Shown in pieces: positions 1 through 64,000 of a stretch of 64,000 nucleotides of DNA. The stretch comes from Mariniflexile maritimum (GTDB lineage: Bacteria > Bacteroidota > Bacteroidia > Flavobacteriales > Flavobacteriaceae): contig NZ_WRPN01000002.1 of NCBI RefSeq assembly GCF_009746565.1, positions 372,001 through 436,000 on the forward strand, given 5' to 3'. Positions within the stretch are counted from its first letter, which is position 1; each line of letters opens with the position of its first letter. Made by a program: the position numbers and the translations under genes. A model generated the notes under the pieces. It saw only the letters and a list, made by a program, of their open reading frames with translations, was not told the DNA's origin and searched no databases.

Positions 1-952
1 GCATCCATTTCTGTAAGAAGCTTGCTGGCAAATCGAACTTGGTATGTTCTACCAAATACTCGGTGACGTCGTTTAAAAGTTTTTGGTCTGCTTGTTGCGT
101 GAATTGCTTTTCGGCATCCTCTTTAATTTTATCTTTTAATTCCGTTACCGATTTAACCAGATCTTTCCCAAAAAGTTTATCGAACAGTTCTTGGTCCAAC
201 TCGGCAAGTTCGCGTTTGTTGATTTCAGAAATGGTGAAGGAAACCTCAATGTCCAATCCGTGCACGTCATCATGACCCAGTTTCAAAGCGTGCATTAGTT
301 CGTGGTCGTCTTCATACAATCCTTTGGTTTGCAATGAAATAACATCGCCAACCTTGGCGCCAACAAATTGTTTTTCGGTCGCTTTTCCTTTAAATTTATC
401 TAAGGTTAGGGTTACTTTGTTTTCAATGTCGCGTTCTTCATTTTTAAAAACCCCTGTAATTTCGCTATCTTTCTCAACTTGGGTTTGCGAAATTAATTTT
501 CCGTATTGCTTTTGGATGCGTGCCACTTGTTCGTCAATCATTTTAGAATCGGCTACAATGTGGTAGTGCGTTAGGGGTTCCTTGCTGTTTAGGCTTACTT
601 CAAATTCTGGAGCTAGGCCTAATTCAAATTCAAATGAAAGCGTGTCGGCATCCCAGTTAATGGCATCTTGAGGCTTTGGCAGTGGTTGCCCTAAAACGTC
701 CAGTTTTTCTTCGGTAAGGTATTTGTTTAAAGCGTCTTGCAGTAGCTTGTTAACTTCATCGACCAATACCGCTTTACCGTATTGTTTTTTTACCATTCCC
801 ATGGGTACGTGGCCTTTTCTAAAACCGGGGATATTTGCTGTTTTGCGGTAATCGGTTAAGATTTTTTCCACTTTATCGCTGTAATCCTCTTTTGCGATAT
901 TTACTTTTACTACAGCATTTAATGCATCAACGTTTTCTCTTGTAATATTCAT
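1..952 (-). CDS. tig: Trigger factor, C-terminus beyond window
   Basis: Ribosome-associated chaperone and peptidyl-prolyl isomerase that meets nascent chains at the exit tunnel. Translating the minus strand from the ATG at 950-952 gives MNITRENVDALNAVV and an uninterrupted frame to the window edge (about 317 codons). The ribosome-docking loop reads GFRKGHVP, matching the family's GFRxGxxP signature. A stretch resembling the FKBP-like isomerase domain follows (GAKVGDVISLQTKG). Family members are about 440-450 residues, so roughly the last quarter is missing because of the window boundary, not because of a mutation. A well-formed promoter lies just upstream. Identification is firm. Confidence 0.93.
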   Translation of the reverse strand, partial: MNITRENVDALNAVVKVNIAKEDYSDKVEKILTDYRKTANIPGFRKGHVPMGMVKKQYGKAVLVDEVNKLLQDALNKYLTEEKLDVLGQPLPKPQDAINWDADTLSFEFELGLAPEFEVSLNSKEPLTHYHIVADSKMIDEQVARIQKQYGKLISQTQVEKDSEITGVFKNEERDIENKVTLTLDKFKGKATEKQFVGAKVGDVISLQTKGLYEDDHELMHALKLGHDDVHGLDIEVSFTISEINKRELAELDQELFDKLFGKDLVKSVTELKDKIKEDAEKQFTQQADQKLLNDVTEYLVEHTKFDLPASFLQKWM

Positions 953-1025
953 TTTAAATGATATGAAGCCTTAGGGGCGTTTTACGAACTATTTTATTTT
1001 TAAATATGTCATTAAAATTGGGTTG

Positions 1026-1056
1026 CAAAAATATAACATTTTTACAACCCTACAAA
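1026..1056 (-). promoter_or_regulatory. Promoter of trigger factor
   Basis: On the minus strand a -33 TTTG (1053-1056) and a -7 TATTTTTG (1026-1033) are separated by 19 nt. This is the canonical Bacteroidota sigma-ABfr spacing. It points at the trigger factor ATG about 75 nt downstream. Confidence 0.6.
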
Positions 1057-1079
1057 GTTTTTAACAGCTTGATTGTAAG

Positions 1080-1433
1080 CTATTTTTTGTCGTCTTTTAA
1101 AAGCGAATGTAGAAACGATTGCAATATGGAGAGTAGGATGCTAAACAAGATGGCTGTCCAGATGCTGTTTACTGCAAAACCATCGATTAATTTATCGGCC
1201 AGAAGAATGATTAAGGCGTTAATTATCAACAAGAATAGCCCCAAGGTAACAATGGTGATGGGTAAGGTTAAGATAACCAAAATGGGTTTTACCAACAGGT
1301 TTAAAACCGCAAGCACAATGGCTACAATAATGGCAGTAACAAAGGTGTTTCCGGATAGGGTAACGCCTGGTAAAAAATAGGCCAAAATAAATACGGCAAG
1401 GGCCGTTAACAAGAGTTTTAAAATGAGGTTCAT
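1080..1433 (-). CDS. Small four-helix membrane protein, phage-holin-4 family (PF04020-like)
   Basis: 117-residue, almost wholly hydrophobic protein with about four predicted membrane helices (roughly residues 3-20, 32-50, 55-80 and 88-112) and a lysine/aspartate-rich C-terminal tail. Length and pattern (LLVKPILVILTLPITIVTLGLF) fit the chromosomal 'phage holin family 4' or YvlD-like membrane proteins of unknown role. These are widespread in bacteria and not evidence of a prophage. Its ATG overlaps the stop of the upstream methyltransferase by 4 bp (1430-1433), so the two genes are probably translationally coupled. Function unknown. Confidence 0.75.
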   Translation of the reverse strand: MNLILKLLLTALAVFILAYFLPGVTLSGNTFVTAIIVAIVLAVLNLLVKPILVILTLPITIVTLGLFLLIINALIILLADKLIDGFAVNSIWTAILFSILLSILQSFLHSLLKDDKK

Positions 1434-2296
1434 ATAGAAAGTTTTTTAAATATTACAATGTCTTGGTATTCTTTTTTGGACGCATCCCTGATGGTGTCCT
1501 TCCAAAAACCATCAATCATCTTCACACATTCAAGGTTCGCCTTTTTTAGCATGAGCTTGATCTCGTTTTTGTGAAAAGCGATGTTGCTGGACTTAACGTT
1601 GTTGTGCATTAACCGGTAATTGTCTTTTTTATAGGGAAAGGCCATGGTGGCTTTTTCGGAAATAAAGGATTCATTTTCAGAATCATACAGAAAGAATGTT
1701 GAAAAACACAAACCCTCTGGTTTTAGTACTTTTTCTATTTCGGAAAAATAATGTTGAATTTCATCTGCCTGCATGTGGGTAAACAATGAAAATGATATGA
1801 TTTTGCTGAAGCTGTTTTTCGGATACGGAAATTGAAAACCAGTAGCTTTTAATGAGGATGTGTTATACAGATCGTTAAAGATTGGCACGTATTTAAAGTT
1901 GAAATTGGGGAAATCTGTTCCTATGCCGTTGTTGCACCAATCGACGCCCTTCTTTACAACATCAAAACCATCATAAGTGCCGTTTTGGTTAAGGTAGCCG
2001 GTTAAGGCAATAGCGGTTCTTCCAATACCGCTTCCTATATCCAAAATAGCGTCGTTTGGTTGAAGGTTGATGGTTTCCTTAAGCAAGTCCAATTGTTTTA
2101 ATCCTTGCTGTATGTAATTTTTGGCACTGGCCGGAGACCCCGTATATATAAATCCTCTTGCAGGAACGTAAGGGTGTGTTTTGCCTGTTATTTTGTCAAA
2201 AATATCTATGGGCAAATAATACAATCTGCGTATTAAAAATCTTTGACGCGAGCTTAAGCTGTACCAGAAACTCCTTAACTTCTTGGTTTTTTTCAT
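1430..2296 (-). CDS. Class I SAM-dependent methyltransferase
   Basis: 288 residues. A Rossmann-type SAM-binding core begins near residue 95 with the motif I sequence LDIGSGIGRTA, followed by an acidic post-motif (YDGFDVVKKGVDWC) and a motif IV/post-IV region (KIISFSLFTHM). The family methylates small molecules, lipids or proteins using S-adenosylmethionine. The sequence does not show the substrate. The N-terminal 90 residues are basic and carry no domain I recognise. It is the first gene of a two-gene unit with the small membrane protein. Cytoplasmic; no signal peptide. Confidence 0.8.
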   Translation of the reverse strand: MKKTKKLRSFWYSLSSRQRFLIRRLYYLPIDIFDKITGKTHPYVPARGFIYTGSPASAKNYIQQGLKQLDLLKETINLQPNDAILDIGSGIGRTAIALTGYLNQNGTYDGFDVVKKGVDWCNNGIGTDFPNFNFKYVPIFNDLYNTSSLKATGFQFPYPKNSFSKIISFSLFTHMQADEIQHYFSEIEKVLKPEGLCFSTFFLYDSENESFISEKATMAFPYKKDNYRLMHNNVKSSNIAFHKNEIKLMLKKANLECVKMIDGFWKDTIRDASKKEYQDIVIFKKLSI

Positions 2297-2339
2297 ATTA
2301 AAGTCATAAAGCTACTATTTAATTTCAACATAATGGCGG

Positions 2340-3104
2340 TTATTTTAAAAACCCCATTACCGTTTTAAAAAAATCTTTTGGGTTTTCGGCGTGCAACCAA
2401 TGGCCCGCATTGGCAATGGTTGCCAGTTTTGCGTTTGGAAAATGGTTTAAAATAATGGTTTCATCATCAGCACCAATGTATTCTGAACGATCGCCCCGAA
2501 CAAACAGGGTTGCTTTAGTGAAGGTAGCTTGTGCCGGCAAAGGCTCGCCCACTTCGGCGACTTCAGCTTTTAAAACCTGTAAATTCATGCGGATGCCTAA
2601 TTTTCCTTTTTCGACCCAATAGAGGTTTTTAAGTAAAAATTGCCTAGTGCCATAATCGGAAACATGTTTGCTTAAAAGCGCATCGGCTTCACTTCGGCTT
2701 TTAATTTTATCAAAATCTAAAGCGCAAAGACCATTTAATATGCCATCATGGTGAACAGGGTAAAAACGGGGTGAAATATCAACTACAATCAATTTTGAAA
2801 CAAGATTTGGATATTTCGTAGCAAATAACATGGCTGTTTTTCCGCCCATGGAATGGCCCAATAAAATAATTTCTTCAAGGTGGTGCGCTTCACAGTAATG
2901 TTTTAAATCTTCAACCAGCACATCGTAGTTAAATTCTTCACTGTGAAAACTATGTCCGTGATTGCGCTGATCGAGCAAATGTACCTGAAAATGGGCTTCA
3001 CTAAACTGCATGCCCAGTGTTTTCCAGTTGTCGCTCATGCCCAAAAAGCCATGGAGTATTACAAAAGGGGTGCCTTTGCCGATGATGTTGGAGTGTAAAA
3101 GCAT
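2340..3104 (-). CDS. Alpha/beta-fold hydrolase (YbfF-like esterase)
   Basis: 254-residue alpha/beta hydrolase. The oxyanion region HGFLGMSDNW lies at about 19-28 and the nucleophile elbow GHSMGG near residue 84 (catalytic Ser). A late Asp (VRGDRSEY) and His (NAGHWLHAENP) complete the triad. It resembles the short-chain acyl esterases YbfF/YtxM in length and motif spacing; substrate unknown. The gene lies 6 bp downstream of pdxJ and is surely co-transcribed with it. Cytoplasmic, with no signal peptide. Confidence 0.82.
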   Translation of the reverse strand: MLLHSNIIGKGTPFVILHGFLGMSDNWKTLGMQFSEAHFQVHLLDQRNHGHSFHSEEFNYDVLVEDLKHYCEAHHLEEIILLGHSMGGKTAMLFATKYPNLVSKLIVVDISPRFYPVHHDGILNGLCALDFDKIKSRSEADALLSKHVSDYGTRQFLLKNLYWVEKGKLGIRMNLQVLKAEVAEVGEPLPAQATFTKATLFVRGDRSEYIGADDETIILNHFPNAKLATIANAGHWLHAENPKDFFKTVMGFLK

Positions 3105-3110
3105 TGTGAT

Positions 3111-3842
3111 TTACGATTTACTGAATTCTGAATTGAGTTTACGAAGATACATTTGAATAACGTTCTCAATGCCCAAATACAAACTTTCGGCAATAAGCGC
3201 ATGCCCAATGGAAACTTCCAAGAGGCCGGGTATGTTTTCATTGAAATATTGAATGTTATCCAACGATAAATCATGGCCTGCATTTATGCCCAATCCCAAA
3301 TTTGTGGCAAGTTGGGCGCTTTCAGCGTATGGTTTTATGGCATTTTTATTCCCTAAAGCGTATTGGTGCGCAAAAGCTTCGGTGTAAAGTTCAATTCTGT
3401 CGGTTCCTGTGGCTTTGGCTCCTTCAATTTGCTTCAAGACAGGATCGACAAAAATGGAGGTTCTGATGCCGTTTTGTTGAAATTCCTTAATAACATCCAC
3501 TAAAAAATCCTTGTGTTTCAAGGTGTCCCAACCCGCATTACTGGTTATGGCATCTTCGGCATCGGGCACTAAGGTTACTTGGGTAGGTTTCACTTTTAAA
3601 ACCAAGTCCAAGAACGATTTTACGGGGTTGCCTTCTATGTTGTATTCGGTATAAACAACAGGCTTTAAGTCAAACGCATCTTGGTAGCGAATGTGGCGTT
3701 CGTCGGGGCGTGGGTGTATGGTAACGCCCTGGGTGCCAAAGCGTTGAACGTCCTTTGCAAATTGCACCACATTGGGCACGTTGCCGCCCCTAGAATTTCT
3801 TAAAGTCGCTATCTTGTTAATGTTTACACTTAACTTTGTCAT
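3111..3842 (-). CDS. pdxJ: Pyridoxine 5'-phosphate synthase
   Basis: 243 residues, full length. PdxJ condenses 3-amino-2-oxopropyl phosphate with 1-deoxy-D-xylulose 5-phosphate to form pyridoxine 5'-phosphate, the last step of DXP-dependent vitamin B6 synthesis. Seen in the sequence: the N-terminal LSVNINKIATLRNSRGG, then GVTIHPRPDERHI with the active-site His/Arg, the TLVPD segment, and the C-terminal NAGHDLS and EVSIGHALI motifs. First gene of a unit with the alpha/beta hydrolase. A -7-like TATTTTTG lies at 3862-3869 on the minus strand. High certainty. Confidence 0.95.
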   Translation of the reverse strand: MTKLSVNINKIATLRNSRGGNVPNVVQFAKDVQRFGTQGVTIHPRPDERHIRYQDAFDLKPVVYTEYNIEGNPVKSFLDLVLKVKPTQVTLVPDAEDAITSNAGWDTLKHKDFLVDVIKEFQQNGIRTSIFVDPVLKQIEGAKATGTDRIELYTEAFAHQYALGNKNAIKPYAESAQLATNLGLGINAGHDLSLDNIQYFNENIPGLLEVSIGHALIAESLYLGIENVIQMYLRKLNSEFSKS

Positions 3843-3929
3843 GGTTCACTGTTTTAAATGACAAAAATACAAAGTAGAACAGGCTTATATGCTTTTTTTT
3901 TGATTAATTTGCATGCATACAACTAGGTG

Positions 3930-4589
3930 ATGAATTTATCAAAATACATTATAAACGACATAAAGCCGTTAAAAAACACCAACAAAATTAGCGATTTGCA
4001 ATTGCTGTTCAACCAGTTAACCTATTCGCACATGCCGGTTCAGGACAAAAACAAATTCTATTTAGGCTGTTTTTCCGAGACCGATGCCCACTGTTTTGAA
4101 AAAGATAAAACACTGGGCGATTACAAATATGCCCTTGAGCCTTTTTTTGTGCGCGATAGTACTTTGTGGCTAGACGTTTTAGAGGCGTTTGCAAAAAATT
4201 CAACCAATATCATGCCCGTTTTAAACGACCAAAACGCCTATTTGGGTTATTATGAATTGAATGATGTGATGAATTTGTTCAGTGAATCGCCATTTTTCTC
4301 GGATGCCGGTGGGATTTTAATAGTTGAAAAAGGCATCAACGATTATTCCTTTAGTGAAATTTGCCAAATTGTGGAATCGAACAACGGCAAACTTTTGGGG
4401 GCCTTTATTTCTAAAATGGACATGGATGTTGTGCAGGTTACCTTAAAAGTTAGCAACTTGGGGCTAAGCGACATCATTCAAACCTTTAGGCGGTATAGCT
4501 ACCACATTGTATCTGGGCACGAAGAAGACAGCTATTTAGAAAGCTTAAAGGATCGATCGGATTATTTGAATAAATATCTAAACATATAA
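3930..4589 (+). CDS. CBS-domain protein
   Basis: 219 residues from the ATG at 3930; a GTG lies immediately before it at 3927 and the ATG is preferred. The first ~120 residues form a tandem CBS-like pair (LQLLFNQLTYSHMPVQD near residue 24 and LDVLEAFAKNSTNIMPVLNDQNAYLGYYEL near 88). The C-terminal ~85 residues look like an ACT-like regulatory domain (GGILIVEKGINDYSFSEICQIVESNNGKLLG). CBS modules bind adenosine nucleotides. It sits 5 bp upstream of nadK, so a link to nucleotide or NADP sensing is a reasonable guess, but the precise role is unknown. Confidence 0.78.
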   Translation: MNLSKYIINDIKPLKNTNKISDLQLLFNQLTYSHMPVQDKNKFYLGCFSETDAHCFEKDKTLGDYKYALEPFFVRDSTLWLDVLEAFAKNSTNIMPVLNDQNAYLGYYELNDVMNLFSESPFFSDAGGILIVEKGINDYSFSEICQIVESNNGKLLGAFISKMDMDVVQVTLKVSNLGLSDIIQTFRRYSYHIVSGHEEDSYLESLKDRSDYLNKYLNI

Positions 4590-4594
4590 AAGGT

Positions 4595-5479
4595 ATGAAA
4601 ATTGCCGTTTTTGGACGATTTTACAATGAAAGCACGACCACTTCCGTACAGCGGTTGTTCCACTATTTATTGGATAAACATGCCGACGCTTACATTGAAA
4701 CCGAGTTTTTCAACATTATAAAAAAAGAAATCCCAAATTTTGATGATTACAAAACCTTTAAAACCTTTGATGCTTTAGATGGGTCTTTTGATTTATTGGT
4801 AAGCGTTGGGGGCGATGGCACCATTTTAAGATCCATTATTTTTGTGAAGGATTTAGGAATACCAATCATTGGCATCAATACTGGAAGATTGGGCTTTTTG
4901 GCCACCATACAAGTCGATCAAATAGAAAAAGCCATCCAAAATATCATGGACGGCAAGTATAAAATATCCGAACGCAGTTTGCTCGCCATTGAAACACTGC
5001 CCGAGAATACCGAAATAAAGGCACTTAATTTTGCCCTCAATGAAGTAGCCATAAGCAGGAAAAACACCACCTCCATGATTACCGTAGAAACCTATTTGAA
5101 CGGCGAATATTTAACATCGTACTGGAGCGATGGCTTAATCGTATCTACCCCAACTGGTTCAACCGGTTATTCGTTAAGTTGTGGCGGCCCTGTAATCACT
5201 CCCGATACCAATAGCTTTGTTCTGGCGCCCATTGCACCGCATAATTTAAGTGCGCGCCCCTTGATTATTCCCGATTCAACCGAAATACAGCTCAAGGTTG
5301 AAGGTCGCGAGGAAAGTCATTTAATTTCCCTCGATTCCCGCATTGCCACCCTAGAAAATGGCACCATCATCAAAATAAAAAAAGCCGATTTTAAAATCAA
5401 AATGATCGATCTTTTAGATGAAAGTTTTTTAAGCACCCTTCGAAAAAAACTACTTTGGGGCGAAGACAAACGCAATTAG
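4595..5479 (+). CDS. nadK: NAD kinase
   Basis: 294 residues. Phosphorylates NAD to NADP in the cytoplasm. The diagnostic GGDGT (VSVGGDGTILRSI) lies near residues 70-75, followed by the second family motif LNEVAISR and the glycine-rich STPTGSTGYSLSCGGP near 188-203. Length matches the family. It follows the CBS protein by 5 bp. High certainty. Confidence 0.95.
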   Translation: MKIAVFGRFYNESTTTSVQRLFHYLLDKHADAYIETEFFNIIKKEIPNFDDYKTFKTFDALDGSFDLLVSVGGDGTILRSIIFVKDLGIPIIGINTGRLGFLATIQVDQIEKAIQNIMDGKYKISERSLLAIETLPENTEIKALNFALNEVAISRKNTTSMITVETYLNGEYLTSYWSDGLIVSTPTGSTGYSLSCGGPVITPDTNSFVLAPIAPHNLSARPLIIPDSTEIQLKVEGREESHLISLDSRIATLENGTIIKIKKADFKIKMIDLLDESFLSTLRKKLLWGEDKRN

Positions 5480-5731
5480 GCAATAATTTTAAATAAATGG
5501 TGTTTTACACTAATACAATTTACAGTGCAAACGTATTAGGATGTGTTACAGATAAAAAAACCACAAATCCACAAAAAATGTTGTTTAATGGAATTGATGG
5601 TTTATTTGAAAAAATTCATTTGGGGTTTTTTAAAATTTGTGGCATTAATACAGTGTTAGGCGTAAAACAGAAAAATTCGTGCATGCCTTGCATTGTTTTT
5701 TAACATTTACAAAAATACAATCCATCTCAAA
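5480..5731. other. Intergenic region between nadK and the envelope operon
   Basis: AT-rich stretch without a credible gene. A 68-codon open frame at 5497-5703 has no recognisable domain. The only structure I see is the promoter at its right end. Confidence 0.5.
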
Positions 5732-5763
5732 TTGTTTTAGGCTAATCTTATTTATTATATTTG
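5732..5763 (+). promoter_or_regulatory. Promoter of the DUF6089-uppS-bamA operon
   Basis: A -33 TTG (5732-5734) and -7 TATATTTG (5756-5763) are separated by 21 nt, matching the Bacteroidota consensus. The first ATG of the operon follows 17 nt after the -7 box, so the leader is very short. Confidence 0.6.
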
Positions 5764-5780
5764 CAAACTTTTGAATATTT

Positions 5781-6467
5781 ATGAGGCACATAACCATCTT
5801 GATATTAAGTATTTTAACCATCCAACTAAGCCATTCACAAATTAACGAACTCGGTGTTTTTTTAGGCGGTAGCAACTTTATTGGCGATGTAGGTGCAACC
5901 AATTTTATTGCGCCCAACAATCCTGCCCTTGGCATTTTATATAAATGGAACAGAAGCCCTAGACATTCCTGGAGGGTCTCCTTGATTTATTCTGATTTAG
6001 AGGCCGACGATAGCAAATCCGACGATCCACGGCGCCTTCAAAGAAACTACTATTTCAAATCGAACTTGCTGGAAATTTCCGCAGGCATGGAGTTTACCTT
6101 TATCGACTTCAATTTGCATACCGGCCGAAAAATAGGCACGCCCTATTTATTCACCGGCATAAGCGTTGCCCATCACGATAATTATTACTTTTTAAACGGC
6201 GTTCAAACCAGCGAGAACAATTCCAGTTGGGCCTACGGCATTCCCATGGCATTGGGCTATAAAACAAACATTCTGGGAGCCATTATCTTAGGGGTTGAAG
6301 TGGGCGCGCGTTATACATTTTCAGATGAATTGGAAGGTAGCATGCCAGATAGCGCCAATCATTTACCATACAGATTTGGCAATATCAACAACAACGATTG
6401 GTATGTGTTTTCGGGCATAACGCTAACCTATACATTTGGCGAAAAACCATGTTACTGTTACAATTAA
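5781..6467 (+). CDS. DUF6089-family outer-membrane beta-barrel protein
   Basis: 228 residues with a signal peptide (residues 1-19, MRHITILILSILTIQLSHSQ region). The mature part has alternating, aromatic-rich strands such as INELGVFLGGSNFIGDVG, GMEFTFIDFNLH and a C-terminal ITLTYTFG, consistent with a small outer-membrane barrel. In Flavobacteriaceae this family commonly precedes uppS and bamA, as here, so it is probably linked to envelope assembly. No biochemical function is known to me. The stop and the uppS start are 1 nt apart. Confidence 0.75.
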   Translation: MRHITILILSILTIQLSHSQINELGVFLGGSNFIGDVGATNFIAPNNPALGILYKWNRSPRHSWRVSLIYSDLEADDSKSDDPRRLQRNYYFKSNLLEISAGMEFTFIDFNLHTGRKIGTPYLFTGISVAHHDNYYFLNGVQTSENNSSWAYGIPMALGYKTNILGAIILGVEVGARYTFSDELEGSMPDSANHLPYRFGNINNNDWYVFSGITLTYTFGEKPCYCYN

Positions 6468-6468
6468 A

Positions 6469-7209
6469 ATGGATTTAAAAGAAACTGTTCAAAGCAAAAA
6501 CCTCCCCAAGCACATCGCTATTATTATGGATGGCAACGGGCGTTGGGCAAAACAACAAGGCATGATGCGCGCTTTCGGACATGAAAATGGCACCAAAGCG
6601 GTAAGGCAAACGGTTGAAGCTGCTGCTGAAATAGGCATTGAAAACCTCACGCTTTACGCCTTCTCGACCGAAAACTGGAACCGTCCAAAATTAGAAGTGC
6701 AAACCCTAATGAAGCTTTTGGTTTCTTCACTTAAAAAAGAAATAAAAACGCTTCAAGATAACAATATAAGGCTTGCTGCCATAGGAAACCTACATACACT
6801 GCCCAAAAAAGTGTATAACGAACTTCACGAAGTTATCGAACAAACAAAAGGCAATGATAGAATGGTTTTAACCCTAGCGTTAAGCTACGGCTCGCGCGAA
6901 GAATTGCTAAATACTGTTAAAGAGATTAGTATTAAAGTTAAAAATAATATAATTTCGCCCGAAAAAATTGATGAATCAATTATAAATGAGCATCTTTACA
7001 CGCGAAATTTACCAGACGTAGATTTGCTTATCAGAACCAGTGGCGAACAGCGCATAAGCAACTTTTTACTTTGGCAAATTGCTTATGCTGAACTGTATTT
7101 TACAGGTGTACTATGGCCAGATTTTACAAAGCAGCATCTGTATGAAGCCATTAATGAATATCAAAAAAGAGAACGACGATTTGGGAAAACAAGTGAACAA
7201 CTTAGCTAA
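6469..7209 (+). CDS. uppS: Isoprenyl transferase (undecaprenyl diphosphate synthase)
   Basis: 246 residues from the ATG at 6469. The frame is open 11 codons further upstream, but that start lies inside the DUF6089 gene and adds residues the family lacks. The enzyme adds isopentenyl units in cis to farnesyl diphosphate, giving undecaprenyl diphosphate, the lipid carrier for cell-wall and O-antigen synthesis. Motifs: IAIIMDGNGRWAK with the catalytic Asp, FSTENWNRP, and the C-terminal DLLIRTSGEQRISNFLLWQ followed by AYAELYF. Its 3' end overlaps the probable bamA start. High certainty. Confidence 0.95.
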   Translation: MDLKETVQSKNLPKHIAIIMDGNGRWAKQQGMMRAFGHENGTKAVRQTVEAAAEIGIENLTLYAFSTENWNRPKLEVQTLMKLLVSSLKKEIKTLQDNNIRLAAIGNLHTLPKKVYNELHEVIEQTKGNDRMVLTLALSYGSREELLNTVKEISIKVKNNIISPEKIDESIINEHLYTRNLPDVDLLIRTSGEQRISNFLLWQIAYAELYFTGVLWPDFTKQHLYEAINEYQKRERRFGKTSEQLS

Positions 7210-9796
7210 TATTTTACCTTTGACAACATTTTTAAAACACGGCACCGTACTTTTGCTTTTCCTAAGTACACTAAGTATCAAAGCACAAGAGTTACCAAAC
7301 AACTCCGGTAAAAAATACACCATAGGCGATATAACCGTTTCCGGAAATACCACATTCAGCGAGCAAACCATCATTACCTACTCGGGCTTAAGAAAAGGCG
7401 AGGAAGTGAACATACCCGGTGAAACCATTGGCGATGCCATTAAAAAACTTTGGAACTCAAAATTATTTAACGACATTGAAGTGTATGTTACCAAAATTGA
7501 AGGCGATGTGGCCTATCTTGAAATTAGACTGTCCGATTTGCCCCAACTTAACGAAATTAAAATAAACGGGGTAAAAAAATCCAAAACAGAAGCCATTATT
7601 AAGGACAGCAAACTAACCAAAGGCACCAAAGTAACCGAAAACCTTATTACCACTACCAAAAACTTCCTTGAGAAAAAATATAAAAAAGAAGGGTATCTAA
7701 ACACAAAAGTACATGTTAATACTATTGAGGTTAAAGATTCTATCACCACCGCACGTGTTAATATGGTGCTTAATATAGATAAAGGTGAAAAAGTAAAAAT
7801 CAAGGATATTGCTTTTACCGGAAACGCCGTTTTAAGCGATAAAACCCTTCGTAAAAGCATGAAAAGTACCAAAAAGATAAACCGACTTCGTATTTTGAAG
7901 CGTTCCAAGTTTATCGATTCCGCTTATCAGGCCGATTTAAAAAAAGTAGTTGATAAATATAAAGAACACGGTTACAGGGATGCCCGTATTTTATCGGACA
8001 GCCTCATTACCAACGACGATAAAACCATATCACTCCATATTAACGTTATAGAAGGTGAGCAATATACCTTTGGCGATATTGCATTTATTGGCAATACCGT
8101 TTATACCAACGAATACTTGAACAGAATCTTGCGTATTAGAAAAGGCGACACCTATAATGGGGTATTGTTGCAAAAACGCATTGCCGATAATACCAAGCCC
8201 GATGGGTTTGATATTACCAACGAATACCAAAATAACGGTTATCTGTTCTCTACCATCAACCCTGTTGAAGTAGGGGCAGCAAACAACGTAATTGATATGG
8301 AAATTAGGATCTCCGAAGGAAAACCGGCCTATTTCAACAATGTAAGCGTGGTTGGCAACGACAAAACCAACGACCACGTTATTTACCGCGAAATTAGAAC
8401 GCGCCCCGGGCAGTTGTATAGTAAAGCAAATGTGGTGCGTACCGTTAGGGAACTTGGGCAATTGGGCTTTTTTGATGCTCAGGAAATATCGCCAAACTTC
8501 AACAACCCAAACCCCAACGAAGGCACCATCGATATGGAATACTCGGTTAAGGAAACCGGTTCCAGCCAAATCGAGCTGCAAGGTGGTTACGGCGGCGGCG
8601 GTTTTATTGGTACTTTGGGGTTATCGTTCAATAACTTCTCTATAAAAGATATCTTCAAAAAAGATGCCTATAAACCCATACCTATGGGCGATGGCCAAAA
8701 ACTGGCGTTGCGCTTGCAGGCCAGCCGTTTTTACCAAACATACAGCTTTTCGTTTTCCGAGCCTTGGTTAGGTGGTAAACGCCCTGTACAGTTTTCAACA
8801 TCGTTATCGCATACCAAACAGTTTTTGTATAATTACCAAACGGGAAATGCCGATAAATCAAAAAGTTTCAATATTACGGGCATTACTGTTGGTTTGGCAA
8901 AGCGTTTGCAAGTGCCAGACGATTTCTTTGTGTTATCACAGGCCGTAAGTTTTCAGCGCTACGATTTAAACAATTACAACACCGGTTTATTCACGTTTGG
9001 CGATGGCTATGCAAACAACCTATCGTACACGGTTGGGTTAAGCAGGGACAACACCAACATAGATCCTATTTATCCAACCGGGGGCTCGAAATTTGGGGTA
9101 ACAGCCAAATTAACAATTCCTTATTCCTTGTTTGATGGTGTTGACTATAAAGAATTATCAACTATTTACGATGCCGAAAAGATAAAAAGAGCGGGCGCCA
9201 CCAGTACTGCCGATCCTGTTTATATCGCTGCCAACAAAGAAATTGCACGTATAGACCAAGAACGATACAAATGGCTCGAATTTTATAAAATTAACTTTAA
9301 AGGCGAATGGTTTACACAGCTTACCAAAGATTTGGTGTTAAGACCAAGCATGGAATTTGGCTTTTTAGGGGCCTATAATAACGACCGTGGGGTGATTCCT
9401 TTTGAGCGTTTCTTTTTGGGTGGCGACGGTTTAGGAAGCTACAGTTTAGATGGTAGGGAAGCCATTGCATTGCGCGGTTACCCCAACCAGTCCCTGTCCG
9501 ATCAAGATGGTGGTACCATTTACAATAAATTCTCTTTGGAACTGCGTTACCCTATCACACTAAAAGCTTCGGCAAAAATTTATGGTTTAGGCTTTTTAGA
9601 AGGTGGTGCATCGTATAATAACTTTAGGGATTACAACCCGTTTGATATCAAGCGTTCTGCGGGCTTGGGCATCCGTATTTTTATGCCGGCATTTGGTTTG
9701 TTGGGTATCGATTTTGGCTATGGTTTCGACCCGCTATCTACCGAAACAAAAGCCCATGGCTGGGAAACGCACTTCATTATTGGGCAACAATTTTAA
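7154..9796 (+). CDS. bamA: Outer-membrane assembly factor BamA
   Basis: Inserts beta-barrel proteins into the outer membrane. The start is uncertain. ATG 7154 lies inside uppS (56-bp overlap) and gives 880 residues; ATG 7142 is possible; a TTG at 7220 after the uppS stop would give a cleaner signal peptide (FLKHGTVLLLFLSTLSIKAQ). The mature N-terminus starts a series of five POTRA repeats (YTIGDITVSGNTTFSEQTI; LNEIKINGVKKSKTEAI; VKIKDIAFTGNAVLSDKTL; YTFGDIAFIGNTVYTNEYL; AYFNNVSVVGNDKTNDHVI). The C-terminal ~400 residues are the 16-strand barrel. The lid-lock motif appears as IALRGYPN, and the chain ends on an aromatic residue (HFIIGQQF), as barrel proteins do. Essential gene; high certainty of function. 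Confidence 0.93.
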   Translation: MNIKKENDDLGKQVNNLANILPLTTFLKHGTVLLLFLSTLSIKAQELPNNSGKKYTIGDITVSGNTTFSEQTIITYSGLRKGEEVNIPGETIGDAIKKLWNSKLFNDIEVYVTKIEGDVAYLEIRLSDLPQLNEIKINGVKKSKTEAIIKDSKLTKGTKVTENLITTTKNFLEKKYKKEGYLNTKVHVNTIEVKDSITTARVNMVLNIDKGEKVKIKDIAFTGNAVLSDKTLRKSMKSTKKINRLRILKRSKFIDSAYQADLKKVVDKYKEHGYRDARILSDSLITNDDKTISLHINVIEGEQYTFGDIAFIGNTVYTNEYLNRILRIRKGDTYNGVLLQKRIADNTKPDGFDITNEYQNNGYLFSTINPVEVGAANNVIDMEIRISEGKPAYFNNVSVVGNDKTNDHVIYREIRTRPGQLYSKANVVRTVRELGQLGFFDAQEISPNFNNPNPNEGTIDMEYSVKETGSSQIELQGGYGGGGFIGTLGLSFNNFSIKDIFKKDAYKPIPMGDGQKLALRLQASRFYQTYSFSFSEPWLGGKRPVQFSTSLSHTKQFLYNYQTGNADKSKSFNITGITVGLAKRLQVPDDFFVLSQAVSFQRYDLNNYNTGLFTFGDGYANNLSYTVGLSRDNTNIDPIYPTGGSKFGVTAKLTIPYSLFDGVDYKELSTIYDAEKIKRAGATSTADPVYIAANKEIARIDQERYKWLEFYKINFKGEWFTQLTKDLVLRPSMEFGFLGAYNNDRGVIPFERFFLGGDGLGSYSLDGREAIALRGYPNQSLSDQDGGTIYNKFSLELRYPITLKASAKIYGLGFLEGGASYNNFRDYNPFDIKRSAGLGIRIFMPAFGLLGIDFGYGFDPLSTETKAHGWETHFIIGQQF

Positions 9797-10052
9797 TTTT
9801 GGCACGATATTTTCTAATAACAATGTGATGATTTGAATGAGAATTAAAATTTTTAAGATTAAATTTCGTTAATTTTGAAATGAGCAAGCTAAAATTTTTC
9901 TTTACATTGAAAATGCTTAATTTGCGAATGACATCTGAGAGGTTAAAATCAACGAAATAATCAGGTGAAACGATAATTCCAAGAAGTGGCAGAAACAGAA
10001 AAATCATCTGTCGGTTTTAGGATTAAAAAACAATAAAAAAAAACAGACACAG

Positions 10053-11117
10053 ATGAAAAACAACGTTCTTTTTTTACTGATATTAGTTTTTATCACAAGC
10101 TTTACAGCGCAAGCGCAACGGGGCGTAAGAATTGGTTACATCGATACCGAGTTTATCTTGGAAAACATACCCGAGTACCAAGAAGCCTCCATGCAATTAA
10201 ATGAAAAGGCCGACAAATGGAAAAACGAAATTGAGGCCAAATTAGGAGCTGTTGAACAAAAACGAAAAAATTTAAGCAACGAAAAAGCACTGTTAACCAA
10301 AGAACTTATTGACGAGCGCGAAGAAGATATAGCCTTTGAAGAAAAGGAAATTTTAGACTATCAGCAAAAGCGATTTGGCCCCAACGGCGATTTGTTCATT
10401 CAAAAAAAACAGTTGATGCAGCCTATTCAAGACCAGATTTTTGCCGCGGTTCAAGATATGGCCGATACCAAAAAATACGATTTTATTTTTGATAAATCAT
10501 CCGATGCCACCATGCTGTATTCAGCAAAACAATTCGATTTAAGCGACCAAATAATACGAAGCATCACCAGATCATCAAAACGCACCCAAGCCGAATCAAA
10601 AGCCGAACGAAAAGCGGCCGAAGCCGAAGAAGTAGTTCCAGAAGTAAATTACGAACAGGAAGCGCGTGAAAAAGCATTGGAAGAAAAAAAAGTAGAGCGT
10701 GAAAGCGCTATTGAAAAACGCCGACGGGAAATTTTGGAAGCGCGCGAAAAGGCAAAACAAGAAGCCGAAGCAAAACGCCAGCAAATTTTGGAAGACCGTG
10801 AACGGGCAAAACAGGAAAAACTAGATGCCAGAAAACCTGCCGAAGAAAAGATTACCAATGAAACAGCACCAAAAGTAGAAGAAGCAACCAAGGCACTTGA
10901 AACCCCAACAGTTGCAAAACCAGAGGAAAAACCTGAAGCAAAACCAGAAATTAAAACCGATACCAAACCCGAAACCAAAACACAAGCGCAACTTATAGAA
11001 GAGAACAGACAAAAAAAATTAGCCGAAAGGGAAGCGCGAAAAAAAGAACTTGAAGACCGTAAAAATAAAATTTTAGAAGAACGCCAAAAGGCAAAAGAGA
11101 GTACAAAAAACAATTAA
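10053..11117 (+). CDS. OmpH/Skp-family periplasmic chaperone, long form
   Basis: 354 residues with a signal peptide (1-21). The Skp-like core (residues about 24-170: IGYIDTEFILENIPEY..., then KYDFIFDKSS) forms the chaperone tentacles that hold unfolded outer-membrane proteins in the periplasm. It is followed by ~180 residues of low-complexity charged coil rich in Glu, Lys, Arg and Ala, with a Pro/Glu/Lys run (KPEEKPEAKPEIK). Skp proteins are usually 160-190 residues, so the tail is an extra. It lies downstream of bamA, and a second, normal-length paralogue follows 33 bp later. Confidence 0.87.
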   Translation: MKNNVLFLLILVFITSFTAQAQRGVRIGYIDTEFILENIPEYQEASMQLNEKADKWKNEIEAKLGAVEQKRKNLSNEKALLTKELIDEREEDIAFEEKEILDYQQKRFGPNGDLFIQKKQLMQPIQDQIFAAVQDMADTKKYDFIFDKSSDATMLYSAKQFDLSDQIIRSITRSSKRTQAESKAERKAAEAEEVVPEVNYEQEAREKALEEKKVERESAIEKRRREILEAREKAKQEAEAKRQQILEDRERAKQEKLDARKPAEEKITNETAPKVEEATKALETPTVAKPEEKPEAKPEIKTDTKPETKTQAQLIEENRQKKLAEREARKKELEDRKNKILEERQKAKESTKNN

Positions 11118-11150
11118 ATAATTTATAACACACTTAATACTATTAAAAAA

Positions 11151-11657
11151 ATGAAACAATTGAAAACCTTATTATTGGCAACCGCATTATGCCTTGGAAC
11201 CGTAAGCTTTACAAACGCCCAAAGCAAAATTGCCCATATAAATACCCAAGAATTGATTACGTCTATGCCAGAGATGAAAGAGGCGCAAAAACAACTTGAA
11301 ACAGCAAGTAAAGCATACCAAACAGATATCCAGAGCTCGGTTACCGAGTTTCAAACCTTGTTAAAACAATACGAAGCCGAAGCCAGTACCAAAACCGAGG
11401 AAGAAAACGCTAAAAGAGGTCAGGAAATACAAGAGAAACAACAACGCATCCAACAGTTCCAGGCCGATGCCCAAAAAGATTTACAGAAAAAAGAAATGGA
11501 TTTGCTACAACCCATTACCGAAAAAGCAAAAGCCGCTATTTTAAAGGTTGGTAGAGCCCAAGGTTTTGACTATGTATTGGATGCTTCTCAAGGCGTAACT
11601 ATTTTAGCCGATGGCAAAAACTTGCTCGACGATGTTAAAAAAGAATTAGGTATCTAA
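11151..11657 (+). CDS. OmpH/Skp-family periplasmic chaperone
   Basis: 168 residues, the normal length for Skp/OmpH. Signal peptide 1-23 (ending FTNAQ), then KIAHINTQELITSMPEMKEAQKQL, a long coiled-coil hairpin rich in Gln/Glu/Lys, and the closing ILKVGRAQGFDYVLDASQGVTILADGKNL typical of the family. It should act with BamA on nascent barrel proteins. Second of two tandem paralogues; a terminator follows. Confidence 0.92.
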   Translation: MKQLKTLLLATALCLGTVSFTNAQSKIAHINTQELITSMPEMKEAQKQLETASKAYQTDIQSSVTEFQTLLKQYEAEASTKTEEENAKRGQEIQEKQQRIQQFQADAQKDLQKKEMDLLQPITEKAKAAILKVGRAQGFDYVLDASQGVTILADGKNLLDDVKKELGI

Positions 11658-11680
11658 ATTATAGTATAAATAAGTTTATA

Positions 11681-11710
11681 AAAAGCTGTCTTTTACAAGG
11701 CAGCTTTTTT
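11681..11710 (+). terminator. Rho-independent terminator after the Skp genes
   Basis: Inverted repeat AAAAGCTGTCTT / AAGGCAGCTTTT (one G-U pair) with a 6-nt loop and a run of T. It closes the bamA-skp-skp unit just before murI. Confidence 0.75.
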
Positions 11711-11724
11711 ATTTTTGCTAAACC

Positions 11725-12504
11725 ATGAACACACAACCTATTGGTATTTTCGACTCGGGCGTAGGTGGCACTTCCATTTGGACAGCCATACATGCACTTA
11801 TGCCCCACGAGAATACGCTCTATTTAGCCGATAGTGCCCATGCACCCTATGGTACGAAAAGTAAAGAAGCCATTATTGCGTTAAGCAAAAAAAACACCGA
11901 ATATTTAATGGGGCAAGGGTGCAAAATTATTGTTGTGGCCTGTAACACGGCCACCACCAATGCCATTACGGTACTGCGGGAAACGTATAACATCCCCTTT
12001 ATTGGCATAGAACCCGCCATTAAAACGGCCGCCTTACAAACAAAAACACAAACCATTGGTATTTTGGCAACCAAAGGCACTTTGAGCAGCGAACTGTTTT
12101 CAAAAACATCGGGTGCTTTTACAGGTTCTATTAAAATAATCGAACAAGTTGGCGAAGGCATCGTTGAGTTGATAGAAGACGGAAAGTTGTTTTCAAAAGA
12201 AATGAAGGCCCTTTTAAAACTATATTTAAACCCCATGATAACGGCCAACATTGATTATTTGGTGTTGGGTTGTACGCACTATCCTTATCTTATGCCCTTA
12301 CTGTTGGAACTGCTTCCTAAGCACGTAAAAATTATAGATTCTGGTGAAGCCGTTGCAAGACAAACAAAAGCCGTTTTGGTTAAGCATGATTTGTTAAATC
12401 TACAAACCAAAAAAGCACAAAACCGTTTTTTTACCAATGGCAACACCCGTGTTATAGCAACGCTTTTAGGTGAAAAATATAAAGTTGACTACCTCAATTT
12501 TTGA
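11725..12504 (+). CDS. murI: Glutamate racemase
   Basis: 259 residues, family length. Converts L- to D-glutamate for peptidoglycan. The cofactor-independent two-cysteine mechanism is supported by both catalytic cysteines: VVACNTATT (about 71-79) and LGCTHYPYL (about 180-188). The N-terminal IGIFDSGVGGTS carries the active-site Asp and Ser. Placed between envelope genes, which fits its role. High certainty. Confidence 0.95.
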   Translation: MNTQPIGIFDSGVGGTSIWTAIHALMPHENTLYLADSAHAPYGTKSKEAIIALSKKNTEYLMGQGCKIIVVACNTATTNAITVLRETYNIPFIGIEPAIKTAALQTKTQTIGILATKGTLSSELFSKTSGAFTGSIKIIEQVGEGIVELIEDGKLFSKEMKALLKLYLNPMITANIDYLVLGCTHYPYLMPLLLELLPKHVKIIDSGEAVARQTKAVLVKHDLLNLQTKKAQNRFFTNGNTRVIATLLGEKYKVDYLNF

Positions 12505-12544
12505 TCTAGGCCATTGTTAATGATTATTTAGTTTAAGCTACATA

Positions 12545-13078
12545 TTACCTACGTTTCAACTTACAAAACAAATCCCAAACCACCACACCACAGCTTACCG
12601 AAATATTTAAGGAATGTTTGGTGCCATATTGCGGAATTTCAACAACCAAATCACTCGCCGAAACCACGTTTTGCGATACGCCTTTTACTTCGTTGCCAAA
12701 AACGAGTGCGTAAGTTGTTTGTTGTTTGGGGCTAAAGTCGTTTAGCATGGTAGCGTTTTCAGCTTGTTCAATGGAGATAATTTTAATGTTTTCGGCTTTC
12801 AATTTTTCAACCAAAGCAACTGTGTCTTCAACATATTCCCAAGCAACGGTATCGGTACTGCCTAAAGCGGTTTTGTGGATGTCTTTATGTGGCGGGGTTG
12901 CCGTAATGCCGCAGAGGTAAATTTTTTCAATAAGAAAGGCATCACTGGTTCTAAACACCGAACCAATGTTGTTTAAACTTCTAATGTTGTCTAATATAAT
13001 TACAATGGGCGTTTTTTTTACTTCTTTAAAGTCTTCAACGCTTAATCTATCCAATTCACTGTTTTTTAGTTTACGCAT
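12545..13078 (-). CDS. TrmH/SpoU-family RNA 2'-O-methyltransferase
   Basis: 177 residues. The SPOUT core has motif 1 (IVIILDNIRSLNNIGSVFRTSDAF, residues about 26-49), motif 2 (YALVFGNEVKGVS, about 122-134) and motif 3 (SLNISVSCGVVVWDL, about 156-170), which together form the trefoil-knot SAM site. It lacks the N-terminal substrate-binding domain of 23S rRNA methylases such as RlmB, so it is likely a tRNA (Gm18-like) enzyme. Substrate not certain. Convergent with murI. Confidence 0.88.
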   Translation of the reverse strand: MRKLKNSELDRLSVEDFKEVKKTPIVIILDNIRSLNNIGSVFRTSDAFLIEKIYLCGITATPPHKDIHKTALGSTDTVAWEYVEDTVALVEKLKAENIKIISIEQAENATMLNDFSPKQQTTYALVFGNEVKGVSQNVVSASDLVVEIPQYGTKHSLNISVSCGVVVWDLFCKLKRR

Positions 13079-13090
13079 ATTTTATTGTGG

Positions 13091-13171
13091 GTCATTCCGA
13101 GAAACGAAGTAATCTCTTTGTTTTTGGTACAAACCCAAAGACTGCTTCAGTCATGTTTCCTTGGTAATGAC
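13091..13171. repeat. Dispersed intergenic imperfect inverted repeat
   Basis: Begins GTCATTCCGAGAAACGAAG and ends TTGGTAATGAC. The two halves are an imperfect inverted repeat (GTCATTCC... against ...GGTAATGAC; CTCTTTG against CAAAGAC). This resembles the 'GTCATTCCGAG...' intergenic repeats I recall from many Bacteroidota genomes. It fills most of the gap between the TrmH gene and mutS. Confidence 0.6.
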
Positions 13172-13272
13172 GATTATAGATTGTGAATAATTATCAATAA
13201 CTTCTAGTATAACCACTTCAAAGAAAATGGAAAATTGGTTACATTAGCAAACTTACTAAAAAACTAAACCAT

Positions 13273-15885
13273 TTGGCAGCCAAAAGCACAAAAGAAACCC
13301 CGTTAATGAAACAGTACAATGCTATTAAAGCAAAGTACCCCGATGCCTTATTGTTGTTTCGGGTGGGCGATTTTTACGAAACTTTTGGTGCCGATGCAGT
13401 GAAAGCTGCGGGTATTTTGGGCATTATTTTAACCAAACGCGGTGCCGGTAGCGAGAGTGAGATTGAGTTGGCAGGGTTTCCGCACCATTCTATAAACACC
13501 TATTTGCCTAAATTGGTAAAAGCCGGACAACGAGTTGCTATTTGCGACCAGTTGGAAGACCCCAAGCAAACCAAAACCATTGTAAAACGAGGCGTTACGG
13601 AATTAGTAACACCTGGAGTAGCGTTTAACGATGAGGTTTTGGTGTCCAAATCAAACAACTTTTTGTGTTCGGTGTATTTCGATAAAAAACAGATTGGGGT
13701 GTCGTTTTTGGATATTTCAACGGGCGAGTTTTTAACCTCACAGGGCAACGCGGAATATGTTGATAAACTGCTGCAAAATTTTAGCCCTAGCGAAGTGCTG
13801 GTCTCTAAGCAAAAACGCGAAGTGTTTAAGGATACCTTCGGAAAAGATTTCCATACATTTTATATGGAAGATTGGGTGTATCAAAGCGATTATGCTTATG
13901 AAACCCTTGTTAAACATTTCAACACGAAAACATTAAAAGGTTTTGGCATTGACGAACTGTATGAAGGCATTATCGCCGCGGGTTCCATTCTTCATTATTT
14001 GGGTGAAACGCAGCACAATAAACTGCAGCACATTTCAGCTATTTCTCGCATTGCTGAAGATGAGTATGTGTGGATGGATAAATTTACCATACGGAACTTA
14101 GAGCTTTACAATTCTACCAACAACAACGCGGTAACGTTGCTAAACGTGATTGATAAAACCATTTCGCCCATGGGTGGCAGGTTGCTAAAACGATGGTTGG
14201 CGTTGCCTTTAAAAAGCATCGACAAGATTAAACAGCGCCATGAAGTAGTGCGTTTTTTAACCAAAGATACCACGGTGCTTCAAAAAATTCAAAACCACAT
14301 CAAGCATATAGGCGATTTAGAGCGGTTAATCTCTAAAGTGGCTACCGGAAAAGTGAATCCTCGCGAGGTCATTCAACTTAAAAATTCCTTAGAAGCCATT
14401 GTTCCTATAAAAACCTTAGCGAGCAACTGTAACAACGAGTCGCTTAAAATTATAGGCGATATGCTTCAAAGTTGCGAGGTGCTTCGCGAAAAAATTAAAG
14501 AAACACTAAATGAAGATGCACCCGTTAACGTATTAAAAGGGCATTCTATTGCCGTTGGGTTTTCATCTGAATTGGACGAATTGCGTGGGTTGTCAAAATC
14601 AGGAAAAGACTATCTTGATAACATGTTGAAACGGGAAAGTGAACGCACAGGCATCACTTCATTAAAAATAGATTCCAATAACGTTTTTGGCTATTATATT
14701 GAAGTACGCAACACGCATAAAGATAAAGTGCCGTTAGATTGGGTGCGAAAACAAACCTTGGTGAGCGCAGAGCGTTATATTACCGAAGAGCTAAAAGAAT
14801 ACGAAACCAAAATTTTAGGGGCGGAAGACAAGATTTTAGCCATTGAACAGCAGGTGTTTGCAGAGTTGGTGGTTTGGCTCAACCAATACATCAAACCGGT
14901 GCAGCAAAACGCTTATTTAATTGGGCAATTGGACTGTTTGTGCGGGTTTGCGCAGTTGGCAACCCACAATCATTACGTGTGTCCAATTATTGACGAATCG
15001 TTCGATTTGGAGATTAAGGATGGCCGCCACCCCGTTATTGAAAAACAGCTCCCTATTGGAGAACCCTATATTGCCAACGATGTGTTTTTGGATCGAACTA
15101 CGCAACAAATCATCATGATTACGGGGCCAAATATGTCTGGTAAATCGGCCATTTTACGTCAAACCGCTTTAATTGTTTTGTTGGCGCAAATAGGAAGTTT
15201 TGTGCCTGTAAAAGAAGCACGCATAGGTTTGGTTGATAAAATTTTCACCAGAGTGGGCGCAAGCGATAATATTTCGATGGGCGAATCAACCTTCATGGTT
15301 GAGATGAATGAAACGGCTTCTATTTTAAATAATATTTCCAATAGAAGTTTGGTGTTGCTCGATGAAATTGGTCGCGGTACGAGTACTTATGATGGTATTT
15401 CGATAGCCTGGGCCATTAGCGAATATCTGCACGAGCACCCAGCAAAACCAAAAACCCTGTTTGCGACCCACTACCATGAACTTAATGAAATGACCGAGAC
15501 TTTTGGTCGCATAAAAAACTACAACGTTTCTGTAAAAGAATTAAAAGACAATGTGCTTTTTATCAGGAAACTGGTGGAAGGAGGAAGCGCGCACAGTTTT
15601 GGCATTCATGTTGCGAAAATGGCGGGCATGCCACAGCAAGTACTGCATCGTGCCAATGCTATTCTGAAGAAGTTAGAGAAGTCACATTCCAGTGAAGCAT
15701 TAACCGACAAAGTAAAAACGTTGGCGGATGACATGCAACTGAGTTTTTTCAATTTGGACGACCCATTGCTTGAAAATATCAAAGAGGAAATATTACACAT
15801 TGATATAGACACACTTACGCCCGTTGAAGCCTTGATGAAACTGAATGAAATTAAGCGTATGTTGGTTAAGAAAAAACGTATGTAA
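13273..15885 (+). CDS. mutS: DNA mismatch repair protein MutS
   Basis: 870 residues, full length. Recognises base mismatches and small loops and, with ATP, recruits MutL. The start is TTG at 13273; no upstream ATG exists, and the resulting N-terminus ([16 protein letters not shown]) fits the family. Mismatch-binding domain: [14 protein letters not shown] with the Phe-X-Glu that stacks on the mismatch (residues 34-40). Walker [10 protein letters not shown] (about 618-626). Walker [17 protein letters not shown]. Then FATHYHEL. Transcribed alone, upstream of two tRNAs. Confidence 0.96.
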
Positions 15886-15914
15886 AATAAAATGTATTTA
15901 TTTTGCCAAAAGGC

Positions 15915-15944
15915 TTTGGATTTAATATAAAAATTTTAAATTTG
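15915..15944 (+). promoter_or_regulatory. Promoter of the tRNA-Gly/tRNA-Leu unit
   Basis: -33 TTTG (15915-15918) and perfect -7 TAAATTTG (15937-15944) with an 18-nt spacer; tRNA-Gly begins 37 nt further on. Confidence 0.55.
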
Positions 15945-15980
15945 CATCCGCAATAGCACTATTGTTAGTTCCTAAAAAAC

Positions 15981-16052
15981 GCGAAAGTAGCTCAGGGGTA
16001 GAGCATCACCTTGCCAAGGTGAGGGTCGCGGGTTCAAATCCCGTCTTTCGCT
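15981..16052 (+). tRNA. tRNA-Gly (GCC)
   Basis: 72-nt cloverleaf. Acceptor stem GCGAAAG/CTTTCGC pairs fully, the anticodon stem CACCT/AGGTG closes the loop TTGCCAA with anticodon GCC, and the T arm contains GGTTCAAATCC. CCA is not encoded. Confidence 0.96.
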
Positions 16053-16078
16053 CATAGTTTCTTTAAAAATATACCAAT

Positions 16079-16162
16079 GCTGAGGTGGTGGAATTGGTAG
16101 ACACGTTGGACTTAAAATCCAATGGCCATTAGGCTGTACGGGTTCAAGTCCCGTCCTCAGTA
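16079..16162 (+). tRNA. tRNA-Leu (TAA)
   Basis: 84 nt with the long variable arm of class II tRNAs. Acceptor stem GCTGAGG/CCTCAGT (terminal G-T pair), anticodon stem TTGGA/TCCAA with loop CTTAAAA giving anticodon TAA, and T arm GGTTCAAGTCC. It follows tRNA-Gly by 26 nt and is probably co-transcribed. Confidence 0.96.
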
Positions 16163-16163
16163 C

Positions 16164-16199
16164 AAAAGCCTTTATCTTTCTTGAGATAAAGGCTTTTTT
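16164..16199 (+). terminator. Rho-independent terminator after the tRNAs
   Basis: Perfect 14-bp stem (AAAAGCCTTTATCT against AGATAAAGGCTTTT) with a 6-nt loop and a T tract directly 3' of tRNA-Leu. From here to about 16430 I see no gene or clear signal. Confidence 0.85.
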
Positions 16200-16433
16200 A
16201 TTAGGTGCAACATAAGTTCAGTATTTTACTTTTTTTCAAAGTGTCACAATACTTATTTTTTTTTAGAACCTATTTAGTACTTGTCAAAATCCTTGATTCA
16301 TGGGGTTAACAACTCAAAAATGTTCTAAAAACGCTTATTTTCTGTCCATTAAATTGGTTGTAGTTTGGTATTAAAAACTTTCCGAAATTTCAAATGAAAA
16401 GATTCACTCATTAGTTTAAGAAAAGAACAAATG

Positions 16434-16469
16434 AAAACCGTCTCGTTTTTTGGTTCGAGACGGCTTTTT
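16434..16469 (-). terminator. Terminator of the alpha-glucan locus
   Basis: Stem AAAACCGTCTCG / CGAGACGGCTTTT with a 10-nt loop, placed 8 nt after the stop of the last (broken) gene of the minus-strand alpha-glucan locus. It has T/A tracts on both sides and could work in either direction. Confidence 0.75.
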
Positions 16470-16477
16470 CTAGTAAA

Positions 16478-17011
16478 TTATTCCTTTACCAATTTCAAGC
16501 TGCTAATGCCGGAATGCGATGTTATTTGGGCAAAATAAATGCCTTTCTGTAACGCGTCATTTTCAATGAAAATAAAATTTGATGCTCTTTTTAAGGACAT
16601 GATGTGTTTGCCAATAACATTGTAAACTTCAACCGAGGTCATGATGTTTTCAGATTGAATGTTCCAACCAGATCTGGATGGGTTGGGATACACCTTAAAA
16701 TGTATGTTTTTAACGTCGTTTATCCCCAAAGTAGCGCTAAAAGCATAAGCTCCCGTATTTATGTTGAAAGTGATATTGTAAGTTCCACTTGTAGGCACTA
16801 CAATGCCATCTGCATTTACAATAGCTGTACCGGAAGGAAAAGCGGTTCCTCCCCAGTTATAGGGCAAATCCCAAGAATGGTTGCCGCGGAATTTAAGATT
16901 TCCAGCAATCAACGGAACACTGTTTATGCTATAGTTCACATTATCTGAAGTAACCATATCGGTATCCGTATTCCAACCGCCCGGCGTTGCATCGCCAAAA
17001 ATACTTATATT
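16478..17011 (-). pseudogene. C-terminal part of a disrupted T9SS-secreted SusE/F-like protein
   Basis: The minus-strand frame encodes one complete SusE/F-type carbohydrate-binding repeat (GDATPGGWNTDTDM ... FRGNHSWDLPYNWGG ... TSGTYNITFN). A type A type-IX-secretion sorting domain follows (HFKVYPNPSRSGW, VEVYNVIGK, KGIYFAQITSHSG, SLKLVKE end). There is no signal peptide of its own. The apparent ATG at 17018-17020 lies in the foreign DNA. The matching N-terminal half lies at 17650-17942 on the same strand, with about 640 bp of unrelated DNA between. The intact protein was probably a secreted, cell-surface starch-binding protein at the end of the alpha-glucan operon. Confidence 0.8.
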
Positions 17012-17014
17012 ATG

Positions 17015-17098
17015 CCCCAAGACAGCTACTTTGTATCAGCATCGCAAAAATTAAGCGATTTAATAGGCATCAAGGAGGTAGAGCTGGTAAAGCTTTAG
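17015..17098 (+). pseudogene. 3' end of an unidentified (phage-like) gene
   Basis: Frame reading QDSYFVSASQKLSDLIG and ending ...VELVKL-stop at 17096-17098. Its 5' part is cut off at the left edge of the foreign segment. No family recognised. The next plus-strand frame overlaps its end, as is common in phage operons. Confidence 0.4.
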
Positions 17099-17268
17099 AG
17101 GCTGCGGCGGTTGTAGATGAACACCAGGAATGGGTCCGCATTGCCAATGCCCAATTAAGGTACTATCTGCACATACAAGACCCCGACAGCCTGAGCGATA
17201 CCCAATGGGCACAACATATTAAAGAATTGCATTGGATTCGTAAGGCAGAAAATAGCAAGTATAATTAA
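17074..17268 (+). pseudogene. Phage-like small gene, start not found
   Basis: Open frame GGRAGKALEAAAVVDEHQEW ... SDTQWAQHIKELHWIRKAENSKYN-stop, about 64 residues. No ATG, GTG or TTG fits its beginning, and the upstream ATG at 16987 lies in the host gene. The phrase 'LSDTQWAQHIKELHWIRKAE' reads like the short helical tail-assembly proteins that precede tape-measure genes in phages, but this is only a resemblance. It may have been entered by frameshift from the overlapping frame that ends at 17098. Confidence 0.35.
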
Positions 17269-17357
17269 ACGTCAAGATTAAACATTTGTCTAATTACACT
17301 AATGACATAAAGGATACCAATGACTGCAAAAAGCGTATTTAATAAAATGGCGACCAT
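17265..17357 (-). CDS. Possible 30-residue single-helix membrane peptide
   Basis: Minus-strand ATG frame of 30 residues. It is almost entirely hydrophobic (VAILLNTLFAVIGILYVISVI, residues about 2-22) with a short charged tail. Its stop overlaps the stop of the plus-strand small gene. It lies inside the phage-like fragment. Unproven; it could be chance in AT-rich DNA. Confidence 0.25.
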   Translation of the reverse strand: MVAILLNTLFAVIGILYVISVIRQMFNLDV

Positions 17358-17384
17358 ATCAAGACTTATTGGAGATACAAATAT

Positions 17385-17649
17385 ATGGAAAATTCAATTA
17401 ATTATAGCCTAAATTTTACAACAAATGCCGACAAGGTATCGGCTACCATCGATAAGCTCGAAGCCAAGACCTTGAACATAAAGGAGGCAGCCATTAAGGT
17501 CAATACCGCTTTTGTTAATTCATTGAACAGTATCAACACAAAACTTGATGCTGTAAGGTTGGATGCATTAATAAACAACATCCAACATGTTACAACAGGT
17601 TTAAATTCCCTGTCCCAACCGGGTTTAAAATTAAGTTCCTCATTGGCCG
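17385..17649 (+). pseudogene. 5' end of a tape-measure-like phage gene
   Basis: Starts at an ATG with GGAG about 12 nt upstream. The ~88 residues (MENSINYSLNFTTNADKVSA ... IKEAAIKVNTAFVNSLNSINTKL ... SSSLAD) are a heptad-rich helix that resembles the N-terminus of tail-length tape-measure proteins of Bacteroidota phages. Real family members run to many hundreds of residues. Here the frame runs into the antisense strand of the host gene at about 17650, so the gene is truncated and not functional. Confidence 0.5.
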
Positions 17650-17942
17650 ATGCCAGCGCCATCTACAATGGCGCTACCGGTTGGAAAGGTAGCGCCTCCC
17701 CAATTGTACGGCAAGGCCCAGGAATTGTTCCCTCTAAATTTTATGGCGCCTCCTTTAAGGGCGATGTTGGCAATGGTCCAATTTACATTATCGGTCGAGG
17801 TCATTTGATGGGCATCTGTTTGTGGATCTACAGGCCAACCTTGTTCAGTTCCAGAACCCACTAAGGCTACGGAAGTTAATTGTGCATTAACAAAATTAAT
17901 TGCTAAACAACAAACAATAATAAAGGTAATTTTTTTCATCAT
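17650..17942 (-). pseudogene. N-terminal part of the disrupted T9SS-secreted SusE/F-like protein
   Basis: Encodes a signal peptide (MMKKITFIIVCCLAINFVNAQ region, cleaved after NAQ, no lipobox) and the first two-thirds of a SusE/F-type repeat: LVGSGTEQGWPVDPQTDAHQM, IKFRGNNSWALPYNWGGATF, GSAIVDGAGI. It is close in sequence to the repeat kept in the C-terminal fragment. The frame ends two codons into the inserted DNA. It begins 56 bp after the GH97 gene, in the same orientation, so it was the last gene of the alpha-glucan operon. A signal peptidase I leader plus the sorting domain in the other half implies export through the type IX system. Confidence 0.78.
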
Positions 17943-17998
17943 GGTGATATTTATTTAGTTAGTATTAAAATGAATGCACCTTAAAGTGCACTTTTTCT

Positions 17999-20188
<2,190 letters not shown>

Positions 20189-21568
20189 TTATTTCCTTAA
20201 GATGATGTATTGATAAGGGGTTAAGGTGATTTCAGTATTTAAGGCCATGGTTTGGTTGGTAAAGGCATCCATCCAAGTATTTCCTGAAAGTGCAGCCGGC
20301 ACCAAATATTTAGCATTGCTATTGGTTAGGTTTGAAAGCACCAATACAGTTTCGGTGTCGGTTTTCATGGTGAACGCAGAAACCGCATTGCTACTATAAC
20401 CGTTGTAAGTACCCGTTTTAATGGCTTCGCTGTTTTTTCTAAAATCGATTATTTTTTGGTATTTTGCAAAAACATCGGCATCGGCAGTGGTCCAATCAAT
20501 CGGGGTATGGTTAAAAAACGGGATGCGTTGGGCATAACCAATTTCCTGTCCGTTGTAAATCATAGGCACCGATTTCATATAGGCAGCCACCACAAATGTT
20601 GCCAAAGAACCGGGTTTGCCACCAAAAAGCTCTAGCGGTGTACCATCGGTAATGTTTACATCATGGTTGGTGGTATATCTTACAACACGGTTATCATCAT
20701 TGTAGTTGTTGCTATATTCCTCGGCATTGGCGTTTTGCAACGAAGAAGCCGGTGCACCTTCAGAAAACACTTTTTTAAGGACCTCAAAAAACCTAAAACC
20801 AAACGTATAGTCAAACCCCACATCAAAATGGTTTTTACGGGTGCCTTCAGCCAACATAAGCATGTCCTGGTCTTTTATGGCACGTATGGCTGCAATGGCC
20901 TCGGCCCAGAAACTTTGTTGTACACCGTCGGCAAAATCGCATCTAAAGCCGTCAATATTGGCATTGTAAACCCAATACGACATGGCATCGATCATGGCTT
21001 TTCTTAGTTCAACATTATCATAATTTAATTGGGCAACATCGTTCCAGCCCGTTCCTGGGGGCGCGATGATGTTTCCGTTTGCATCTTGTTGGTACCAATC
21101 GGGATGTTGGTCAATCCAGGAGTTGTCCCAAGAAGTATGGTTGGCAACCCAATCCAGCATCACGGCCATGTTCATGTTATGCGCTTCCTCCACAAGGCTG
21201 CGTAAATCGTCCAAAGTGCCAAATTCTGTATTTACTGCCTTATAGTCCTTTACAGAATAAGGGGAGCCTAATTCGCCCACAGAACGCTCCATGCCAACGG
21301 GGTAAATGGGCATGAGGTAAATAACGTTGGCGCCCAAGGATTTGATATGGTTTAAACGTTCCTTAACACCATTGATGGTTCCCGCATTGCTAAAAGCCCT
21401 AAGATTAACCTGGTAGATGATGGCATCCTTTGGTTTTGGCATGTTGGTAAACGGCGTGCCATATTGTTCGTAAAGTGGTGCAACAACAGGGTCCTTGTCT
21501 GAATCGCAAGAAGTAAACGCCGTGATGGAGCACAGGGCAAATAATATATTTAAAAATAGATTTTTCAT
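20189..21568 (-). CDS. GH13 alpha-amylase lipoprotein (SusG-like role)
   Basis: 459 residues with a lipoprotein signal whose Cys is followed by acidic residues (CDSDKD). In Bacteroidota this favours export to the cell surface. The GH13 conserved regions are present: MLDWVANHTSW (region I), GFRCDFADG with the nucleophile Asp (II), MLAEGTR with the acid/base Glu (III) and YTTNHDVN (IV). It would cleave alpha-1,4 links of starch-like polymers outside the cell before SusC import. It is shorter than B. thetaiotaomicron SusG because it has no inserted CBM. 19 bp downstream of the SusE-like gene. Confidence 0.92.
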   Translation of the reverse strand: MKNLFLNILFALCSITAFTSCDSDKDPVVAPLYEQYGTPFTNMPKPKDAIIYQVNLRAFSNAGTINGVKERLNHIKSLGANVIYLMPIYPVGMERSVGELGSPYSVKDYKAVNTEFGTLDDLRSLVEEAHNMNMAVMLDWVANHTSWDNSWIDQHPDWYQQDANGNIIAPPGTGWNDVAQLNYDNVELRKAMIDAMSYWVYNANIDGFRCDFADGVQQSFWAEAIAAIRAIKDQDMLMLAEGTRKNHFDVGFDYTFGFRFFEVLKKVFSEGAPASSLQNANAEEYSNNYNDDNRVVRYTTNHDVNITDGTPLELFGGKPGSLATFVVAAYMKSVPMIYNGQEIGYAQRIPFFNHTPIDWTTADADVFAKYQKIIDFRKNSEAIKTGTYNGYSSNAVSAFTMKTDTETVLVLSNLTNSNAKYLVPAALSGNTWMDAFTNQTMALNTEITLTPYQYIILRK

Positions 21569-21587
21569 CGAATTTTGTTTTTTATGA

Positions 21588-22976
21588 TTATAGCTTCGTT
21601 ACTGAATAGGTCGCTGAAGCAGGATTGTTGGCCCCCACGCTAAAGGTAACCTCATAGTTGCCTGCTTCCGCAATGGTGTGGGCACCAGGGTTATCAAAAT
21701 ACACGGTGCCATTGGCAATGTTGCCCGTATTGCCATCGGTAGTGCCGTAATTAACGGCCCAGGCATTATTGAGCCTAAATTTTAATGCACCGGGTACCAA
21801 ATTACCGGTAAATTTCCATTTGGAGGTACTGGCATCGTAGGTCATGTCGGTATCGGCATCCCATCCGCCGGGGGTGGCATCGCCAATAACGCCCCAGGAA
21901 TAGGCCGCCTTACTTACCGAGTAAATGGCAATGCCTGGATCGGTTGGATTGACAGCGAAGGAAACTTTGTAAAAACCACTTTCAAGAATGGTGTGCGCCC
22001 CTGGGTTGTCTAGGTACACTTCGCCGTTTTCAATGTCGCCGCTGTTGCCGCTTTCAGTGCCATAATTGATGGTCCATGTGTTGTTAAGCCTGAATTTTAA
22101 AGCGCCAGCAGCCAAAAATCCTGTATATTCCCATTTTTGTGAGGTGTAATTGTAGCCCATATCGGTATCGGCATCCCAACCACCGGGCGTTGAAGGGCCA
22201 ATAATGCCCCATGAAAAAGGCACCACGGTATAAGTAAGGGTATTGAGGTTAACGGTGATTTGGTAAGAACCAAAATTTGGAACGGATAAATCGCCATCGG
22301 CCCCTAAGGTAAGATTACCGCTGCCATCCAAACCATAAAACGTATCCCAATTTTGTTCTGGCGTTATTTTAAAGGCTAAACCCTGTGGTGCGACCACGGT
22401 TAAATAACCTTGGTAAACGCCGGTGGCAATGGCCGATAACTTGGAAGCTGTGGCCGGATCCCACCCATTGTAAGCCCCTGGGATATAAATTTCGCCAAAG
22501 GGAATTTCCTCAACGTAGGGCGTCACCTTAATGGCCAAAGGCTCAGAATACGCATACCTGTCCAAATAGGCCTCCACCCGTACCATCAATTCACCTTCAA
22601 CGTCGGGAGCCAATCCCAAATCGGCAGCATAATCGTTCAAATCCTTGCCCAATAATGAGGTGCTTAAGGCATCTTCGCCAACCGGTACCCTTATGGCTTG
22701 GGACCAGCCGTTTTCACCAAACGTGTCTGCCGCAACGTCTATTGCCAAGGTATAGGTTACGGGTGCCTTGATTGGAAATTGGACTGCAGGCCAAGAAACG
22801 GTTAACACCGATTCAAAATTGTTTTCCGTAGAAAGGGCAATGCTATTGGGTGTTGCCTCGATACTGCCCGGAAAACCAACGGCTTGCAAGGTAGTTAATT
22901 CAGCATCATCTTCACAGGAAGCAAGCGTACACAGCAAAAGGCTAAGTGTAAATAATGTTTTTATAAATGTTTTCAT
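21588..22976 (-). CDS. SusE/SusF-like starch-binding lipoprotein
   Basis: 462 residues; lipobox LLCTLASC followed by EDD, an acidic surface-export signal. An SusE N-terminal domain (about 27-155) is followed by three carbohydrate-binding repeats: FGEIYIPGAYNGWDPATA (about 158), FSWGIIGPSTPGGWDADTDM (about 255) and YSWGVIGDATPGGWDADTDM (about 360). The last two are near-duplicates, each with the tryptophan-rich ...KFRLNN-W-NYGT... and NPGAHTI segments. It binds starch at the cell surface beside SusCD. The broken gene at 16478-17942 carries the same repeat type. Confidence 0.9.
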   Translation of the reverse strand: MKTFIKTLFTLSLLLCTLASCEDDAELTTLQAVGFPGSIEATPNSIALSTENNFESVLTVSWPAVQFPIKAPVTYTLAIDVAADTFGENGWSQAIRVPVGEDALSTSLLGKDLNDYAADLGLAPDVEGELMVRVEAYLDRYAYSEPLAIKVTPYVEEIPFGEIYIPGAYNGWDPATASKLSAIATGVYQGYLTVVAPQGLAFKITPEQNWDTFYGLDGSGNLTLGADGDLSVPNFGSYQITVNLNTLTYTVVPFSWGIIGPSTPGGWDADTDMGYNYTSQKWEYTGFLAAGALKFRLNNTWTINYGTESGNSGDIENGEVYLDNPGAHTILESGFYKVSFAVNPTDPGIAIYSVSKAAYSWGVIGDATPGGWDADTDMTYDASTSKWKFTGNLVPGALKFRLNNAWAVNYGTTDGNTGNIANGTVYFDNPGAHTIAEAGNYEVTFSVGANNPASATYSVTKL

Positions 22977-23064
22977 AATTTAATATTTATGTTTTTTCAA
23001 CCGTTATATGTTATTGGCATATTTGCTTTGTTGTCCATTTTCGGTCGTGCCCATGCCAGGGTTT

Positions 23065-24564
23065 TTAATTTGCATATCCTGGATTTTGCGTTAAACCAGG
23101 GTTGGCGTTGAGGGCCGATGTTGGAATGGGGAACAATTTCCTGAACTCGCTTGAGGCGCCCCTAAATTCATTGGGCTGTAAAAATGTTCCAAAACGGATC
23201 ATGTCCTGTCTTCTGTGTCCTTCCCAGTTCAGTTCAAAGGTTCGTTCCCTGTAAACATCCATTAAGGTAGGATTGGCAGAAAGGGCATCCAATTTAGCAC
23301 GCTGCCTTACCGCATCAACAAGCGGTTTGGCGGCCGAGGGGTTGTTTAAGCGCACATGGCACTCAGCCTGCATTAAAAGGATGTCGGCATACCTGTAAAT
23401 GGGGAAATCGTTGGAGGCACCGCCACCGTCCATATTGCCGGCTGGGTAAAATTTCAGGCCGCGAATGCCCGCTTGTGGCGCAGCGCCCGGATCGTCTAGG
23501 GAAGTAACCTCCATGGCGTAATTAACGCCACCAGGCTGTGGACCGAAGATGAATTGCCTTCTCCTAACATCATTTTCATCATATTGCAAGAAATATTGTT
23601 TTGGCACAATGGTACCGTTCCAACCGCTGTAACCAAATACGGCCTGGGCGTGTGGGCCCATAAGGGTCCTTACCCCATAAATGTTGCGCGACACAATGTT
23701 AACGCTTGCGTACATGGCCAAAATGGTTTCGTCCGCGGGCAGCACGTCCCCAAAAAGATCATAGTACTGCGAACCGAACGGGCTAGAGGTATTTTCGGCC
23801 GATGGGTGCAATGAAAAACCACCTTTGCTTATGGTTTCGCAGGCCTCTAGGCACGCTTGCCATTGTGGGGTACCTGAATACACTTCAGCATTCAAATATA
23901 CTTTGGCCAATAAGGCATAACCTGCCCACTTGTTAAAACGGCCATAATAATTGCCCCCTTTTTCGGGAGAGAGCAAATCAACGTTTTCAACCAGTTCATT
24001 TACAATAAAATTATAGACTTCCAGTCTGCTTGCTTGTGGAATTTGATCGATGGTTACATCGTTCTTGGTGTAAAAGGGCACGTTGCCATAATCATCCATA
24101 AGCAGGTAGTAGAAGAAAGCGCGCAGTACCTTCGCCTCAGCTATTTTAGAAGGTGCAGCTTCGGCGCTAACCAGCTGGTCCACCGCTAAATTGGCATTAA
24201 ATATAGAGCGGTACAGCCAGTTCCAGGTGTTGTTTACAATTAAATCGGTTGGCAACCATTCGTGTTTGAACAAACGGGCAAAATCCAGTTGCCAATCGCC
24301 CGTATTTCTGTGTGGGATTACCTGTTCATCGGCGCTCATGGCATTCAAGTCGTACCAGCCATTATCGGCACCGGCATAGCCAACGCCATCCCAATTGCCG
24401 GCCACTTGTGCATATACGGCGGCCAAAGCTACATCAGAACCTTCGGGTGTGGCGTAAAATGCGTTTGCCTCGTACCTGTCGTACACATTTTCATCTACAT
24501 TGGTGCAGGCAACCATCAAAAGGATGCTTAAAAATCCTGTTAAAACTATATTTTTTCTTTTCAT
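23065..24564 (-). CDS. susD: SusD/RagB-family surface glycan-binding lipoprotein, alpha-glucan locus
   Basis: 499 residues. Lipobox LLMVAC at 15-20. Typical SusD features: helical TPR core (AKVLRAFFYYLLMDDYGNVPFY), RYADILLMQAECHVRLN and the C-terminal RERTFELNWEGHRRQDMIRFG ... LFPIP motif. It forms the lid over the SusC pore and binds the oligosaccharide. 7 bp downstream of susC and surely co-transcribed with it. The starch assignment comes from the GH13 and GH97 neighbours. High certainty for family. Confidence 0.95.
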   Translation of the reverse strand: MKRKNIVLTGFLSILLMVACTNVDENVYDRYEANAFYATPEGSDVALAAVYAQVAGNWDGVGYAGADNGWYDLNAMSADEQVIPHRNTGDWQLDFARLFKHEWLPTDLIVNNTWNWLYRSIFNANLAVDQLVSAEAAPSKIAEAKVLRAFFYYLLMDDYGNVPFYTKNDVTIDQIPQASRLEVYNFIVNELVENVDLLSPEKGGNYYGRFNKWAGYALLAKVYLNAEVYSGTPQWQACLEACETISKGGFSLHPSAENTSSPFGSQYYDLFGDVLPADETILAMYASVNIVSRNIYGVRTLMGPHAQAVFGYSGWNGTIVPKQYFLQYDENDVRRRQFIFGPQPGGVNYAMEVTSLDDPGAAPQAGIRGLKFYPAGNMDGGGASNDFPIYRYADILLMQAECHVRLNNPSAAKPLVDAVRQRAKLDALSANPTLMDVYRERTFELNWEGHRRQDMIRFGTFLQPNEFRGASSEFRKLFPIPTSALNANPGLTQNPGYAN

Positions 24565-24571
24565 GTCCTTT

Positions 24572-27500
24572 TTAATTTAATTTTATATCTAAACCAATAA
24601 CAAAGCTTCGGGTGCGCGGATAAATACCATTATCGCCACCAAACCCGTTACCTCCTGTAAAGTTGAGCTCTGGGTCGATTCCTGAATAGTCGCTTATCAA
24701 TAGAAGGTTGTTGCCCGTAATTGATAGGCGAACAGCGTCGATATATTTGATTTTGTTGAAGTTGAAGGTGTAACCGGCGGTTAAATTCTCAAGCCTTAGG
24801 AAATCGCCTTTTTCCAACCACAGATCCGAGCCGTAGCGCGAATTATAGATGCCCAGATGAACGCCGCTTTCCAACACATTGGAACGCCCCACGTTTTCCA
24901 AATAACTTAAGCTGGATTTTAACCCATTGTATATTTTATTGCCTCCAGAGCCTCTCCATAGCATGGCCACATCAAAATTTTTGTACTGGAAGGTAGGATT
25001 GAAAGCATAGGTATAGGTTGGCAGTGCAGAACCTTGTAGCATTCGGTCCGGGCTTTGGTTGCCCTGGTCTATAATGCCATCGTCGTTTACGTCCAAAACG
25101 GTTTCAGAATTGGCATCGTCCTTCCCGGTATGGTGCAGGATGTTAAAGCTGCCAATGGGTTGTCCTTCAATTAAATAGGAATTAGGCCCCCAAGGTACAT
25201 AATTGGTGTTTAATGGCACGCCGTTTATGCTGCCGCTCAGGCTTTTAACCTCGTTTTTCAAAAAGGAAACGTTGCCTGCCAAGGTTAAGGACATATCGTC
25301 CGTATCAATGGCGTCGTATGCAAGCGAAAGTTCCAGCCCTTCATTTAAAATGCTTCCCACATTCGCCTTTATGGTGCTGTATGGGTAGGGTGGTTGTGGT
25401 ACTGTATAATCAAACAATAGATTGTCGGTGGTGGCTGTATAGGCATCAACGGTGCCGCGCAAACGGCCTTCAAGAAGGGCAAAATCCACACCTATATTGA
25501 ATTGTTTCTTGGTTTCCCAGCGTAAATCGGCATTCGCATTTTGGATCACGTTGAAGTTTGTAATTTGTTGCCCTCCAAAATAAGTAACCCCTGCGCCGCC
25601 AACCAACGACAATGCGTTTTGCGGGTACAAACCTTGTTGGTTGCCCGTAACCCCGTAGCCACCGCGCAGTTTCAGTTCTTTAAAAATAGTTTGGTTTTCC
25701 ATAAAGGGCTCTTGGTCTATTTGCCATGCCACCGAAGCCGACGGGAAATTGCCCCACTTGTGGTTGGCACCAAATACCGACGACCCATCGCGCCGCATAC
25801 TTACGGTTAGCAGATAACGATCCATAAAGGCATAATTAACACGCCCTAAAAATGAAATTAAGGTACGGTCATTTTTATATGAAGAAACATCACCGGGGCG
25901 AACGTTTGATAAATCGCCTAGCTGAAGGGCATTATAGGTTGCAATATTATTGATGAAACCCCGCGCTTGGGCATAATTGCCTTGGTAGGTTTGGTTTTGC
26001 CATTCGTACAAAGCCAAGGCATTGATGCTGTGCTCTCCAAATACTTTTTTATAGGAAAGACTGATGTTCATCAATTTCTCATTTTGTTTGTTGTTTACAA
26101 TATTGGCAAAACCTTTTTGGTCGATGGCGTTGGCACTTGTAGATTCTACCGGAAGGAAGAAGCCATTGGTGTAATTGGTTTTTCGCCAGCTACCAAACCA
26201 ACCCAGCGTTAAGCCTTCATACACATCCAGATCGGCTTTTAAACTGCCGAACAAATTGTCCTGTTGGCTTTCATTAACAACGGTTTGGGCTACTGCGTAG
26301 GGGTTAAGGTACTGGAAAACGTTCGGGTCGTTAAAGTAGCTGCCATCTACATCCAAAACAGGATCGGTAGGGCGCATTAAGTACGCATTGGTAATAAGGT
26401 TTGAGGTGAAGGACGCCCGCCCAATGCTTTGTACCGTACCGGTATTTTCAATAATTCCGCTGTTAAGGTTATAGCTTAAGGTTAACTTGTCGTCCAAGGC
26501 CTTTTGGGTGGCTACAATGCGCCCAATATATTTTTGGTTGTTTGAATTGATCACGACGCCATCCTGCAAAATGGCGCTTATTGAGGCGCGGTAATTAAAC
26601 TTGTCGGTACCGCCCCCAAATGATAAAGTATGACTTTGTGTAGCGCCATTTTGTGTTAATAGGTTGTACCAATCGGTATTTGAACCGTGGTTTGCCGAGG
26701 CTGGAACCCCTGAAAGCTGTGCCTGCGTCCACCATTGGTCTGCATTAAGCATATCTAATTTTTCAGGAATATAATCTACCGAGTAACTGCCCACATATTG
26801 CAGGGTGGTTATGCCCGCCTTATTTTTTTTGGTGCTTACAATAATAACGCCAGCAGCCCCCCTAGAGCCGTATATGGCCGTGGCCGAGGCATCCTTTAAT
26901 ATGTCAACCGTAGCAATTTCACTTGGAGGTATCTGGCTCAACAAGTCCATGTTGCCCTGTACCCCATCAACCACCACCAAAGGGTCGTTGCCACCAATAA
27001 GCGATGAAATACCGCGAATTCTCACACTTGGCGAAGACCCAGGCTCACTGCCGGTTTGGTTGATGTTTACCCCCGCCGCTTTACCGGAAATGAGCTGTAA
27101 CGGACTGGCTATTGCGCCTTGGTTCATGTCCTCCTCGGCTACCGAGGCTACCGCGCCGGTAACATCCTTACGTTTTGTGGAACCGTAACCTACCACCACA
27201 ACTTCGTTTAAGGTACTGGCGTTAACCTCTAAACCATATATTTGGTTGGTATTGCTGGGTTTCACTTCCAAAGGTTTATAACCTAGGTAACTTATAACAA
27301 GGGTGGCAGAACTGCTAGATACCGATAGGCTAAATTTACCATCAAAATCGGTTACTACCCCATTGGAAGTGCCTTTTTCAATAACGTTTGCTCCAGGCAG
27401 GGGCATGCCGCTCTCATCGGTAACCTGGCCATTGGCTACAAACTGTTGTGCATTAACCCCCATGGCACTTGTGGCCATATTATTTTTTAATAAGGGTACT

Positions 27501-27598
27501 GGGTACGCCATGCTGGATGCGAAAACCAACAAGAACATTAGTTTAAGCATTACATTTTTAAAAAATCCTTTACGATTTTCAATTGGTTCTCTTCTCAT
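24572..27598 (-). CDS. susC: SusC/RagA TonB-dependent transporter, alpha-glucan locus
   Basis: 1008 residues. After the signal peptide there is a carboxypeptidase-like DUF4480/CarboxypepD_reg domain (VTDESGMPLPGANVIEKGTSNGVVTDFDGKF, region about 58-90), a TonB-box-like VVVGYGSTKRKDVTGAVA, the plug (ISGKAAGVNI ... VVVDGV ... ILKDASATAIYGSRGAAGVIIV) and a 22-strand barrel ending in FVIGLDIKLN. It imports malto-oligosaccharides using TonB energy, with SusD as lid. First gene of the minus-strand operon; the divergent SusR-like regulator starts 341 bp away. Confidence 0.95.
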   Translation of the reverse strand: MRREPIENRKGFFKNVMLKLMFLLVFASSMAYPVPLLKNNMATSAMGVNAQQFVANGQVTDESGMPLPGANVIEKGTSNGVVTDFDGKFSLSVSSSSATLVISYLGYKPLEVKPSNTNQIYGLEVNASTLNEVVVVGYGSTKRKDVTGAVASVAEEDMNQGAIASPLQLISGKAAGVNINQTGSEPGSSPSVRIRGISSLIGGNDPLVVVDGVQGNMDLLSQIPPSEIATVDILKDASATAIYGSRGAAGVIIVSTKKNKAGITTLQYVGSYSVDYIPEKLDMLNADQWWTQAQLSGVPASANHGSNTDWYNLLTQNGATQSHTLSFGGGTDKFNYRASISAILQDGVVINSNNQKYIGRIVATQKALDDKLTLSYNLNSGIIENTGTVQSIGRASFTSNLITNAYLMRPTDPVLDVDGSYFNDPNVFQYLNPYAVAQTVVNESQQDNLFGSLKADLDVYEGLTLGWFGSWRKTNYTNGFFLPVESTSANAIDQKGFANIVNNKQNEKLMNISLSYKKVFGEHSINALALYEWQNQTYQGNYAQARGFINNIATYNALQLGDLSNVRPGDVSSYKNDRTLISFLGRVNYAFMDRYLLTVSMRRDGSSVFGANHKWGNFPSASVAWQIDQEPFMENQTIFKELKLRGGYGVTGNQQGLYPQNALSLVGGAGVTYFGGQQITNFNVIQNANADLRWETKKQFNIGVDFALLEGRLRGTVDAYTATTDNLLFDYTVPQPPYPYSTIKANVGSILNEGLELSLAYDAIDTDDMSLTLAGNVSFLKNEVKSLSGSINGVPLNTNYVPWGPNSYLIEGQPIGSFNILHHTGKDDANSETVLDVNDDGIIDQGNQSPDRMLQGSALPTYTYAFNPTFQYKNFDVAMLWRGSGGNKIYNGLKSSLSYLENVGRSNVLESGVHLGIYNSRYGSDLWLEKGDFLRLENLTAGYTFNFNKIKYIDAVRLSITGNNLLLISDYSGIDPELNFTGGNGFGGDNGIYPRTRSFVIGLDIKLN

Positions 27599-27694
27599 AT
27601 AATACAGTTTAGTTTACTTTTTCGCTTAAATAAGCACATTTGTTTAGTTGTTTGAACAATAGATAATTAGATAAAATGGGTTGAACGATTATTG

Positions 27695-27723
27695 TAAAGA
27701 TAGAGGCTTTATTGAACGGCAAA
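27695..27723 (-). promoter_or_regulatory. Weak candidate promoter of the alpha-glucan operon
   Basis: On the minus strand, TATCTTTA (27695-27702; one mismatch to TAnnTTTG) with TTTG (27720-27723) 17 nt upstream. It lies in the 341-bp divergent spacer (27599-27939). The rest of the spacer is very AT-rich and shows no other clear element. Toward the regulator, TACATTCG near 27888 is another one-mismatch -7 candidate. Confidence 0.3.
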
Positions 27724-27939
27724 AAAATGTTGATATAAAATCAAGAAATGTTTTTATGTTTTAAATATTTATATTTTTGATATTCAATTAGATAACATTG
27801 ATTTGTGAAATGTTAGAATCAAGGTTTTTTTTTTAGAAATCAAGGTTGATGTTTTGTTATTTTGTTACAAATGTTGGTTTTTTTTATCTACATTCGTATA
27901 AATGAACAGGAATAATTGCGATTTTAATTTTTAGACACA

Positions 27940-29550
27940 ATGAGTAAACATTTTATTTTAATTGTTTTTATGCTAAGCCTGAAAGGTTTTTCTTTTCAAA
28001 AGGATACCATTCTTCAACAATTGGAGTCAACCATCAATAAAAGGGAAGTATTTGTAAAAAAGAAATATGCGGCAATTGAAAAAATCAAGAAAGAAGCAAC
28101 AAAACATGTGTGGAATGGCGATCAATCAAAACTCTATGAGGATTATCTTTTGTTGTTCAAGGAATACCAATCGTTTAGGTACGATTCGGCTTATTATTAC
28201 ATTGAGCAAGCTAAATTGGTCGCTAGAGCAATTAACGACCCCGTAATGATTTCCACAATAAAAATTAAAGAAGGTTTTGTGCTTATGTCGTCTGGACTGT
28301 TCAACCAAGCCATTGACACCCTTAATAGTATTAATTTTGAAACTCTTACAGATGTCTATAAATTTGAATATTATTCCGTAAAGGCAAGAACTTATTATGA
28401 TTGGGCTGATTATATTGGAGATAATCGCTTTAGTGCCGATTACATTGAAAAGGGCAGTGATTTTCTATTAAAAGCACTTTTTTATGTGAAACCAGCAACT
28501 AATGAATATTGGAGTACAGAAGGTTTACGAAGGCTTAAATCGCAGGATTGGGGAGGTGCCAAAGAAGCCTTTGAAACTTGGATAGCCAATTTTAATTTGC
28601 CTACCGAGAATTATGCCATAGCGACCTCTTCGTTGGCACATGTTTATTCTATGCTTGGGGACAATGAAAAAAACATCCATTATTTAACACTTGCCGCCAT
28701 TGCGGATATACAGAGTGCTACCAAAGAAACGGTTGCGTTACGCAACTTGGCAAGTGAACTTTTTAAGGTTGGAGACTTAAAAAAGGCATATAAATATATT
28801 GGTATTGCCATGGAAGATGCTACCTTTTATAATGCCCGTCATAGAAAAGTAGAATTATCCTCGATTTTGCCCATTATAGAGAATGCCCAAATTAAAAAAA
28901 CACAAGGACAAAATGTTACCCTGAGCGCAATAATTGTTATACTTTCCATTTTAGCAATACTAGTTGTGGTTTTCTTGTTTATTATTTTTAAACAGCTTAA
29001 GGCACTCAAAAAATCCAGACGCATACTTGCCCACTCTAATCATAAACTTAAAAAACTTAACACGAATTTGAGGGAAGCCGATCGTATTAAGCAAGAATAC
29101 ATTGCTTATTTCCTTAAAGTATCGTCTGATTTTATTCATAAAATTGACCAAATCCAAAAAAGTACTTATCAAAAAATTATGGCTAAAAGACCTGAAGAGG
29201 TTTTTAGTGTATTAAAAAAATATAGTGTAAAAAAAGCGCGCATCCATCTATTTCAGCAATTTGATGAGGTTTTTTTAAAGCTTTTCCCTTCCTTTCTGGA
29301 TGATTATTACAACCTATTCCCTGAAATAGAACGTGTACATGTTAAAACTGATACATCCTTAAACAATGAGCTTCGCATATTTGCATTATATAGGTTAGGG
29401 GTACAAGACAGTAGGCAGGTTGCTGATTTTCTTGAATTATCCGTGGCAACGGTATATTCCTATAAAACACGCATAAAGAACAAGTCCAATTTTAAGGAAA
29501 ACTTTGAGCAAAAAATTATGGAGATCAAACAGTTTGAAGTAAATGAATAA
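27940..29550 (+). CDS. SusR-like membrane-bound transcriptional regulator (DUF6377 type)
   Basis: 536 residues. A cleavable or anchor signal lies at 1-19, then a helical TPR-like sensor region up to about 320 (SAYYYIEQAKLV, GLFNQAIDTL, WGGAKEAFETW), one membrane helix at about 328-350 (LSAIIVILSILAILVVVFLF), a coiled linker, and a C-terminal cytosolic part ending in a helix-turn-helix (RQVADFLELSVATVYSYKTRIKNKS). This is the layout of B. thetaiotaomicron SusR, which senses maltose-type sugars in the periplasm and activates sus genes. Its position divergent to susC supports that role. Confidence 0.83.
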   Translation: MSKHFILIVFMLSLKGFSFQKDTILQQLESTINKREVFVKKKYAAIEKIKKEATKHVWNGDQSKLYEDYLLLFKEYQSFRYDSAYYYIEQAKLVARAINDPVMISTIKIKEGFVLMSSGLFNQAIDTLNSINFETLTDVYKFEYYSVKARTYYDWADYIGDNRFSADYIEKGSDFLLKALFYVKPATNEYWSTEGLRRLKSQDWGGAKEAFETWIANFNLPTENYAIATSSLAHVYSMLGDNEKNIHYLTLAAIADIQSATKETVALRNLASELFKVGDLKKAYKYIGIAMEDATFYNARHRKVELSSILPIIENAQIKKTQGQNVTLSAIIVILSILAILVVVFLFIIFKQLKALKKSRRILAHSNHKLKKLNTNLREADRIKQEYIAYFLKVSSDFIHKIDQIQKSTYQKIMAKRPEEVFSVLKKYSVKKARIHLFQQFDEVFLKLFPSFLDDYYNLFPEIERVHVKTDTSLNNELRIFALYRLGVQDSRQVADFLELSVATVYSYKTRIKNKSNFKENFEQKIMEIKQFEVNE

Positions 29551-29844
29551 TTGTAGTTAAATATGTCATCTTTGTTATGCTTTGTTGTGAAACCCCAATA
29601 TTTAGATAAAAGCATGTCCATTAAAGCCATGTGTAAGCGCATGAATTATTCAATTAAAAATGTTAGATTGTTTTAATAATTGCACACCGAAAATGCAAAA
29701 AGAATAGTCTATTTTAAGCATTAAGGTTTGATAATACTAAGATAAAATTAACGGCTATTTTTATCCAAATCGTCTTCTTTTGCATTATATTCTCCTATCA
29801 TAAAATCTTTAGATAGAAACTTTGTCTAAAAACGCAAAAATCAC
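29551..29844. other. Intergenic region upstream of the sulfatase
   Basis: Non-coding, AT-rich. I see only a short inverted repeat TTTAGA-N11-TCTAAA at 29808-29830, next to the promoter/operator that follows. Confidence 0.45.
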
Positions 29845-29884
29845 TTTCGTTTTATTTCGTTTTTAATTTTTTTTATTAAATTTG
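29845..29884 (+). promoter_or_regulatory. Sulfatase promoter with TTTCG-N5-TTTCG operator-like element
   Basis: Perfect -7 TAAATTTG at 29877-29884. The -33 position is occupied by TTTC (29855-29858), 18 nt upstream. That TTTCG is the second of two copies exactly 10 bp apart (29845-29849 and 29855-29859). The same arrangement occurs at the glp promoter (32215-32255). Confidence 0.55.
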
Positions 29885-29903
29885 AAATTAAATAAAACTA
29901 ATC

Positions 29904-31385
29904 ATGAAGAATTTGCTCATGTTATTTTTGGTTATAAGTGTTTTCAGTTGCAAGACAAACGTTGAAACAACCGTTAATAAAAAAAGCGAAAAACCCAATA
30001 TTTTGTTAATAGTAATTGACGATCAGGGGTATGCGGATTTTTCACCATTTAAAGAACATGATAAAAGCATTTCAACTCCCAATATCACCCGATTAGGGAA
30101 ATCGGGCACCGTTTTTACCCAAGCCTATGTAACGGCACCCGTTTGTAGTCCATCAAGAGCGGGGATTTTAACAGGTAAAAATCAGTTTCGATGGGATAAA
30201 CCCGCTAGTTGGGGCCCTGGTTTGCCCAACAATGTAAAAACCATAGCCGAATATTTAAAAGAGGCAGGGTACGAAACGGCACGAATTGGCAAGAACGATT
30301 TAGGGCGTAATTTTCATAAATATAATGTTCGTGAATACCCTTTAAACCATGGTTACGATGAGTTTTTAGGCTTTAGTGCCCACGCCCATGATTATTGGTT
30401 GAGTTCCAATAAAATTAAAGAACGCACCCCCGATCCCTACGGTACCAGTGCACTTTTAGGGCCATTGATGCACAATATGGGCGAGAAAAGTTATGAAGAA
30501 GGCTATCTAACCGATATTTTAACCGATGAATCCATTGCCTACATAAAAAGAAAACGCGAAAAACCTTTTTTCTTAACGCTGGCGTACAGTGCGGTGCATC
30601 ATTTAATCCATGAGGTTCCCAAAAAATATTTAGACAAATATGGTGCTAAGGAAATACCAAACTACGACCCCGATAGTTTGATGGCTTTTGAAAAATACAA
30701 ACCGGGTACTTATTCGGCTTATTATGATAAATATTCCCGCGTTGGAGCGATAAAAGCGGAAGAATTACGCAATTACTATTTGGCAAATCTTAACTGTTTA
30801 GATGATAATATTGGGCGTGTTTTGGATGCCTTGAAAGAACAAAAATTAGACAAGAACACCTTAATTGTTTTTATTTCAGATAATGGGGGCTCGCCCCTTA
30901 CGGGTGCCAATAATGCACCCCTTACAGGCGGCAAATATGCGCTTTGGGAAGGCGGCATACGCGTGCCATTGGCTATAAGTTGGGCAGGTAATGTTGCGGC
31001 GAATAAAGTGGAAACCAGGTATGTTTCAGCAACCGATATTTTACCAACATTATTAAATGCTGCAGGTATGCCCGTTAAAGACGAAACACTCGATGGTATC
31101 AGCTTATTGAAACCCGACCCCAATAGGTTGTTGGTTTGGAAATGGCAAAAAACCTGGGCCGTTAGGCAAGGCGATTGGAAATTGACCAACACCAACGAAA
31201 ACCACTGGAAAAGCGAGCCTTCCGTACAATATATCGCACCCATTGTGGATAACATGGAACTGAAACTTTTTAATGTGGAAACAGACCCCGGAGAGCGTTT
31301 GGATTTGGCCAAAAAATTCCCTGAAAAGGTAAAAGAATTAGAACAGGCTTATGTGAATTGGTGTGAAGCAAATATTCAGCAGTAA
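29904..31385 (+). CDS. S1-family sulfatase lipoprotein
   Basis: 493 residues. Lipobox FSC with Cys at about 16, followed by KTNVE, so there is no acidic surface signal and a periplasmic location is more likely. Alkaline-phosphatase fold sulfatase: metal-binding NILLIVIDDQGYADF, then the formylglycine signature CSPSRAGILTG with the modified Cys at residue 81. Further motifs are GKNDLGR, LAYSAVHH, LIVFISDNGGSP and GGIRVPLAISW. It cleaves sulfate esters; the sugar specificity cannot be read by eye. It stands alone between two polysaccharide loci and shares a promoter element with glp. An anaerobic-type maturase is not in the window. Confidence 0.9.
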   Translation: MKNLLMLFLVISVFSCKTNVETTVNKKSEKPNILLIVIDDQGYADFSPFKEHDKSISTPNITRLGKSGTVFTQAYVTAPVCSPSRAGILTGKNQFRWDKPASWGPGLPNNVKTIAEYLKEAGYETARIGKNDLGRNFHKYNVREYPLNHGYDEFLGFSAHAHDYWLSSNKIKERTPDPYGTSALLGPLMHNMGEKSYEEGYLTDILTDESIAYIKRKREKPFFLTLAYSAVHHLIHEVPKKYLDKYGAKEIPNYDPDSLMAFEKYKPGTYSAYYDKYSRVGAIKAEELRNYYLANLNCLDDNIGRVLDALKEQKLDKNTLIVFISDNGGSPLTGANNAPLTGGKYALWEGGIRVPLAISWAGNVAANKVETRYVSATDILPTLLNAAGMPVKDETLDGISLLKPDPNRLLVWKWQKTWAVRQGDWKLTNTNENHWKSEPSVQYIAPIVDNMELKLFNVETDPGERLDLAKKFPEKVKELEQAYVNWCEANIQQ

Positions 31386-31399
31386 TGGTTTTTTAGTGT

Positions 31400-32152
31400 T
31401 TAAACAATCGTCACTTTCACGCCTTTTTCTTCAAGTTTTTTCTTGTTGAATGAGGAAATACCGCTGTCGGTTATAATTTCGTTAATGTCGCTGATGTCGC
31501 AAATTTTGGCGAAACTTTTTTTGCCGAATTTTGAGGAGTCTGCCAACACAATGGTTCGTTGTGCCGATGCCAACATTTTTTGATTCAATTGTGCTTCTTC
31601 CAGGCTTGTTGTAGATAAACCATAATCGAAATCAATGCCATCAACGCCTAAAAAAAGTTTGCTGCACGACACATTGCTCAGTATTTGTGCCGCATACGAA
31701 CCTATAACAGAAGCTGAACTGTGCCTAATATAACCACCAAGTTGCAAAATTTCAATGTTTTTATTGTGAATTAAATGCAGTACAACATATACGGAAGCGG
31801 TGATAACCGTTAGTTTTTCTTTAGGGTTTATGAATTTTGAAAGTGCCTGAACGGTTGTGCCGGAAGCTATCATAATCGAGTCGTATTCTTCAATTAATTT
31901 GGCAGCGGCTTGGGCAATACCGTTTTTTTCTTCAACTGAAATTTTTTCTTTTTCAACAACGGCGCGTTCATTTATATAGGGGTTTTCTAAAGAAGCACCA
32001 CCATGCGTTCTGTAAAGCAATCCTTTTTTTTCTAAAAGTTTTAAATCTTTTCTAATGGTAACGGCCGAAACTTCTAGGGCTTCGCATAACTCTAAAACTT
32101 CAATATGTTTTTGCTTTGCAATCTTTTGCAGGATAATTTCGTGTCTTTTCAT
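31400..32152 (-). CDS. DeoR/GlpR-family transcriptional repressor
   Basis: 250 residues. The N-terminal winged helix-turn-helix (residues 1-55: KRHEIILQKIAKQKHIEVLELCEALEVSAVTIRKDLKLLEKKGL) and the C-terminal DeoRC sugar-phosphate domain (IAQAAAKLI ... ASGTTVQALSKFI ... LGGYIRHSSASVIG ... LFLGVDGID ... IVLADSSKFGKKSFAKI) are complete. Divergent from glpD with a 144-bp spacer, so it is probably the glycerol-3-phosphate-responsive repressor of the glp genes (GlpR role). A -7-like TATATTTG at 32158-32165 is so close that its mRNA would be nearly leaderless. Confidence 0.87.
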   Translation of the reverse strand: MKRHEIILQKIAKQKHIEVLELCEALEVSAVTIRKDLKLLEKKGLLYRTHGGASLENPYINERAVVEKEKISVEEKNGIAQAAAKLIEEYDSIMIASGTTVQALSKFINPKEKLTVITASVYVVLHLIHNKNIEILQLGGYIRHSSASVIGSYAAQILSNVSCSKLFLGVDGIDFDYGLSTTSLEEAQLNQKMLASAQRTIVLADSSKFGKKSFAKICDISDINEIITDSGISSFNKKKLEEKGVKVTIV

Positions 32153-32180
32153 GTAAACAAATATAATAAAATGAAAGAAA

Positions 32181-32199
32181 TTGAAGTTTAAAACTTCAA
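32181..32199. promoter_or_regulatory. Perfect 19-bp palindrome in the glpR-glpD spacer
   Basis: TTGAAGTTTAAAACTTCAA: two 9-bp arms around one A. It sits about where the -33 box of the regulator's own promoter would be (the -7 TATATTTG is at 32158-32165). It is a good candidate operator for autoregulation. Confidence 0.5.
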
Positions 32200-32214
32200 A
32201 AATAACACAAAAAG

Positions 32215-32255
32215 TTTCGTTTAGTTTCGATATATCATTTATTTTTCTATATTTG
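32215..32255 (+). promoter_or_regulatory. glp promoter with TTTCG-N5-TTTCG operator-like element
   Basis: -7 TATATTTG at 32248-32255. TTTC at 32225-32228 occupies the -33 position with a 19-nt spacer. TTTCG is repeated 10 bp upstream (32215-32219). The element reads TTTCGTTTAGTTTCG here and TTTCGTTTTATTTCG at the sulfatase promoter. Confidence 0.55.
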
Positions 32256-32296
32256 AAACAAAATAAATTAAATTAATAATTAAAAGAAAGCGACGC

Positions 32297-33865
32297 GTGT
32301 TTGGTAGAAGTGCATTAGTGAATCAATTAAAAGAACAGTCTCAATGGGATGTTATTATTGTTGGTGGTGGTGCCACAGGTTTAGGAATCGCATTGGATAG
32401 TACCACAAGAGGTTACAAAACCTTACTTTTAGAACAGGTTGATTTTGCCAAAGGCACTTCCAGCCGAAGTACCAAACTGGTTCATGGTGGTGTGCGTTAT
32501 TTGGCACAAGGTAACATCGACTTAGTTAAAGAAGCGCTTTATGAACGCGGGCTAATGCTGAAAAATGCTTCCCATTTAGTTCGCAACCAATCTTTCATCA
32601 TTCCCAATTACAAATGGTGGGATGCTTTTTTATATACTGTCGGATTGAAAATATACGATTTTTTGGCTGGTAAATTAAGCTTCGGAACATCACTTCGTAT
32701 TTCAAAAAACGAAACGGCATCACGCTTAAAAACCATAAAACAAGAAAATCTTAAAGGTGGTGTGGTGTATCATGATGGGCAATTCGACGATTCCAGATTG
32801 GCCGTTAACATCGCACAAACCGCTATTGAGCAAGGCGCAACGGTTTTGAATCATTTTAAAGTTGAAAAACTACTTAAAAATGAAGCGGGCATCGTGAATG
32901 GTGTTGTGGCCAAAGACGCAGAAACCAATACCGTTTACAGTCTAAACGCCAAGGTAGTCATTAACGCTACGGGTGTGTTTTCAGACGATATTTTGCAAAT
33001 GGATGATGCCCTGGCTAAAAACAGCATTCGCCCCAGCCAAGGCGTGCATTTGGTTCTGGACAAATCGTTTTTACCGGGCAACGACGCCATTATGATACCT
33101 AAAACAGATGATGGTCGCGTGCTGTTTTTGGTGCCTTGGCATAACAGGGTGGTTGTGGGAACTACCGATACCTTGTTGGATAGCCATAGCTTGGAACCCA
33201 CAGCACTTGATAAGGAAATTGAATTTATATTGGAAACGGCCAACAGGTACTTAATAAAACAGGTTACTAAAAACGATGTGCTTAGTATTTTCGCTGGGTT
33301 ACGTCCGTTAGCAGCACCTAAAGATAAATCGGAAAAAACCAAGGAAATATCAAGAAGCCATAAAATTATTGTTTCTAAATCGGGGTTGATAACCATTACG
33401 GGCGGAAAATGGACCACGTATAGGCGTATGGCGCAAGACACTTTAAATAAGGCCATCGAACTGGGTAAACTGCCGGCATCTAAATGCAAAACAAAGAACT
33501 TGTTAATTCATGGAGCAGATGGTAGCACTGACACATCCCAGCATTTGTATATTTATGGTAGCGATACGAAAGGGATTCGTCAACTTATTGATGAATCGCC
33601 AGAACTGGGTGAAAAAATCCATCCCAGACTGGAGTTCATTAAAGCTGAAGTTGTGTGGGCCATAAGAAATGAAATGGCGCGAACCGTTGAAGATGTGTTG
33701 GCAAGACGTGTAAGAGTGCTGTTTTTAGATGCGGAAGCAGCCATAGAAATATCGCCAATGATCGCTACGATGTTAGCCAAGGAATTACACAAAGATAACG
33801 AATGGAAACAAGGGCAAATCTCCAATTTTATTGAAATTGCGAGCCGCTATGTCATTAAAAACTAA
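32297..33865 (+). CDS. glpD: Glycerol-3-phosphate dehydrogenase, FAD-dependent
   Basis: 522 residues from a GTG start at 32297. That start gives MFGRSALVNQLKEQSQWDVI, a normal lead-in to the FAD fold, and no better ATG exists. FAD-binding VIIVGGGATGLGIALDS (about 19-35), then the family signature FAKGTSSRSTKLVHGGVRYL, VPWHNRVVVGTTDT, and SGLITITGGKWTTYRRMA. The C-terminal DAO domain is complete. It oxidises glycerol 3-phosphate to dihydroxyacetone phosphate at the inner membrane and passes electrons to quinone. First of glpD-glpK-glpF. Confidence 0.94.
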   Translation: MFGRSALVNQLKEQSQWDVIIVGGGATGLGIALDSTTRGYKTLLLEQVDFAKGTSSRSTKLVHGGVRYLAQGNIDLVKEALYERGLMLKNASHLVRNQSFIIPNYKWWDAFLYTVGLKIYDFLAGKLSFGTSLRISKNETASRLKTIKQENLKGGVVYHDGQFDDSRLAVNIAQTAIEQGATVLNHFKVEKLLKNEAGIVNGVVAKDAETNTVYSLNAKVVINATGVFSDDILQMDDALAKNSIRPSQGVHLVLDKSFLPGNDAIMIPKTDDGRVLFLVPWHNRVVVGTTDTLLDSHSLEPTALDKEIEFILETANRYLIKQVTKNDVLSIFAGLRPLAAPKDKSEKTKEISRSHKIIVSKSGLITITGGKWTTYRRMAQDTLNKAIELGKLPASKCKTKNLLIHGADGSTDTSQHLYIYGSDTKGIRQLIDESPELGEKIHPRLEFIKAEVVWAIRNEMARTVEDVLARRVRVLFLDAEAAIEISPMIATMLAKELHKDNEWKQGQISNFIEIASRYVIKN

Positions 33866-33892
33866 TTTTGAAATTAATAACTAACACCAATA

Positions 33893-33912
33893 ACGTTTTT
33901 TTACGTTTTTTT
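33893..33912 (+). repeat. Two tandem copies of ACGTTTTTTT before glpK
   Basis: Exact 10-bp tandem duplication in the 64-bp glpD-glpK spacer. The 10-bp phase equals that of the TTTCG elements upstream, but the sequence differs. It may be regulatory or slippage. Confidence 0.35.
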
Positions 33913-33929
33913 GGTAACGCAATTTTCTT

Positions 33930-35420
33930 ATGGAAAAATACATACTAGCACTAGACCAAGGTACCACCAGTTCCAGAGCCATCGTTTTTAATAAAAAAGG
34001 CAGTATCATTTCGGTTGCTCAAAAAGAGTTTACACAATATTTCCCAAAACCAGGGTGGGTAGAACACGACCCTTTGGAAATTTGGTCCACACAAGCTGGT
34101 GTCGCTGCGGAAGCACTGGCAAAAAAAGGGTTAAACGTTGAAAACATAGCCGCAATAGGCATCACCAATCAGCGGGAAACCGTAGTGGTTTGGGATAAAA
34201 ATACGGGCAAACCTATTTACAACGCTATTGTTTGGCAGGACAAACGCACTTCCGATTATTGCGATGCGCTAAAAAAACAAGGAAAGGAAACGCTAGTACG
34301 TGAAAAAACAGGGTTGGTTATTGATTCCTATTTTTCAGGGACGAAAGTAAAATGGCTGTTGGATCATGTGGAAGGTGCCAGACAGAAAGCCGAAGCAGGC
34401 AATCTTATTTTGGGGACTATCGATACTTGGCTCGTATGGAATTTTACCAAGGGCGCACAACACATTACCGATGTTACCAATGCGTCCCGTACCATGTTGT
34501 TCAATATCAATACCATGGATTGGGATGATGAACTTCTGGAATTGCTCACCATTCCCAAAAGTATGCTGCCGGAAGTGAAGCAATCCAGTGAAATTTACGG
34601 GCATACAAAATCGACGTTTTATGATGCCAATATTCCCATCTCAGGAATTGCGGGCGACCAACAGGCGGCCTTGTTCGGGCAAATGTGCACCAACCCCGGC
34701 ATGGTTAAAAATACCTACGGAACAGGTTGCTTTATGTTGATGAATATTGGTGAAAACCCCATTGTTTCTAAAAACAATTTGCTAACTACCGTCGCTTGGA
34801 AAGTGAACGGAAAAACCAATTACGCCTTGGAAGGCAGCGTTTTTATTGCAGGTGCTGTGGTGCAATGGTTGCGCGATAGCTTAAAAATAATACGAACTTC
34901 TGCTGAAGTAGAAGCATTGGCAAGTTCGGTTTCAAACTCCGATGGGGTCTATTTTGTGCCTGCATTTGCGGGTTTAGGCGCACCACACTGGAACCAGCAG
35001 GCCCAGGGCACTATTTTTGGATTAACGCGCGGCACCACCGATGCGCACATTGCCCGGGCAGCCATTGAAGCCATTGCCTACCAAACCATGGATATATTAA
35101 AAGCCATGGAAAAAGATTCAGGAATAACCATTAAGGAATTGCGTGTAGATGGTGGTGCCACCGTAAACAATACGCTTATGCAGTTTCAGGCAGATGTTTT
35201 GAATACGGTAACCGTACGCCCTAAAATTGTAGAAACCACAGCCATGGGAGCCGCCTTTTTAGCTGGTTTAGCAGTTGGTTATTGGGAAAGTCCTGAGGAA
35301 ATTGAACAAATATGGCAAACCGACACCTATTTCAACCCGAATACCGATAGAAAAGAAATTGAAAAAAGCATCAAAGGTTGGTACAAAGCCATTGCTGCCC
35401 TAGAATATTGGACGAAATAA
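33930..35420 (+). CDS. glpK: Glycerol kinase
   Basis: 496 residues, family length. FGGY fold: [17 protein letters not shown] (ATP-binding), [33 protein letters not shown] (substrate-binding Arg-Glu pair), [13 protein letters not shown], and [28 protein letters not shown] with the FGGY signature region. It phosphorylates glycerol to sn-glycerol 3-phosphate, which GlpD then oxidises. 64 bp after glpD. High certainty. Confidence 0.96.
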
Positions 35421-35475
35421 AATGCCTCTAGCTTCCGAAGGGAAAACAATTAAAAATATTAACTAACAACGAATG

Positions 35476-35535
35476 ATGATTAACCAATTAAGAATTTTAA
35501 TGTTCAAAGCGCGTTAATTGTTGTTCGTTAATCAT
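35476..35535. promoter_or_regulatory. 9-bp inverted repeat upstream of glpF
   Basis: ATGATTAAC (35476-35484) and GTTAATCAT (35527-35535) are perfect inverted copies separated by 42 nt in the 131-bp glpK-glpF spacer. Possible regulator site or mRNA structure; function unknown. Confidence 0.3.
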
Positions 35536-35551
35536 AAATCAGTTTTAATCT

Positions 35552-36280
35552 ATGACACCATTCATTTCAGAAATCATAGGAACGGCCATCCTTATTTTGT
35601 TAGGCGGCGGCGTAGTTGCCAATGTAGTATTAAACAAAACCATTGGCAACAATAGCGGGTGGATAGTTATTACCACAGGGTGGGCATTGGCGGTTTATGT
35701 GGCCGTAGTTATTGCAGGGCCTTATAGTGGCGCGCATATCAATCCGGCGGTGAGTTTGGCACTGGCTGTAGCTGGCAAATTTCCTTGGGAAGAGGTGCCT
35801 TTATATATATTAGCCCAATTTTTAGGGGCCATGTTGGGTGCTTTTCTGGTTTGGCTTATGTATAAAAATCATTTTGACGTTACTGATGATGGCAATGCCA
35901 AAAAGGCGGTGTTCTGTACCGCACCGGCAATTAGACATACAGTTTCTAACTTTTTAAGTGAAGCATTGGGCACTTTTGTTCTTATTCTCACCATTTTATA
36001 TTTCACCGATGCCACCATTACCGATACGCAAACTGTGGTGGGATTGGGCTCGGTGGGTGCATTGCCTGTTGCTTTTTTGGTTTGGTCTATTGGTTTATCG
36101 TTAGGGGGCACCACTGGGTATGCCATCAATCCTGCGCGCGATTTAGGGCCTCGAATAGTGCACGCCTTAGTGCCTATTAAAAACAAAGCATCCAACGATT
36201 GGGGCTATGCATGGGTGCCGGTTTTAGGCCCTATTGTAGGAGCCATACTAGCGGCCTTGTTAATGTTAGCGCTATCTTAA
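35552..36280 (+). CDS. glpF: Glycerol facilitator (MIP/aquaporin family)
   Basis: 242 residues with six membrane helices and both half-helix motifs: GAHINPAVSLAL (about residues 67-78) and GYAINPARDLGPR (about 189-201). The Asp after the second NPAR (NPARD) is the aquaglyceroporin signature and distinguishes it from water-only channels. It lets glycerol cross the inner membrane passively, and GlpK traps it. Last gene of the glp block; a hairpin follows. Confidence 0.94.
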   Translation: MTPFISEIIGTAILILLGGGVVANVVLNKTIGNNSGWIVITTGWALAVYVAVVIAGPYSGAHINPAVSLALAVAGKFPWEEVPLYILAQFLGAMLGAFLVWLMYKNHFDVTDDGNAKKAVFCTAPAIRHTVSNFLSEALGTFVLILTILYFTDATITDTQTVVGLGSVGALPVAFLVWSIGLSLGGTTGYAINPARDLGPRIVHALVPIKNKASNDWGYAWVPVLGPIVGAILAALLMLALS

Positions 36281-36351
36281 TTAAGTTAAATGCCATATTA
36301 TTTGCTTTCACTTAAAGAAGTTTTGTGGGGTGTTTTGAATAATCGGTAACT

Positions 36352-36376
36352 AAAAACTATCTTTAGGGTAGTTTTT
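36352..36376 (+). terminator. Probable terminator after glpF
   Basis: 10-bp stem (AAAAACTATC / GGTAGTTTTT, one G-U) with loop TTTAG and a T-rich tail. It separates glpF from the next regulator gene. Confidence 0.6.
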
Positions 36377-36407
36377 GTGTTTTTAAAAAGCTCAAGTTTT
36401 TATTACA

Positions 36408-39179
36408 ATGAAAATTTTCCAATCGGTTATAGTAATGTTCATGGTCATGGCTACTTTTGCCCAAGAGTTGCCGCCTATTGAAAAATATTCACCTGATGAC
36501 TACCTTGGTGATAATCAAAATTGGATGATTTCCCAGAGTGATAACTGCTATATTTATGTGGCAAATAACAAGGGTTTATTGGAGTTTAACGGAGCTGAAT
36601 GGACTTCTTACGCTTCACCAAACAACACCATATTAAGGGCGGTAAATGTTATAAAAGATAGAATATATACCGGTTGTTATGCTGAATTTGGTTATTGGAA
36701 AAAAAACAGGTTAGGCCTGTTGGAATACACCTCATTAATGCCCAAGCTCGATGTAAAAATGCCCGAGGACGAACAGGTTTGGAACATCATCGCGTACAAA
36801 GAATGGGTCGTGTTCCAATCCAATAACACCATTTATTTTTATAATTCCGAAACGGAAACGTTTAAAATAATATCATCCCCCAATACCATTTACAAGATTT
36901 TCCAAGTAAAAAACAGCATCTATTACCATGTGGCCAATGAAGGGATTTATGGGATAGAAAACGGGCAGCCCAAGCTAGTTATAAACGATGCGATTGCAAA
37001 AACCGAACGAATTATCAATCTTTTTGAAAGCAAACAGGGGCTTCTTGTTTTAACCAGGCACTCCGGATTTTATAAGTTTGAAACTGGTAAAATGCAGCGT
37101 TGGGAAATACCTGCCGATGCGACTTTGAATAGGGTAAATGTTTTCAGTTGTATTCAGTTGAAAGATGGCGGTTTTATCATTGGCACCATTTCAGATGGTG
37201 TTTTGTGCCTTGGCAAAACAGGCGCAATAACGAACCAAATAACCCAAAAAAGCGGCTTGGGCAACAATACCGTACTGTCGTTATTTGAGGACAAGGATTA
37301 TAATGTTTGGGCAGGTTTAGATAATGGTATCAACTGCATCAATGTAAAATCGGCCTTCAAGACTTTTTTTGACTATGAAGGGGTTTTAGGCACTGTTTAC
37401 ACCACACAGGTTTTTAAGGATTTTTTGTACATAGGGTCCAATCAAGGCCTTTTTTATAGAAAATTAAATGCCGTAAACGAGCCTTTTAAGTTTATAGATG
37501 GTACAGCGGGACAAGTATGGGACTTGTTTAATTATAACGACGCCTATTTGTTTTGTGGCCATCATTTGGGTACGTTTTTGGTACATGAAAACAGTGTTGA
37601 AAAAATAAGCAACACCTTGGGTGCGTGGACGTTCAAGGCCATTCCCAATCGGCAGGATTTATTGCTTCAGGGGAATTACAATGGGCTGTTCGTTCTTGAA
37701 CAGAAAAATGGCACGTGGCACGTTAGAAATAAAATTGAAGGCTTTAAAAATTCATCGCGCTATCTTGAAATCAACGAAAAAAATCAGGTTTGGGTGAACC
37801 ACGAGTATAAGGGAGTGTTCAAGTTAACCTTGGATGACAGCTTATCGAAAGTGTTGAAATTTGATATGGAATCGAGCGTATCTCCCGGAAAAAACTCCAG
37901 TTTAATTAAATACAAAAATAACATTATCTATGCTTCCGAGAAAGGGGTCTTTAAATACGATGCGTCTTCCAAAACTTTTAAAAGAGATGTGCTTTTAAGT
38001 GCTGTTATCGATGAAGACAACTATGTTTCCGGAAAATTGGTAGTCGATAAAAACGAAAGACTTTGGGCGTTTTCCAACGATAACATTGAATATATTGAAA
38101 GCGATGCCGTTTCAAACAAACCTGTTATTTACCACATTCCCATGCCTGCAAAGTTGCGAAAAGGGGTGTTGGGGTTTGAGAACATTTCATTCATAAGTGA
38201 TAATAAATACGTTCTTGGAACAGCAAACGGATATATAAATATCGATCTGTCTAAACTCAAAACAAGTCCTAATCGTTATATTTTCTTAAATGCGGTTACC
38301 TTAAAAAATATTGATGAAGCCATAATCGATTTCCCTATTGCACAACACGGGGCGTTAAACTACAAACAGGGCATTGTACAATTTAAGTATTCGGTACCGG
38401 TTTATGATAAATATGTTGATGTTAAATACCAATATATTTTAGAAGGTTTTCAAAACAAATGGAGCCAGTGGACCGAAACGCCGGAGGTAAGCTTTGAGAA
38501 TCTTTCCTTTGGAAATTATACGCTCAAGGTACGCGCTAAAATTGGCAACGATCTTTCAAAAAACACCATTAGTTACAGTTTCTTGGTGCATCGCCCTTGG
38601 TATGTGTCCAACACCGCTTTGGTTTTTTATATCATATTGTTCCTTATCATAATTTTAATTACCCACAAAGCTTATAAGAGATACTACATCAATAAGTTCA
38701 AGCATGAAAAGATGCAGAATGAGCAAACCATCATGCAAATAAAAAATGAAAGGTTGAATCAGGATGTTGAAAACAAAAATAGGGAATTGGCAATTTCAAC
38801 CATGAGCATTATAAAAAAGAACGAGGTTTTGAACAGTATAAAAAAAGAACTGAAAAAAAACAAGAATACCAGTAATAATGCAGCCTTAAACCTAATAGAC
38901 AGCAACTTAAACGACGCGAAGGATTGGTCCTTTTTTGAACAGGCTTTTAATAATGCAGATAAAGATTTTTTAGATAAAATAAAGCTGATACACCCCGATT
39001 TAACACCCAACGATTTACGCTTTTGCGCCTACCTTCGCCTAAACCTATCCTCCAAAGAAATGGCGCCTTTGCTCAATATTTCCATAAAAAGCGTGGAAAC
39101 CAAACGTTATAGATTACGAAAGAAATTAGGTTTGGAACACGATAGCGGCCTGGTAACATACATCTTAAACTTTCAATAA
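36408..39179 (+). CDS. Membrane sensor-regulator: beta-propeller, Y_Y_Y and LuxR-type HTH
   Basis: 923 residues. Signal peptide 1-18, then a large periplasmic two-component-type propeller (repeats such as DNQNWMISQSDNCYIYVANNK, NNTVLSLFEDKDYNVWAGLDNGIN). A Y_Y_Y domain (KYQYILEGFQNKWSQWTE ... LKVRAKIGN) lies at about 675-720, then one membrane helix at about 735-755, a coiled coil at about 765-830, and a LuxR-like HTH (SSKEMAPLLNISIKSVETKRYRLRKKLG) at about 864-915. It has the sensor of a hybrid two-component system but no histidine kinase or receiver, so it binds DNA directly from the membrane. It probably controls the SusCD/GDPD-GH16 locus just downstream. Confidence 0.87.
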   Translation: MKIFQSVIVMFMVMATFAQELPPIEKYSPDDYLGDNQNWMISQSDNCYIYVANNKGLLEFNGAEWTSYASPNNTILRAVNVIKDRIYTGCYAEFGYWKKNRLGLLEYTSLMPKLDVKMPEDEQVWNIIAYKEWVVFQSNNTIYFYNSETETFKIISSPNTIYKIFQVKNSIYYHVANEGIYGIENGQPKLVINDAIAKTERIINLFESKQGLLVLTRHSGFYKFETGKMQRWEIPADATLNRVNVFSCIQLKDGGFIIGTISDGVLCLGKTGAITNQITQKSGLGNNTVLSLFEDKDYNVWAGLDNGINCINVKSAFKTFFDYEGVLGTVYTTQVFKDFLYIGSNQGLFYRKLNAVNEPFKFIDGTAGQVWDLFNYNDAYLFCGHHLGTFLVHENSVEKISNTLGAWTFKAIPNRQDLLLQGNYNGLFVLEQKNGTWHVRNKIEGFKNSSRYLEINEKNQVWVNHEYKGVFKLTLDDSLSKVLKFDMESSVSPGKNSSLIKYKNNIIYASEKGVFKYDASSKTFKRDVLLSAVIDEDNYVSGKLVVDKNERLWAFSNDNIEYIESDAVSNKPVIYHIPMPAKLRKGVLGFENISFISDNKYVLGTANGYINIDLSKLKTSPNRYIFLNAVTLKNIDEAIIDFPIAQHGALNYKQGIVQFKYSVPVYDKYVDVKYQYILEGFQNKWSQWTETPEVSFENLSFGNYTLKVRAKIGNDLSKNTISYSFLVHRPWYVSNTALVFYIILFLIIILITHKAYKRYYINKFKHEKMQNEQTIMQIKNERLNQDVENKNRELAISTMSIIKKNEVLNSIKKELKKNKNTSNNAALNLIDSNLNDAKDWSFFEQAFNNADKDFLDKIKLIHPDLTPNDLRFCAYLRLNLSSKEMAPLLNISIKSVETKRYRLRKKLGLEHDSGLVTYILNFQ

Positions 39180-39189
39180 CACAACATAG

Positions 39190-39243
39190 CCGTTTTTTAC
39201 CACGACATTACCACGACAAGCCTAAAAAACGGATGGTTTTTTT
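39190..39243 (+). terminator. Hairpin with internal tandem repeat after the sensor-regulator
   Basis: Perfect 10-bp stem (CCGTTTTTTA 39190-39199 / TAAAAAACGG 39223-39232) followed by a T run, so possibly a terminator. The loop contains two adjacent copies of TACCACGACA (39198-39207 and 39209-39218), which is unusual for a plain terminator. Confidence 0.45.
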
Positions 39244-39437
39244 ATGCCCTTCACACACTTTAAAATGTTTGTTAATCACAGTATTTACAGGCATTTTGCT
39301 GATAATTTAATAGTTAATAGTGCTTTTTGTTGCTGTGTTCGTTTTATATCGAGGTAGATTTTATGGATTTATCATTTTTTGAGGCTAAGTTTACAAAAGC
39401 TTAATGTTTAAAATAAATCTTAAATGAAGCAAACCCA

Positions 39438-39445
39438 TACTTTTG
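39438..39445 (+). promoter_or_regulatory. -7 box of the beta-glucan SusCD operon
   Basis: TACTTTTG matches TAnnTTTG and lies 25 nt before the SusC ATG. No good -33 box is visible, as expected for a promoter that needs an activator. The remainder of 39244-39437 shows nothing recognisable. Confidence 0.4.
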
Positions 39446-39470
39446 AAACTAAACTTTAAACTAAATTAAT

Positions 39471-42400
39471 ATGAAACTAAAACTATGTAATCAAAGAATT
39501 AGAATTCTATTTCCAATGCTGTTTTTATTCACCTCATTTTTAATGGTGGCTCAAACACAAAAAGCAATTAAGGGAACGGTCTTGTCTGCCGAAGATGGCA
39601 TGCCCTTACCGGGCGCATCGTTAATTGTTAAGGGAACTTCCAACGGTGCTTCAACCGATTTTGATGGTAAATTTGCACTATCCGTTTCAAACAATGCCTC
39701 CACATTAATAGTATCTTATATAGGGTATAAAACGAAAGAGGTGGCCATTACATCCAATGATATAACTATATCCTTGGCGGTTGATACCAATACCTTGGAC
39801 GAGGTGGTAGTTGTAGGTTACGGTACCCAAAAAAGAAGTGATGTAACAGGGGCTGTTTCAAAAGTTGAAATGGATAATGCCATTGCTATTCCAACTACCA
39901 ACATCTCTGAAATGATTAGGGGTCAAGCCGCTGGGGTTCAGGTAAATTTAACTTCCGCAAGGCCCGGTGGTACCTCAAATATCTTAATCAGAGGTAGAAA
40001 TTCCATTAGGGGTGGTAACGATCCGCTTATTGTGTTGGATGGTTTTCCCATTGAAAACATCAACGATGTAAACCCCGACGACATCACGTCCATTGAAGTG
40101 CTAAAAGATGCATCTGCGCAGGCAATTTATGGAGCAAGGGCATCCAACGGGGTTATACTTATTACAACCAAGAAAGGTAAAGATGGTAAAGTAAGGGTTT
40201 CATTAAATTCATATACTACGGTACAAAAACTTACCAAAAACTTCGATTTGTACTCTGCCGAAGATTTTATAAAATTAAGAAGAGAGGCCGTTAGAACAAC
40301 AAATCCAGTAGTAAATGGGGTACAGGCATATAGCGATGATACCGTAAATTTTAGCTCAGCAACCGAGTATGCCGCTTTTGTTGCAGGCAAGTACGTGAAT
40401 TGGGAAGATGAGGTGTTGCGAACCGGCATGATCCAGAGCCATACCTTAAGCGTTAATGGCGGCAATGAAAACACCAAGGTATTTTCGAGTGCCAATTATT
40501 TTGACCAAATAGGTTTGATACCAACCTCGGGATACAAAAGAGGCTCGTTTAGGTTAAACCTGAACCAAAAACTTAACGACAAAGCTAGCATTGAAGCAAA
40601 CCTAAACCTAAGTACGGCCAATCAGAAAAAAGAAACGACCAATTTAGACTTTATAACCATTTCGCCATTTACAGGGCCTTATGATGAAAACGGTAATTTG
40701 GTCAAAGATCTGGCAGGCGCAAACGCAAGTAGCAGTAGCATCAACCCTTTATGGAACATTAAGGAGTCTGACAACGATGTAAAAACCGATTTATACAATC
40801 TTAATTTAGTGGCCAACTATCAGTTTACAAAAAGTTTTTCCTATAAGTTAAATACGTTATTAAGCAGAAGGTTTGTTGATGAAGGCCAATACCTATCTAA
40901 AATACACTCTCAAGGTGTAACGCCTAATGGAAGGGCAACGGTTTCAAATACACTTAGGGAAGAATATTTAATAGAGAATATTTTCAATTATTCACCAGAA
41001 CTAAATGAAAATAATAGGTTGGATGTAACCTTTGTACAATCCATAAACCAAAGAAATTCTTCAAGAACAACTACCGAAGCAACAGGGTTTGGTAATGATG
41101 TGCTTGGTTATGATGGTATTAGTGGCGCCTTAAACTTCACGGCCAATAGAGCTGAGGAACAATATAGGTTATCTTCCTTTTTAGGCAGGATTCGCTATAC
41201 TTTAATGGATAAATATTTATTAACCTTAACAGGTCGTAAGGATGGGGCTTCCGTTTTTGCCGAAAACAATAAATGGGGCTTCTTTCCGGCAGCTTCCTTG
41301 GCATGGCAATTACATAAGGAATCTTTTCTTAACAACATAGAAGCCATCAACGAATTGAAGCTAAGAATGAGCTATGGTTCGGTAGGTAACCAATCTTTAG
41401 ACCCTTATACCACATTGGGCGTTGTTGATAATTATCCATATATATTTGGGGGTGCCGTTGTGGGCGGTAACCTTCCCGGAACCGTACTGCCAAACCCCAA
41501 CCTAACTTGGGAAACCTCAACCACGGCCAATATAGGTCTTGATTATGGCATCTTTAAAAACAGGTTAAGGGGTTCTGCGGAATATTATAGCACCAAAACA
41601 ACCGATTTGTTAACCGATATATCGTTGGGCGGCAATTCTGGTTTTAGCTCCATGATTACCAATGGGGGCGAAACCAAAAATAGCGGTATCGAGTTATTGC
41701 TAACCGGTGAGATCATAAGAAAAAATGATCTAAAATGGAGCATAACCGGCGTGTTTACCAAAAACAGCAACGAAATAACCAAAACCGGCATCGTAGATGT
41801 AGATGGAAAACCAAAGGACGATTTGGGCAGAAACCGATATGCGGGCGAACCCATCAATGTTTACAGAGCTTATGTGTTTGATGGTATTTTCCAATCGGAT
41901 GCCGATGCCCTAGCGTCACCCCAGGGCACATTAAATGGTACGGTTACACCTTTCCAGAACGTTACGACCCTTACCGCAGGTGCCATCAAAATAAAAGATG
42001 TTGATGGAAGTGGCAGAATTACGGATGATGACAAAGTTATTATTGCCAGGGACCCCGATTGGTTTGCATCCATTTCATCTTCCTTCCAGTTTAAAGGTTT
42101 TGAGTTATTGGCCGATTTGTATATTGTTGAAGGTGCCAAAAGATACAATCCTTATCTGGCCGATTTTAACGAGGGCGGTACCATAACATCTGTTAGAAAC
42201 GGTATTGTGCGCGACTACTGGACACCAGAAAACCCATCCAACACAGCACCAAGGCCCAATTACGCCAGTGCCCCAGCAAACATAAGCGTTTTGGGCATTA
42301 CCGATGCTTCCTATGTTAGGTTAAGAACCTTGTCGCTATCCTATAGTTTGCCTCAGTCCTTATTGGGAAAACTGAACATGAATGCTGCAAAATTATACAT

Positions 42401-42515
42401 TACGGGCTCCAATTTATTTACCATAACCGATTACAAATCGTATAGCCCTGAAAATAATGCGGGCGATTTTCCCGATACAAAATCATTAACATTAGGTGTA
42501 AATATTACTTTATAA
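39471..42515 (+). CDS. SusC/RagA TonB-dependent transporter, beta-glucan locus
   Basis: 1014 residues. Signal peptide 1-28, CarboxypepD_reg-like domain (KGTVLSAEDGMPLPGASLIVKG), TonB-box region (DEVVVVGYGTQKRSDVTGAVS), plug (MIRGQAAGVQVNL ... LIVLDGFPIENI ... VLKDASAQAIYGARASNGVILITTK) and barrel ending in LTLGVNITL. It imports oligosaccharide across the outer membrane. The substrate is inferred from the downstream GH16 and GH3 enzymes to be a beta-glucan, possibly a substituted one. 18 bp before its SusD partner. Confidence 0.95.
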   Translation: MKLKLCNQRIRILFPMLFLFTSFLMVAQTQKAIKGTVLSAEDGMPLPGASLIVKGTSNGASTDFDGKFALSVSNNASTLIVSYIGYKTKEVAITSNDITISLAVDTNTLDEVVVVGYGTQKRSDVTGAVSKVEMDNAIAIPTTNISEMIRGQAAGVQVNLTSARPGGTSNILIRGRNSIRGGNDPLIVLDGFPIENINDVNPDDITSIEVLKDASAQAIYGARASNGVILITTKKGKDGKVRVSLNSYTTVQKLTKNFDLYSAEDFIKLRREAVRTTNPVVNGVQAYSDDTVNFSSATEYAAFVAGKYVNWEDEVLRTGMIQSHTLSVNGGNENTKVFSSANYFDQIGLIPTSGYKRGSFRLNLNQKLNDKASIEANLNLSTANQKKETTNLDFITISPFTGPYDENGNLVKDLAGANASSSSINPLWNIKESDNDVKTDLYNLNLVANYQFTKSFSYKLNTLLSRRFVDEGQYLSKIHSQGVTPNGRATVSNTLREEYLIENIFNYSPELNENNRLDVTFVQSINQRNSSRTTTEATGFGNDVLGYDGISGALNFTANRAEEQYRLSSFLGRIRYTLMDKYLLTLTGRKDGASVFAENNKWGFFPAASLAWQLHKESFLNNIEAINELKLRMSYGSVGNQSLDPYTTLGVVDNYPYIFGGAVVGGNLPGTVLPNPNLTWETSTTANIGLDYGIFKNRLRGSAEYYSTKTTDLLTDISLGGNSGFSSMITNGGETKNSGIELLLTGEIIRKNDLKWSITGVFTKNSNEITKTGIVDVDGKPKDDLGRNRYAGEPINVYRAYVFDGIFQSDADALASPQGTLNGTVTPFQNVTTLTAGAIKIKDVDGSGRITDDDKVIIARDPDWFASISSSFQFKGFELLADLYIVEGAKRYNPYLADFNEGGTITSVRNGIVRDYWTPENPSNTAPRPNYASAPANISVLGITDASYVRLRTLSLSYSLPQSLLGKLNMNAAKLYITGSNLFTITDYKSYSPENNAGDFPDTKSLTLGVNITL

Positions 42516-42533
42516 CTATTAAAAACTATAATT

Positions 42534-44186
42534 ATGAAACTAAAAAATATATATTTTAAATGGGCATTGTCTCTGTTTTCAATGCTTGTTTTCATGACAT
42601 CTTGCGACGACTTTCTACAAGAAGAACCAACCTCCCAGTTCACGGCAAATTTGGTTTACAATACGCCCGATGGTCTGGAAGCCGGTGTGGTTGCGTTGTA
42701 TAGTTTTCAAAGGGCCTTTTGGGAAAATTCAGCAAATAATGGCTCCAACCCCATAGTTATCGATTCGCGCGACGACCTTACCATTCCTCGCGGCGGGGAA
42801 ATCTCAAACTATGGCAGGATGAGAAACGGTACCACCCCAGAAAATAGTGGGGTATTCAGCGATTATTGGAAAACCAATTATAGAATTATTGATAGGGCAA
42901 ACGCCATCATAAAAGCCGCAGAGAATATTCAAGGAATGGACGAAAAAAGAAGGGCGCAGGTGATTGCCGAAGCTAAATTTTTTAGGGCCAATTCAACCTT
43001 TACTTTATTCAAACTGTTCAATAATATTTTTATTACTACCGAACCTACAACACCAGAGAACGTTTCGGATATTATTTTGGACAAAACCCCAGAAGCAGAT
43101 ATTTATAAGTTAATTAAAGACGATTTAACCTTTGCAATTAACAACCTGGAATGGACCACGAATCAAAGGGGCAGGATAACCCAAGGTACGGCGCGCCACC
43201 TAAAGGCCGATGTGGCTCTATGGCAAAAAGATTGGGCAGAAGCAAAGTTACAGTCGGAAGCAGTTATTAATTCAGGAAAGCACGCTTTGGCCACCGACCC
43301 AAGATTGGTGTTTGCGGGCGAAGTAAATAGTTCTGAAATTTTATGGGCATTACAATTTAAAAGTCAGGTAAATGGCAGAACCAATAAAATTAATTTTAAT
43401 TTGATGCCAAATTATGCCGAACAAATACCGGGTTCAAAATACACAGTTGAACAAGGTGGGCGCGGTTTTGCTTGGTTAACTATGAACAACTATTTGAGAG
43501 ATCTTTTAAATGCAGACCCTAACGACAAACGTATAAAAGGCACCTATTATATTCAAGATTATCTTTATAATGACCCTGCTACCCTTCCGGCTGGTATAGA
43601 ATTGGGCACCAAAATTGTTCATCCAAGTTGGAAAGAGTTCGCCTCAACGGCAGCCAACAGAAATTTTTGGTTTATCCGTTTAAATGCCGGTTGCAAAAAA
43701 TATTTCCCAGATGATGGTATTCCAACCCAAGACAGTCAATTTAAAAATATATCCATGTATCGTTTAGCAGAAACCTATCTTTTTGCCGCAGAGGCTAATT
43801 TAATGTTAGGAAATGATGCCGAGGCCATAAAAAACTTGAATAAAGTAAGAACCCGTTCTAGTGCAGCGGCAGTAACCACCATTACCATGCAAATGATTTT
43901 GGATGAGCAGGCAAGGGAATTGGCTTTTGAAGGTCGCCGTTGGTACATGCTAAAAAGAACCGGCAATTTATACAATTTTGTGCGCGATCATGCAGGTTAT
44001 GGGATGGCAGGCGATTTGAGCCCTGAAAACTCAACAGCTGGTGGCGCCAACAATACACCAGCAAAACCGCTGCCCTATAGAAGTGATGCCAGATTTTCAA
44101 TAAAACCTCACATGGTTAATTGGCCAATACCACTTGCGGAAATGAATCTTTTGGGCCCCAATTACCCTCAAAATGAAGGATATTAA
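42534..44186 (+). CDS. SusD/RagB-family surface glycan-binding lipoprotein, beta-glucan locus
   Basis: 550 residues. Lipobox VFMTSC followed by DDFLQEE, an acidic surface-export signal. Core motifs: RAQVIAEAKFFRANSTFTLFKLFN, YRLAETYLFAAEANLMLGN, DEQARELAFEGRRWYMLKRTG and the terminal WPIP..E... It covers the SusC pore and binds glycan. Its sequence is clearly different from the SusD of the alpha-glucan locus. Confidence 0.95.
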   Translation: MKLKNIYFKWALSLFSMLVFMTSCDDFLQEEPTSQFTANLVYNTPDGLEAGVVALYSFQRAFWENSANNGSNPIVIDSRDDLTIPRGGEISNYGRMRNGTTPENSGVFSDYWKTNYRIIDRANAIIKAAENIQGMDEKRRAQVIAEAKFFRANSTFTLFKLFNNIFITTEPTTPENVSDIILDKTPEADIYKLIKDDLTFAINNLEWTTNQRGRITQGTARHLKADVALWQKDWAEAKLQSEAVINSGKHALATDPRLVFAGEVNSSEILWALQFKSQVNGRTNKINFNLMPNYAEQIPGSKYTVEQGGRGFAWLTMNNYLRDLLNADPNDKRIKGTYYIQDYLYNDPATLPAGIELGTKIVHPSWKEFASTAANRNFWFIRLNAGCKKYFPDDGIPTQDSQFKNISMYRLAETYLFAAEANLMLGNDAEAIKNLNKVRTRSSAAAVTTITMQMILDEQARELAFEGRRWYMLKRTGNLYNFVRDHAGYGMAGDLSPENSTAGGANNTPAKPLPYRSDARFSIKPHMVNWPIPLAEMNLLGPNYPQNEGY

Positions 44187-44209
44187 TTATTTTGTTGTTT
44201 AGTTTTTTT

Positions 44210-44246
44210 ATGCAAAGGGCAAAAATTATTTGCCCTTTGCATTTTA
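44210..44246 (+). terminator. Strong hairpin between SusD and the GDPD-GH16 gene
   Basis: Perfect 14-bp stem ATGCAAAGGGCAAA / TTTGCCCTTTGCAT with a short loop, preceded and followed by T-rich DNA. It may attenuate transcription so that the transporter genes exceed the enzyme genes. A one-mismatch -7 box (TATCTTTA, about 44271) follows and could restart transcription. Confidence 0.65.
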
Positions 44247-44294
44247 AATCGTCGAATATTTTATCTTTAGTCAAACCGTCAACCCAATAAAAGT

Positions 44295-45872
44295 ATGCGT
44301 TATTTGTTAATAGTATGTCTTGTTATAGGTTTCAATGCCTGTAAAACGGCAAGTGTAAGTAACAAAATCATTTTTGCCAATAATCCGGTTATTGCACATC
44401 GCGGTGCTTGGAAAGCCAATAATTTTCCCGAGAATTCGGTGGCATCGTTAAAACAGGCCATCGCATTAAAATGTACAGGATCGGAATTTGATGTAAGAAT
44501 GACGGCAGATAATGTTCTCATCATCAACCACGACCCCGAGTATCATGGTCTGGTTATTGAGGAAACTACCTATGCGGAACTTTCAAAGTACAAACTTCCA
44601 AACGGCGATATGCTGCCCACTTTAAAGCAGTATATACTTGCAGGTATGCAGAACAATACCACAACGGGTTTGGTATGCGAAATAAAACCTTCAAAAATAG
44701 AAGGCAGAAATGTAATGATTGCTGAAAGTGTTATCAAACAGGTGAAGGAACTAAAAGCGCAACCTTTTATTTTAGCATATATCAGTTTTAGCCATGAAAT
44801 TCTTAAAAAGGTAAAAGAATTGGATGCCAACGCCAAAACGCAATATTTAGATGGTTCCAAAACACCAGAAGTTTTAAAAAACGATGGTATTTCCGGATTG
44901 GATTATGCACTTTTCAAACTTAAAAGAAACCCCCAGTGGATTGAAAGCGCCAAAAACCACGGCCTATTATTAAATGCATGGACTGCCAATACCACCGAAG
45001 ATATCGACTGGCTTTTGGCAAACGATTTCAACTACATAACCACCGATGAACCCGAACTGGTTTTTAAAAGGGTATCCGAAAGCCCTACGGCTAAAGGCTA
45101 TAAATTGGTTTGGAACGATGAGTTTGATTATACCGGAAAGCCCGATGCCAGCATATGGGGCTACGATTATGGGTTTATTGCCAACCAAGAAAAACAGTAT
45201 TATGCAGATAGTTTGAAAAATGCTCGGGTTGAAAATGGTTATTTAATTATTGAAGCCCACAAAGAAAAAATAGCCAATAAAGATTTTAAAAACCCCAATA
45301 TTAAAGATTGGGCGCGCTATAAAAGAGAAATTGACACGGCGCAATATACATCGGCACGGATAAAAACCGAAGGACTTGCCGCATGGCAATATGGGCGTAT
45401 TGAAGTTAGGGCAAAACTCCCCAAAGGGCGAGGGATGTGGCCTGCTATTTGGATGTTAAGCGAAGACAGAAAAGATATTGGTTGGCCTGAAAGTGGTGAA
45501 ATTGACATCATGGAACATGTGGGCTATGATAATGATACCATACACGGCACCATCCATACAAAAGCATATAATCATTTAAAAGGTACCCAAAAGGGGAAAA
45601 CGATTTTTATTGATAAACCAAATGATACTTTTAATGTCTTTGCACTTGAATGGACACCTGATAAAATGGATTTTTTATTGAATGATGTGGTGTATAATCG
45701 AATAATAAATGAGCATAAAACCACCGATGAATGGCCTTTTGATAAAAAATTCTATCTCATATTAAATGTCGCTGTTGGCGGTATGTGGGGCGGTCAAAAA
45801 GGGATTGATGATACCATTTTTCCGCAACAAATGCAAGTAGATTATGTAAGGGTGTATCAACTAAAAAAATAA
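44295..45872 (+). CDS. GDPD-GH16 fusion lipoprotein (phosphodiesterase plus beta-glucanase)
   Basis: 525 residues. Lipobox GFNAC with Cys16, then KTASV (no acidic surface signal, so probably periplasmic). Residues about 31-262 are a glycerophosphodiester phosphodiesterase domain with all key residues: H35-R36-G, E64-F-D66, H79-D80 and E129 (CEIKPS); such domains release glycerol phosphate from phosphodiesters. Residues about 270-525 are a GH16 domain (YKLVWNDEFDYTGKPDASIWGY) with catalytic E402-x-D404-x-x-E407 in GEIDIMEHVG and the C-terminal VAVGGMWGG ... FPQQMQVDYVRVYQ, typical of laminarinase-type endo-beta-1,3-glucanases. One continuous frame. Neighbours are SusCD, EEP and GH3, with glp genes upstream. 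It suggests attack on a phosphoglycerol-substituted beta-glucan; unproven. Confidence 0.9.
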   Translation: MRYLLIVCLVIGFNACKTASVSNKIIFANNPVIAHRGAWKANNFPENSVASLKQAIALKCTGSEFDVRMTADNVLIINHDPEYHGLVIEETTYAELSKYKLPNGDMLPTLKQYILAGMQNNTTTGLVCEIKPSKIEGRNVMIAESVIKQVKELKAQPFILAYISFSHEILKKVKELDANAKTQYLDGSKTPEVLKNDGISGLDYALFKLKRNPQWIESAKNHGLLLNAWTANTTEDIDWLLANDFNYITTDEPELVFKRVSESPTAKGYKLVWNDEFDYTGKPDASIWGYDYGFIANQEKQYYADSLKNARVENGYLIIEAHKEKIANKDFKNPNIKDWARYKREIDTAQYTSARIKTEGLAAWQYGRIEVRAKLPKGRGMWPAIWMLSEDRKDIGWPESGEIDIMEHVGYDNDTIHGTIHTKAYNHLKGTQKGKTIFIDKPNDTFNVFALEWTPDKMDFLLNDVVYNRIINEHKTTDEWPFDKKFYLILNVAVGGMWGGQKGIDDTIFPQQMQVDYVRVYQLKK

Positions 45873-45883
45873 AATTTATCAAG

Positions 45884-46720
45884 ATGAAACAGTATGTAGT
45901 AGTATTAGCGGTATGTATTATGGGTTTTACAAGTTGTAAGAGCCAGAACCTGGATGTGATGACCTATAATATCCGGTTGGATATTGCCTCAGATGGTGAA
46001 AATGCGTGGGCCAACAGAAAAGATTTTTTTAGTTCACAAGTGCTTTTTTATGCGCCCGATATTTTAAATGTGCAAGAAGCAAGACCCAACCAAATGGACG
46101 ATTTAAAGTCCGTTTTAAACGATTATAAAGCCATTGGTTTAGGGCGCGATGGTGGCAATTTGGGCGAACATTCGGCCATTTTTTATAATTCAAAGAAATT
46201 AAAAGTTGAAGACACCGCAACCTTTTGGTTATCTGAAACCCCCAATAAGGTTTCCAAAAGTTGGGATGCGGCCTATCCAAGAATATGCACTTACGGATTG
46301 TTTACTGTTTTAAAAAGCAAACAAAAGGTTTGGGTTTTCAACACCCATTTAGATCATGTAGGGGTAAACGCCCGCTTAAAGGGCATGGCGTTAATCCTTA
46401 AAAAAATAAATGAAGTGAATACGCAAAAACTTCCGGTAATCCTAACGGGCGATTTTAATGTGGAACCAAATGATGAATTGATTTCGACGCTAAAACAGGA
46501 TATGGTCGATTCAAAAAACATCGCCAAAATCATTTTTGGCCCCAACGGAACTTTTAATGCTTTTAATTACAACGAGCCCGCAACCCGAAGAATCGATTAC
46601 ATCATGCTTTCAAAATCCAGTAAAATTACGGTTGAAAAATATGGGGTGTTAACCAGTGCCATCAATCTTAAATACCCATCCGATCATTTTCCCGTATTCG
46701 CCACATTAAAGTTAAAATAA
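45884..46720 (+). CDS. Endonuclease/exonuclease/phosphatase (EEP)-family lipoprotein
   Basis: 278 residues; lipobox GFTSC with Cys18 followed by KSQ, so probably periplasmic. EEP fold: MTYNIRLD (metal-binding Asn), LNVQEARPNQ (Glu), VFNTHLDHVG, LTGDFNVEPNDE (Asp/Asn), RIDYIML and the final YPSDHFPV (Asp-His). The family includes DNases, sphingomyelinases and inositol phosphatases; all cleave phosphate esters. Its place between GDPD-GH16 (11 bp upstream) and GH3 (9 bp downstream) suggests it acts on a phosphate group of the glycan or its products. Substrate not known. Confidence 0.87.
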   Translation: MKQYVVVLAVCIMGFTSCKSQNLDVMTYNIRLDIASDGENAWANRKDFFSSQVLFYAPDILNVQEARPNQMDDLKSVLNDYKAIGLGRDGGNLGEHSAIFYNSKKLKVEDTATFWLSETPNKVSKSWDAAYPRICTYGLFTVLKSKQKVWVFNTHLDHVGVNARLKGMALILKKINEVNTQKLPVILTGDFNVEPNDELISTLKQDMVDSKNIAKIIFGPNGTFNAFNYNEPATRRIDYIMLSKSSKITVEKYGVLTSAINLKYPSDHFPVFATLKLK

Positions 46721-46729
46721 GTCTATTAT

Positions 46730-49060
46730 ATGAAAACTGCTACCATAATTTTAAAATATACCATCGCTTTAGGGGTTGCCTTGGGTGTTTTTAACCCTGA
46801 AAACGTTAATAACGACCCAAAAACCAAAAAGGCAACTTCTGTTAATGCCATTGAAAAAAAGGTCGATTCCGTTTTAGGGTTGATGCATCTCAATGAGAAA
46901 ATTGGGCAATTGGTTCAATATAGCGGTGGATGGGATGCCACAGGGCCATCATCTTCCAATGGCGACCAATATAAATTGAACAAACTTAAAAAAGGCGAGG
47001 TGGGTTCTATGCTTAACATTACATCGGTGGCATCCATCCGTGAAACGCAAAAAATAGTCATGGAACATTCCCGACTCAAAATTCCCTTAATTTTTGGGTT
47101 CGACGTTATCCATGGCTATAAAACCATTTTTCCCATTCCTTTGGGCGAAAGTGCCAGTTGGGATTTGGGTATTATCAAGCAATCGGCTCAAATAGCGGCG
47201 AAGGAAAGTGCCGCATCTGGCATCAACTGGACCTTTGCGCCCATGATAGATGTTTCAAGAGATGCCCGCTGGGGTCGTATTATGGAAGGTGCCGGTGAAG
47301 ATACTTATTTGAATTCCGTTATTGGCGTTGCCCGCATTCAGGGGTTTCAAGGAGGCGATTTATCACAAGCACATACTATTGCCGCTTGTGCCAAACATTT
47401 CGCAGGCTATGGTTTTGGGGAGGCAGGACGCGATTACAACACGGTAAATATAGGTGATAATGAACTGCATAATACCATTTTGCCACCATTTAAGGCCGCG
47501 GCCGAAGCGGGCGTTGCAACCTTTATGAATTCGTTTAACGATATTGATGGTATTCCTGCTACCGGAAGCAGCATGTTGCAGCGCGACATTCTGAAAGGCG
47601 CTTGGAACTGGAAAGGGTTTGTGGTATCCGATTGGGGTTCTATAGGCGAAATGATAGCGCATGGCTATGCGGAAGATAAAAAACATGCTGCTGAAATTGC
47701 CCTAAATGCCGGTAGCGATATGGACATGGAATCCTATGCCTATGAAGCGCATTTGGAAACCTTATTGCATGAGAAAAAAATTACGATGGAAGCGATTGAC
47801 GATGCCGTTAAACGCGTTTTGCGCCTAAAATTTGAACTTGGCCTGTTTGATGACCCCTATAAATATTGTGATGAAAAACGCGAAACAACCGAGGTTTACA
47901 CGCAACAGCATTTAGCGATAGCCCGCGAGGTGGCAAAAAAATCCATCGTATTGCTTAAAAATGACAAGTCACTTTTGCCGCTTTCCAAAAATATCAAGAG
48001 CATAGCGGTTATCGGGCCCTTGGCGAACGATAAAGATACGCCTTTAGGCAACTGGCGCGGAAAAGCAGTCTATAATTCGGCGGTTTCCTTTTTGGAAGGT
48101 GTTAAAAATGCCGTAAGTAGCACTACAAAAATAAATTTTGCCAAAGGAATCGATTTAACCATTCCAAATGTTGCGCCCGGATCTAATCAATTTTTGTTTC
48201 CTTTAAAATTCAATACAACCAATACTTCTGGAATGGCTGAAGCTGTTGAAGCAGCAAGAAAATCGGAAGTTGTTTTATTGGCCATTGGCGAAAATGCGTA
48301 CCAAACGGGGGAAGGCCGAAGTCAAACCCATATTGGTTTTGCAGGACTTCAAAATGACTTATTGGAAGCCATTTACAAAGTGAATAAAAACATTGTTATT
48401 GTTTTGATGAACGGAAGGCCGATGGATATTAGTCGTGCTTCCGAAATAGCTCCCGCAATTTTAGAATGTTGGCATTTGGGTTCCGAGTCTGGAAATGCCA
48501 TTTCCGATGTGGTTTTTGGCGATTACAATCCTTCCGGAAAACTGCCTGTTTCCTTTCCGCACAACGTGGGCCAAGAACCGCTATACTACAATCAAAAAAA
48601 TACGGGCAGACCCAGCGCAGGCAACCATGTAACGTTTTCTGGGTATCGCGATGCGCCAAAAACCGCATTATATCCATTTGGGTTTGGCTTAAGTTACACC
48701 ACATTTTCTTATGATAATTTACAATTGGACAAAACGGAAATTTCAACTGGTGGTGAATTAAAGGTTACCGTAAATGTTACCAACACCGGTAATCGGGATG
48801 GCGAAGAAGTGGTGCAGCTTTATATACGCGATTTGGTAGGCAGTTTGGTAAGGCCCATTAAAGAATTAAAAGGATTTCAAAAAATGATGCTCAAAGCAGG
48901 CGAAACCAAAAAGGTAACATTTGTTATTAATGCCAAAACGCTTGAATTTTATACTGCCAATAAAAAGTGGGAGGTAGAACCCGGTAAATTCAATGTTTGG
49001 GTGGGTGGCGATTCATTGGCACCCTTGAAAGCCACCTTTAATGTAATAAATCCCTATTAG
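46730..49060 (+). CDS. GH3 beta-glucosidase (BglX-like)
   Basis: 776 residues with an N-terminal signal segment (about 1-20) and no lipobox. GH3 N-domain: SRDARWGRIMEGAGEDTYLNS, AKHFAGYGFGEAGRDYN, and FVVSDWGSIGEM with the nucleophile Asp301. C-domain (KKSIVLLKNDKSLLPL, VLLAIGENAYQTGEGRSQTHIGF) and C-terminal fibronectin-III-like domain (VTVNVTNTGNRDGEEVVQLYIRD). It would release glucose from beta-gluco-oligosaccharides in the periplasm. Last gene of the locus. Confidence 0.94.
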   Translation: MKTATIILKYTIALGVALGVFNPENVNNDPKTKKATSVNAIEKKVDSVLGLMHLNEKIGQLVQYSGGWDATGPSSSNGDQYKLNKLKKGEVGSMLNITSVASIRETQKIVMEHSRLKIPLIFGFDVIHGYKTIFPIPLGESASWDLGIIKQSAQIAAKESAASGINWTFAPMIDVSRDARWGRIMEGAGEDTYLNSVIGVARIQGFQGGDLSQAHTIAACAKHFAGYGFGEAGRDYNTVNIGDNELHNTILPPFKAAAEAGVATFMNSFNDIDGIPATGSSMLQRDILKGAWNWKGFVVSDWGSIGEMIAHGYAEDKKHAAEIALNAGSDMDMESYAYEAHLETLLHEKKITMEAIDDAVKRVLRLKFELGLFDDPYKYCDEKRETTEVYTQQHLAIAREVAKKSIVLLKNDKSLLPLSKNIKSIAVIGPLANDKDTPLGNWRGKAVYNSAVSFLEGVKNAVSSTTKINFAKGIDLTIPNVAPGSNQFLFPLKFNTTNTSGMAEAVEAARKSEVVLLAIGENAYQTGEGRSQTHIGFAGLQNDLLEAIYKVNKNIVIVLMNGRPMDISRASEIAPAILECWHLGSESGNAISDVVFGDYNPSGKLPVSFPHNVGQEPLYYNQKNTGRPSAGNHVTFSGYRDAPKTALYPFGFGLSYTTFSYDNLQLDKTEISTGGELKVTVNVTNTGNRDGEEVVQLYIRDLVGSLVRPIKELKGFQKMMLKAGETKKVTFVINAKTLEFYTANKKWEVEPGKFNVWVGGDSLAPLKATFNVINPY

Positions 49061-49347
49061 CATAGTTATTCAAAAACTTAATTATTATTAGGTTGTAAAA
49101 TTTTGAACAAAAACAACGCGCACACTCAATGGGAGTTGTGCGTGGTTCGTTACTTGGTCTTCATGGTTTTAAGCTTTGGGGCTTGGTCGTTATTTTCATG
49201 TTTAAAGCATTAAGAATCTCATAACTTCAGCTCTATATTACCCCTTCCCAAAAATTTACCTTGCTTGTTAGGGTGTTTCTCTCATTATTTTTTCTTCAAC
49301 AACCTAAAACTAAACCAAGAAAAAGGCCGTTTATTAAAAAATTTATT
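49061..49347. other. Intergenic region before the xylose operon
   Basis: Non-coding. It holds an imperfect hairpin near 49118-49147 (CGCACACTC against GAGTTGTGCG, one bulge) that may end GH3 transcription but lacks a T tract. Confidence 0.35.
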
Positions 49348-49355
49348 TATTTTTG
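49348..49355 (+). promoter_or_regulatory. -7 box of the xylose operon
   Basis: TATTTTTG matches TAnnTTTG. It overlaps the TTG at 49353 that would be the far-upstream start of the regulator frame. Transcription would begin after that codon, which supports the ATG at 49383 as the true start. Confidence 0.45.
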
Positions 49356-49382
49356 GAGAACAGAACAGAACAGAACGGTTTG

Positions 49383-50369
49383 ATGGATTTTGATATAAAT
49401 TTTAACAGTGAGATTCCTAAATACCAACAATTGGTGAACGCCATTAACGATGCGCTTTCCAATAACACCCTATCTAATGGCGATGCGCTGCCTTCTGTAA
49501 ATGTTGTTTGTAAAAATTACAAGCTATCTAGGGACACCGTTTTTAAGGCATATTCTATTTTAAAGGACAATGGCGTTATTGAATCTGTGCCCAATAAGGG
49601 TTATTTCGTTGCAAACGATACCCGAAAAGTACTGTTGGTTTTAGATACTTTTAAGGCCTACAAGGAAGTTGTTTATCATGCGTTTGTAAATAACTTGCCT
49701 AAAAAAGTGATTGTAGATGTTCAGTTTCACCACTATAACATCAACAACTTCAAAACCATATTAAATAATGCAAAAGGGAAATACTATAAATATGTGGTCA
49801 TGCCCTTTAACCATAAAGAGGTGCCAACTGTTTTATCGGATTTTGATACCGACAAGTTGTTGCTAATCGATTGGAACATGTACGCTAAGGAATACAATAA
49901 TTACGTGTTTCAAGATTTTGGAAAGTCATTTTTCGATGCTTTGGAAGAAGCGGCTTCGGTGTTCAAAAAATACAAAAAATTGGTATTTGTGTATCCCACT
50001 TTCACCTTTCACCCATCAGAATCGCTTACTTATTTTAAAAAATTCTGTGAAACACACCGCTTTAAATATAAAATCATAACCGAACCTAAAGAGTTTTTGG
50101 TGGTAAAGGATGAAGCTTACATTAGCGTAAGTGATAGGATACTCGGTGTATTTTTGGAGCAATGCCGAACAAAAAACCTGGAACCGGGAACCGATGTGGG
50201 CTTTTTGTCGTATAACGAAACGCCTATGAAAAAATTCATATACAAAGGAATTTCAGTGGTTTCAACCGATTTTCAAGAACTCGGGGCCAAAGCAGCATCG
50301 TTTATTACCCACGACAAACCTTTACAAACCTATATTCCAACAAAATTAATATTAAGAGAATCATTATAA
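49383..50369 (+). CDS. xylR: GntR-type regulator with LacI-like ligand domain, xylose operon
   Basis: 328 residues from the ATG at 49383; the frame is open 10 codons further to a TTG, less likely for promoter reasons. GntR winged helix at 1-75 (IPKYQQLVNAINDALSNNTLSNGDALPSV ... YKLSRDTVFKAYSILKDNGVIESVPNKGYFV). A periplasmic-binding-protein-like effector domain follows, with a LacI-type ending (GISVVSTDFQELGAKAASFI). Such regulators sense a sugar. Here it is the first gene before xylB (1 nt gap), so xylose or xylulose is likely. The gene symbol is given for role, by context. Confidence 0.83.
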   Translation: MDFDINFNSEIPKYQQLVNAINDALSNNTLSNGDALPSVNVVCKNYKLSRDTVFKAYSILKDNGVIESVPNKGYFVANDTRKVLLVLDTFKAYKEVVYHAFVNNLPKKVIVDVQFHHYNINNFKTILNNAKGKYYKYVVMPFNHKEVPTVLSDFDTDKLLLIDWNMYAKEYNNYVFQDFGKSFFDALEEAASVFKKYKKLVFVYPTFTFHPSESLTYFKKFCETHRFKYKIITEPKEFLVVKDEAYISVSDRILGVFLEQCRTKNLEPGTDVGFLSYNETPMKKFIYKGISVVSTDFQELGAKAASFITHDKPLQTYIPTKLILRESL

Positions 50370-50370
50370 C

Positions 50371-51867
50371 ATGTATTATTTAGGACTAGATATTGGCAGT
50401 TCGTCCATCAAAGCAGCTTTGGTTGAAATGGTAACGGGCAAAAGCATGGGCGTTGTGCAAGAACCAGAACAAGAAATGGGTATGTTTGCCCAAAAGAATG
50501 GTTGGGCAGAACAAAAACCAGACGATTGGTGGCTGTATGTTTGTAAGGCCATAGCGCGTTTAAAAAAACAGCATAACATATCCAGAACCCAAATTAAGGG
50601 CGTTGGCATTTCCTACCAAATGCATGGTTTGGTAATTGTTGATAAAGCAGGAAATCCACTTCGTAAAAGCATCATCTGGTGCGATAGTCGTGCCGTAGGC
50701 ATTGGCAATGAAGCCTTCAAAGCAATTGGCGAAGAAACATGTGCTACAAACCTTCTTAACTCACCGGCAAATTTTACGGCATCAAAATTAAAATGGGTAA
50801 AGCACAACGAACCAGATAGTTACAAGAACATCCATAAGTTCATGCTTCCGGGCGATTATATAGCCTATAAATTTTCAAATACCATAAATACCACCATTTC
50901 CGGGCTTTCCGAAGGTGTTTTTTGGGATTTTAAAAAAGATACCGTGGCCGATTTCCTTTTGGAATATTACGGTATCGATAAAAATTTAGTCCCTGATATT
51001 GTTGAAACTTTTGGAATTCAATCGGTCGTAGATGAACAAGGGGAAGCCGAAAGTGGCATAGCTAAAGGAACGCCCATTCTTTATAGGGCTGGCGACCAAC
51101 CCAACAACGCGCTGTCCTTAAACGTATTCAATCCGGGTGAAGTTGCCGCAACTGGTGGTACATCGGGCGTTGTATATGCGGTTACCGATAGTTTGTCGGT
51201 TAAGGAAAGCGCTCGCGTCAACAATTTTGCACATGTAAACTATAAAAAAGGCGCAACCCCCAGAATAGGTAAGTTGCTGTGCATAAATGGTGCCGGCATT
51301 CAGTATCGTTGGTTGCTGAATAATCTTTCGGTCAATTCCTATGAGGAAATGAACAATCTGGCCTCGGAAATTCCAGTAGGTTCCGATGGCGTTTGTGTTA
51401 TCCCTTTTGGAAATGGTGCCGAACGCATGCTCAACAACACCGAAATAGGCACGCGCATCGTAAACCTAAACCTGAACAACCACCATAAAGGCCATATATG
51501 TCGTGCCGCTTTGGAAGGTATCGCGTTTTCCTTTATATATGGCATGGAAATTATGAAATCGGACGGCATCACGCCAAAGGTCATCCGCGCGGGAAACGAC
51601 AACCTATTCCGTTCAGAGATTTTCGCCAACACCGTTGCCACTTTAATTGAACAGGAAATCGAAATTTACAATACCACGGGTGCCATAGGTGCTGCGAGAG
51701 CTGCTGGTTTGTACAAAGGCGATTTTGAAAGCTTCGGAAAAGCGATAATCGATAACGACCATGTGATGACCTTCATGCCTCTTAAGGACAAAACGGCATA
51801 TCAATTAGCTTACGAGAATTGGAAAAAAGAATTGGAACTTGTTTTCGCAAAAGAGCAGAGAAAATAG
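50371..51867 (+). CDS. xylB: Xylulokinase
   Basis: 498 residues of the FGGY kinase family: YLGLDIGSSSIKAALVE (ATP site), GVGISYQMHGLVIVDKAG with the xylulose-binding Met-His-Gly, RAGDQPNNALSLNV, and ATGGTSGVVYAVTD. Phosphorylates D-xylulose to D-xylulose 5-phosphate. Placed between the regulator and xylA. High certainty. Confidence 0.94.
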   Translation: MYYLGLDIGSSSIKAALVEMVTGKSMGVVQEPEQEMGMFAQKNGWAEQKPDDWWLYVCKAIARLKKQHNISRTQIKGVGISYQMHGLVIVDKAGNPLRKSIIWCDSRAVGIGNEAFKAIGEETCATNLLNSPANFTASKLKWVKHNEPDSYKNIHKFMLPGDYIAYKFSNTINTTISGLSEGVFWDFKKDTVADFLLEYYGIDKNLVPDIVETFGIQSVVDEQGEAESGIAKGTPILYRAGDQPNNALSLNVFNPGEVAATGGTSGVVYAVTDSLSVKESARVNNFAHVNYKKGATPRIGKLLCINGAGIQYRWLLNNLSVNSYEEMNNLASEIPVGSDGVCVIPFGNGAERMLNNTEIGTRIVNLNLNNHHKGHICRAALEGIAFSFIYGMEIMKSDGITPKVIRAGNDNLFRSEIFANTVATLIEQEIEIYNTTGAIGAARAAGLYKGDFESFGKAIIDNDHVMTFMPLKDKTAYQLAYENWKKELELVFAKEQRK

Positions 51868-51870
51868 AAA

Positions 51871-51924
51871 AGAGAACCAAGAGCCAAGAGCCAAGAGCCA
51901 AGAGCCAAGAGTCAAGAGTCAAGA
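51871..51924 (+). repeat. Tandem heptamer repeat (AAGAGYC)n
   Basis: Four copies of AAGAGCC followed by two of AAGAGTC and a partial copy (51879-51924), just after a divergent copy. It begins 3 nt after the xylB stop. A microsatellite that could vary in copy number. Such heptamer tracts recur in flavobacterial intergenic DNA in my recollection. Confidence 0.75.
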
Positions 51925-51995
51925 AAAAAAGAAAATAGAAAAGAGAAAATAGAATATAGCAGAGAATAAAATAATAAAAAATGGAAAATAAGTTT

Positions 51996-52116
51996 TAGGG
52001 CGTTACCACAAGGGTCGGGCTTTCGCAACTCGCTTTTTTTGTTACAGTATTTGCGAAGTACCACAAAATTTTCAACAACAAAAAATAGCTCAAACAAATT
52101 GCTCAATCCCTAACGC
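51996..52116. repeat. Dispersed flavobacterial intergenic repeat (GGGCGTTACC...CCCTAACGC)
   Basis: Starts TAGGGCGTTACC, contains AAGGGTCGGGCTTTCGC, and ends ATCCCTAACGC. The termini are short inverted copies (GGGCGTTA / TAACGC), and an internal TTTTTTTGTT / AACAAAAAA pair can form a long hairpin. I recognise this type of 100-130 bp element from many Flavobacteriia genomes. It sits in the 312-bp xylB-xylA spacer, so xylA may have its own transcript. Confidence 0.65.
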
Positions 52117-52179
52117 AATAGCGAACACACATCAACATTCGAATAAATAATAAACAATAATCAATTAATAAAAAATATC

Positions 52180-53505
52180 ATGGCATTACTAGGAAATAAA
52201 GAATACTATAAAGGTATTGGAGACATCAAGTTTGAAGGTAAGGAATCCGACAACCCGTTAGCGTTCAAATATTATAACCCAGACCAAGTGGTGGCGGGCA
52301 AAACTATGCGCGAACACTTTAAATTTTCGGTAGCTTACTGGCATACCTTCTGCGGTCAGGGCAGCGACCCATTCGGTCCCGGTACCCAAAGTTTTGAATG
52401 GGACAAATCTTCCGATGCGCTCCAGGCAGCAAAAGATAAGGCCGATGCCGCTTTTGAGTTCATCACAAAAATGGGTTTCGGTTACTACTGTTTTCACGAT
52501 TACGATCTCATCCGTGAGGGTGCCTCGTTTGCAGAATCTGAAAGTAGGTTGGCAGCCATAACCGACTATTTAAAACAAAAACAAGCCGCTTCAAAAGTAA
52601 AATTATTGTGGGGAACAGCCAACTGCTTTTCAAACCCACGTTATATGAACGGCGCCGCTACCAACCCCGATTTTAAGGTGGTTGCCAGGGCAGGCGGACA
52701 AATAAAATTGGCACTCGATGCAACCATGGCCCTAAACGGCGAAAACTATGTGTTTTGGGGCGGTCGTGAAGGTTACATGACCTTGTTGAACACCGATATG
52801 GGTCGCGAGCTGGACCACATGGGCCAATTTTTAAGTATGTGTCGCGATTATGCACGTGCCCAAGGTTTTAAAGGGAACTTCTTCATCGAGCCGAAACCCA
52901 TGGAACCTTCCAAGCACCAATACGATTTTGATACGGCAACCGCCATTGGCTTCTTGAAAAACTATGGTTTGGATAAAGATTTCAAAATAAATATTGAAGT
53001 AAACCATGCTACACTCGCCCAACACACCTTTCAGCATGAAATGGAAACAGCGGCAAAGGCGGGCATGTTAGGAAGTTTGGACGCCAACCGTGGCGATTAC
53101 CAAAACGGTTGGGATACCGACCAGTTTCCAAACAACATCCAAGAAACTACCGAAGCGATGTTGGTTTTCCTTAAAGCAGGCGGCCTGCAAGGTGGTGGTG
53201 TTAACTTTGATGCAAAAATAAGAAGAAACTCAACCGATTTGGAAGATGTGTTTTTGGCACATATTGGAGGTGCCGATACCTTTGCCAGGGCCTTGTTGAT
53301 TGCCGATAAAATCATCACATCGTCGCCTTACGAAAAAATAAGGAAAGAGCGTTACGCCTCCTTCGATTCCGGCAAGGGAAAGGATTTTGAAAACGGTAAA
53401 TTAAGTTTGCAGGATCTGTACAAAATAGCCCAAGAAAATGGCGAGTTGCCGTTAACGAGCGGTAAACAAGAGCTGTTCGAGAATATCATCAACCAATATA
53501 TTTAA
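52180..53505 (+). CDS. xylA: Xylose isomerase
   Basis: 441 residues, class II xylose isomerase length. Converts D-xylose to D-xylulose. Motifs: [34 protein letters not shown] with the catalytic His-Asp, [35 protein letters not shown] (metal-binding Glu), [18 protein letters not shown] and [19 protein letters not shown]. Cytoplasmic. High certainty. Confidence 0.96.
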
Positions 53506-53517
53506 CCAACAAGCGTT

Positions 53518-54936
53518 ATGGAAACATCAGGAAACACGAGTTATTTATTGAAATTAACCTTAGTGGCAACACTGGGGGGGCTTCTTTTTGGGTACGACAC
53601 CGCCGTTATATCCGGAACCGTAAGTTCATTGGAAAGTTTTTTTGTCCTTCCTTTTGGGCTAGGTGAAATGGAAGCAAATGCACGCTTGGGCTTTGTTGTT
53701 TCCAGCGCATTGATTGGGTGTATCATTGGCGGCATTTCGGGCGGTATTATTAGCAAAAAATTAGGTAGGAAAAACGGATTGATTTTAGCGGCTGTTCTGT
53801 TTTTACTTTCTGCAATTGGTTCTGCAATGCCGGAAATGTTGCTAAAACCAATAGGTGAGGCCGACCATACCTTCATTTATATTTTTATAGTTTATAGAAT
53901 CATTGGCGGAATTGGAGTGGGGTTGGCATCGATGCTTTCTCCTTTGTACATTGCCGAAATAGCCCCAGCAAAAATTAGGGGTAAACTGGTGTCCTTAAAT
54001 CAGTTTGCCATTATTTTTGGTATGCTCGTGGTGTATTTTGTCAATTATTATATAGCAAAACAGGGTGATGATTCTTGGTTAAATACTGTTGGGTGGCGCT
54101 GGATGTTTGCTTCAGAAATACTTCCTGCCTCCTTGTTTTTGTTCATGTTGTTGTTTGTTCCAGACACACCCCGGTCGTTGGTGTTGAAGTCGCAACCAGA
54201 AAAAGCTTTGGCGATTTTAACCAAACTAAACGGCACGGTAGAAGCCAAAAAAATACTGTTGGAAATTCAAAATACCGTAGTAAGCCATTCAGGAAAATTG
54301 TTTTCGTACGGTATCACGGTTATTGTAATTGGAATTTTATTATCGGTTTTCCAACAATTTGTAGGTATTAATGTGGTGTTGTATTATGCGCCCGAAATTT
54401 TTAAAAGCATGGGCTCTGGCACCAATGTCGCCTTGTTGCAAACCATTATAGTTGGTGCCGTTAACCTATTGTTTACCGTATTGGCCATTATGACGGTTGA
54501 TAAATATGGAAGAAAACCGTTGATGATTATTGGTGCCCTAGGAATGGCAATTTCCATGTTTGCTTTAGGAACCACCTTCTTTATGGAATCGGTTGGTTTT
54601 GGTGCTTTGATTTTTATGTTATTGTATGTAGCTAGTTTTGCTATGAGTTGGGGGCCTGTATGTTGGGTGTTGTTATCTGAAATTTTTCCAAACAAAATTC
54701 GCGGTAGGGCTCTGGCAGTAGCGGTTGCGGCTCAATGGATTTCAAACTATTTGGTGTCATGGACGTTTCCAATGATGGATAAAAACTCCTATTTGTTGGA
54801 AAAATTCAACCATGGGTTTGCCTACTGGATTTACGGTGTTATGGGCTTATTGGCTATGTGGATTGTTTGGAAATACGTGCCTGAAACCAAAGGGAAAACA
54901 CTGGAAGAATTGGAAGAGGTGTGGAAAAAGAAATGA
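53518..54936 (+). CDS. xylE: Sugar:proton symporter, MFS sugar porter family (XylE-like)
   Basis: 472 residues with 12 membrane helices. Sugar-porter signatures: GGLLFGYDTAVISGTV (helix 1), GGIISKKLGRKNGL, RIIGGIGVGLASMLSPLYIAEIAPAKIRGKLVSLNQ, VPDTPRSLV, QQFVGINVVLYYAPEIF, DKYGRKPLM and the terminal VPETKGKTLEELEEVW. It follows xylA by 12 bp, so D-xylose is the likely substrate. It completes the xylose operon. Confidence 0.93.
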   Translation: METSGNTSYLLKLTLVATLGGLLFGYDTAVISGTVSSLESFFVLPFGLGEMEANARLGFVVSSALIGCIIGGISGGIISKKLGRKNGLILAAVLFLLSAIGSAMPEMLLKPIGEADHTFIYIFIVYRIIGGIGVGLASMLSPLYIAEIAPAKIRGKLVSLNQFAIIFGMLVVYFVNYYIAKQGDDSWLNTVGWRWMFASEILPASLFLFMLLFVPDTPRSLVLKSQPEKALAILTKLNGTVEAKKILLEIQNTVVSHSGKLFSYGITVIVIGILLSVFQQFVGINVVLYYAPEIFKSMGSGTNVALLQTIIVGAVNLLFTVLAIMTVDKYGRKPLMIIGALGMAISMFALGTTFFMESVGFGALIFMLLYVASFAMSWGPVCWVLLSEIFPNKIRGRALAVAVAAQWISNYLVSWTFPMMDKNSYLLEKFNHGFAYWIYGVMGLLAMWIVWKYVPETKGKTLEELEEVWKKK

Positions 54937-54955
54937 TGTTTCGTTAAAGCTATTT

Positions 54956-55000
54956 AAAACAAAGATGGTCTTCAATTGCTCGAAGACCATCTTTGTTTTA
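54956..55000. terminator. Bidirectional terminator between xylE and waaA
   Basis: Perfect 18-bp stem (AAAACAAAGATGGTCTTC and its inverse) around an 8-nt loop, with A and T runs on both sides. It serves the convergent genes on either side. Confidence 0.88.
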
Positions 55001-55016
55001 TGCCATCGCGAACCTT

Positions 55017-56252
55017 TTACAATCCTAAAAACGTCAATATTTTAGTAACAGCGCCCCTGTTTTTTTTAATGTAGTTTGAATTGTTGCTTCCAGAAATCAA
55101 ACGTTTGCCATCATTTTGAATCAATTCATTCAAAACAGCATCAAACGCCATTTGGTTTGAAACCGAAAACATACCGCCATTGTCAATCATGTCCTGTGCT
55201 TCAGGAAATTTCGAGTGATGGGTCCCAATAATAATGGGCACTCCAAAAACTGCTGGCTCCAAGGTGTTGTGCAATCCCGTAGTTCCCACAGCACCACCCA
55301 CATAGGCTATATCGGCATAGCTATAAATTTTTGAGAGGATGCCAATAGTGTCAATAATAAAAACCGTTGCGTTTTCTAGCTTTTTACTGTCTTTTTCAGA
55401 AAACAACACACTTTCAACCTTTAGTTGTTCCTGAAAATTTTTTATTTGAGAAGATTTAATGTTGTGTGGCGCTATGATAAATTTTACACCCTTTGAAGCT
55501 TCGGAATTTATAAAATTAACAAACAATGTTTCATCCTCCGGCCACGTGCTGCCTGCTACAACACAGCATTTATTTTGTTTAAAGGTTTCAATGAAATGCA
55601 AGGTATTGTCTTGTTCCAACTGACTGGAAACCCTATCAAACCTAGTGTCGCCCGCAACGGTAACGCTATCATAGCCAATAGATTTTAATAGTTCCTTTGA
55701 ACGCTCGTTTTGGGTAAAAATATGTTCAAAAGCAAATAAAGCGTTTCTTAATGGCGCACCATAAAATTTAAAAAACAGTTGGGACTTCCTAAAAGATGCT
55801 GAAATTAAAAGGGCTCTTGATTTTCGGTGTTTTAACTCATTCAGAAAATTCGGCCAAATATCGTATTTAACAAAAACGGTAAGCTCAGGATGCACCAAGT
55901 TTAAAAAACGTTTCGCATTTGCTTTTGTGTCCAGTGGAAGATACACCACAACATCGGCAATTGGCGAATTTTTGCGAATTTCATATCCCGACGGCGAAAA
56001 GAAACTTAATACAATTTTGTGGGTTTTAAAATGATCTCGCAACGCCTTAAAAACAGGAAGGCCTTGTTCATATTCCCCTAAAGAGGCACAATGGAACCAA
56101 AGCGTCTTGTCGTGTGGTTGTATGTTTTTTTTAAGTTTTTTAAAGGTGTCTTGTCGCCCCATCACACCACTTTTAATTTTTTGGTTGAATGGCGCTGCGC
56201 ATTTTAAGCCAAAACGCACCAGTTGGATACCGATATTATAACTAAAACCCAA
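55017..56252 (-). CDS. waaA: 3-deoxy-D-manno-octulosonic acid transferase
   Basis: 411 residues, family length (GT30). Transfers Kdo from CMP-Kdo to lipid A precursor at the inner membrane. An N-terminal hydrophobic anchor is followed by LWFHCASLGEYEQGLPV with the catalytic Glu, VVAGSTWPEDE, IDTIGILSKIYSYADIAYVGGAV and GLHNTLEPAVFGVPIIIGTHHSKFPEA. The 263 bp upstream to the next gene hold only a candidate -7 box TAATTTTG at 56314-56321 on the plus strand. Confidence 0.94.
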   Translation of the reverse strand: MGFSYNIGIQLVRFGLKCAAPFNQKIKSGVMGRQDTFKKLKKNIQPHDKTLWFHCASLGEYEQGLPVFKALRDHFKTHKIVLSFFSPSGYEIRKNSPIADVVVYLPLDTKANAKRFLNLVHPELTVFVKYDIWPNFLNELKHRKSRALLISASFRKSQLFFKFYGAPLRNALFAFEHIFTQNERSKELLKSIGYDSVTVAGDTRFDRVSSQLEQDNTLHFIETFKQNKCCVVAGSTWPEDETLFVNFINSEASKGVKFIIAPHNIKSSQIKNFQEQLKVESVLFSEKDSKKLENATVFIIDTIGILSKIYSYADIAYVGGAVGTTGLHNTLEPAVFGVPIIIGTHHSKFPEAQDMIDNGGMFSVSNQMAFDAVLNELIQNDGKRLISGSNNSNYIKKNRGAVTKILTFLGL

Positions 56253-56515
56253 TTTTTATAAATTTGGTGCTAAAATACATTTCTTTAAAATAATTTCATT
56301 GGTTACCGTGTACTAATTTTGTAATTTCGTAACTTATAAAATTATGGATTAAAGGCAAAAAAGTAGAAGTTTCTTTAAACTGTAATGAATCTAAAAACCA
56401 CAACAACGGTAGGATTATGGATTTAACTTACTTGTTGTTAAAAAAATAATTATTTACCACGAATGTACCCCTAAACGATTTGTGTTTGGTGGCTAAGTAC
56501 GATGAAACCAAATAG

Positions 56516-57670
56516 ATGAAAAAAATTCAAATGGTTGATCTTAAAGGTCAATACGAGGAAATTAAACAGGAAGTTACCGCTTCCATCCAAGAAGTTTTAG
56601 AAACCACAGCTTTTATAAACGGTCCCAAAGTCCATCAATTTCAAAAAAATTTAGAACAGTATTTAGGTGTTAAGCACGTAATTCCGTGTGCCAACGGTAC
56701 CGATGCGCTTCAAATTGCCATGATGGGTCTTGGTTTAAAACCTGGTGATGAGGTTATTACGGCCGATTTTACCTTTGCTGCCACCGTTGAGGTTATTGCC
56801 CTGTTGCAGTTAACCCCTGTTTTGGTAGATGTGAATGAGGACGATTTCAACATCAGTATTGAAGCCATAAAAAAAGCCATTACACCCAAAACAAAAGCCA
56901 TTGTACCTGTTCATTTATTCGGGCAATGTGCCAATATGGAAGCCATTATGGAGTTGGCAAGTGCCCATAATTTGTATGTTATTGAAGACAATGCGCAGGC
57001 CATTGGCGCCAATTATGCCTATAAAAACGGTGAAAAAGTAAAAGCAGGTACCATAGGGCATGTTGGGGCAACCTCATTTTTTCCATCAAAGAATTTAGGT
57101 TGTTATGGTGATGGCGGCGCTATTTTTACCAATGATGATGCGTTGGCCCATATTATACGTGGTATCGTAAACCATGGCATGTACGAGCGTTACCACCATG
57201 ATGTTGTGGGCGTTAATTCGCGTTTGGATAGTATTCAAGCAGCAGTTTTGGATGCTAAATTGCCTCATTTGGATGCTTATAACAAAGCCCGACAAGAAGC
57301 AGCGAGAAAATACACCAAAGCTTTTGAAGGCATCGATAAAATTAGCACGCCCAAATTATCAAATAATTGCAAAACTATTTGTGAGAATTGCGATTGCCAC
57401 GTGTTCCATCAATATACCTTAAGGGTAAAGGGCACCGATAGGGATGCGCTTGTAAAGCATTTAAACGAAAAGGGCATACCTTGTGGGGTGTATTACCCTA
57501 TCCCGCTTCATTTACAAAAAGCCTATGCAGATAGTCGGTATGCGGAAACCGATTTTGTAGTTACCAATCAATTGGTTAAAGACGTGATCTCACTTCCTAT
57601 GCATACCGAATTGGACGACGAACAAATTGAATTTATTACTTCAACAATTATAAACTTTATAAATGGATAA
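56516..57670 (+). CDS. DegT/DnrJ/EryC1-family PLP aminotransferase
   Basis: 384 residues. Sugar aminotransferase fold with FINGPKVHQFQKNLEQYLG, CANGTDALQIAM, VIEDNAQAIGA and the PLP lysine at 192 in SFFPSKNLGCYGDGGAI. It transfers an amino group to a nucleotide-linked keto-sugar for surface polysaccharide. Residues 285-295 carry a Cys cluster (C285, C289, C292, C294, H295) just before the VFHQYTLRV strand, where most relatives have no such motif. Overlaps galE by 8 bp, so both genes probably act on the same nucleotide sugar pool. Confidence 0.9.
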   Translation: MKKIQMVDLKGQYEEIKQEVTASIQEVLETTAFINGPKVHQFQKNLEQYLGVKHVIPCANGTDALQIAMMGLGLKPGDEVITADFTFAATVEVIALLQLTPVLVDVNEDDFNISIEAIKKAITPKTKAIVPVHLFGQCANMEAIMELASAHNLYVIEDNAQAIGANYAYKNGEKVKAGTIGHVGATSFFPSKNLGCYGDGGAIFTNDDALAHIIRGIVNHGMYERYHHDVVGVNSRLDSIQAAVLDAKLPHLDAYNKARQEAARKYTKAFEGIDKISTPKLSNNCKTICENCDCHVFHQYTLRVKGTDRDALVKHLNEKGIPCGVYYPIPLHLQKAYADSRYAETDFVVTNQLVKDVISLPMHTELDDEQIEFITSTIINFING

Positions 57671-58688
57671 AATATTAGTTACCGGCGGATTGGGTTTTAT
57701 TGGTTCGCACACCGTTGTAGAATTGCAAAATGAAGGCTACGAGGTGGTTATTATAGACGATTTATCAAATTCTTCTATTAGCGTCTTGGATGGAATTATT
57801 GCCATTACAGAAAAAAAACCACTGTTTGAAAAATTGGATTTAAAAGAAAAAGCCGCAGTTGAGGCCTTTTTTAAAAAGCACAACGACATAAAGGGCGTTA
57901 TTCACTTTGCTGCCAGTAAAGCGGTTGGTGAAAGTGTGCAAGAGCCATTGTTGTATTATGAAAACAACATCGGTACCTTGGTTTATATCCTGAAGGAATT
58001 AAAAAAACTACCCAAAGCTAGTTTTATTTTTAGTTCGTCGTGCACCGTTTACGGACAAGCAGATGAGTTGCCAATTACCGAAAATGCCCCCGTTAAACAA
58101 GCAGAATCTCCTTATGGGAACACCAAACAAATAGGTGAGGAAATTATTCGCGATACCTGTAAAGTAACGCCAACACTTAAAGCGATTGCGTTGCGTTATT
58201 TTAACCCGGTAGGCGCGCACGAGTCGGTTAATATTGGAGAATTACCCATTGGAGTACCACAAAATTTAGTGCCGTTCATTACACAAACGGGCATTGGATT
58301 GCGTGAACAATTATCGGTTTTTGGCGATGATTACCCAACCCCAGACGGTACGTGTATTCGCGATTATATCCATGTGGTCGATTTGGCAAAAGCACATGTG
58401 GTGGCTTTAGGGCGTCTATTGAACAATAAAAACAAGGCCAATTATGAAACCTTTAATTTGGGAACAGGAAAAGGAAGTTCGGTTTTGGAAGTAGTGAAGT
58501 CGTTTGAAAAAGTTTCTGGTAAAAAGTTGAACTATAAAATTGTAGGCAGAAGAGAAGGCGATATCATTTCAGCGTATGCCGATACAACCAAAGCCAATAA
58601 TGAATTGGGTTGGAAAACAACATTAACCTTAGATGATGCCATGCGGTCTGCTTGGAATTGGGAGCAGAAAGTGAGGGCCAACAAATAA
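57663..58688 (+). CDS. galE: UDP-glucose 4-epimerase
   Basis: 341 residues of the extended SDR family: NAD-binding ILVTGGLGFIGSHTVVEL (residues 3-20), VIHFAASKAVGESVQEPL, FSSSCTVYG, catalytic Tyr-x-x-x-Lys in SPYGNTKQIGEEI, and LRYFNPVGAH. Interconverts UDP-glucose and UDP-galactose (possibly the N-acetyl forms). Start codon lies inside the DegT gene. High certainty. Confidence 0.94.
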   Translation: MDKILVTGGLGFIGSHTVVELQNEGYEVVIIDDLSNSSISVLDGIIAITEKKPLFEKLDLKEKAAVEAFFKKHNDIKGVIHFAASKAVGESVQEPLLYYENNIGTLVYILKELKKLPKASFIFSSSCTVYGQADELPITENAPVKQAESPYGNTKQIGEEIIRDTCKVTPTLKAIALRYFNPVGAHESVNIGELPIGVPQNLVPFITQTGIGLREQLSVFGDDYPTPDGTCIRDYIHVVDLAKAHVVALGRLLNNKNKANYETFNLGTGKGSSVLEVVKSFEKVSGKKLNYKIVGRREGDIISAYADTTKANNELGWKTTLTLDDAMRSAWNWEQKVRANK

Positions 58689-58705
58689 TTCACTTTGAAA
58701 GTATC

Positions 58706-58750
58706 AAAAACACACAAGGCTGCAAAAAAAATGCAGCCTTGTGTGTTTTT
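58706..58750. terminator. Bidirectional terminator between galE and lspA
   Basis: Stem AAAAACACACAAGGCTGCA pairs perfectly with its inverse after a short A-rich loop, with A and T runs on both sides. Confidence 0.87.
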
Positions 58751-58772
58751 ATTTAAACGTATATCTGGTTTT

Positions 58773-59303
58773 TTAGCTTACTTCTTTGGTGTGCTCATTT
58801 TTCTTTTTCTTACCAAAACTAACAAATATCAAAATAATCATACCTGTTGTTACAAACATATCGGCCATATTAAAAATACCGGTTCTAAAAACGCCACCTA
58901 AGTCGATGAAGAAAAAATCGGTTACCGAGCCATAAACAATACGGTCAAAAACATTGGCTATACCGCCACCAATAATGCTTGAAAAGGCAAAAAGCGACCA
59001 GTTGTCGATGGTGCTGTCTTTTAAAATATGGCGCAGTACAAAGCCTAATACAATTACGGGCAAAATCAATAATAAAATAATTCTTAGGGTTGGGCTTAAA
59101 TTGCTTCCCATTCCTAAAAAAGCTCCCGAATTTTCAATGTTCATCATTATGAATTTATCTCCAATCAATGAAATGCGTTCGCCAATTTGGGTGTCGGTAT
59201 GGGGTTGAATGGTTGCCCGTACCCAAATTTTAGAAAGTTGGTCGATAGCAATGGTAACTACAACTATGGCGATGATGTAAAGGGAACGTTTTGTTAATTT
59301 CAT
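58773..59303 (-). CDS. lspA: Lipoprotein signal peptidase (signal peptidase II)
   Basis: 176 residues with four membrane helices. Removes signal peptides of prolipoproteins after lipidation; the window's own SusD, SusE, GH13, sulfatase, GDPD-GH16 and EEP proteins are its likely substrates. Active-site motifs: NIENSGAFLGMGS, then GGGIANVFDRIVYGSVTDFFF with the two catalytic Asp residues. The C-terminus ends in a short Lys/His/Glu tail. 6 bp downstream of fabD. Confidence 0.94.
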   Translation of the reverse strand: MKLTKRSLYIIAIVVVTIAIDQLSKIWVRATIQPHTDTQIGERISLIGDKFIMMNIENSGAFLGMGSNLSPTLRIILLLILPVIVLGFVLRHILKDSTIDNWSLFAFSSIIGGGIANVFDRIVYGSVTDFFFIDLGGVFRTGIFNMADMFVTTGMIILIFVSFGKKKKNEHTKEVS

Positions 59304-59309
59304 TTGTAA

Positions 59310-60191
59310 TTATAGTGTTGCCGAAGCCGTTTGCGCTTCTCTGTCAATTTTTTTCACCAAACCTTGAAGCACGTTTCCGGGGCCAACTTCGGTAAACAAG
59401 GTAGCACCATCGGCAATCATTTGTTGTACCGATTGCGTCCAACGTACTGGGGCCGTTAATTGTAGTATCAAATTCTTTTTAATCTCAGTTTCATTGATTA
59501 CCGCGCTTGCTGTAACATTTTGATAGATAGCACAATTAGGTTTTTTAAAGGTAGTGTTTTCAATGGCTGTTGCCAATTCTTCACGCGCGGGTTCCATTAA
59601 TGGCGAGTGGAATGCACCACCAACAGGCAATACCAGCGCACGTTTGGCACCCGCTTCTTTCATGGCTTCACAGGCTCTATTTATGGCATCAACCTCTCCT
59701 GAAATAACCAATTGCCCGGGGCAGTTGTAATTGGCTGCCACCACAATACCGGGTGTTGCAGCACACACTTGTTCAACAGTGGCATCATCCAAACCTAAAA
59801 CGGCAGCCATGGTACTGGGTTGTTTTTCGCAGGCTTTTTGCATGGCCAAGGCCCGTTGTGACACTAATTTCAAACCATCTTCAAAATTTAAAGTACCGTT
59901 TGCTACCAGTGCTGAAAACTCACCTAGCGAATGACCCGCAACCATATCGGGTTTAAAACTTTCACCTAAAACTTTTGCCAATATTACCGAATGTAAAAAA
60001 ATGGCTGGTTGGGTTACTTTGGTTTCTTTTAAAGCTTCGGCAGTACCTTCAAACATGATGTCGGTGATGGGAAAGCCTAAAATACTGTTGGCTTGTTCGA
60101 ATAATTGTTGCGCCAACGGCGATTTTTCATAAAGATCTAAACCCATTCCTGAGAATTGAGCACCCTGTCCTGGAAATATATATGCGTTCAT
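59310..60191 (-). CDS. fabD: Malonyl-CoA:ACP transacylase
   Basis: 293 residues. Loads malonyl groups onto acyl carrier protein for fatty acid synthesis. IFPGQGAQFSGMG at the N-terminus, active-site Ser in VAGHSLGEFSALVA (about residue 92), Arg in SQRALAMQ, and His in GGAFHSPLMEPA. A TATTTTTG -7 candidate lies upstream on the minus strand at 60256-60263. Confidence 0.95.
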   Translation of the reverse strand: MNAYIFPGQGAQFSGMGLDLYEKSPLAQQLFEQANSILGFPITDIMFEGTAEALKETKVTQPAIFLHSVILAKVLGESFKPDMVAGHSLGEFSALVANGTLNFEDGLKLVSQRALAMQKACEKQPSTMAAVLGLDDATVEQVCAATPGIVVAANYNCPGQLVISGEVDAINRACEAMKEAGAKRALVLPVGGAFHSPLMEPAREELATAIENTTFKKPNCAIYQNVTASAVINETEIKKNLILQLTAPVRWTQSVQQMIADGATLFTEVGPGNVLQGLVKKIDREAQTASATL

Positions 60192-60274
60192 CCTGTATGT
60201 TATCTTTCTGGAGAAAGAATTTTTAGTTAGTAATTAATTTGAATTTTTTGTGTTGCAAAAATAGGCATTATACT

Positions 60275-60835
60275 TTAGCGATTATCGATGGTTTTCATAA
60301 TTTTTGCAGGATTTCCGCCAATAAGTACATCATCAGGGAAACTTTTTGTAACCACGGCACCCGCAGCCACCACTACATTGTTGCCCAAAGTAACACCGGG
60401 GCAAATGGTGGCATTACCGCCTATCCATACATTGTTTCCAATTGTAATTGGTTTTGCAAATTCTTTACCGCTGTTGCGTGCCTTGAATTCCAACGGATGG
60501 GTAGCAGTATATATTTGAACATGGGGCGCAAACATGCAATTATCGCCAATGGTAACTTGGGCAACATCCAAAATGCAGCAATTAAAATTCATGAATACGT
60601 TGCTGCCAATTTTGGTATTGCTGCCATAATCGCAATGGAAAGGCGGTTCTATAAACAGGTTTTCGCCAGCATTTTCGAAAATTTGGTAAAGTATTTTTTG
60701 GCGCTCCTCCAAATGGGTTTCACTTAAACTGTTGAATTTATGGAACAACAAGCGCACCTTATGGCGCTCTTTTGCCAATTCCGGGTCGGTAGGACTGTAC
60801 ATTTTTCCAGCCAGCATTTTTTCTTTTTCAGTCAT
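60275..60835 (-). CDS. Hexapeptide-repeat sugar O-acetyltransferase (Maa/LacA type)
   Basis: 186 residues from the ATG at 60833-60835 (MTEKEKMLAGKMY). The frame extends 14 codons upstream into the FAD gene, but family members start as chosen here. N-terminal Mac domain (KEKMLAGKMYSPTDPELAKERHKVRLLFHKFN), then left-handed beta-helix repeats (IGSNVFMNFNCCILDVAQVTIGDNCMFAPHVQI, GNNVWIGGNATICPGVTLGNNVVVAAGAVV) with the catalytic His in TATHPL. Uses acetyl-CoA on a sugar or maltose-like acceptor. 11 nt after the FAD gene. Confidence 0.9.
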   Translation of the reverse strand: MTEKEKMLAGKMYSPTDPELAKERHKVRLLFHKFNSLSETHLEERQKILYQIFENAGENLFIEPPFHCDYGSNTKIGSNVFMNFNCCILDVAQVTIGDNCMFAPHVQIYTATHPLEFKARNSGKEFAKPITIGNNVWIGGNATICPGVTLGNNVVVAAGAVVTKSFPDDVLIGGNPAKIMKTIDNR

Positions 60836-60846
60836 AATCATTTTTT

Positions 60847-62403
60847 TTATAAACCTTTGCTTGCGGCTTCTGCACAACGTTCACCATCCATGGCTGCGGA
60901 AACAATGCCGCCTGCATACCCGCCACCTTCGCCACAAGGGAATAAACCTTCAATTTGTGGATGTTCCAACTGTTCGTTTCTAGGGATGCAAACGGGTGAT
61001 GAGGTTCTAGATTCTACACCAACCACATTGGCTTCTGCGGTATAATATCCGTGCATTTTCTGGCCAAAAGCCTCAAACCCTTTTCGCAATCTGCTACCAA
61101 TTAATTTTGGCAAAAGCGAATGTAAAGGCGCTGTATTTAAACCCGGTTGGTAAGATGTTGGGTTTAACGTATTGGACAATTTGCCTTCAACAAAATCGGT
61201 TAAGCGTTGTGCGGGTGCTGCTTGACTTCTTCCACCTGCGGTAAATGCCATGCGTTCTAAACTTTTTTGATATTCCAAGCCTTTCAATGCGCCGAAATGC
61301 TCGTATTTTGGCAGGTCTTTGTGTACATCAATTTCAACCACAATACCCGAATTTGCAAATTGGTTGTTGCGTTTTGAAGGCGACATACCATTTACCACCA
61401 CTTCACCGTTGGCGGTTGCGGCTGGAACGATAAATCCGCCCGGGCACATGCAAAAGGAATACACCCCGCGGTCATTTATTTGTTGCACCAAACTGTAAGA
61501 TGCCGCTGGTAAAAGTTCGTGGCGTTCGCCAATGCAATGGTATTGAATACTATCGATGATGTGTTGCGGATGCTCTACCCGAACGCCCATGGCAAACGAT
61601 TTGGCTTCTAAAGCAATTTCCTTTTTATGCAGAAGATAAAAGATGTCGCGTGCCGAATGACCTGTTGCTAAAATAACCCTGTTTACGGGCATTTCTTCAC
61701 CATTTAATAATTGAATGGCCTGTATTTTGTTGTTTTTTATAATGAAATCGGTTACGCGGGTTTCAAAATAAATTTCGCCACCGTGTTTTAAGATGGTTTC
61801 TCGAATATTTTGAACCACTACCGGCAGTTTGTTGGTGCCAATATGCGGATGGGCATCGACTAAAATTTGTTCGGTAGCACCATGAAACACGAGGTTTTCA
61901 AAAATGCGCCGTACATCGCCGCGTTTTAAACTTCGGGTATATAGTTTTCCATCGGAATACGTGCCGGCACCACCTTCGCCAAAACAATAATTGGAATCTT
62001 CATTCACAATATGCTCTTGGTTGATGGCTCGTAAATCGCGGCGGCGATCGCGTACATTTTTACCGCGTTCTAAAACAATGGGTTTATAACCGAGTTCGAT
62101 ACAGCGCAAGGCAGCATACATGCCTGCAGGTCCAAAACCGATGATGTGGATGGGTTTTGCTTTTGAAACATCTTTATAATCAAAGTGATAATTGGATGTT
62201 TTTGGAAGTACTTCCCGAATATAGACCGCTATTTTATAGTTGAAAAAAATTTTTGGTTTTCGGGCATCAATCGATTTTCGAAGCACTTTTACGCCCGTAA
62301 TATCTTCTTTGTCAACATTTAAAGCCTGCGCCGATTTTATAACCAAAATATCGCTACGTTCTTCTTCTTTAAGGCTGATACGAAGCTGAAGTTCTTTTAT
62401 CAT
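60847..62403 (-). CDS. FAD-dependent dehydrogenase (COG2509-like)
   Basis: 518 residues. A basic N-terminal domain of ~85 residues is followed by a dinucleotide-binding Rossmann motif (PIHIIGFGPAGMYAALRCIELGYKPIVLERG, about 88-118). Then come the family's NYCFGEGGAGTYSDGKLYTR and the C-terminal EGLFPCGEGGGYAGGIVSAAMDG that closes the FAD site. The family is common and its substrate is not established. A -7-like TAATTTTG lies immediately upstream on the minus strand at 62408-62415, so the leader would be very short. Confidence 0.87.
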   Translation of the reverse strand: MIKELQLRISLKEEERSDILVIKSAQALNVDKEDITGVKVLRKSIDARKPKIFFNYKIAVYIREVLPKTSNYHFDYKDVSKAKPIHIIGFGPAGMYAALRCIELGYKPIVLERGKNVRDRRRDLRAINQEHIVNEDSNYCFGEGGAGTYSDGKLYTRSLKRGDVRRIFENLVFHGATEQILVDAHPHIGTNKLPVVVQNIRETILKHGGEIYFETRVTDFIIKNNKIQAIQLLNGEEMPVNRVILATGHSARDIFYLLHKKEIALEAKSFAMGVRVEHPQHIIDSIQYHCIGERHELLPAASYSLVQQINDRGVYSFCMCPGGFIVPAATANGEVVVNGMSPSKRNNQFANSGIVVEIDVHKDLPKYEHFGALKGLEYQKSLERMAFTAGGRSQAAPAQRLTDFVEGKLSNTLNPTSYQPGLNTAPLHSLLPKLIGSRLRKGFEAFGQKMHGYYTAEANVVGVESRTSSPVCIPRNEQLEHPQIEGLFPCGEGGGYAGGIVSAAMDGERCAEAASKGL

Positions 62404-62597
62404 AATGCAAAATTAGTGAAATTTGCCATAGCAGGTAAAAGATTTTTTAAACCGTATCTTGATGGTTTTGCAGCTATTTTGATGATGGAATTGTTATAAG
62501 GTAGCCCAATTTTTAATAGGTTTTAAAACATGATAAAAGTTAGCATCTAATAAAAATTTTAAAGATAATTTTAGGCATCTTTAAAACAAAACCTATT

Positions 62598-62777
62598 ATG
62601 AGCAACGAGAAAAAGTGTTTGGTTTGCGAAAAATCATCGGATGAAACACCAGTTACAAAATTTTATTACCAAAAGAGTGCGTTTTATATCTGTCCGCAAC
62701 ATATTCCTGTTTTAATACATAATCCGCAAGAGTTGGTTGGCTTATTGGATGGTGCAGACAAGTTACAAGGCGGATGA
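62598..62777 (+). CDS. Small Cys/His protein, possible zinc-binding
   Basis: 59 residues: MSNEKKCLVCEKSS at the N-terminus gives a CxxC pair (Cys7, Cys10), and YICPQHIPVL near residue 30 gives a Cys-x-x-His pair (Cys32, His35). Together they suit a single zinc site. Similar short proteins occur in other flavobacteria as far as I recall; function unknown. It is convergent with the DHFR gene, with a 23-bp gap. Confidence 0.6.
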   Translation: MSNEKKCLVCEKSSDETPVTKFYYQKSAFYICPQHIPVLIHNPQELVGLLDGADKLQGG

Positions 62778-62800
62778 ATAAGCCATTGTTTTTCAGTGCC

Positions 62801-63709
62801 TTATATTCTTTTGTAAGTTAAAAATGAAAAGTCAAAATCGTTTTTGTCGCTTTTAGGATGGAAAACATCATGGGTTTTTTTCCAGATTGCCGGATCGATT
62901 TCAGGGAAGAAAGTATCGGCTTCAAAGGTGTGGTGCACCCGTGTTAATTCAATGGTATCGGCCACTAGCATAGCTTGTTTGTAAATTTCGCCACCACCAA
63001 TAATATAAGGTTGTGGGTCGTTGGCGCAAAATTGAATGGCTTCTTCTAAAGAATGTACAACTGCAACACCATCAGGCACTTGGTAGTTTGAATTTCTGGA
63101 GATGACCACATGGGTTCTGTTGGGCAGTGGTTTTGGGAAACTTTCAAAGGTTTTTCTTCCCATAATAATATGATGGCCGCTGGTTAGGTTTTTAAAGCGC
63201 TTTAAATCGTCGCTAATATGCCATATCAGTTTATTGTGTTTGCCAATGGCATCATTCTCGGCAGCGGCAACTATAATGGTGAGTTCAGACTTTTTTTTTT
63301 CTTCCAAATGGCTGTTCTCGAAAGTTTCAGTTTCTGCTTGGGTTTTACTTGGCAATTCCTTTTTAAGTTTTTCAATGCCTTCTTGCTGTTTTGCAACCAG
63401 CTTGTTTAATTGCTCGGTTTCCCATGCTTTTCCCATAAATTTGTGGGTAATAAACACATTAAATACATGATATACAAAAAAGAACAACCAAAGCAAAATG
63501 GCATAAACAAACCAATCGACTTCAAAAATAGTGAAGCTTTCGCCAATTTTTAAGACTTTATTGATCACTATTAAAAATACGGCACCAATTAAAAAAACAA
63601 CAAAATGCGCATACAAACGCTTTTTTTGTTTGATGCGTTTTTGCGCTGTTTTTATCAGTTCTAACTGCTCTTTATCTATTTCTGGTATGTTTTTTTTCCT
63701 TCCGAACAT
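62801..63709 (-). CDS. folA: 2TM-domain / dihydrofolate reductase fusion
   Basis: 302 residues. Residues about 14-110 are a 2TM domain (two membrane helices, AHFVVFLIGAVFLIVINKVL and the WFVYAILLWLFFFVYHVF stretch), then a coiled linker. Residues about 141-302 are a complete dihydrofolate reductase (TIIVAAAENDAIGKHNKLIWHISDDLKRFK, IIMGRKTFESFP, YIIGGGEIYKQA, TRVHHTFEADTFFPEI). DHFR regenerates tetrahydrofolate and is normally soluble at about 160 residues; this one should be membrane-tethered. The linker DNA holds a run of ten A (coding strand, 63291-63300), a slippage-prone site. Confidence 0.92.
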   Translation of the reverse strand: MFGRKKNIPEIDKEQLELIKTAQKRIKQKKRLYAHFVVFLIGAVFLIVINKVLKIGESFTIFEVDWFVYAILLWLFFFVYHVFNVFITHKFMGKAWETEQLNKLVAKQQEGIEKLKKELPSKTQAETETFENSHLEEKKKSELTIIVAAAENDAIGKHNKLIWHISDDLKRFKNLTSGHHIIMGRKTFESFPKPLPNRTHVVISRNSNYQVPDGVAVVHSLEEAIQFCANDPQPYIIGGGEIYKQAMLVADTIELTRVHHTFEADTFFPEIDPAIWKKTHDVFHPKSDKNDFDFSFLTYKRI

Positions 63710-63716
63710 GGTACTA

Positions 63717-63749
63717 CAAATATAAGCGTAAAGTTAATGCTTTTTTCAA
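63717..63749 (-). promoter_or_regulatory. Promoter of the 2TM-DHFR gene
   Basis: Minus-strand -7 TATATTTG (63717-63724), 8 nt from the start codon, with a TTG (63747-63749) 22 nt upstream. The leader would be nearly absent. From 63750 to the window end I see no gene start. Confidence 0.5.
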
Positions 63750-64000
63750 TACTATATGTAAATCTCAAGAATGTTGATGGAGCGCGATTTTCGCAATCGT
63801 TTTCGTTTGAAACTACTTGAAAATCAGTAATAAAACCTTTTTTTTGTTTTGATGATAATGTAAAGAATTAGCATAATTATTTATTAACACGTAATTTTTT
63901 ATGAATTGGTATTGTTAAATTGATAATTCTTTGTGCTTTACCGCTTTAAAGGTTAGTTACTGAAAAATTGTTTCATAAATTTGTGGCACAAAACAACACA

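Follow-up and report, generated by a model that had tools for sequence, protein, structure and literature searches.

A GDPD-GH16 fusion lipoprotein in a SusCD locus with glycerol genes of Mariniflexile maritimum: a candidate system for a beta-1,3-glucan carrying glycerol phosphate

Why would a lipoprotein encoded next to a SusC-SusD pair join a glycerophosphodiesterase (GDPD) domain and a GH16 glucanase domain in one chain? The question is raised by a gene of Mariniflexile maritimum (44295..45872, + strand) that lies in the window analyzed here, a stretch of 64,000 nucleotides (contig NZ_WRPN01000002.1, positions 372,001 to 436,000). An earlier note on this DNA described the fusion and proposed that the enzyme removes phosphoglycerol groups from, and cuts the backbone of, a substituted beta-glucan, such as an osmoregulated periplasmic or cyclic glucan. 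The main result of our analysis lies beyond the fusion itself, in the gene neighborhood.

The open frame spans 525 codons, with the stop at its end, and the domains of the 525-residue product were delineated using Pfam, phmmer, a multiple alignment, and a predicted model. A signal peptide with a lipobox (44295..44342, + strand) ends at Cys16, and a loose lipobox pattern is matched by 38 of the 45 aligned fused proteins. The GDPD domain (residues 35-254; 44397..45056, + strand) covers positions 1-243 of the 244 of Pfam profile PF03009 (81.4 bits; cut-off 23.6). The GH16 domain (residues 266-523; 45090..45863, + strand) matches PF00722 at residues 343-518 (84.9 bits; cut-off 22), with structural matches starting from about residue 263. 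When the window protein is aligned with 44 fused homologs (n = 45), no substitution is seen (45/45) at H35, R36, E64, D66, H79, E129, or K131 in the GDPD half or at W397, E402, D404, or E407 in the GH16 half, and the E-x-D-x-x-E motif is intact. The GDPD residues (H-R, E-x-D, H, and E) follow the order of the active site listed for Bacillus subtilis GlpQ (His43, Arg44, Glu70, Asp72, His85, and Glu152) in the available part of PMC7086022. By profile and catalytic and metal residues, the window protein is a member of the GDPD family and a predicted glycerophosphodiesterase. Its GH16 half is of the beta-1,3(4)-glucanase type, and hydrolysis of beta-1,3-glucan would be expected by analogy with the homolog 7WWC, which was solved with laminaritriose. 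The single 525-codon lipoprotein frame reported in the earlier note was thus recovered with both domains over the Pfam cut-offs and every residue it had named, and the consistent loss of GDPD residues among homologs that it had suggested looking for was seen in 0 of 45 sequences.

The AlphaFold2 model built from the fused-protein alignment (mean pLDDT 92.5, pTM 0.87) aligns structurally with 7wwc (474 residues, 1.1 A, Z-score = 47.5, 49% identity). Because the superposition extends over two domains, their packing, and not just each single fold, is predicted to be the same as in this structure. A phmmer search of the PDB likewise retrieved 7ww4 (486.8 bits) and 7wwc (486.7 bits), with both domains spanned, so that the order and packing of GDPD and GH16 appear common to the crystals and the predicted model. 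The two entries are titled as a multidomain beta-1,3(4)-glucanase and a beta-1,3(4)-glucanase with laminaritriose, and these titles leave the GDPD half unmentioned. In the available text of a 2025 paper (PMC12448869), 7WWC is said to lack an accompanying publication, and a later passage gives its source as a Pedobacter terrae glucanase; elsewhere, the same text labels it a Bacillus circulans xylanase, but the P. terrae label fits the PDB title. The fused proteins of three loci (L035-L037) closely resemble 7WW4 by eye, and neither SusCD nor an EEP (endonuclease/exonuclease/phosphatase family) gene was seen by eye within about 1.5 kb on each side of their genes. GH16-assigned proteins with a glycerophosphodiester phosphodiesterase as the best match were also reported in 2015 from the secretome of a wheat-straw consortium (Sphingobacterium RWS13-16; PMC4666044). 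Their paired assignments are like those of the window protein, and the fusion, its substrate, and a glycerol operon are undiscussed in the available part of that paper. The architecture was therefore already known from 7WW4, 7WWC, and the Sphingobacterium proteins, and the statement in the earlier note that no characterized enzyme with this pairing came to mind has to give way to the two solved structures. The structural prediction that it recommended supports the domain assignment across both halves, and sequence and structure comparison together establish the fusion and its two complete catalytic sets.

We then asked how widespread the fusion is. The search for this architecture suggested in the earlier note yielded full-length fused genes in 44 loci among the best 80 of a scan of named genomes, a set that does not represent frequencies in nature. 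Because fused genes recur in related loci and in a crystal, a sequencing or frame artifact was rejected. Among the matches listed, the hosts belong to Flavobacteriaceae, Saprospiraceae, Haliscomenobacteraceae, Chitinophagaceae, Prolixibacteraceae, Marinilabiliaceae, Spirosomataceae, Fulvivirgaceae, and unplaced Bacteroidota. When genomes are drawn evenly, few carry the fusion (8/395 class-wide and 9/395 phylum-wide, in overlapping draws that both include the M. maritimum genome, with the best three candidates per genome scored); a tenth phylum-wide match covers GDPD only and was not counted. A one-off fusion was rejected on these counts. One scan match, on a contig labeled Williamsia (Actinomycetota; L134), is a GDPD relative that groups inside the Bacteroidota sequences, and this assembly is probably mislabeled or contaminated.

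In the tree of GDPD domains, from which 5 short rows were left out, the fused state has to change 12 times, and well supported branches force at least 6 of these changes. Separate neighboring GDPD and GH16 genes were found in Mariniflexile fucanivorans (L078), Zobellia uliginosa (L108), Pricia antarctica (L107), and Cerina litoralis (L122). GDPD persists without the GH16 half in Subsaximicrobium and in five Winogradskyella and two Gelidibacter genomes. The Winogradskyella loci (L084-L087 and L093) retain SusCD and GDPD, with no GH16 in the stretch examined, which implies that the two activities can part; EEP is directly next in three of them (L084, L086, and L093), and GH3 is also present in one (L084). 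Fulvivirga sp. M361 (L133:9866-12321) has a fused gene with a second, separate GDPD gene directly behind it.

The fused gene of the window belongs to a run of nine genes on one strand (32297-49060): glpD, glpK, glpF, regulator, SusC, SusD, GDPD-GH16, EEP, and GH3. The first three encode a glycerol-3-phosphate dehydrogenase of the GlpD type (32297..33865, + strand; NCBIfam PRK12266, 311 bits, under the cut-off of 360), the glycerol kinase GlpK (33930..35420, + strand; TIGR01311, 757.6 bits; cut-off 590.35), and an aquaglyceroporin or GlpF-type MIP channel (35552..36280, + strand; Pfam MIP, 150.9 bits; TIGR00861, 191.8 bits; cut-off 171.25) with the NPARD motif that marks glycerol channels. A DeoR/GlpR-family repressor gene (31400..32152, - strand; best NCBIfam match AgaR, 224 bits, under the cut-off of 260) is divergent from glpD and probably regulates the glycerol module; a DeoR gene precedes glpD in another locus (L096) as well. 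The next gene (36408..39179, + strand) encodes a probable regulator of a polysaccharide utilization locus (PUL), with propeller repeat and Y_Y_Y domains over the Pfam cut-offs (Reg_prop, 23.3 bits; Y_Y_Y, 38 bits) and a weak LuxR-type HTH under it (GerE, 19.2 bits). It is followed by a SusC-like TonB-dependent outer-membrane transporter (39471..42515, + strand; TIGR04056, 820 bits) and a SusD-like outer-membrane lipoprotein (42534..44186, + strand; Pfam SusD_RagB, 105.9 bits). These two lie directly upstream of the fused gene, as its placement within a SusCD locus in the earlier note requires. Downstream are an exported EEP protein (45884..46720, + strand; Pfam Exo_endo_phos, 47.7 bits) and a GH3 beta-glucosidase of the BglX type (46730..49060, + strand; NF011678, 769.1 bits; cut-off 666). 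The gaps are 108 bases between SusD and GDPD-GH16, 11 between GDPD-GH16 and EEP, and 9 between EEP and GH3, and the operon structure was deduced from strand and spacing. With adjacent SusC and SusD followed by GH16 and GH3, the locus fits a PUL in its gene content.

The EEP protein is a putative phosphomonoesterase. It aligns with 4c1r at 163.9 bits over residues 23-259 plus an SDHFP motif, and N, E, H, D-N, and D-H, which we take to be the EEP motifs, are matched across the catalytic domain. The entry 4C1R was deposited as a mannosyl-6-phosphatase, by name an EEP enzyme acting on a sugar phosphate and a relative of the window EEP; its substrate by name is mannose phosphate, and the window protein is likened to it from sequence alone. 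No GlpT over the cut-off was found in the genome (best score 48.7 bits; cut-off 632.55), and a second glycerol kinase, below the cut-off, is encoded elsewhere in it.

The cluster is flanked by other loci. Upstream, a starch-type locus on the minus strand (17999-27598) comprises SusC, SusD, SusE/SusF-like genes, an alpha-amylase, and GH97, and an S1-type sulfatase with the CSPSR motif (29904..31385, + strand; Pfam Sulfatase, 205.4 bits) lies closer to glpD. Close relatives of this sulfatase are found between EEP and GH3 in three related loci (L062, L065, and L078), a hint that sulfate groups are present on some substrates as well. Downstream, a xylose operon (49353-54936) consists of a GntR-family regulator, a xylulokinase-like FGGY kinase, a xylose isomerase, and a XylE-type transporter. 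The SusC and SusD of the window show 45% and 38% identity to the pair of locus L060, though the GDPD-GH16 enzymes of the two loci are closer. The window type of SusC/SusD is common to L059, L091, and L133 (66-86%), most related loci having another type, and the transporter pair seems, from these comparisons, to be swapped as a cassette.

To what extent do the companions of the fused gene recur? Among the best 80 loci, SusC is encoded in 52, EEP in 36, GlpK in 20, GlpF in 20, and GlpD in 7; no SusC-like gene was found in the stretch examined for 10 of the 44 fused loci. Full flanks are available for 57 of the best 80 loci. Of these, 24 carry a glycerol gene (at least 50% identity) and 33 have none within about 10 kb, and EEP is present in 29. 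The 24 glycerol-positive loci include L138, with only a glpD about 10 kb away on the other strand, and L088, a Gelidibacter scan match that is absent from the tree and has no labeled GDPD frame in the gene calling. As a control, we hand-picked 20 GH16-only genes with their surroundings (about 20 kb each), one per related genome and five from congeners. None of GlpK, GlpF, GlpD, and EEP was detected around these genes (0/20 at E 1e-8), and 11 of the 20 controls have both SusC and SusD. The difference in glycerol genes (24/57 of the best 80 versus 0/20) gives a Fisher p of 1.7e-4, a value that overstates independence because the loci are related. The controls were first searched with stricter coverage filters than the loci, and a repeat of both sets without a coverage filter had the same outcome. 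GH3 does not discriminate (28 of the best 80 loci versus 8/20 controls). In the clade of the window, 35 of the best 80 loci, glycerol genes are found in 22 of the 32 loci with full flanks; since this clade was defined after the tree was seen, the whole-set comparison is the fairer figure. Among the other 45 of the best 80 loci, glycerol genes are rare (2/45, L122 and L088), and EEP is rarer than inside the clade (8/45). In the same genus, a GlpK over the cut-off is encoded in all three genomes with the GDPD-GH16 pair and in neither of two genomes without it; one congener (G003) has its over-cut-off glpK on a different contig.

The position of the glycerol genes varies. A called GDPD gene is present in 23 of the glycerol-positive loci (among the best 80). 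In 16 of them, glpK-glpF lies about 9 kb upstream of GDPD, in two loci glpD-glpK-glpF is 6 to 10 kb downstream (L062 and L078), and in two others the glycerol genes are directly upstream (L096 and L122). Locus L096 is a bare glpD-glpK-glpF-GDPD-EEP run, with no GH16 in the stretch examined, and L122 is a glpK-glpF-GDPD-GH16 run in which 16-base gaps separate GDPD from its neighbors. In L089 and L110, glpD directly precedes GDPD and EEP. Since the glycerol genes are found in at least three placements relative to GDPD, the link was probably selected; a chance neighborhood is unlikely given these varied positions and the GH16-only controls (0/20). Within the clade of the window, EEP comes next after GDPD-GH16 in 19 of 25 loci (among the best 80). 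In Maribacter polysaccharolyticus (L083), its place is taken by a calcineurin-like phosphoesterase (11500-12312), 6 bases after GDPD-GH16, and in L035 a PF04185 phosphoesterase is encoded about 226 bases after the fused gene. The gene set and its recurrence are, like the fusion, established by comparison.

With moderate confidence, we interpret the fused protein as a bifunctional exported lipoprotein of a PUL for a beta-1,3-glucan, probably 1,3/1,6, that carries glycerol phosphate. A glucan locus that also encodes glycerol uptake and catabolism suggests that the glycan bears glycerophosphate groups. In the pathway that we propose, the GH16 domain would cut the glucan backbone, SusC/SusD would import the pieces, and the GDPD domain would hydrolyze the glycerophosphodiester. 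The exported EEP would then remove the phosphate left on either product: GDPD might release glycerol phosphate, to be dephosphorylated by EEP, or might release glycerol and leave a sugar phosphate for EEP. The GH3 enzyme would trim the oligosaccharides to glucose, and free glycerol would enter through GlpF, after which GlpK and GlpD would turn it into dihydroxyacetone phosphate. The presence of GlpF and GlpK and the lack of a glycerol-3-phosphate transporter suggest that it is free glycerol that enters the cell, which would require a phosphatase outside the inner membrane, and the exported EEP encoded 11 bases downstream fits this role. With no GlpT over the cut-off in the genome, the phosphate is probably removed outside. 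We infer that both domains act on one polymer, and likewise which polymer this is, what GDPD releases, what EEP does, and in which order and where the steps occur. For the backbone, beta-1,3 or 1,3/1,6 linkages are most likely because the GH16 relatives are laminarinases and beta-1,3(4)-glucanases and GH30 genes are present in two of the related loci (L090 and L091); the GH30 family includes beta-1,6-glucanases. Cyclic beta-1,3/1,6-glucans may be the substrate; we know of no common natural polymer in which a beta-1,3-glucan bears glycerol phosphate. The dual action proposed in the earlier note thus gains from the retention of both active sites and from GlpF, GlpK, and GlpD, which the release of glycerol or glycerol phosphate would require; the osmoregulated periplasmic glucan that it offered as an example is not supported, its main chain having been suggested to be beta-1,2 and the GH16 being of the beta-1,3(4)-glucanase type.

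It is possible, although rather unlikely, that the two domains act on two substrates from the same debris, GH16 on a laminarin-type glucan and GDPD on phospholipid glycerophosphodiesters of dying algal or fungal cells, with the fusion and the operon ensuring joint expression; a shared chain and operon are no proof of a shared substrate. Such an arrangement would account for the loci in which GDPD accompanies EEP and glycerol genes, with no GH16 in the stretch examined (L096, L089, and L110), and for the GH16 relatives that exist without GDPD, and ordinary GDPDs (GlpQ) act on deacylated phospholipids according to the available part of PMC7086022. However, the fusion or adjacency of the two domains recurs in several Bacteroidota families among the matches listed, and in Winogradskyella GDPD is encoded directly behind SusD without GH16, an arrangement that fits import of a phosphoglycerol glycan better than that of free small diesters.

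A poly(glycerol phosphate) glycan, for example a teichoic acid that contains glucose in its chain or as a side group, with the glucanase half removing the sugar, is an improbable substrate. B. subtilis GlpQ, a GDPD, degrades wall teichoic acid exolytically (PMC7086022, available part), and GH3 and the glycerol genes would fit such a polymer. The GH16 half, however, matches beta-1,3(4)-glucanases, one of them with laminaritriose bound, the GH30 genes of L090 and L091 argue against it, and no teichoic acid-specific gene was found among the genes scanned.

We consider the osmoregulated periplasmic glucans of proteobacteria a quite improbable substrate as well. Their phosphoglycerol comes from phosphatidylglycerol. 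In the genes scanned from 29904 to 51867 of the window, Pfam and NCBIfam identified no enzyme for a beta-1,2-glucan backbone. These glucans do carry phosphoglycerol (PMC10514313 and PMC3818809, available parts), but Escherichia coli OpgH is suggested to make a beta-1,2 main chain (PMC10514313, available part), and a GH16 of the laminarinase type is not expected to cleave such a chain. Furthermore, groups derived from phosphatidylglycerol should be sn-1, whereas GlpQ-type GDPDs are sn-3 specific (PMC7086022, available part). If the window GDPD were instead sn-1 specific, this would itself account for the need to free glycerol and re-phosphorylate it by GlpK. Finally, a vestigial or purely structural GDPD domain of a laminarinase would be in keeping with the titles of 7WW4 and 7WWC, which name only the glucanase, but is very unlikely given the invariance of the tested catalytic residues (45/45) and the retention of the GDPD half in several flavobacterial lineages in which the GH16 half is absent.

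Returning to the glycerol phosphate-carrying beta-1,3-glucan, its wider implications follow from the use of PULs to read which glycans exist in an environment. Among the matches listed in the open-licence literature, we found neither such a locus or substrate assignment nor an explanation of the GDPD-GH16 fusion. Tentatively, we propose that beta-1,3-glucan decorated with glycerol phosphate could be a common, undescribed food in sea and soil, and that this family of loci, present in many Bacteroidota, could be a dedicated degradation system in which one cluster harvests glycerol, phosphate, and glucose and one enzyme both strips and cuts the polymer. If so, carbon and phosphorus acquisition would be linked in one operon, and the second, so far unexplained domain of the enzyme solved as 7WW4 and 7WWC would gain a meaning.

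Each half of the fused protein has counterparts among solved structures. The GDPD fold of the model is shared with 3NO3 from Parabacteroides distasonis (Z-score = 36.1) and with GlpQ (5T9B and 5T9C; Z-score about 27), whose chains consist of GDPD only, and the GH16 half is matched by the laminarinase 3ILN and the beta-1,3(4)-glucanase SCLam 6XOF (Z-scores of 36 to 37, 53-54% identity), whose chains, unlike the window protein, lack a phosphodiesterase domain. At the level of the locus, the laminarin PULs of marine Bacteroidota contain SusC, SusD, GH16, and GH3, all of which are common to the window locus. Unlike the GH16-only control loci (0/20), the window locus combines these genes with GDPD, EEP, and the genes for glycerol uptake and catabolism.
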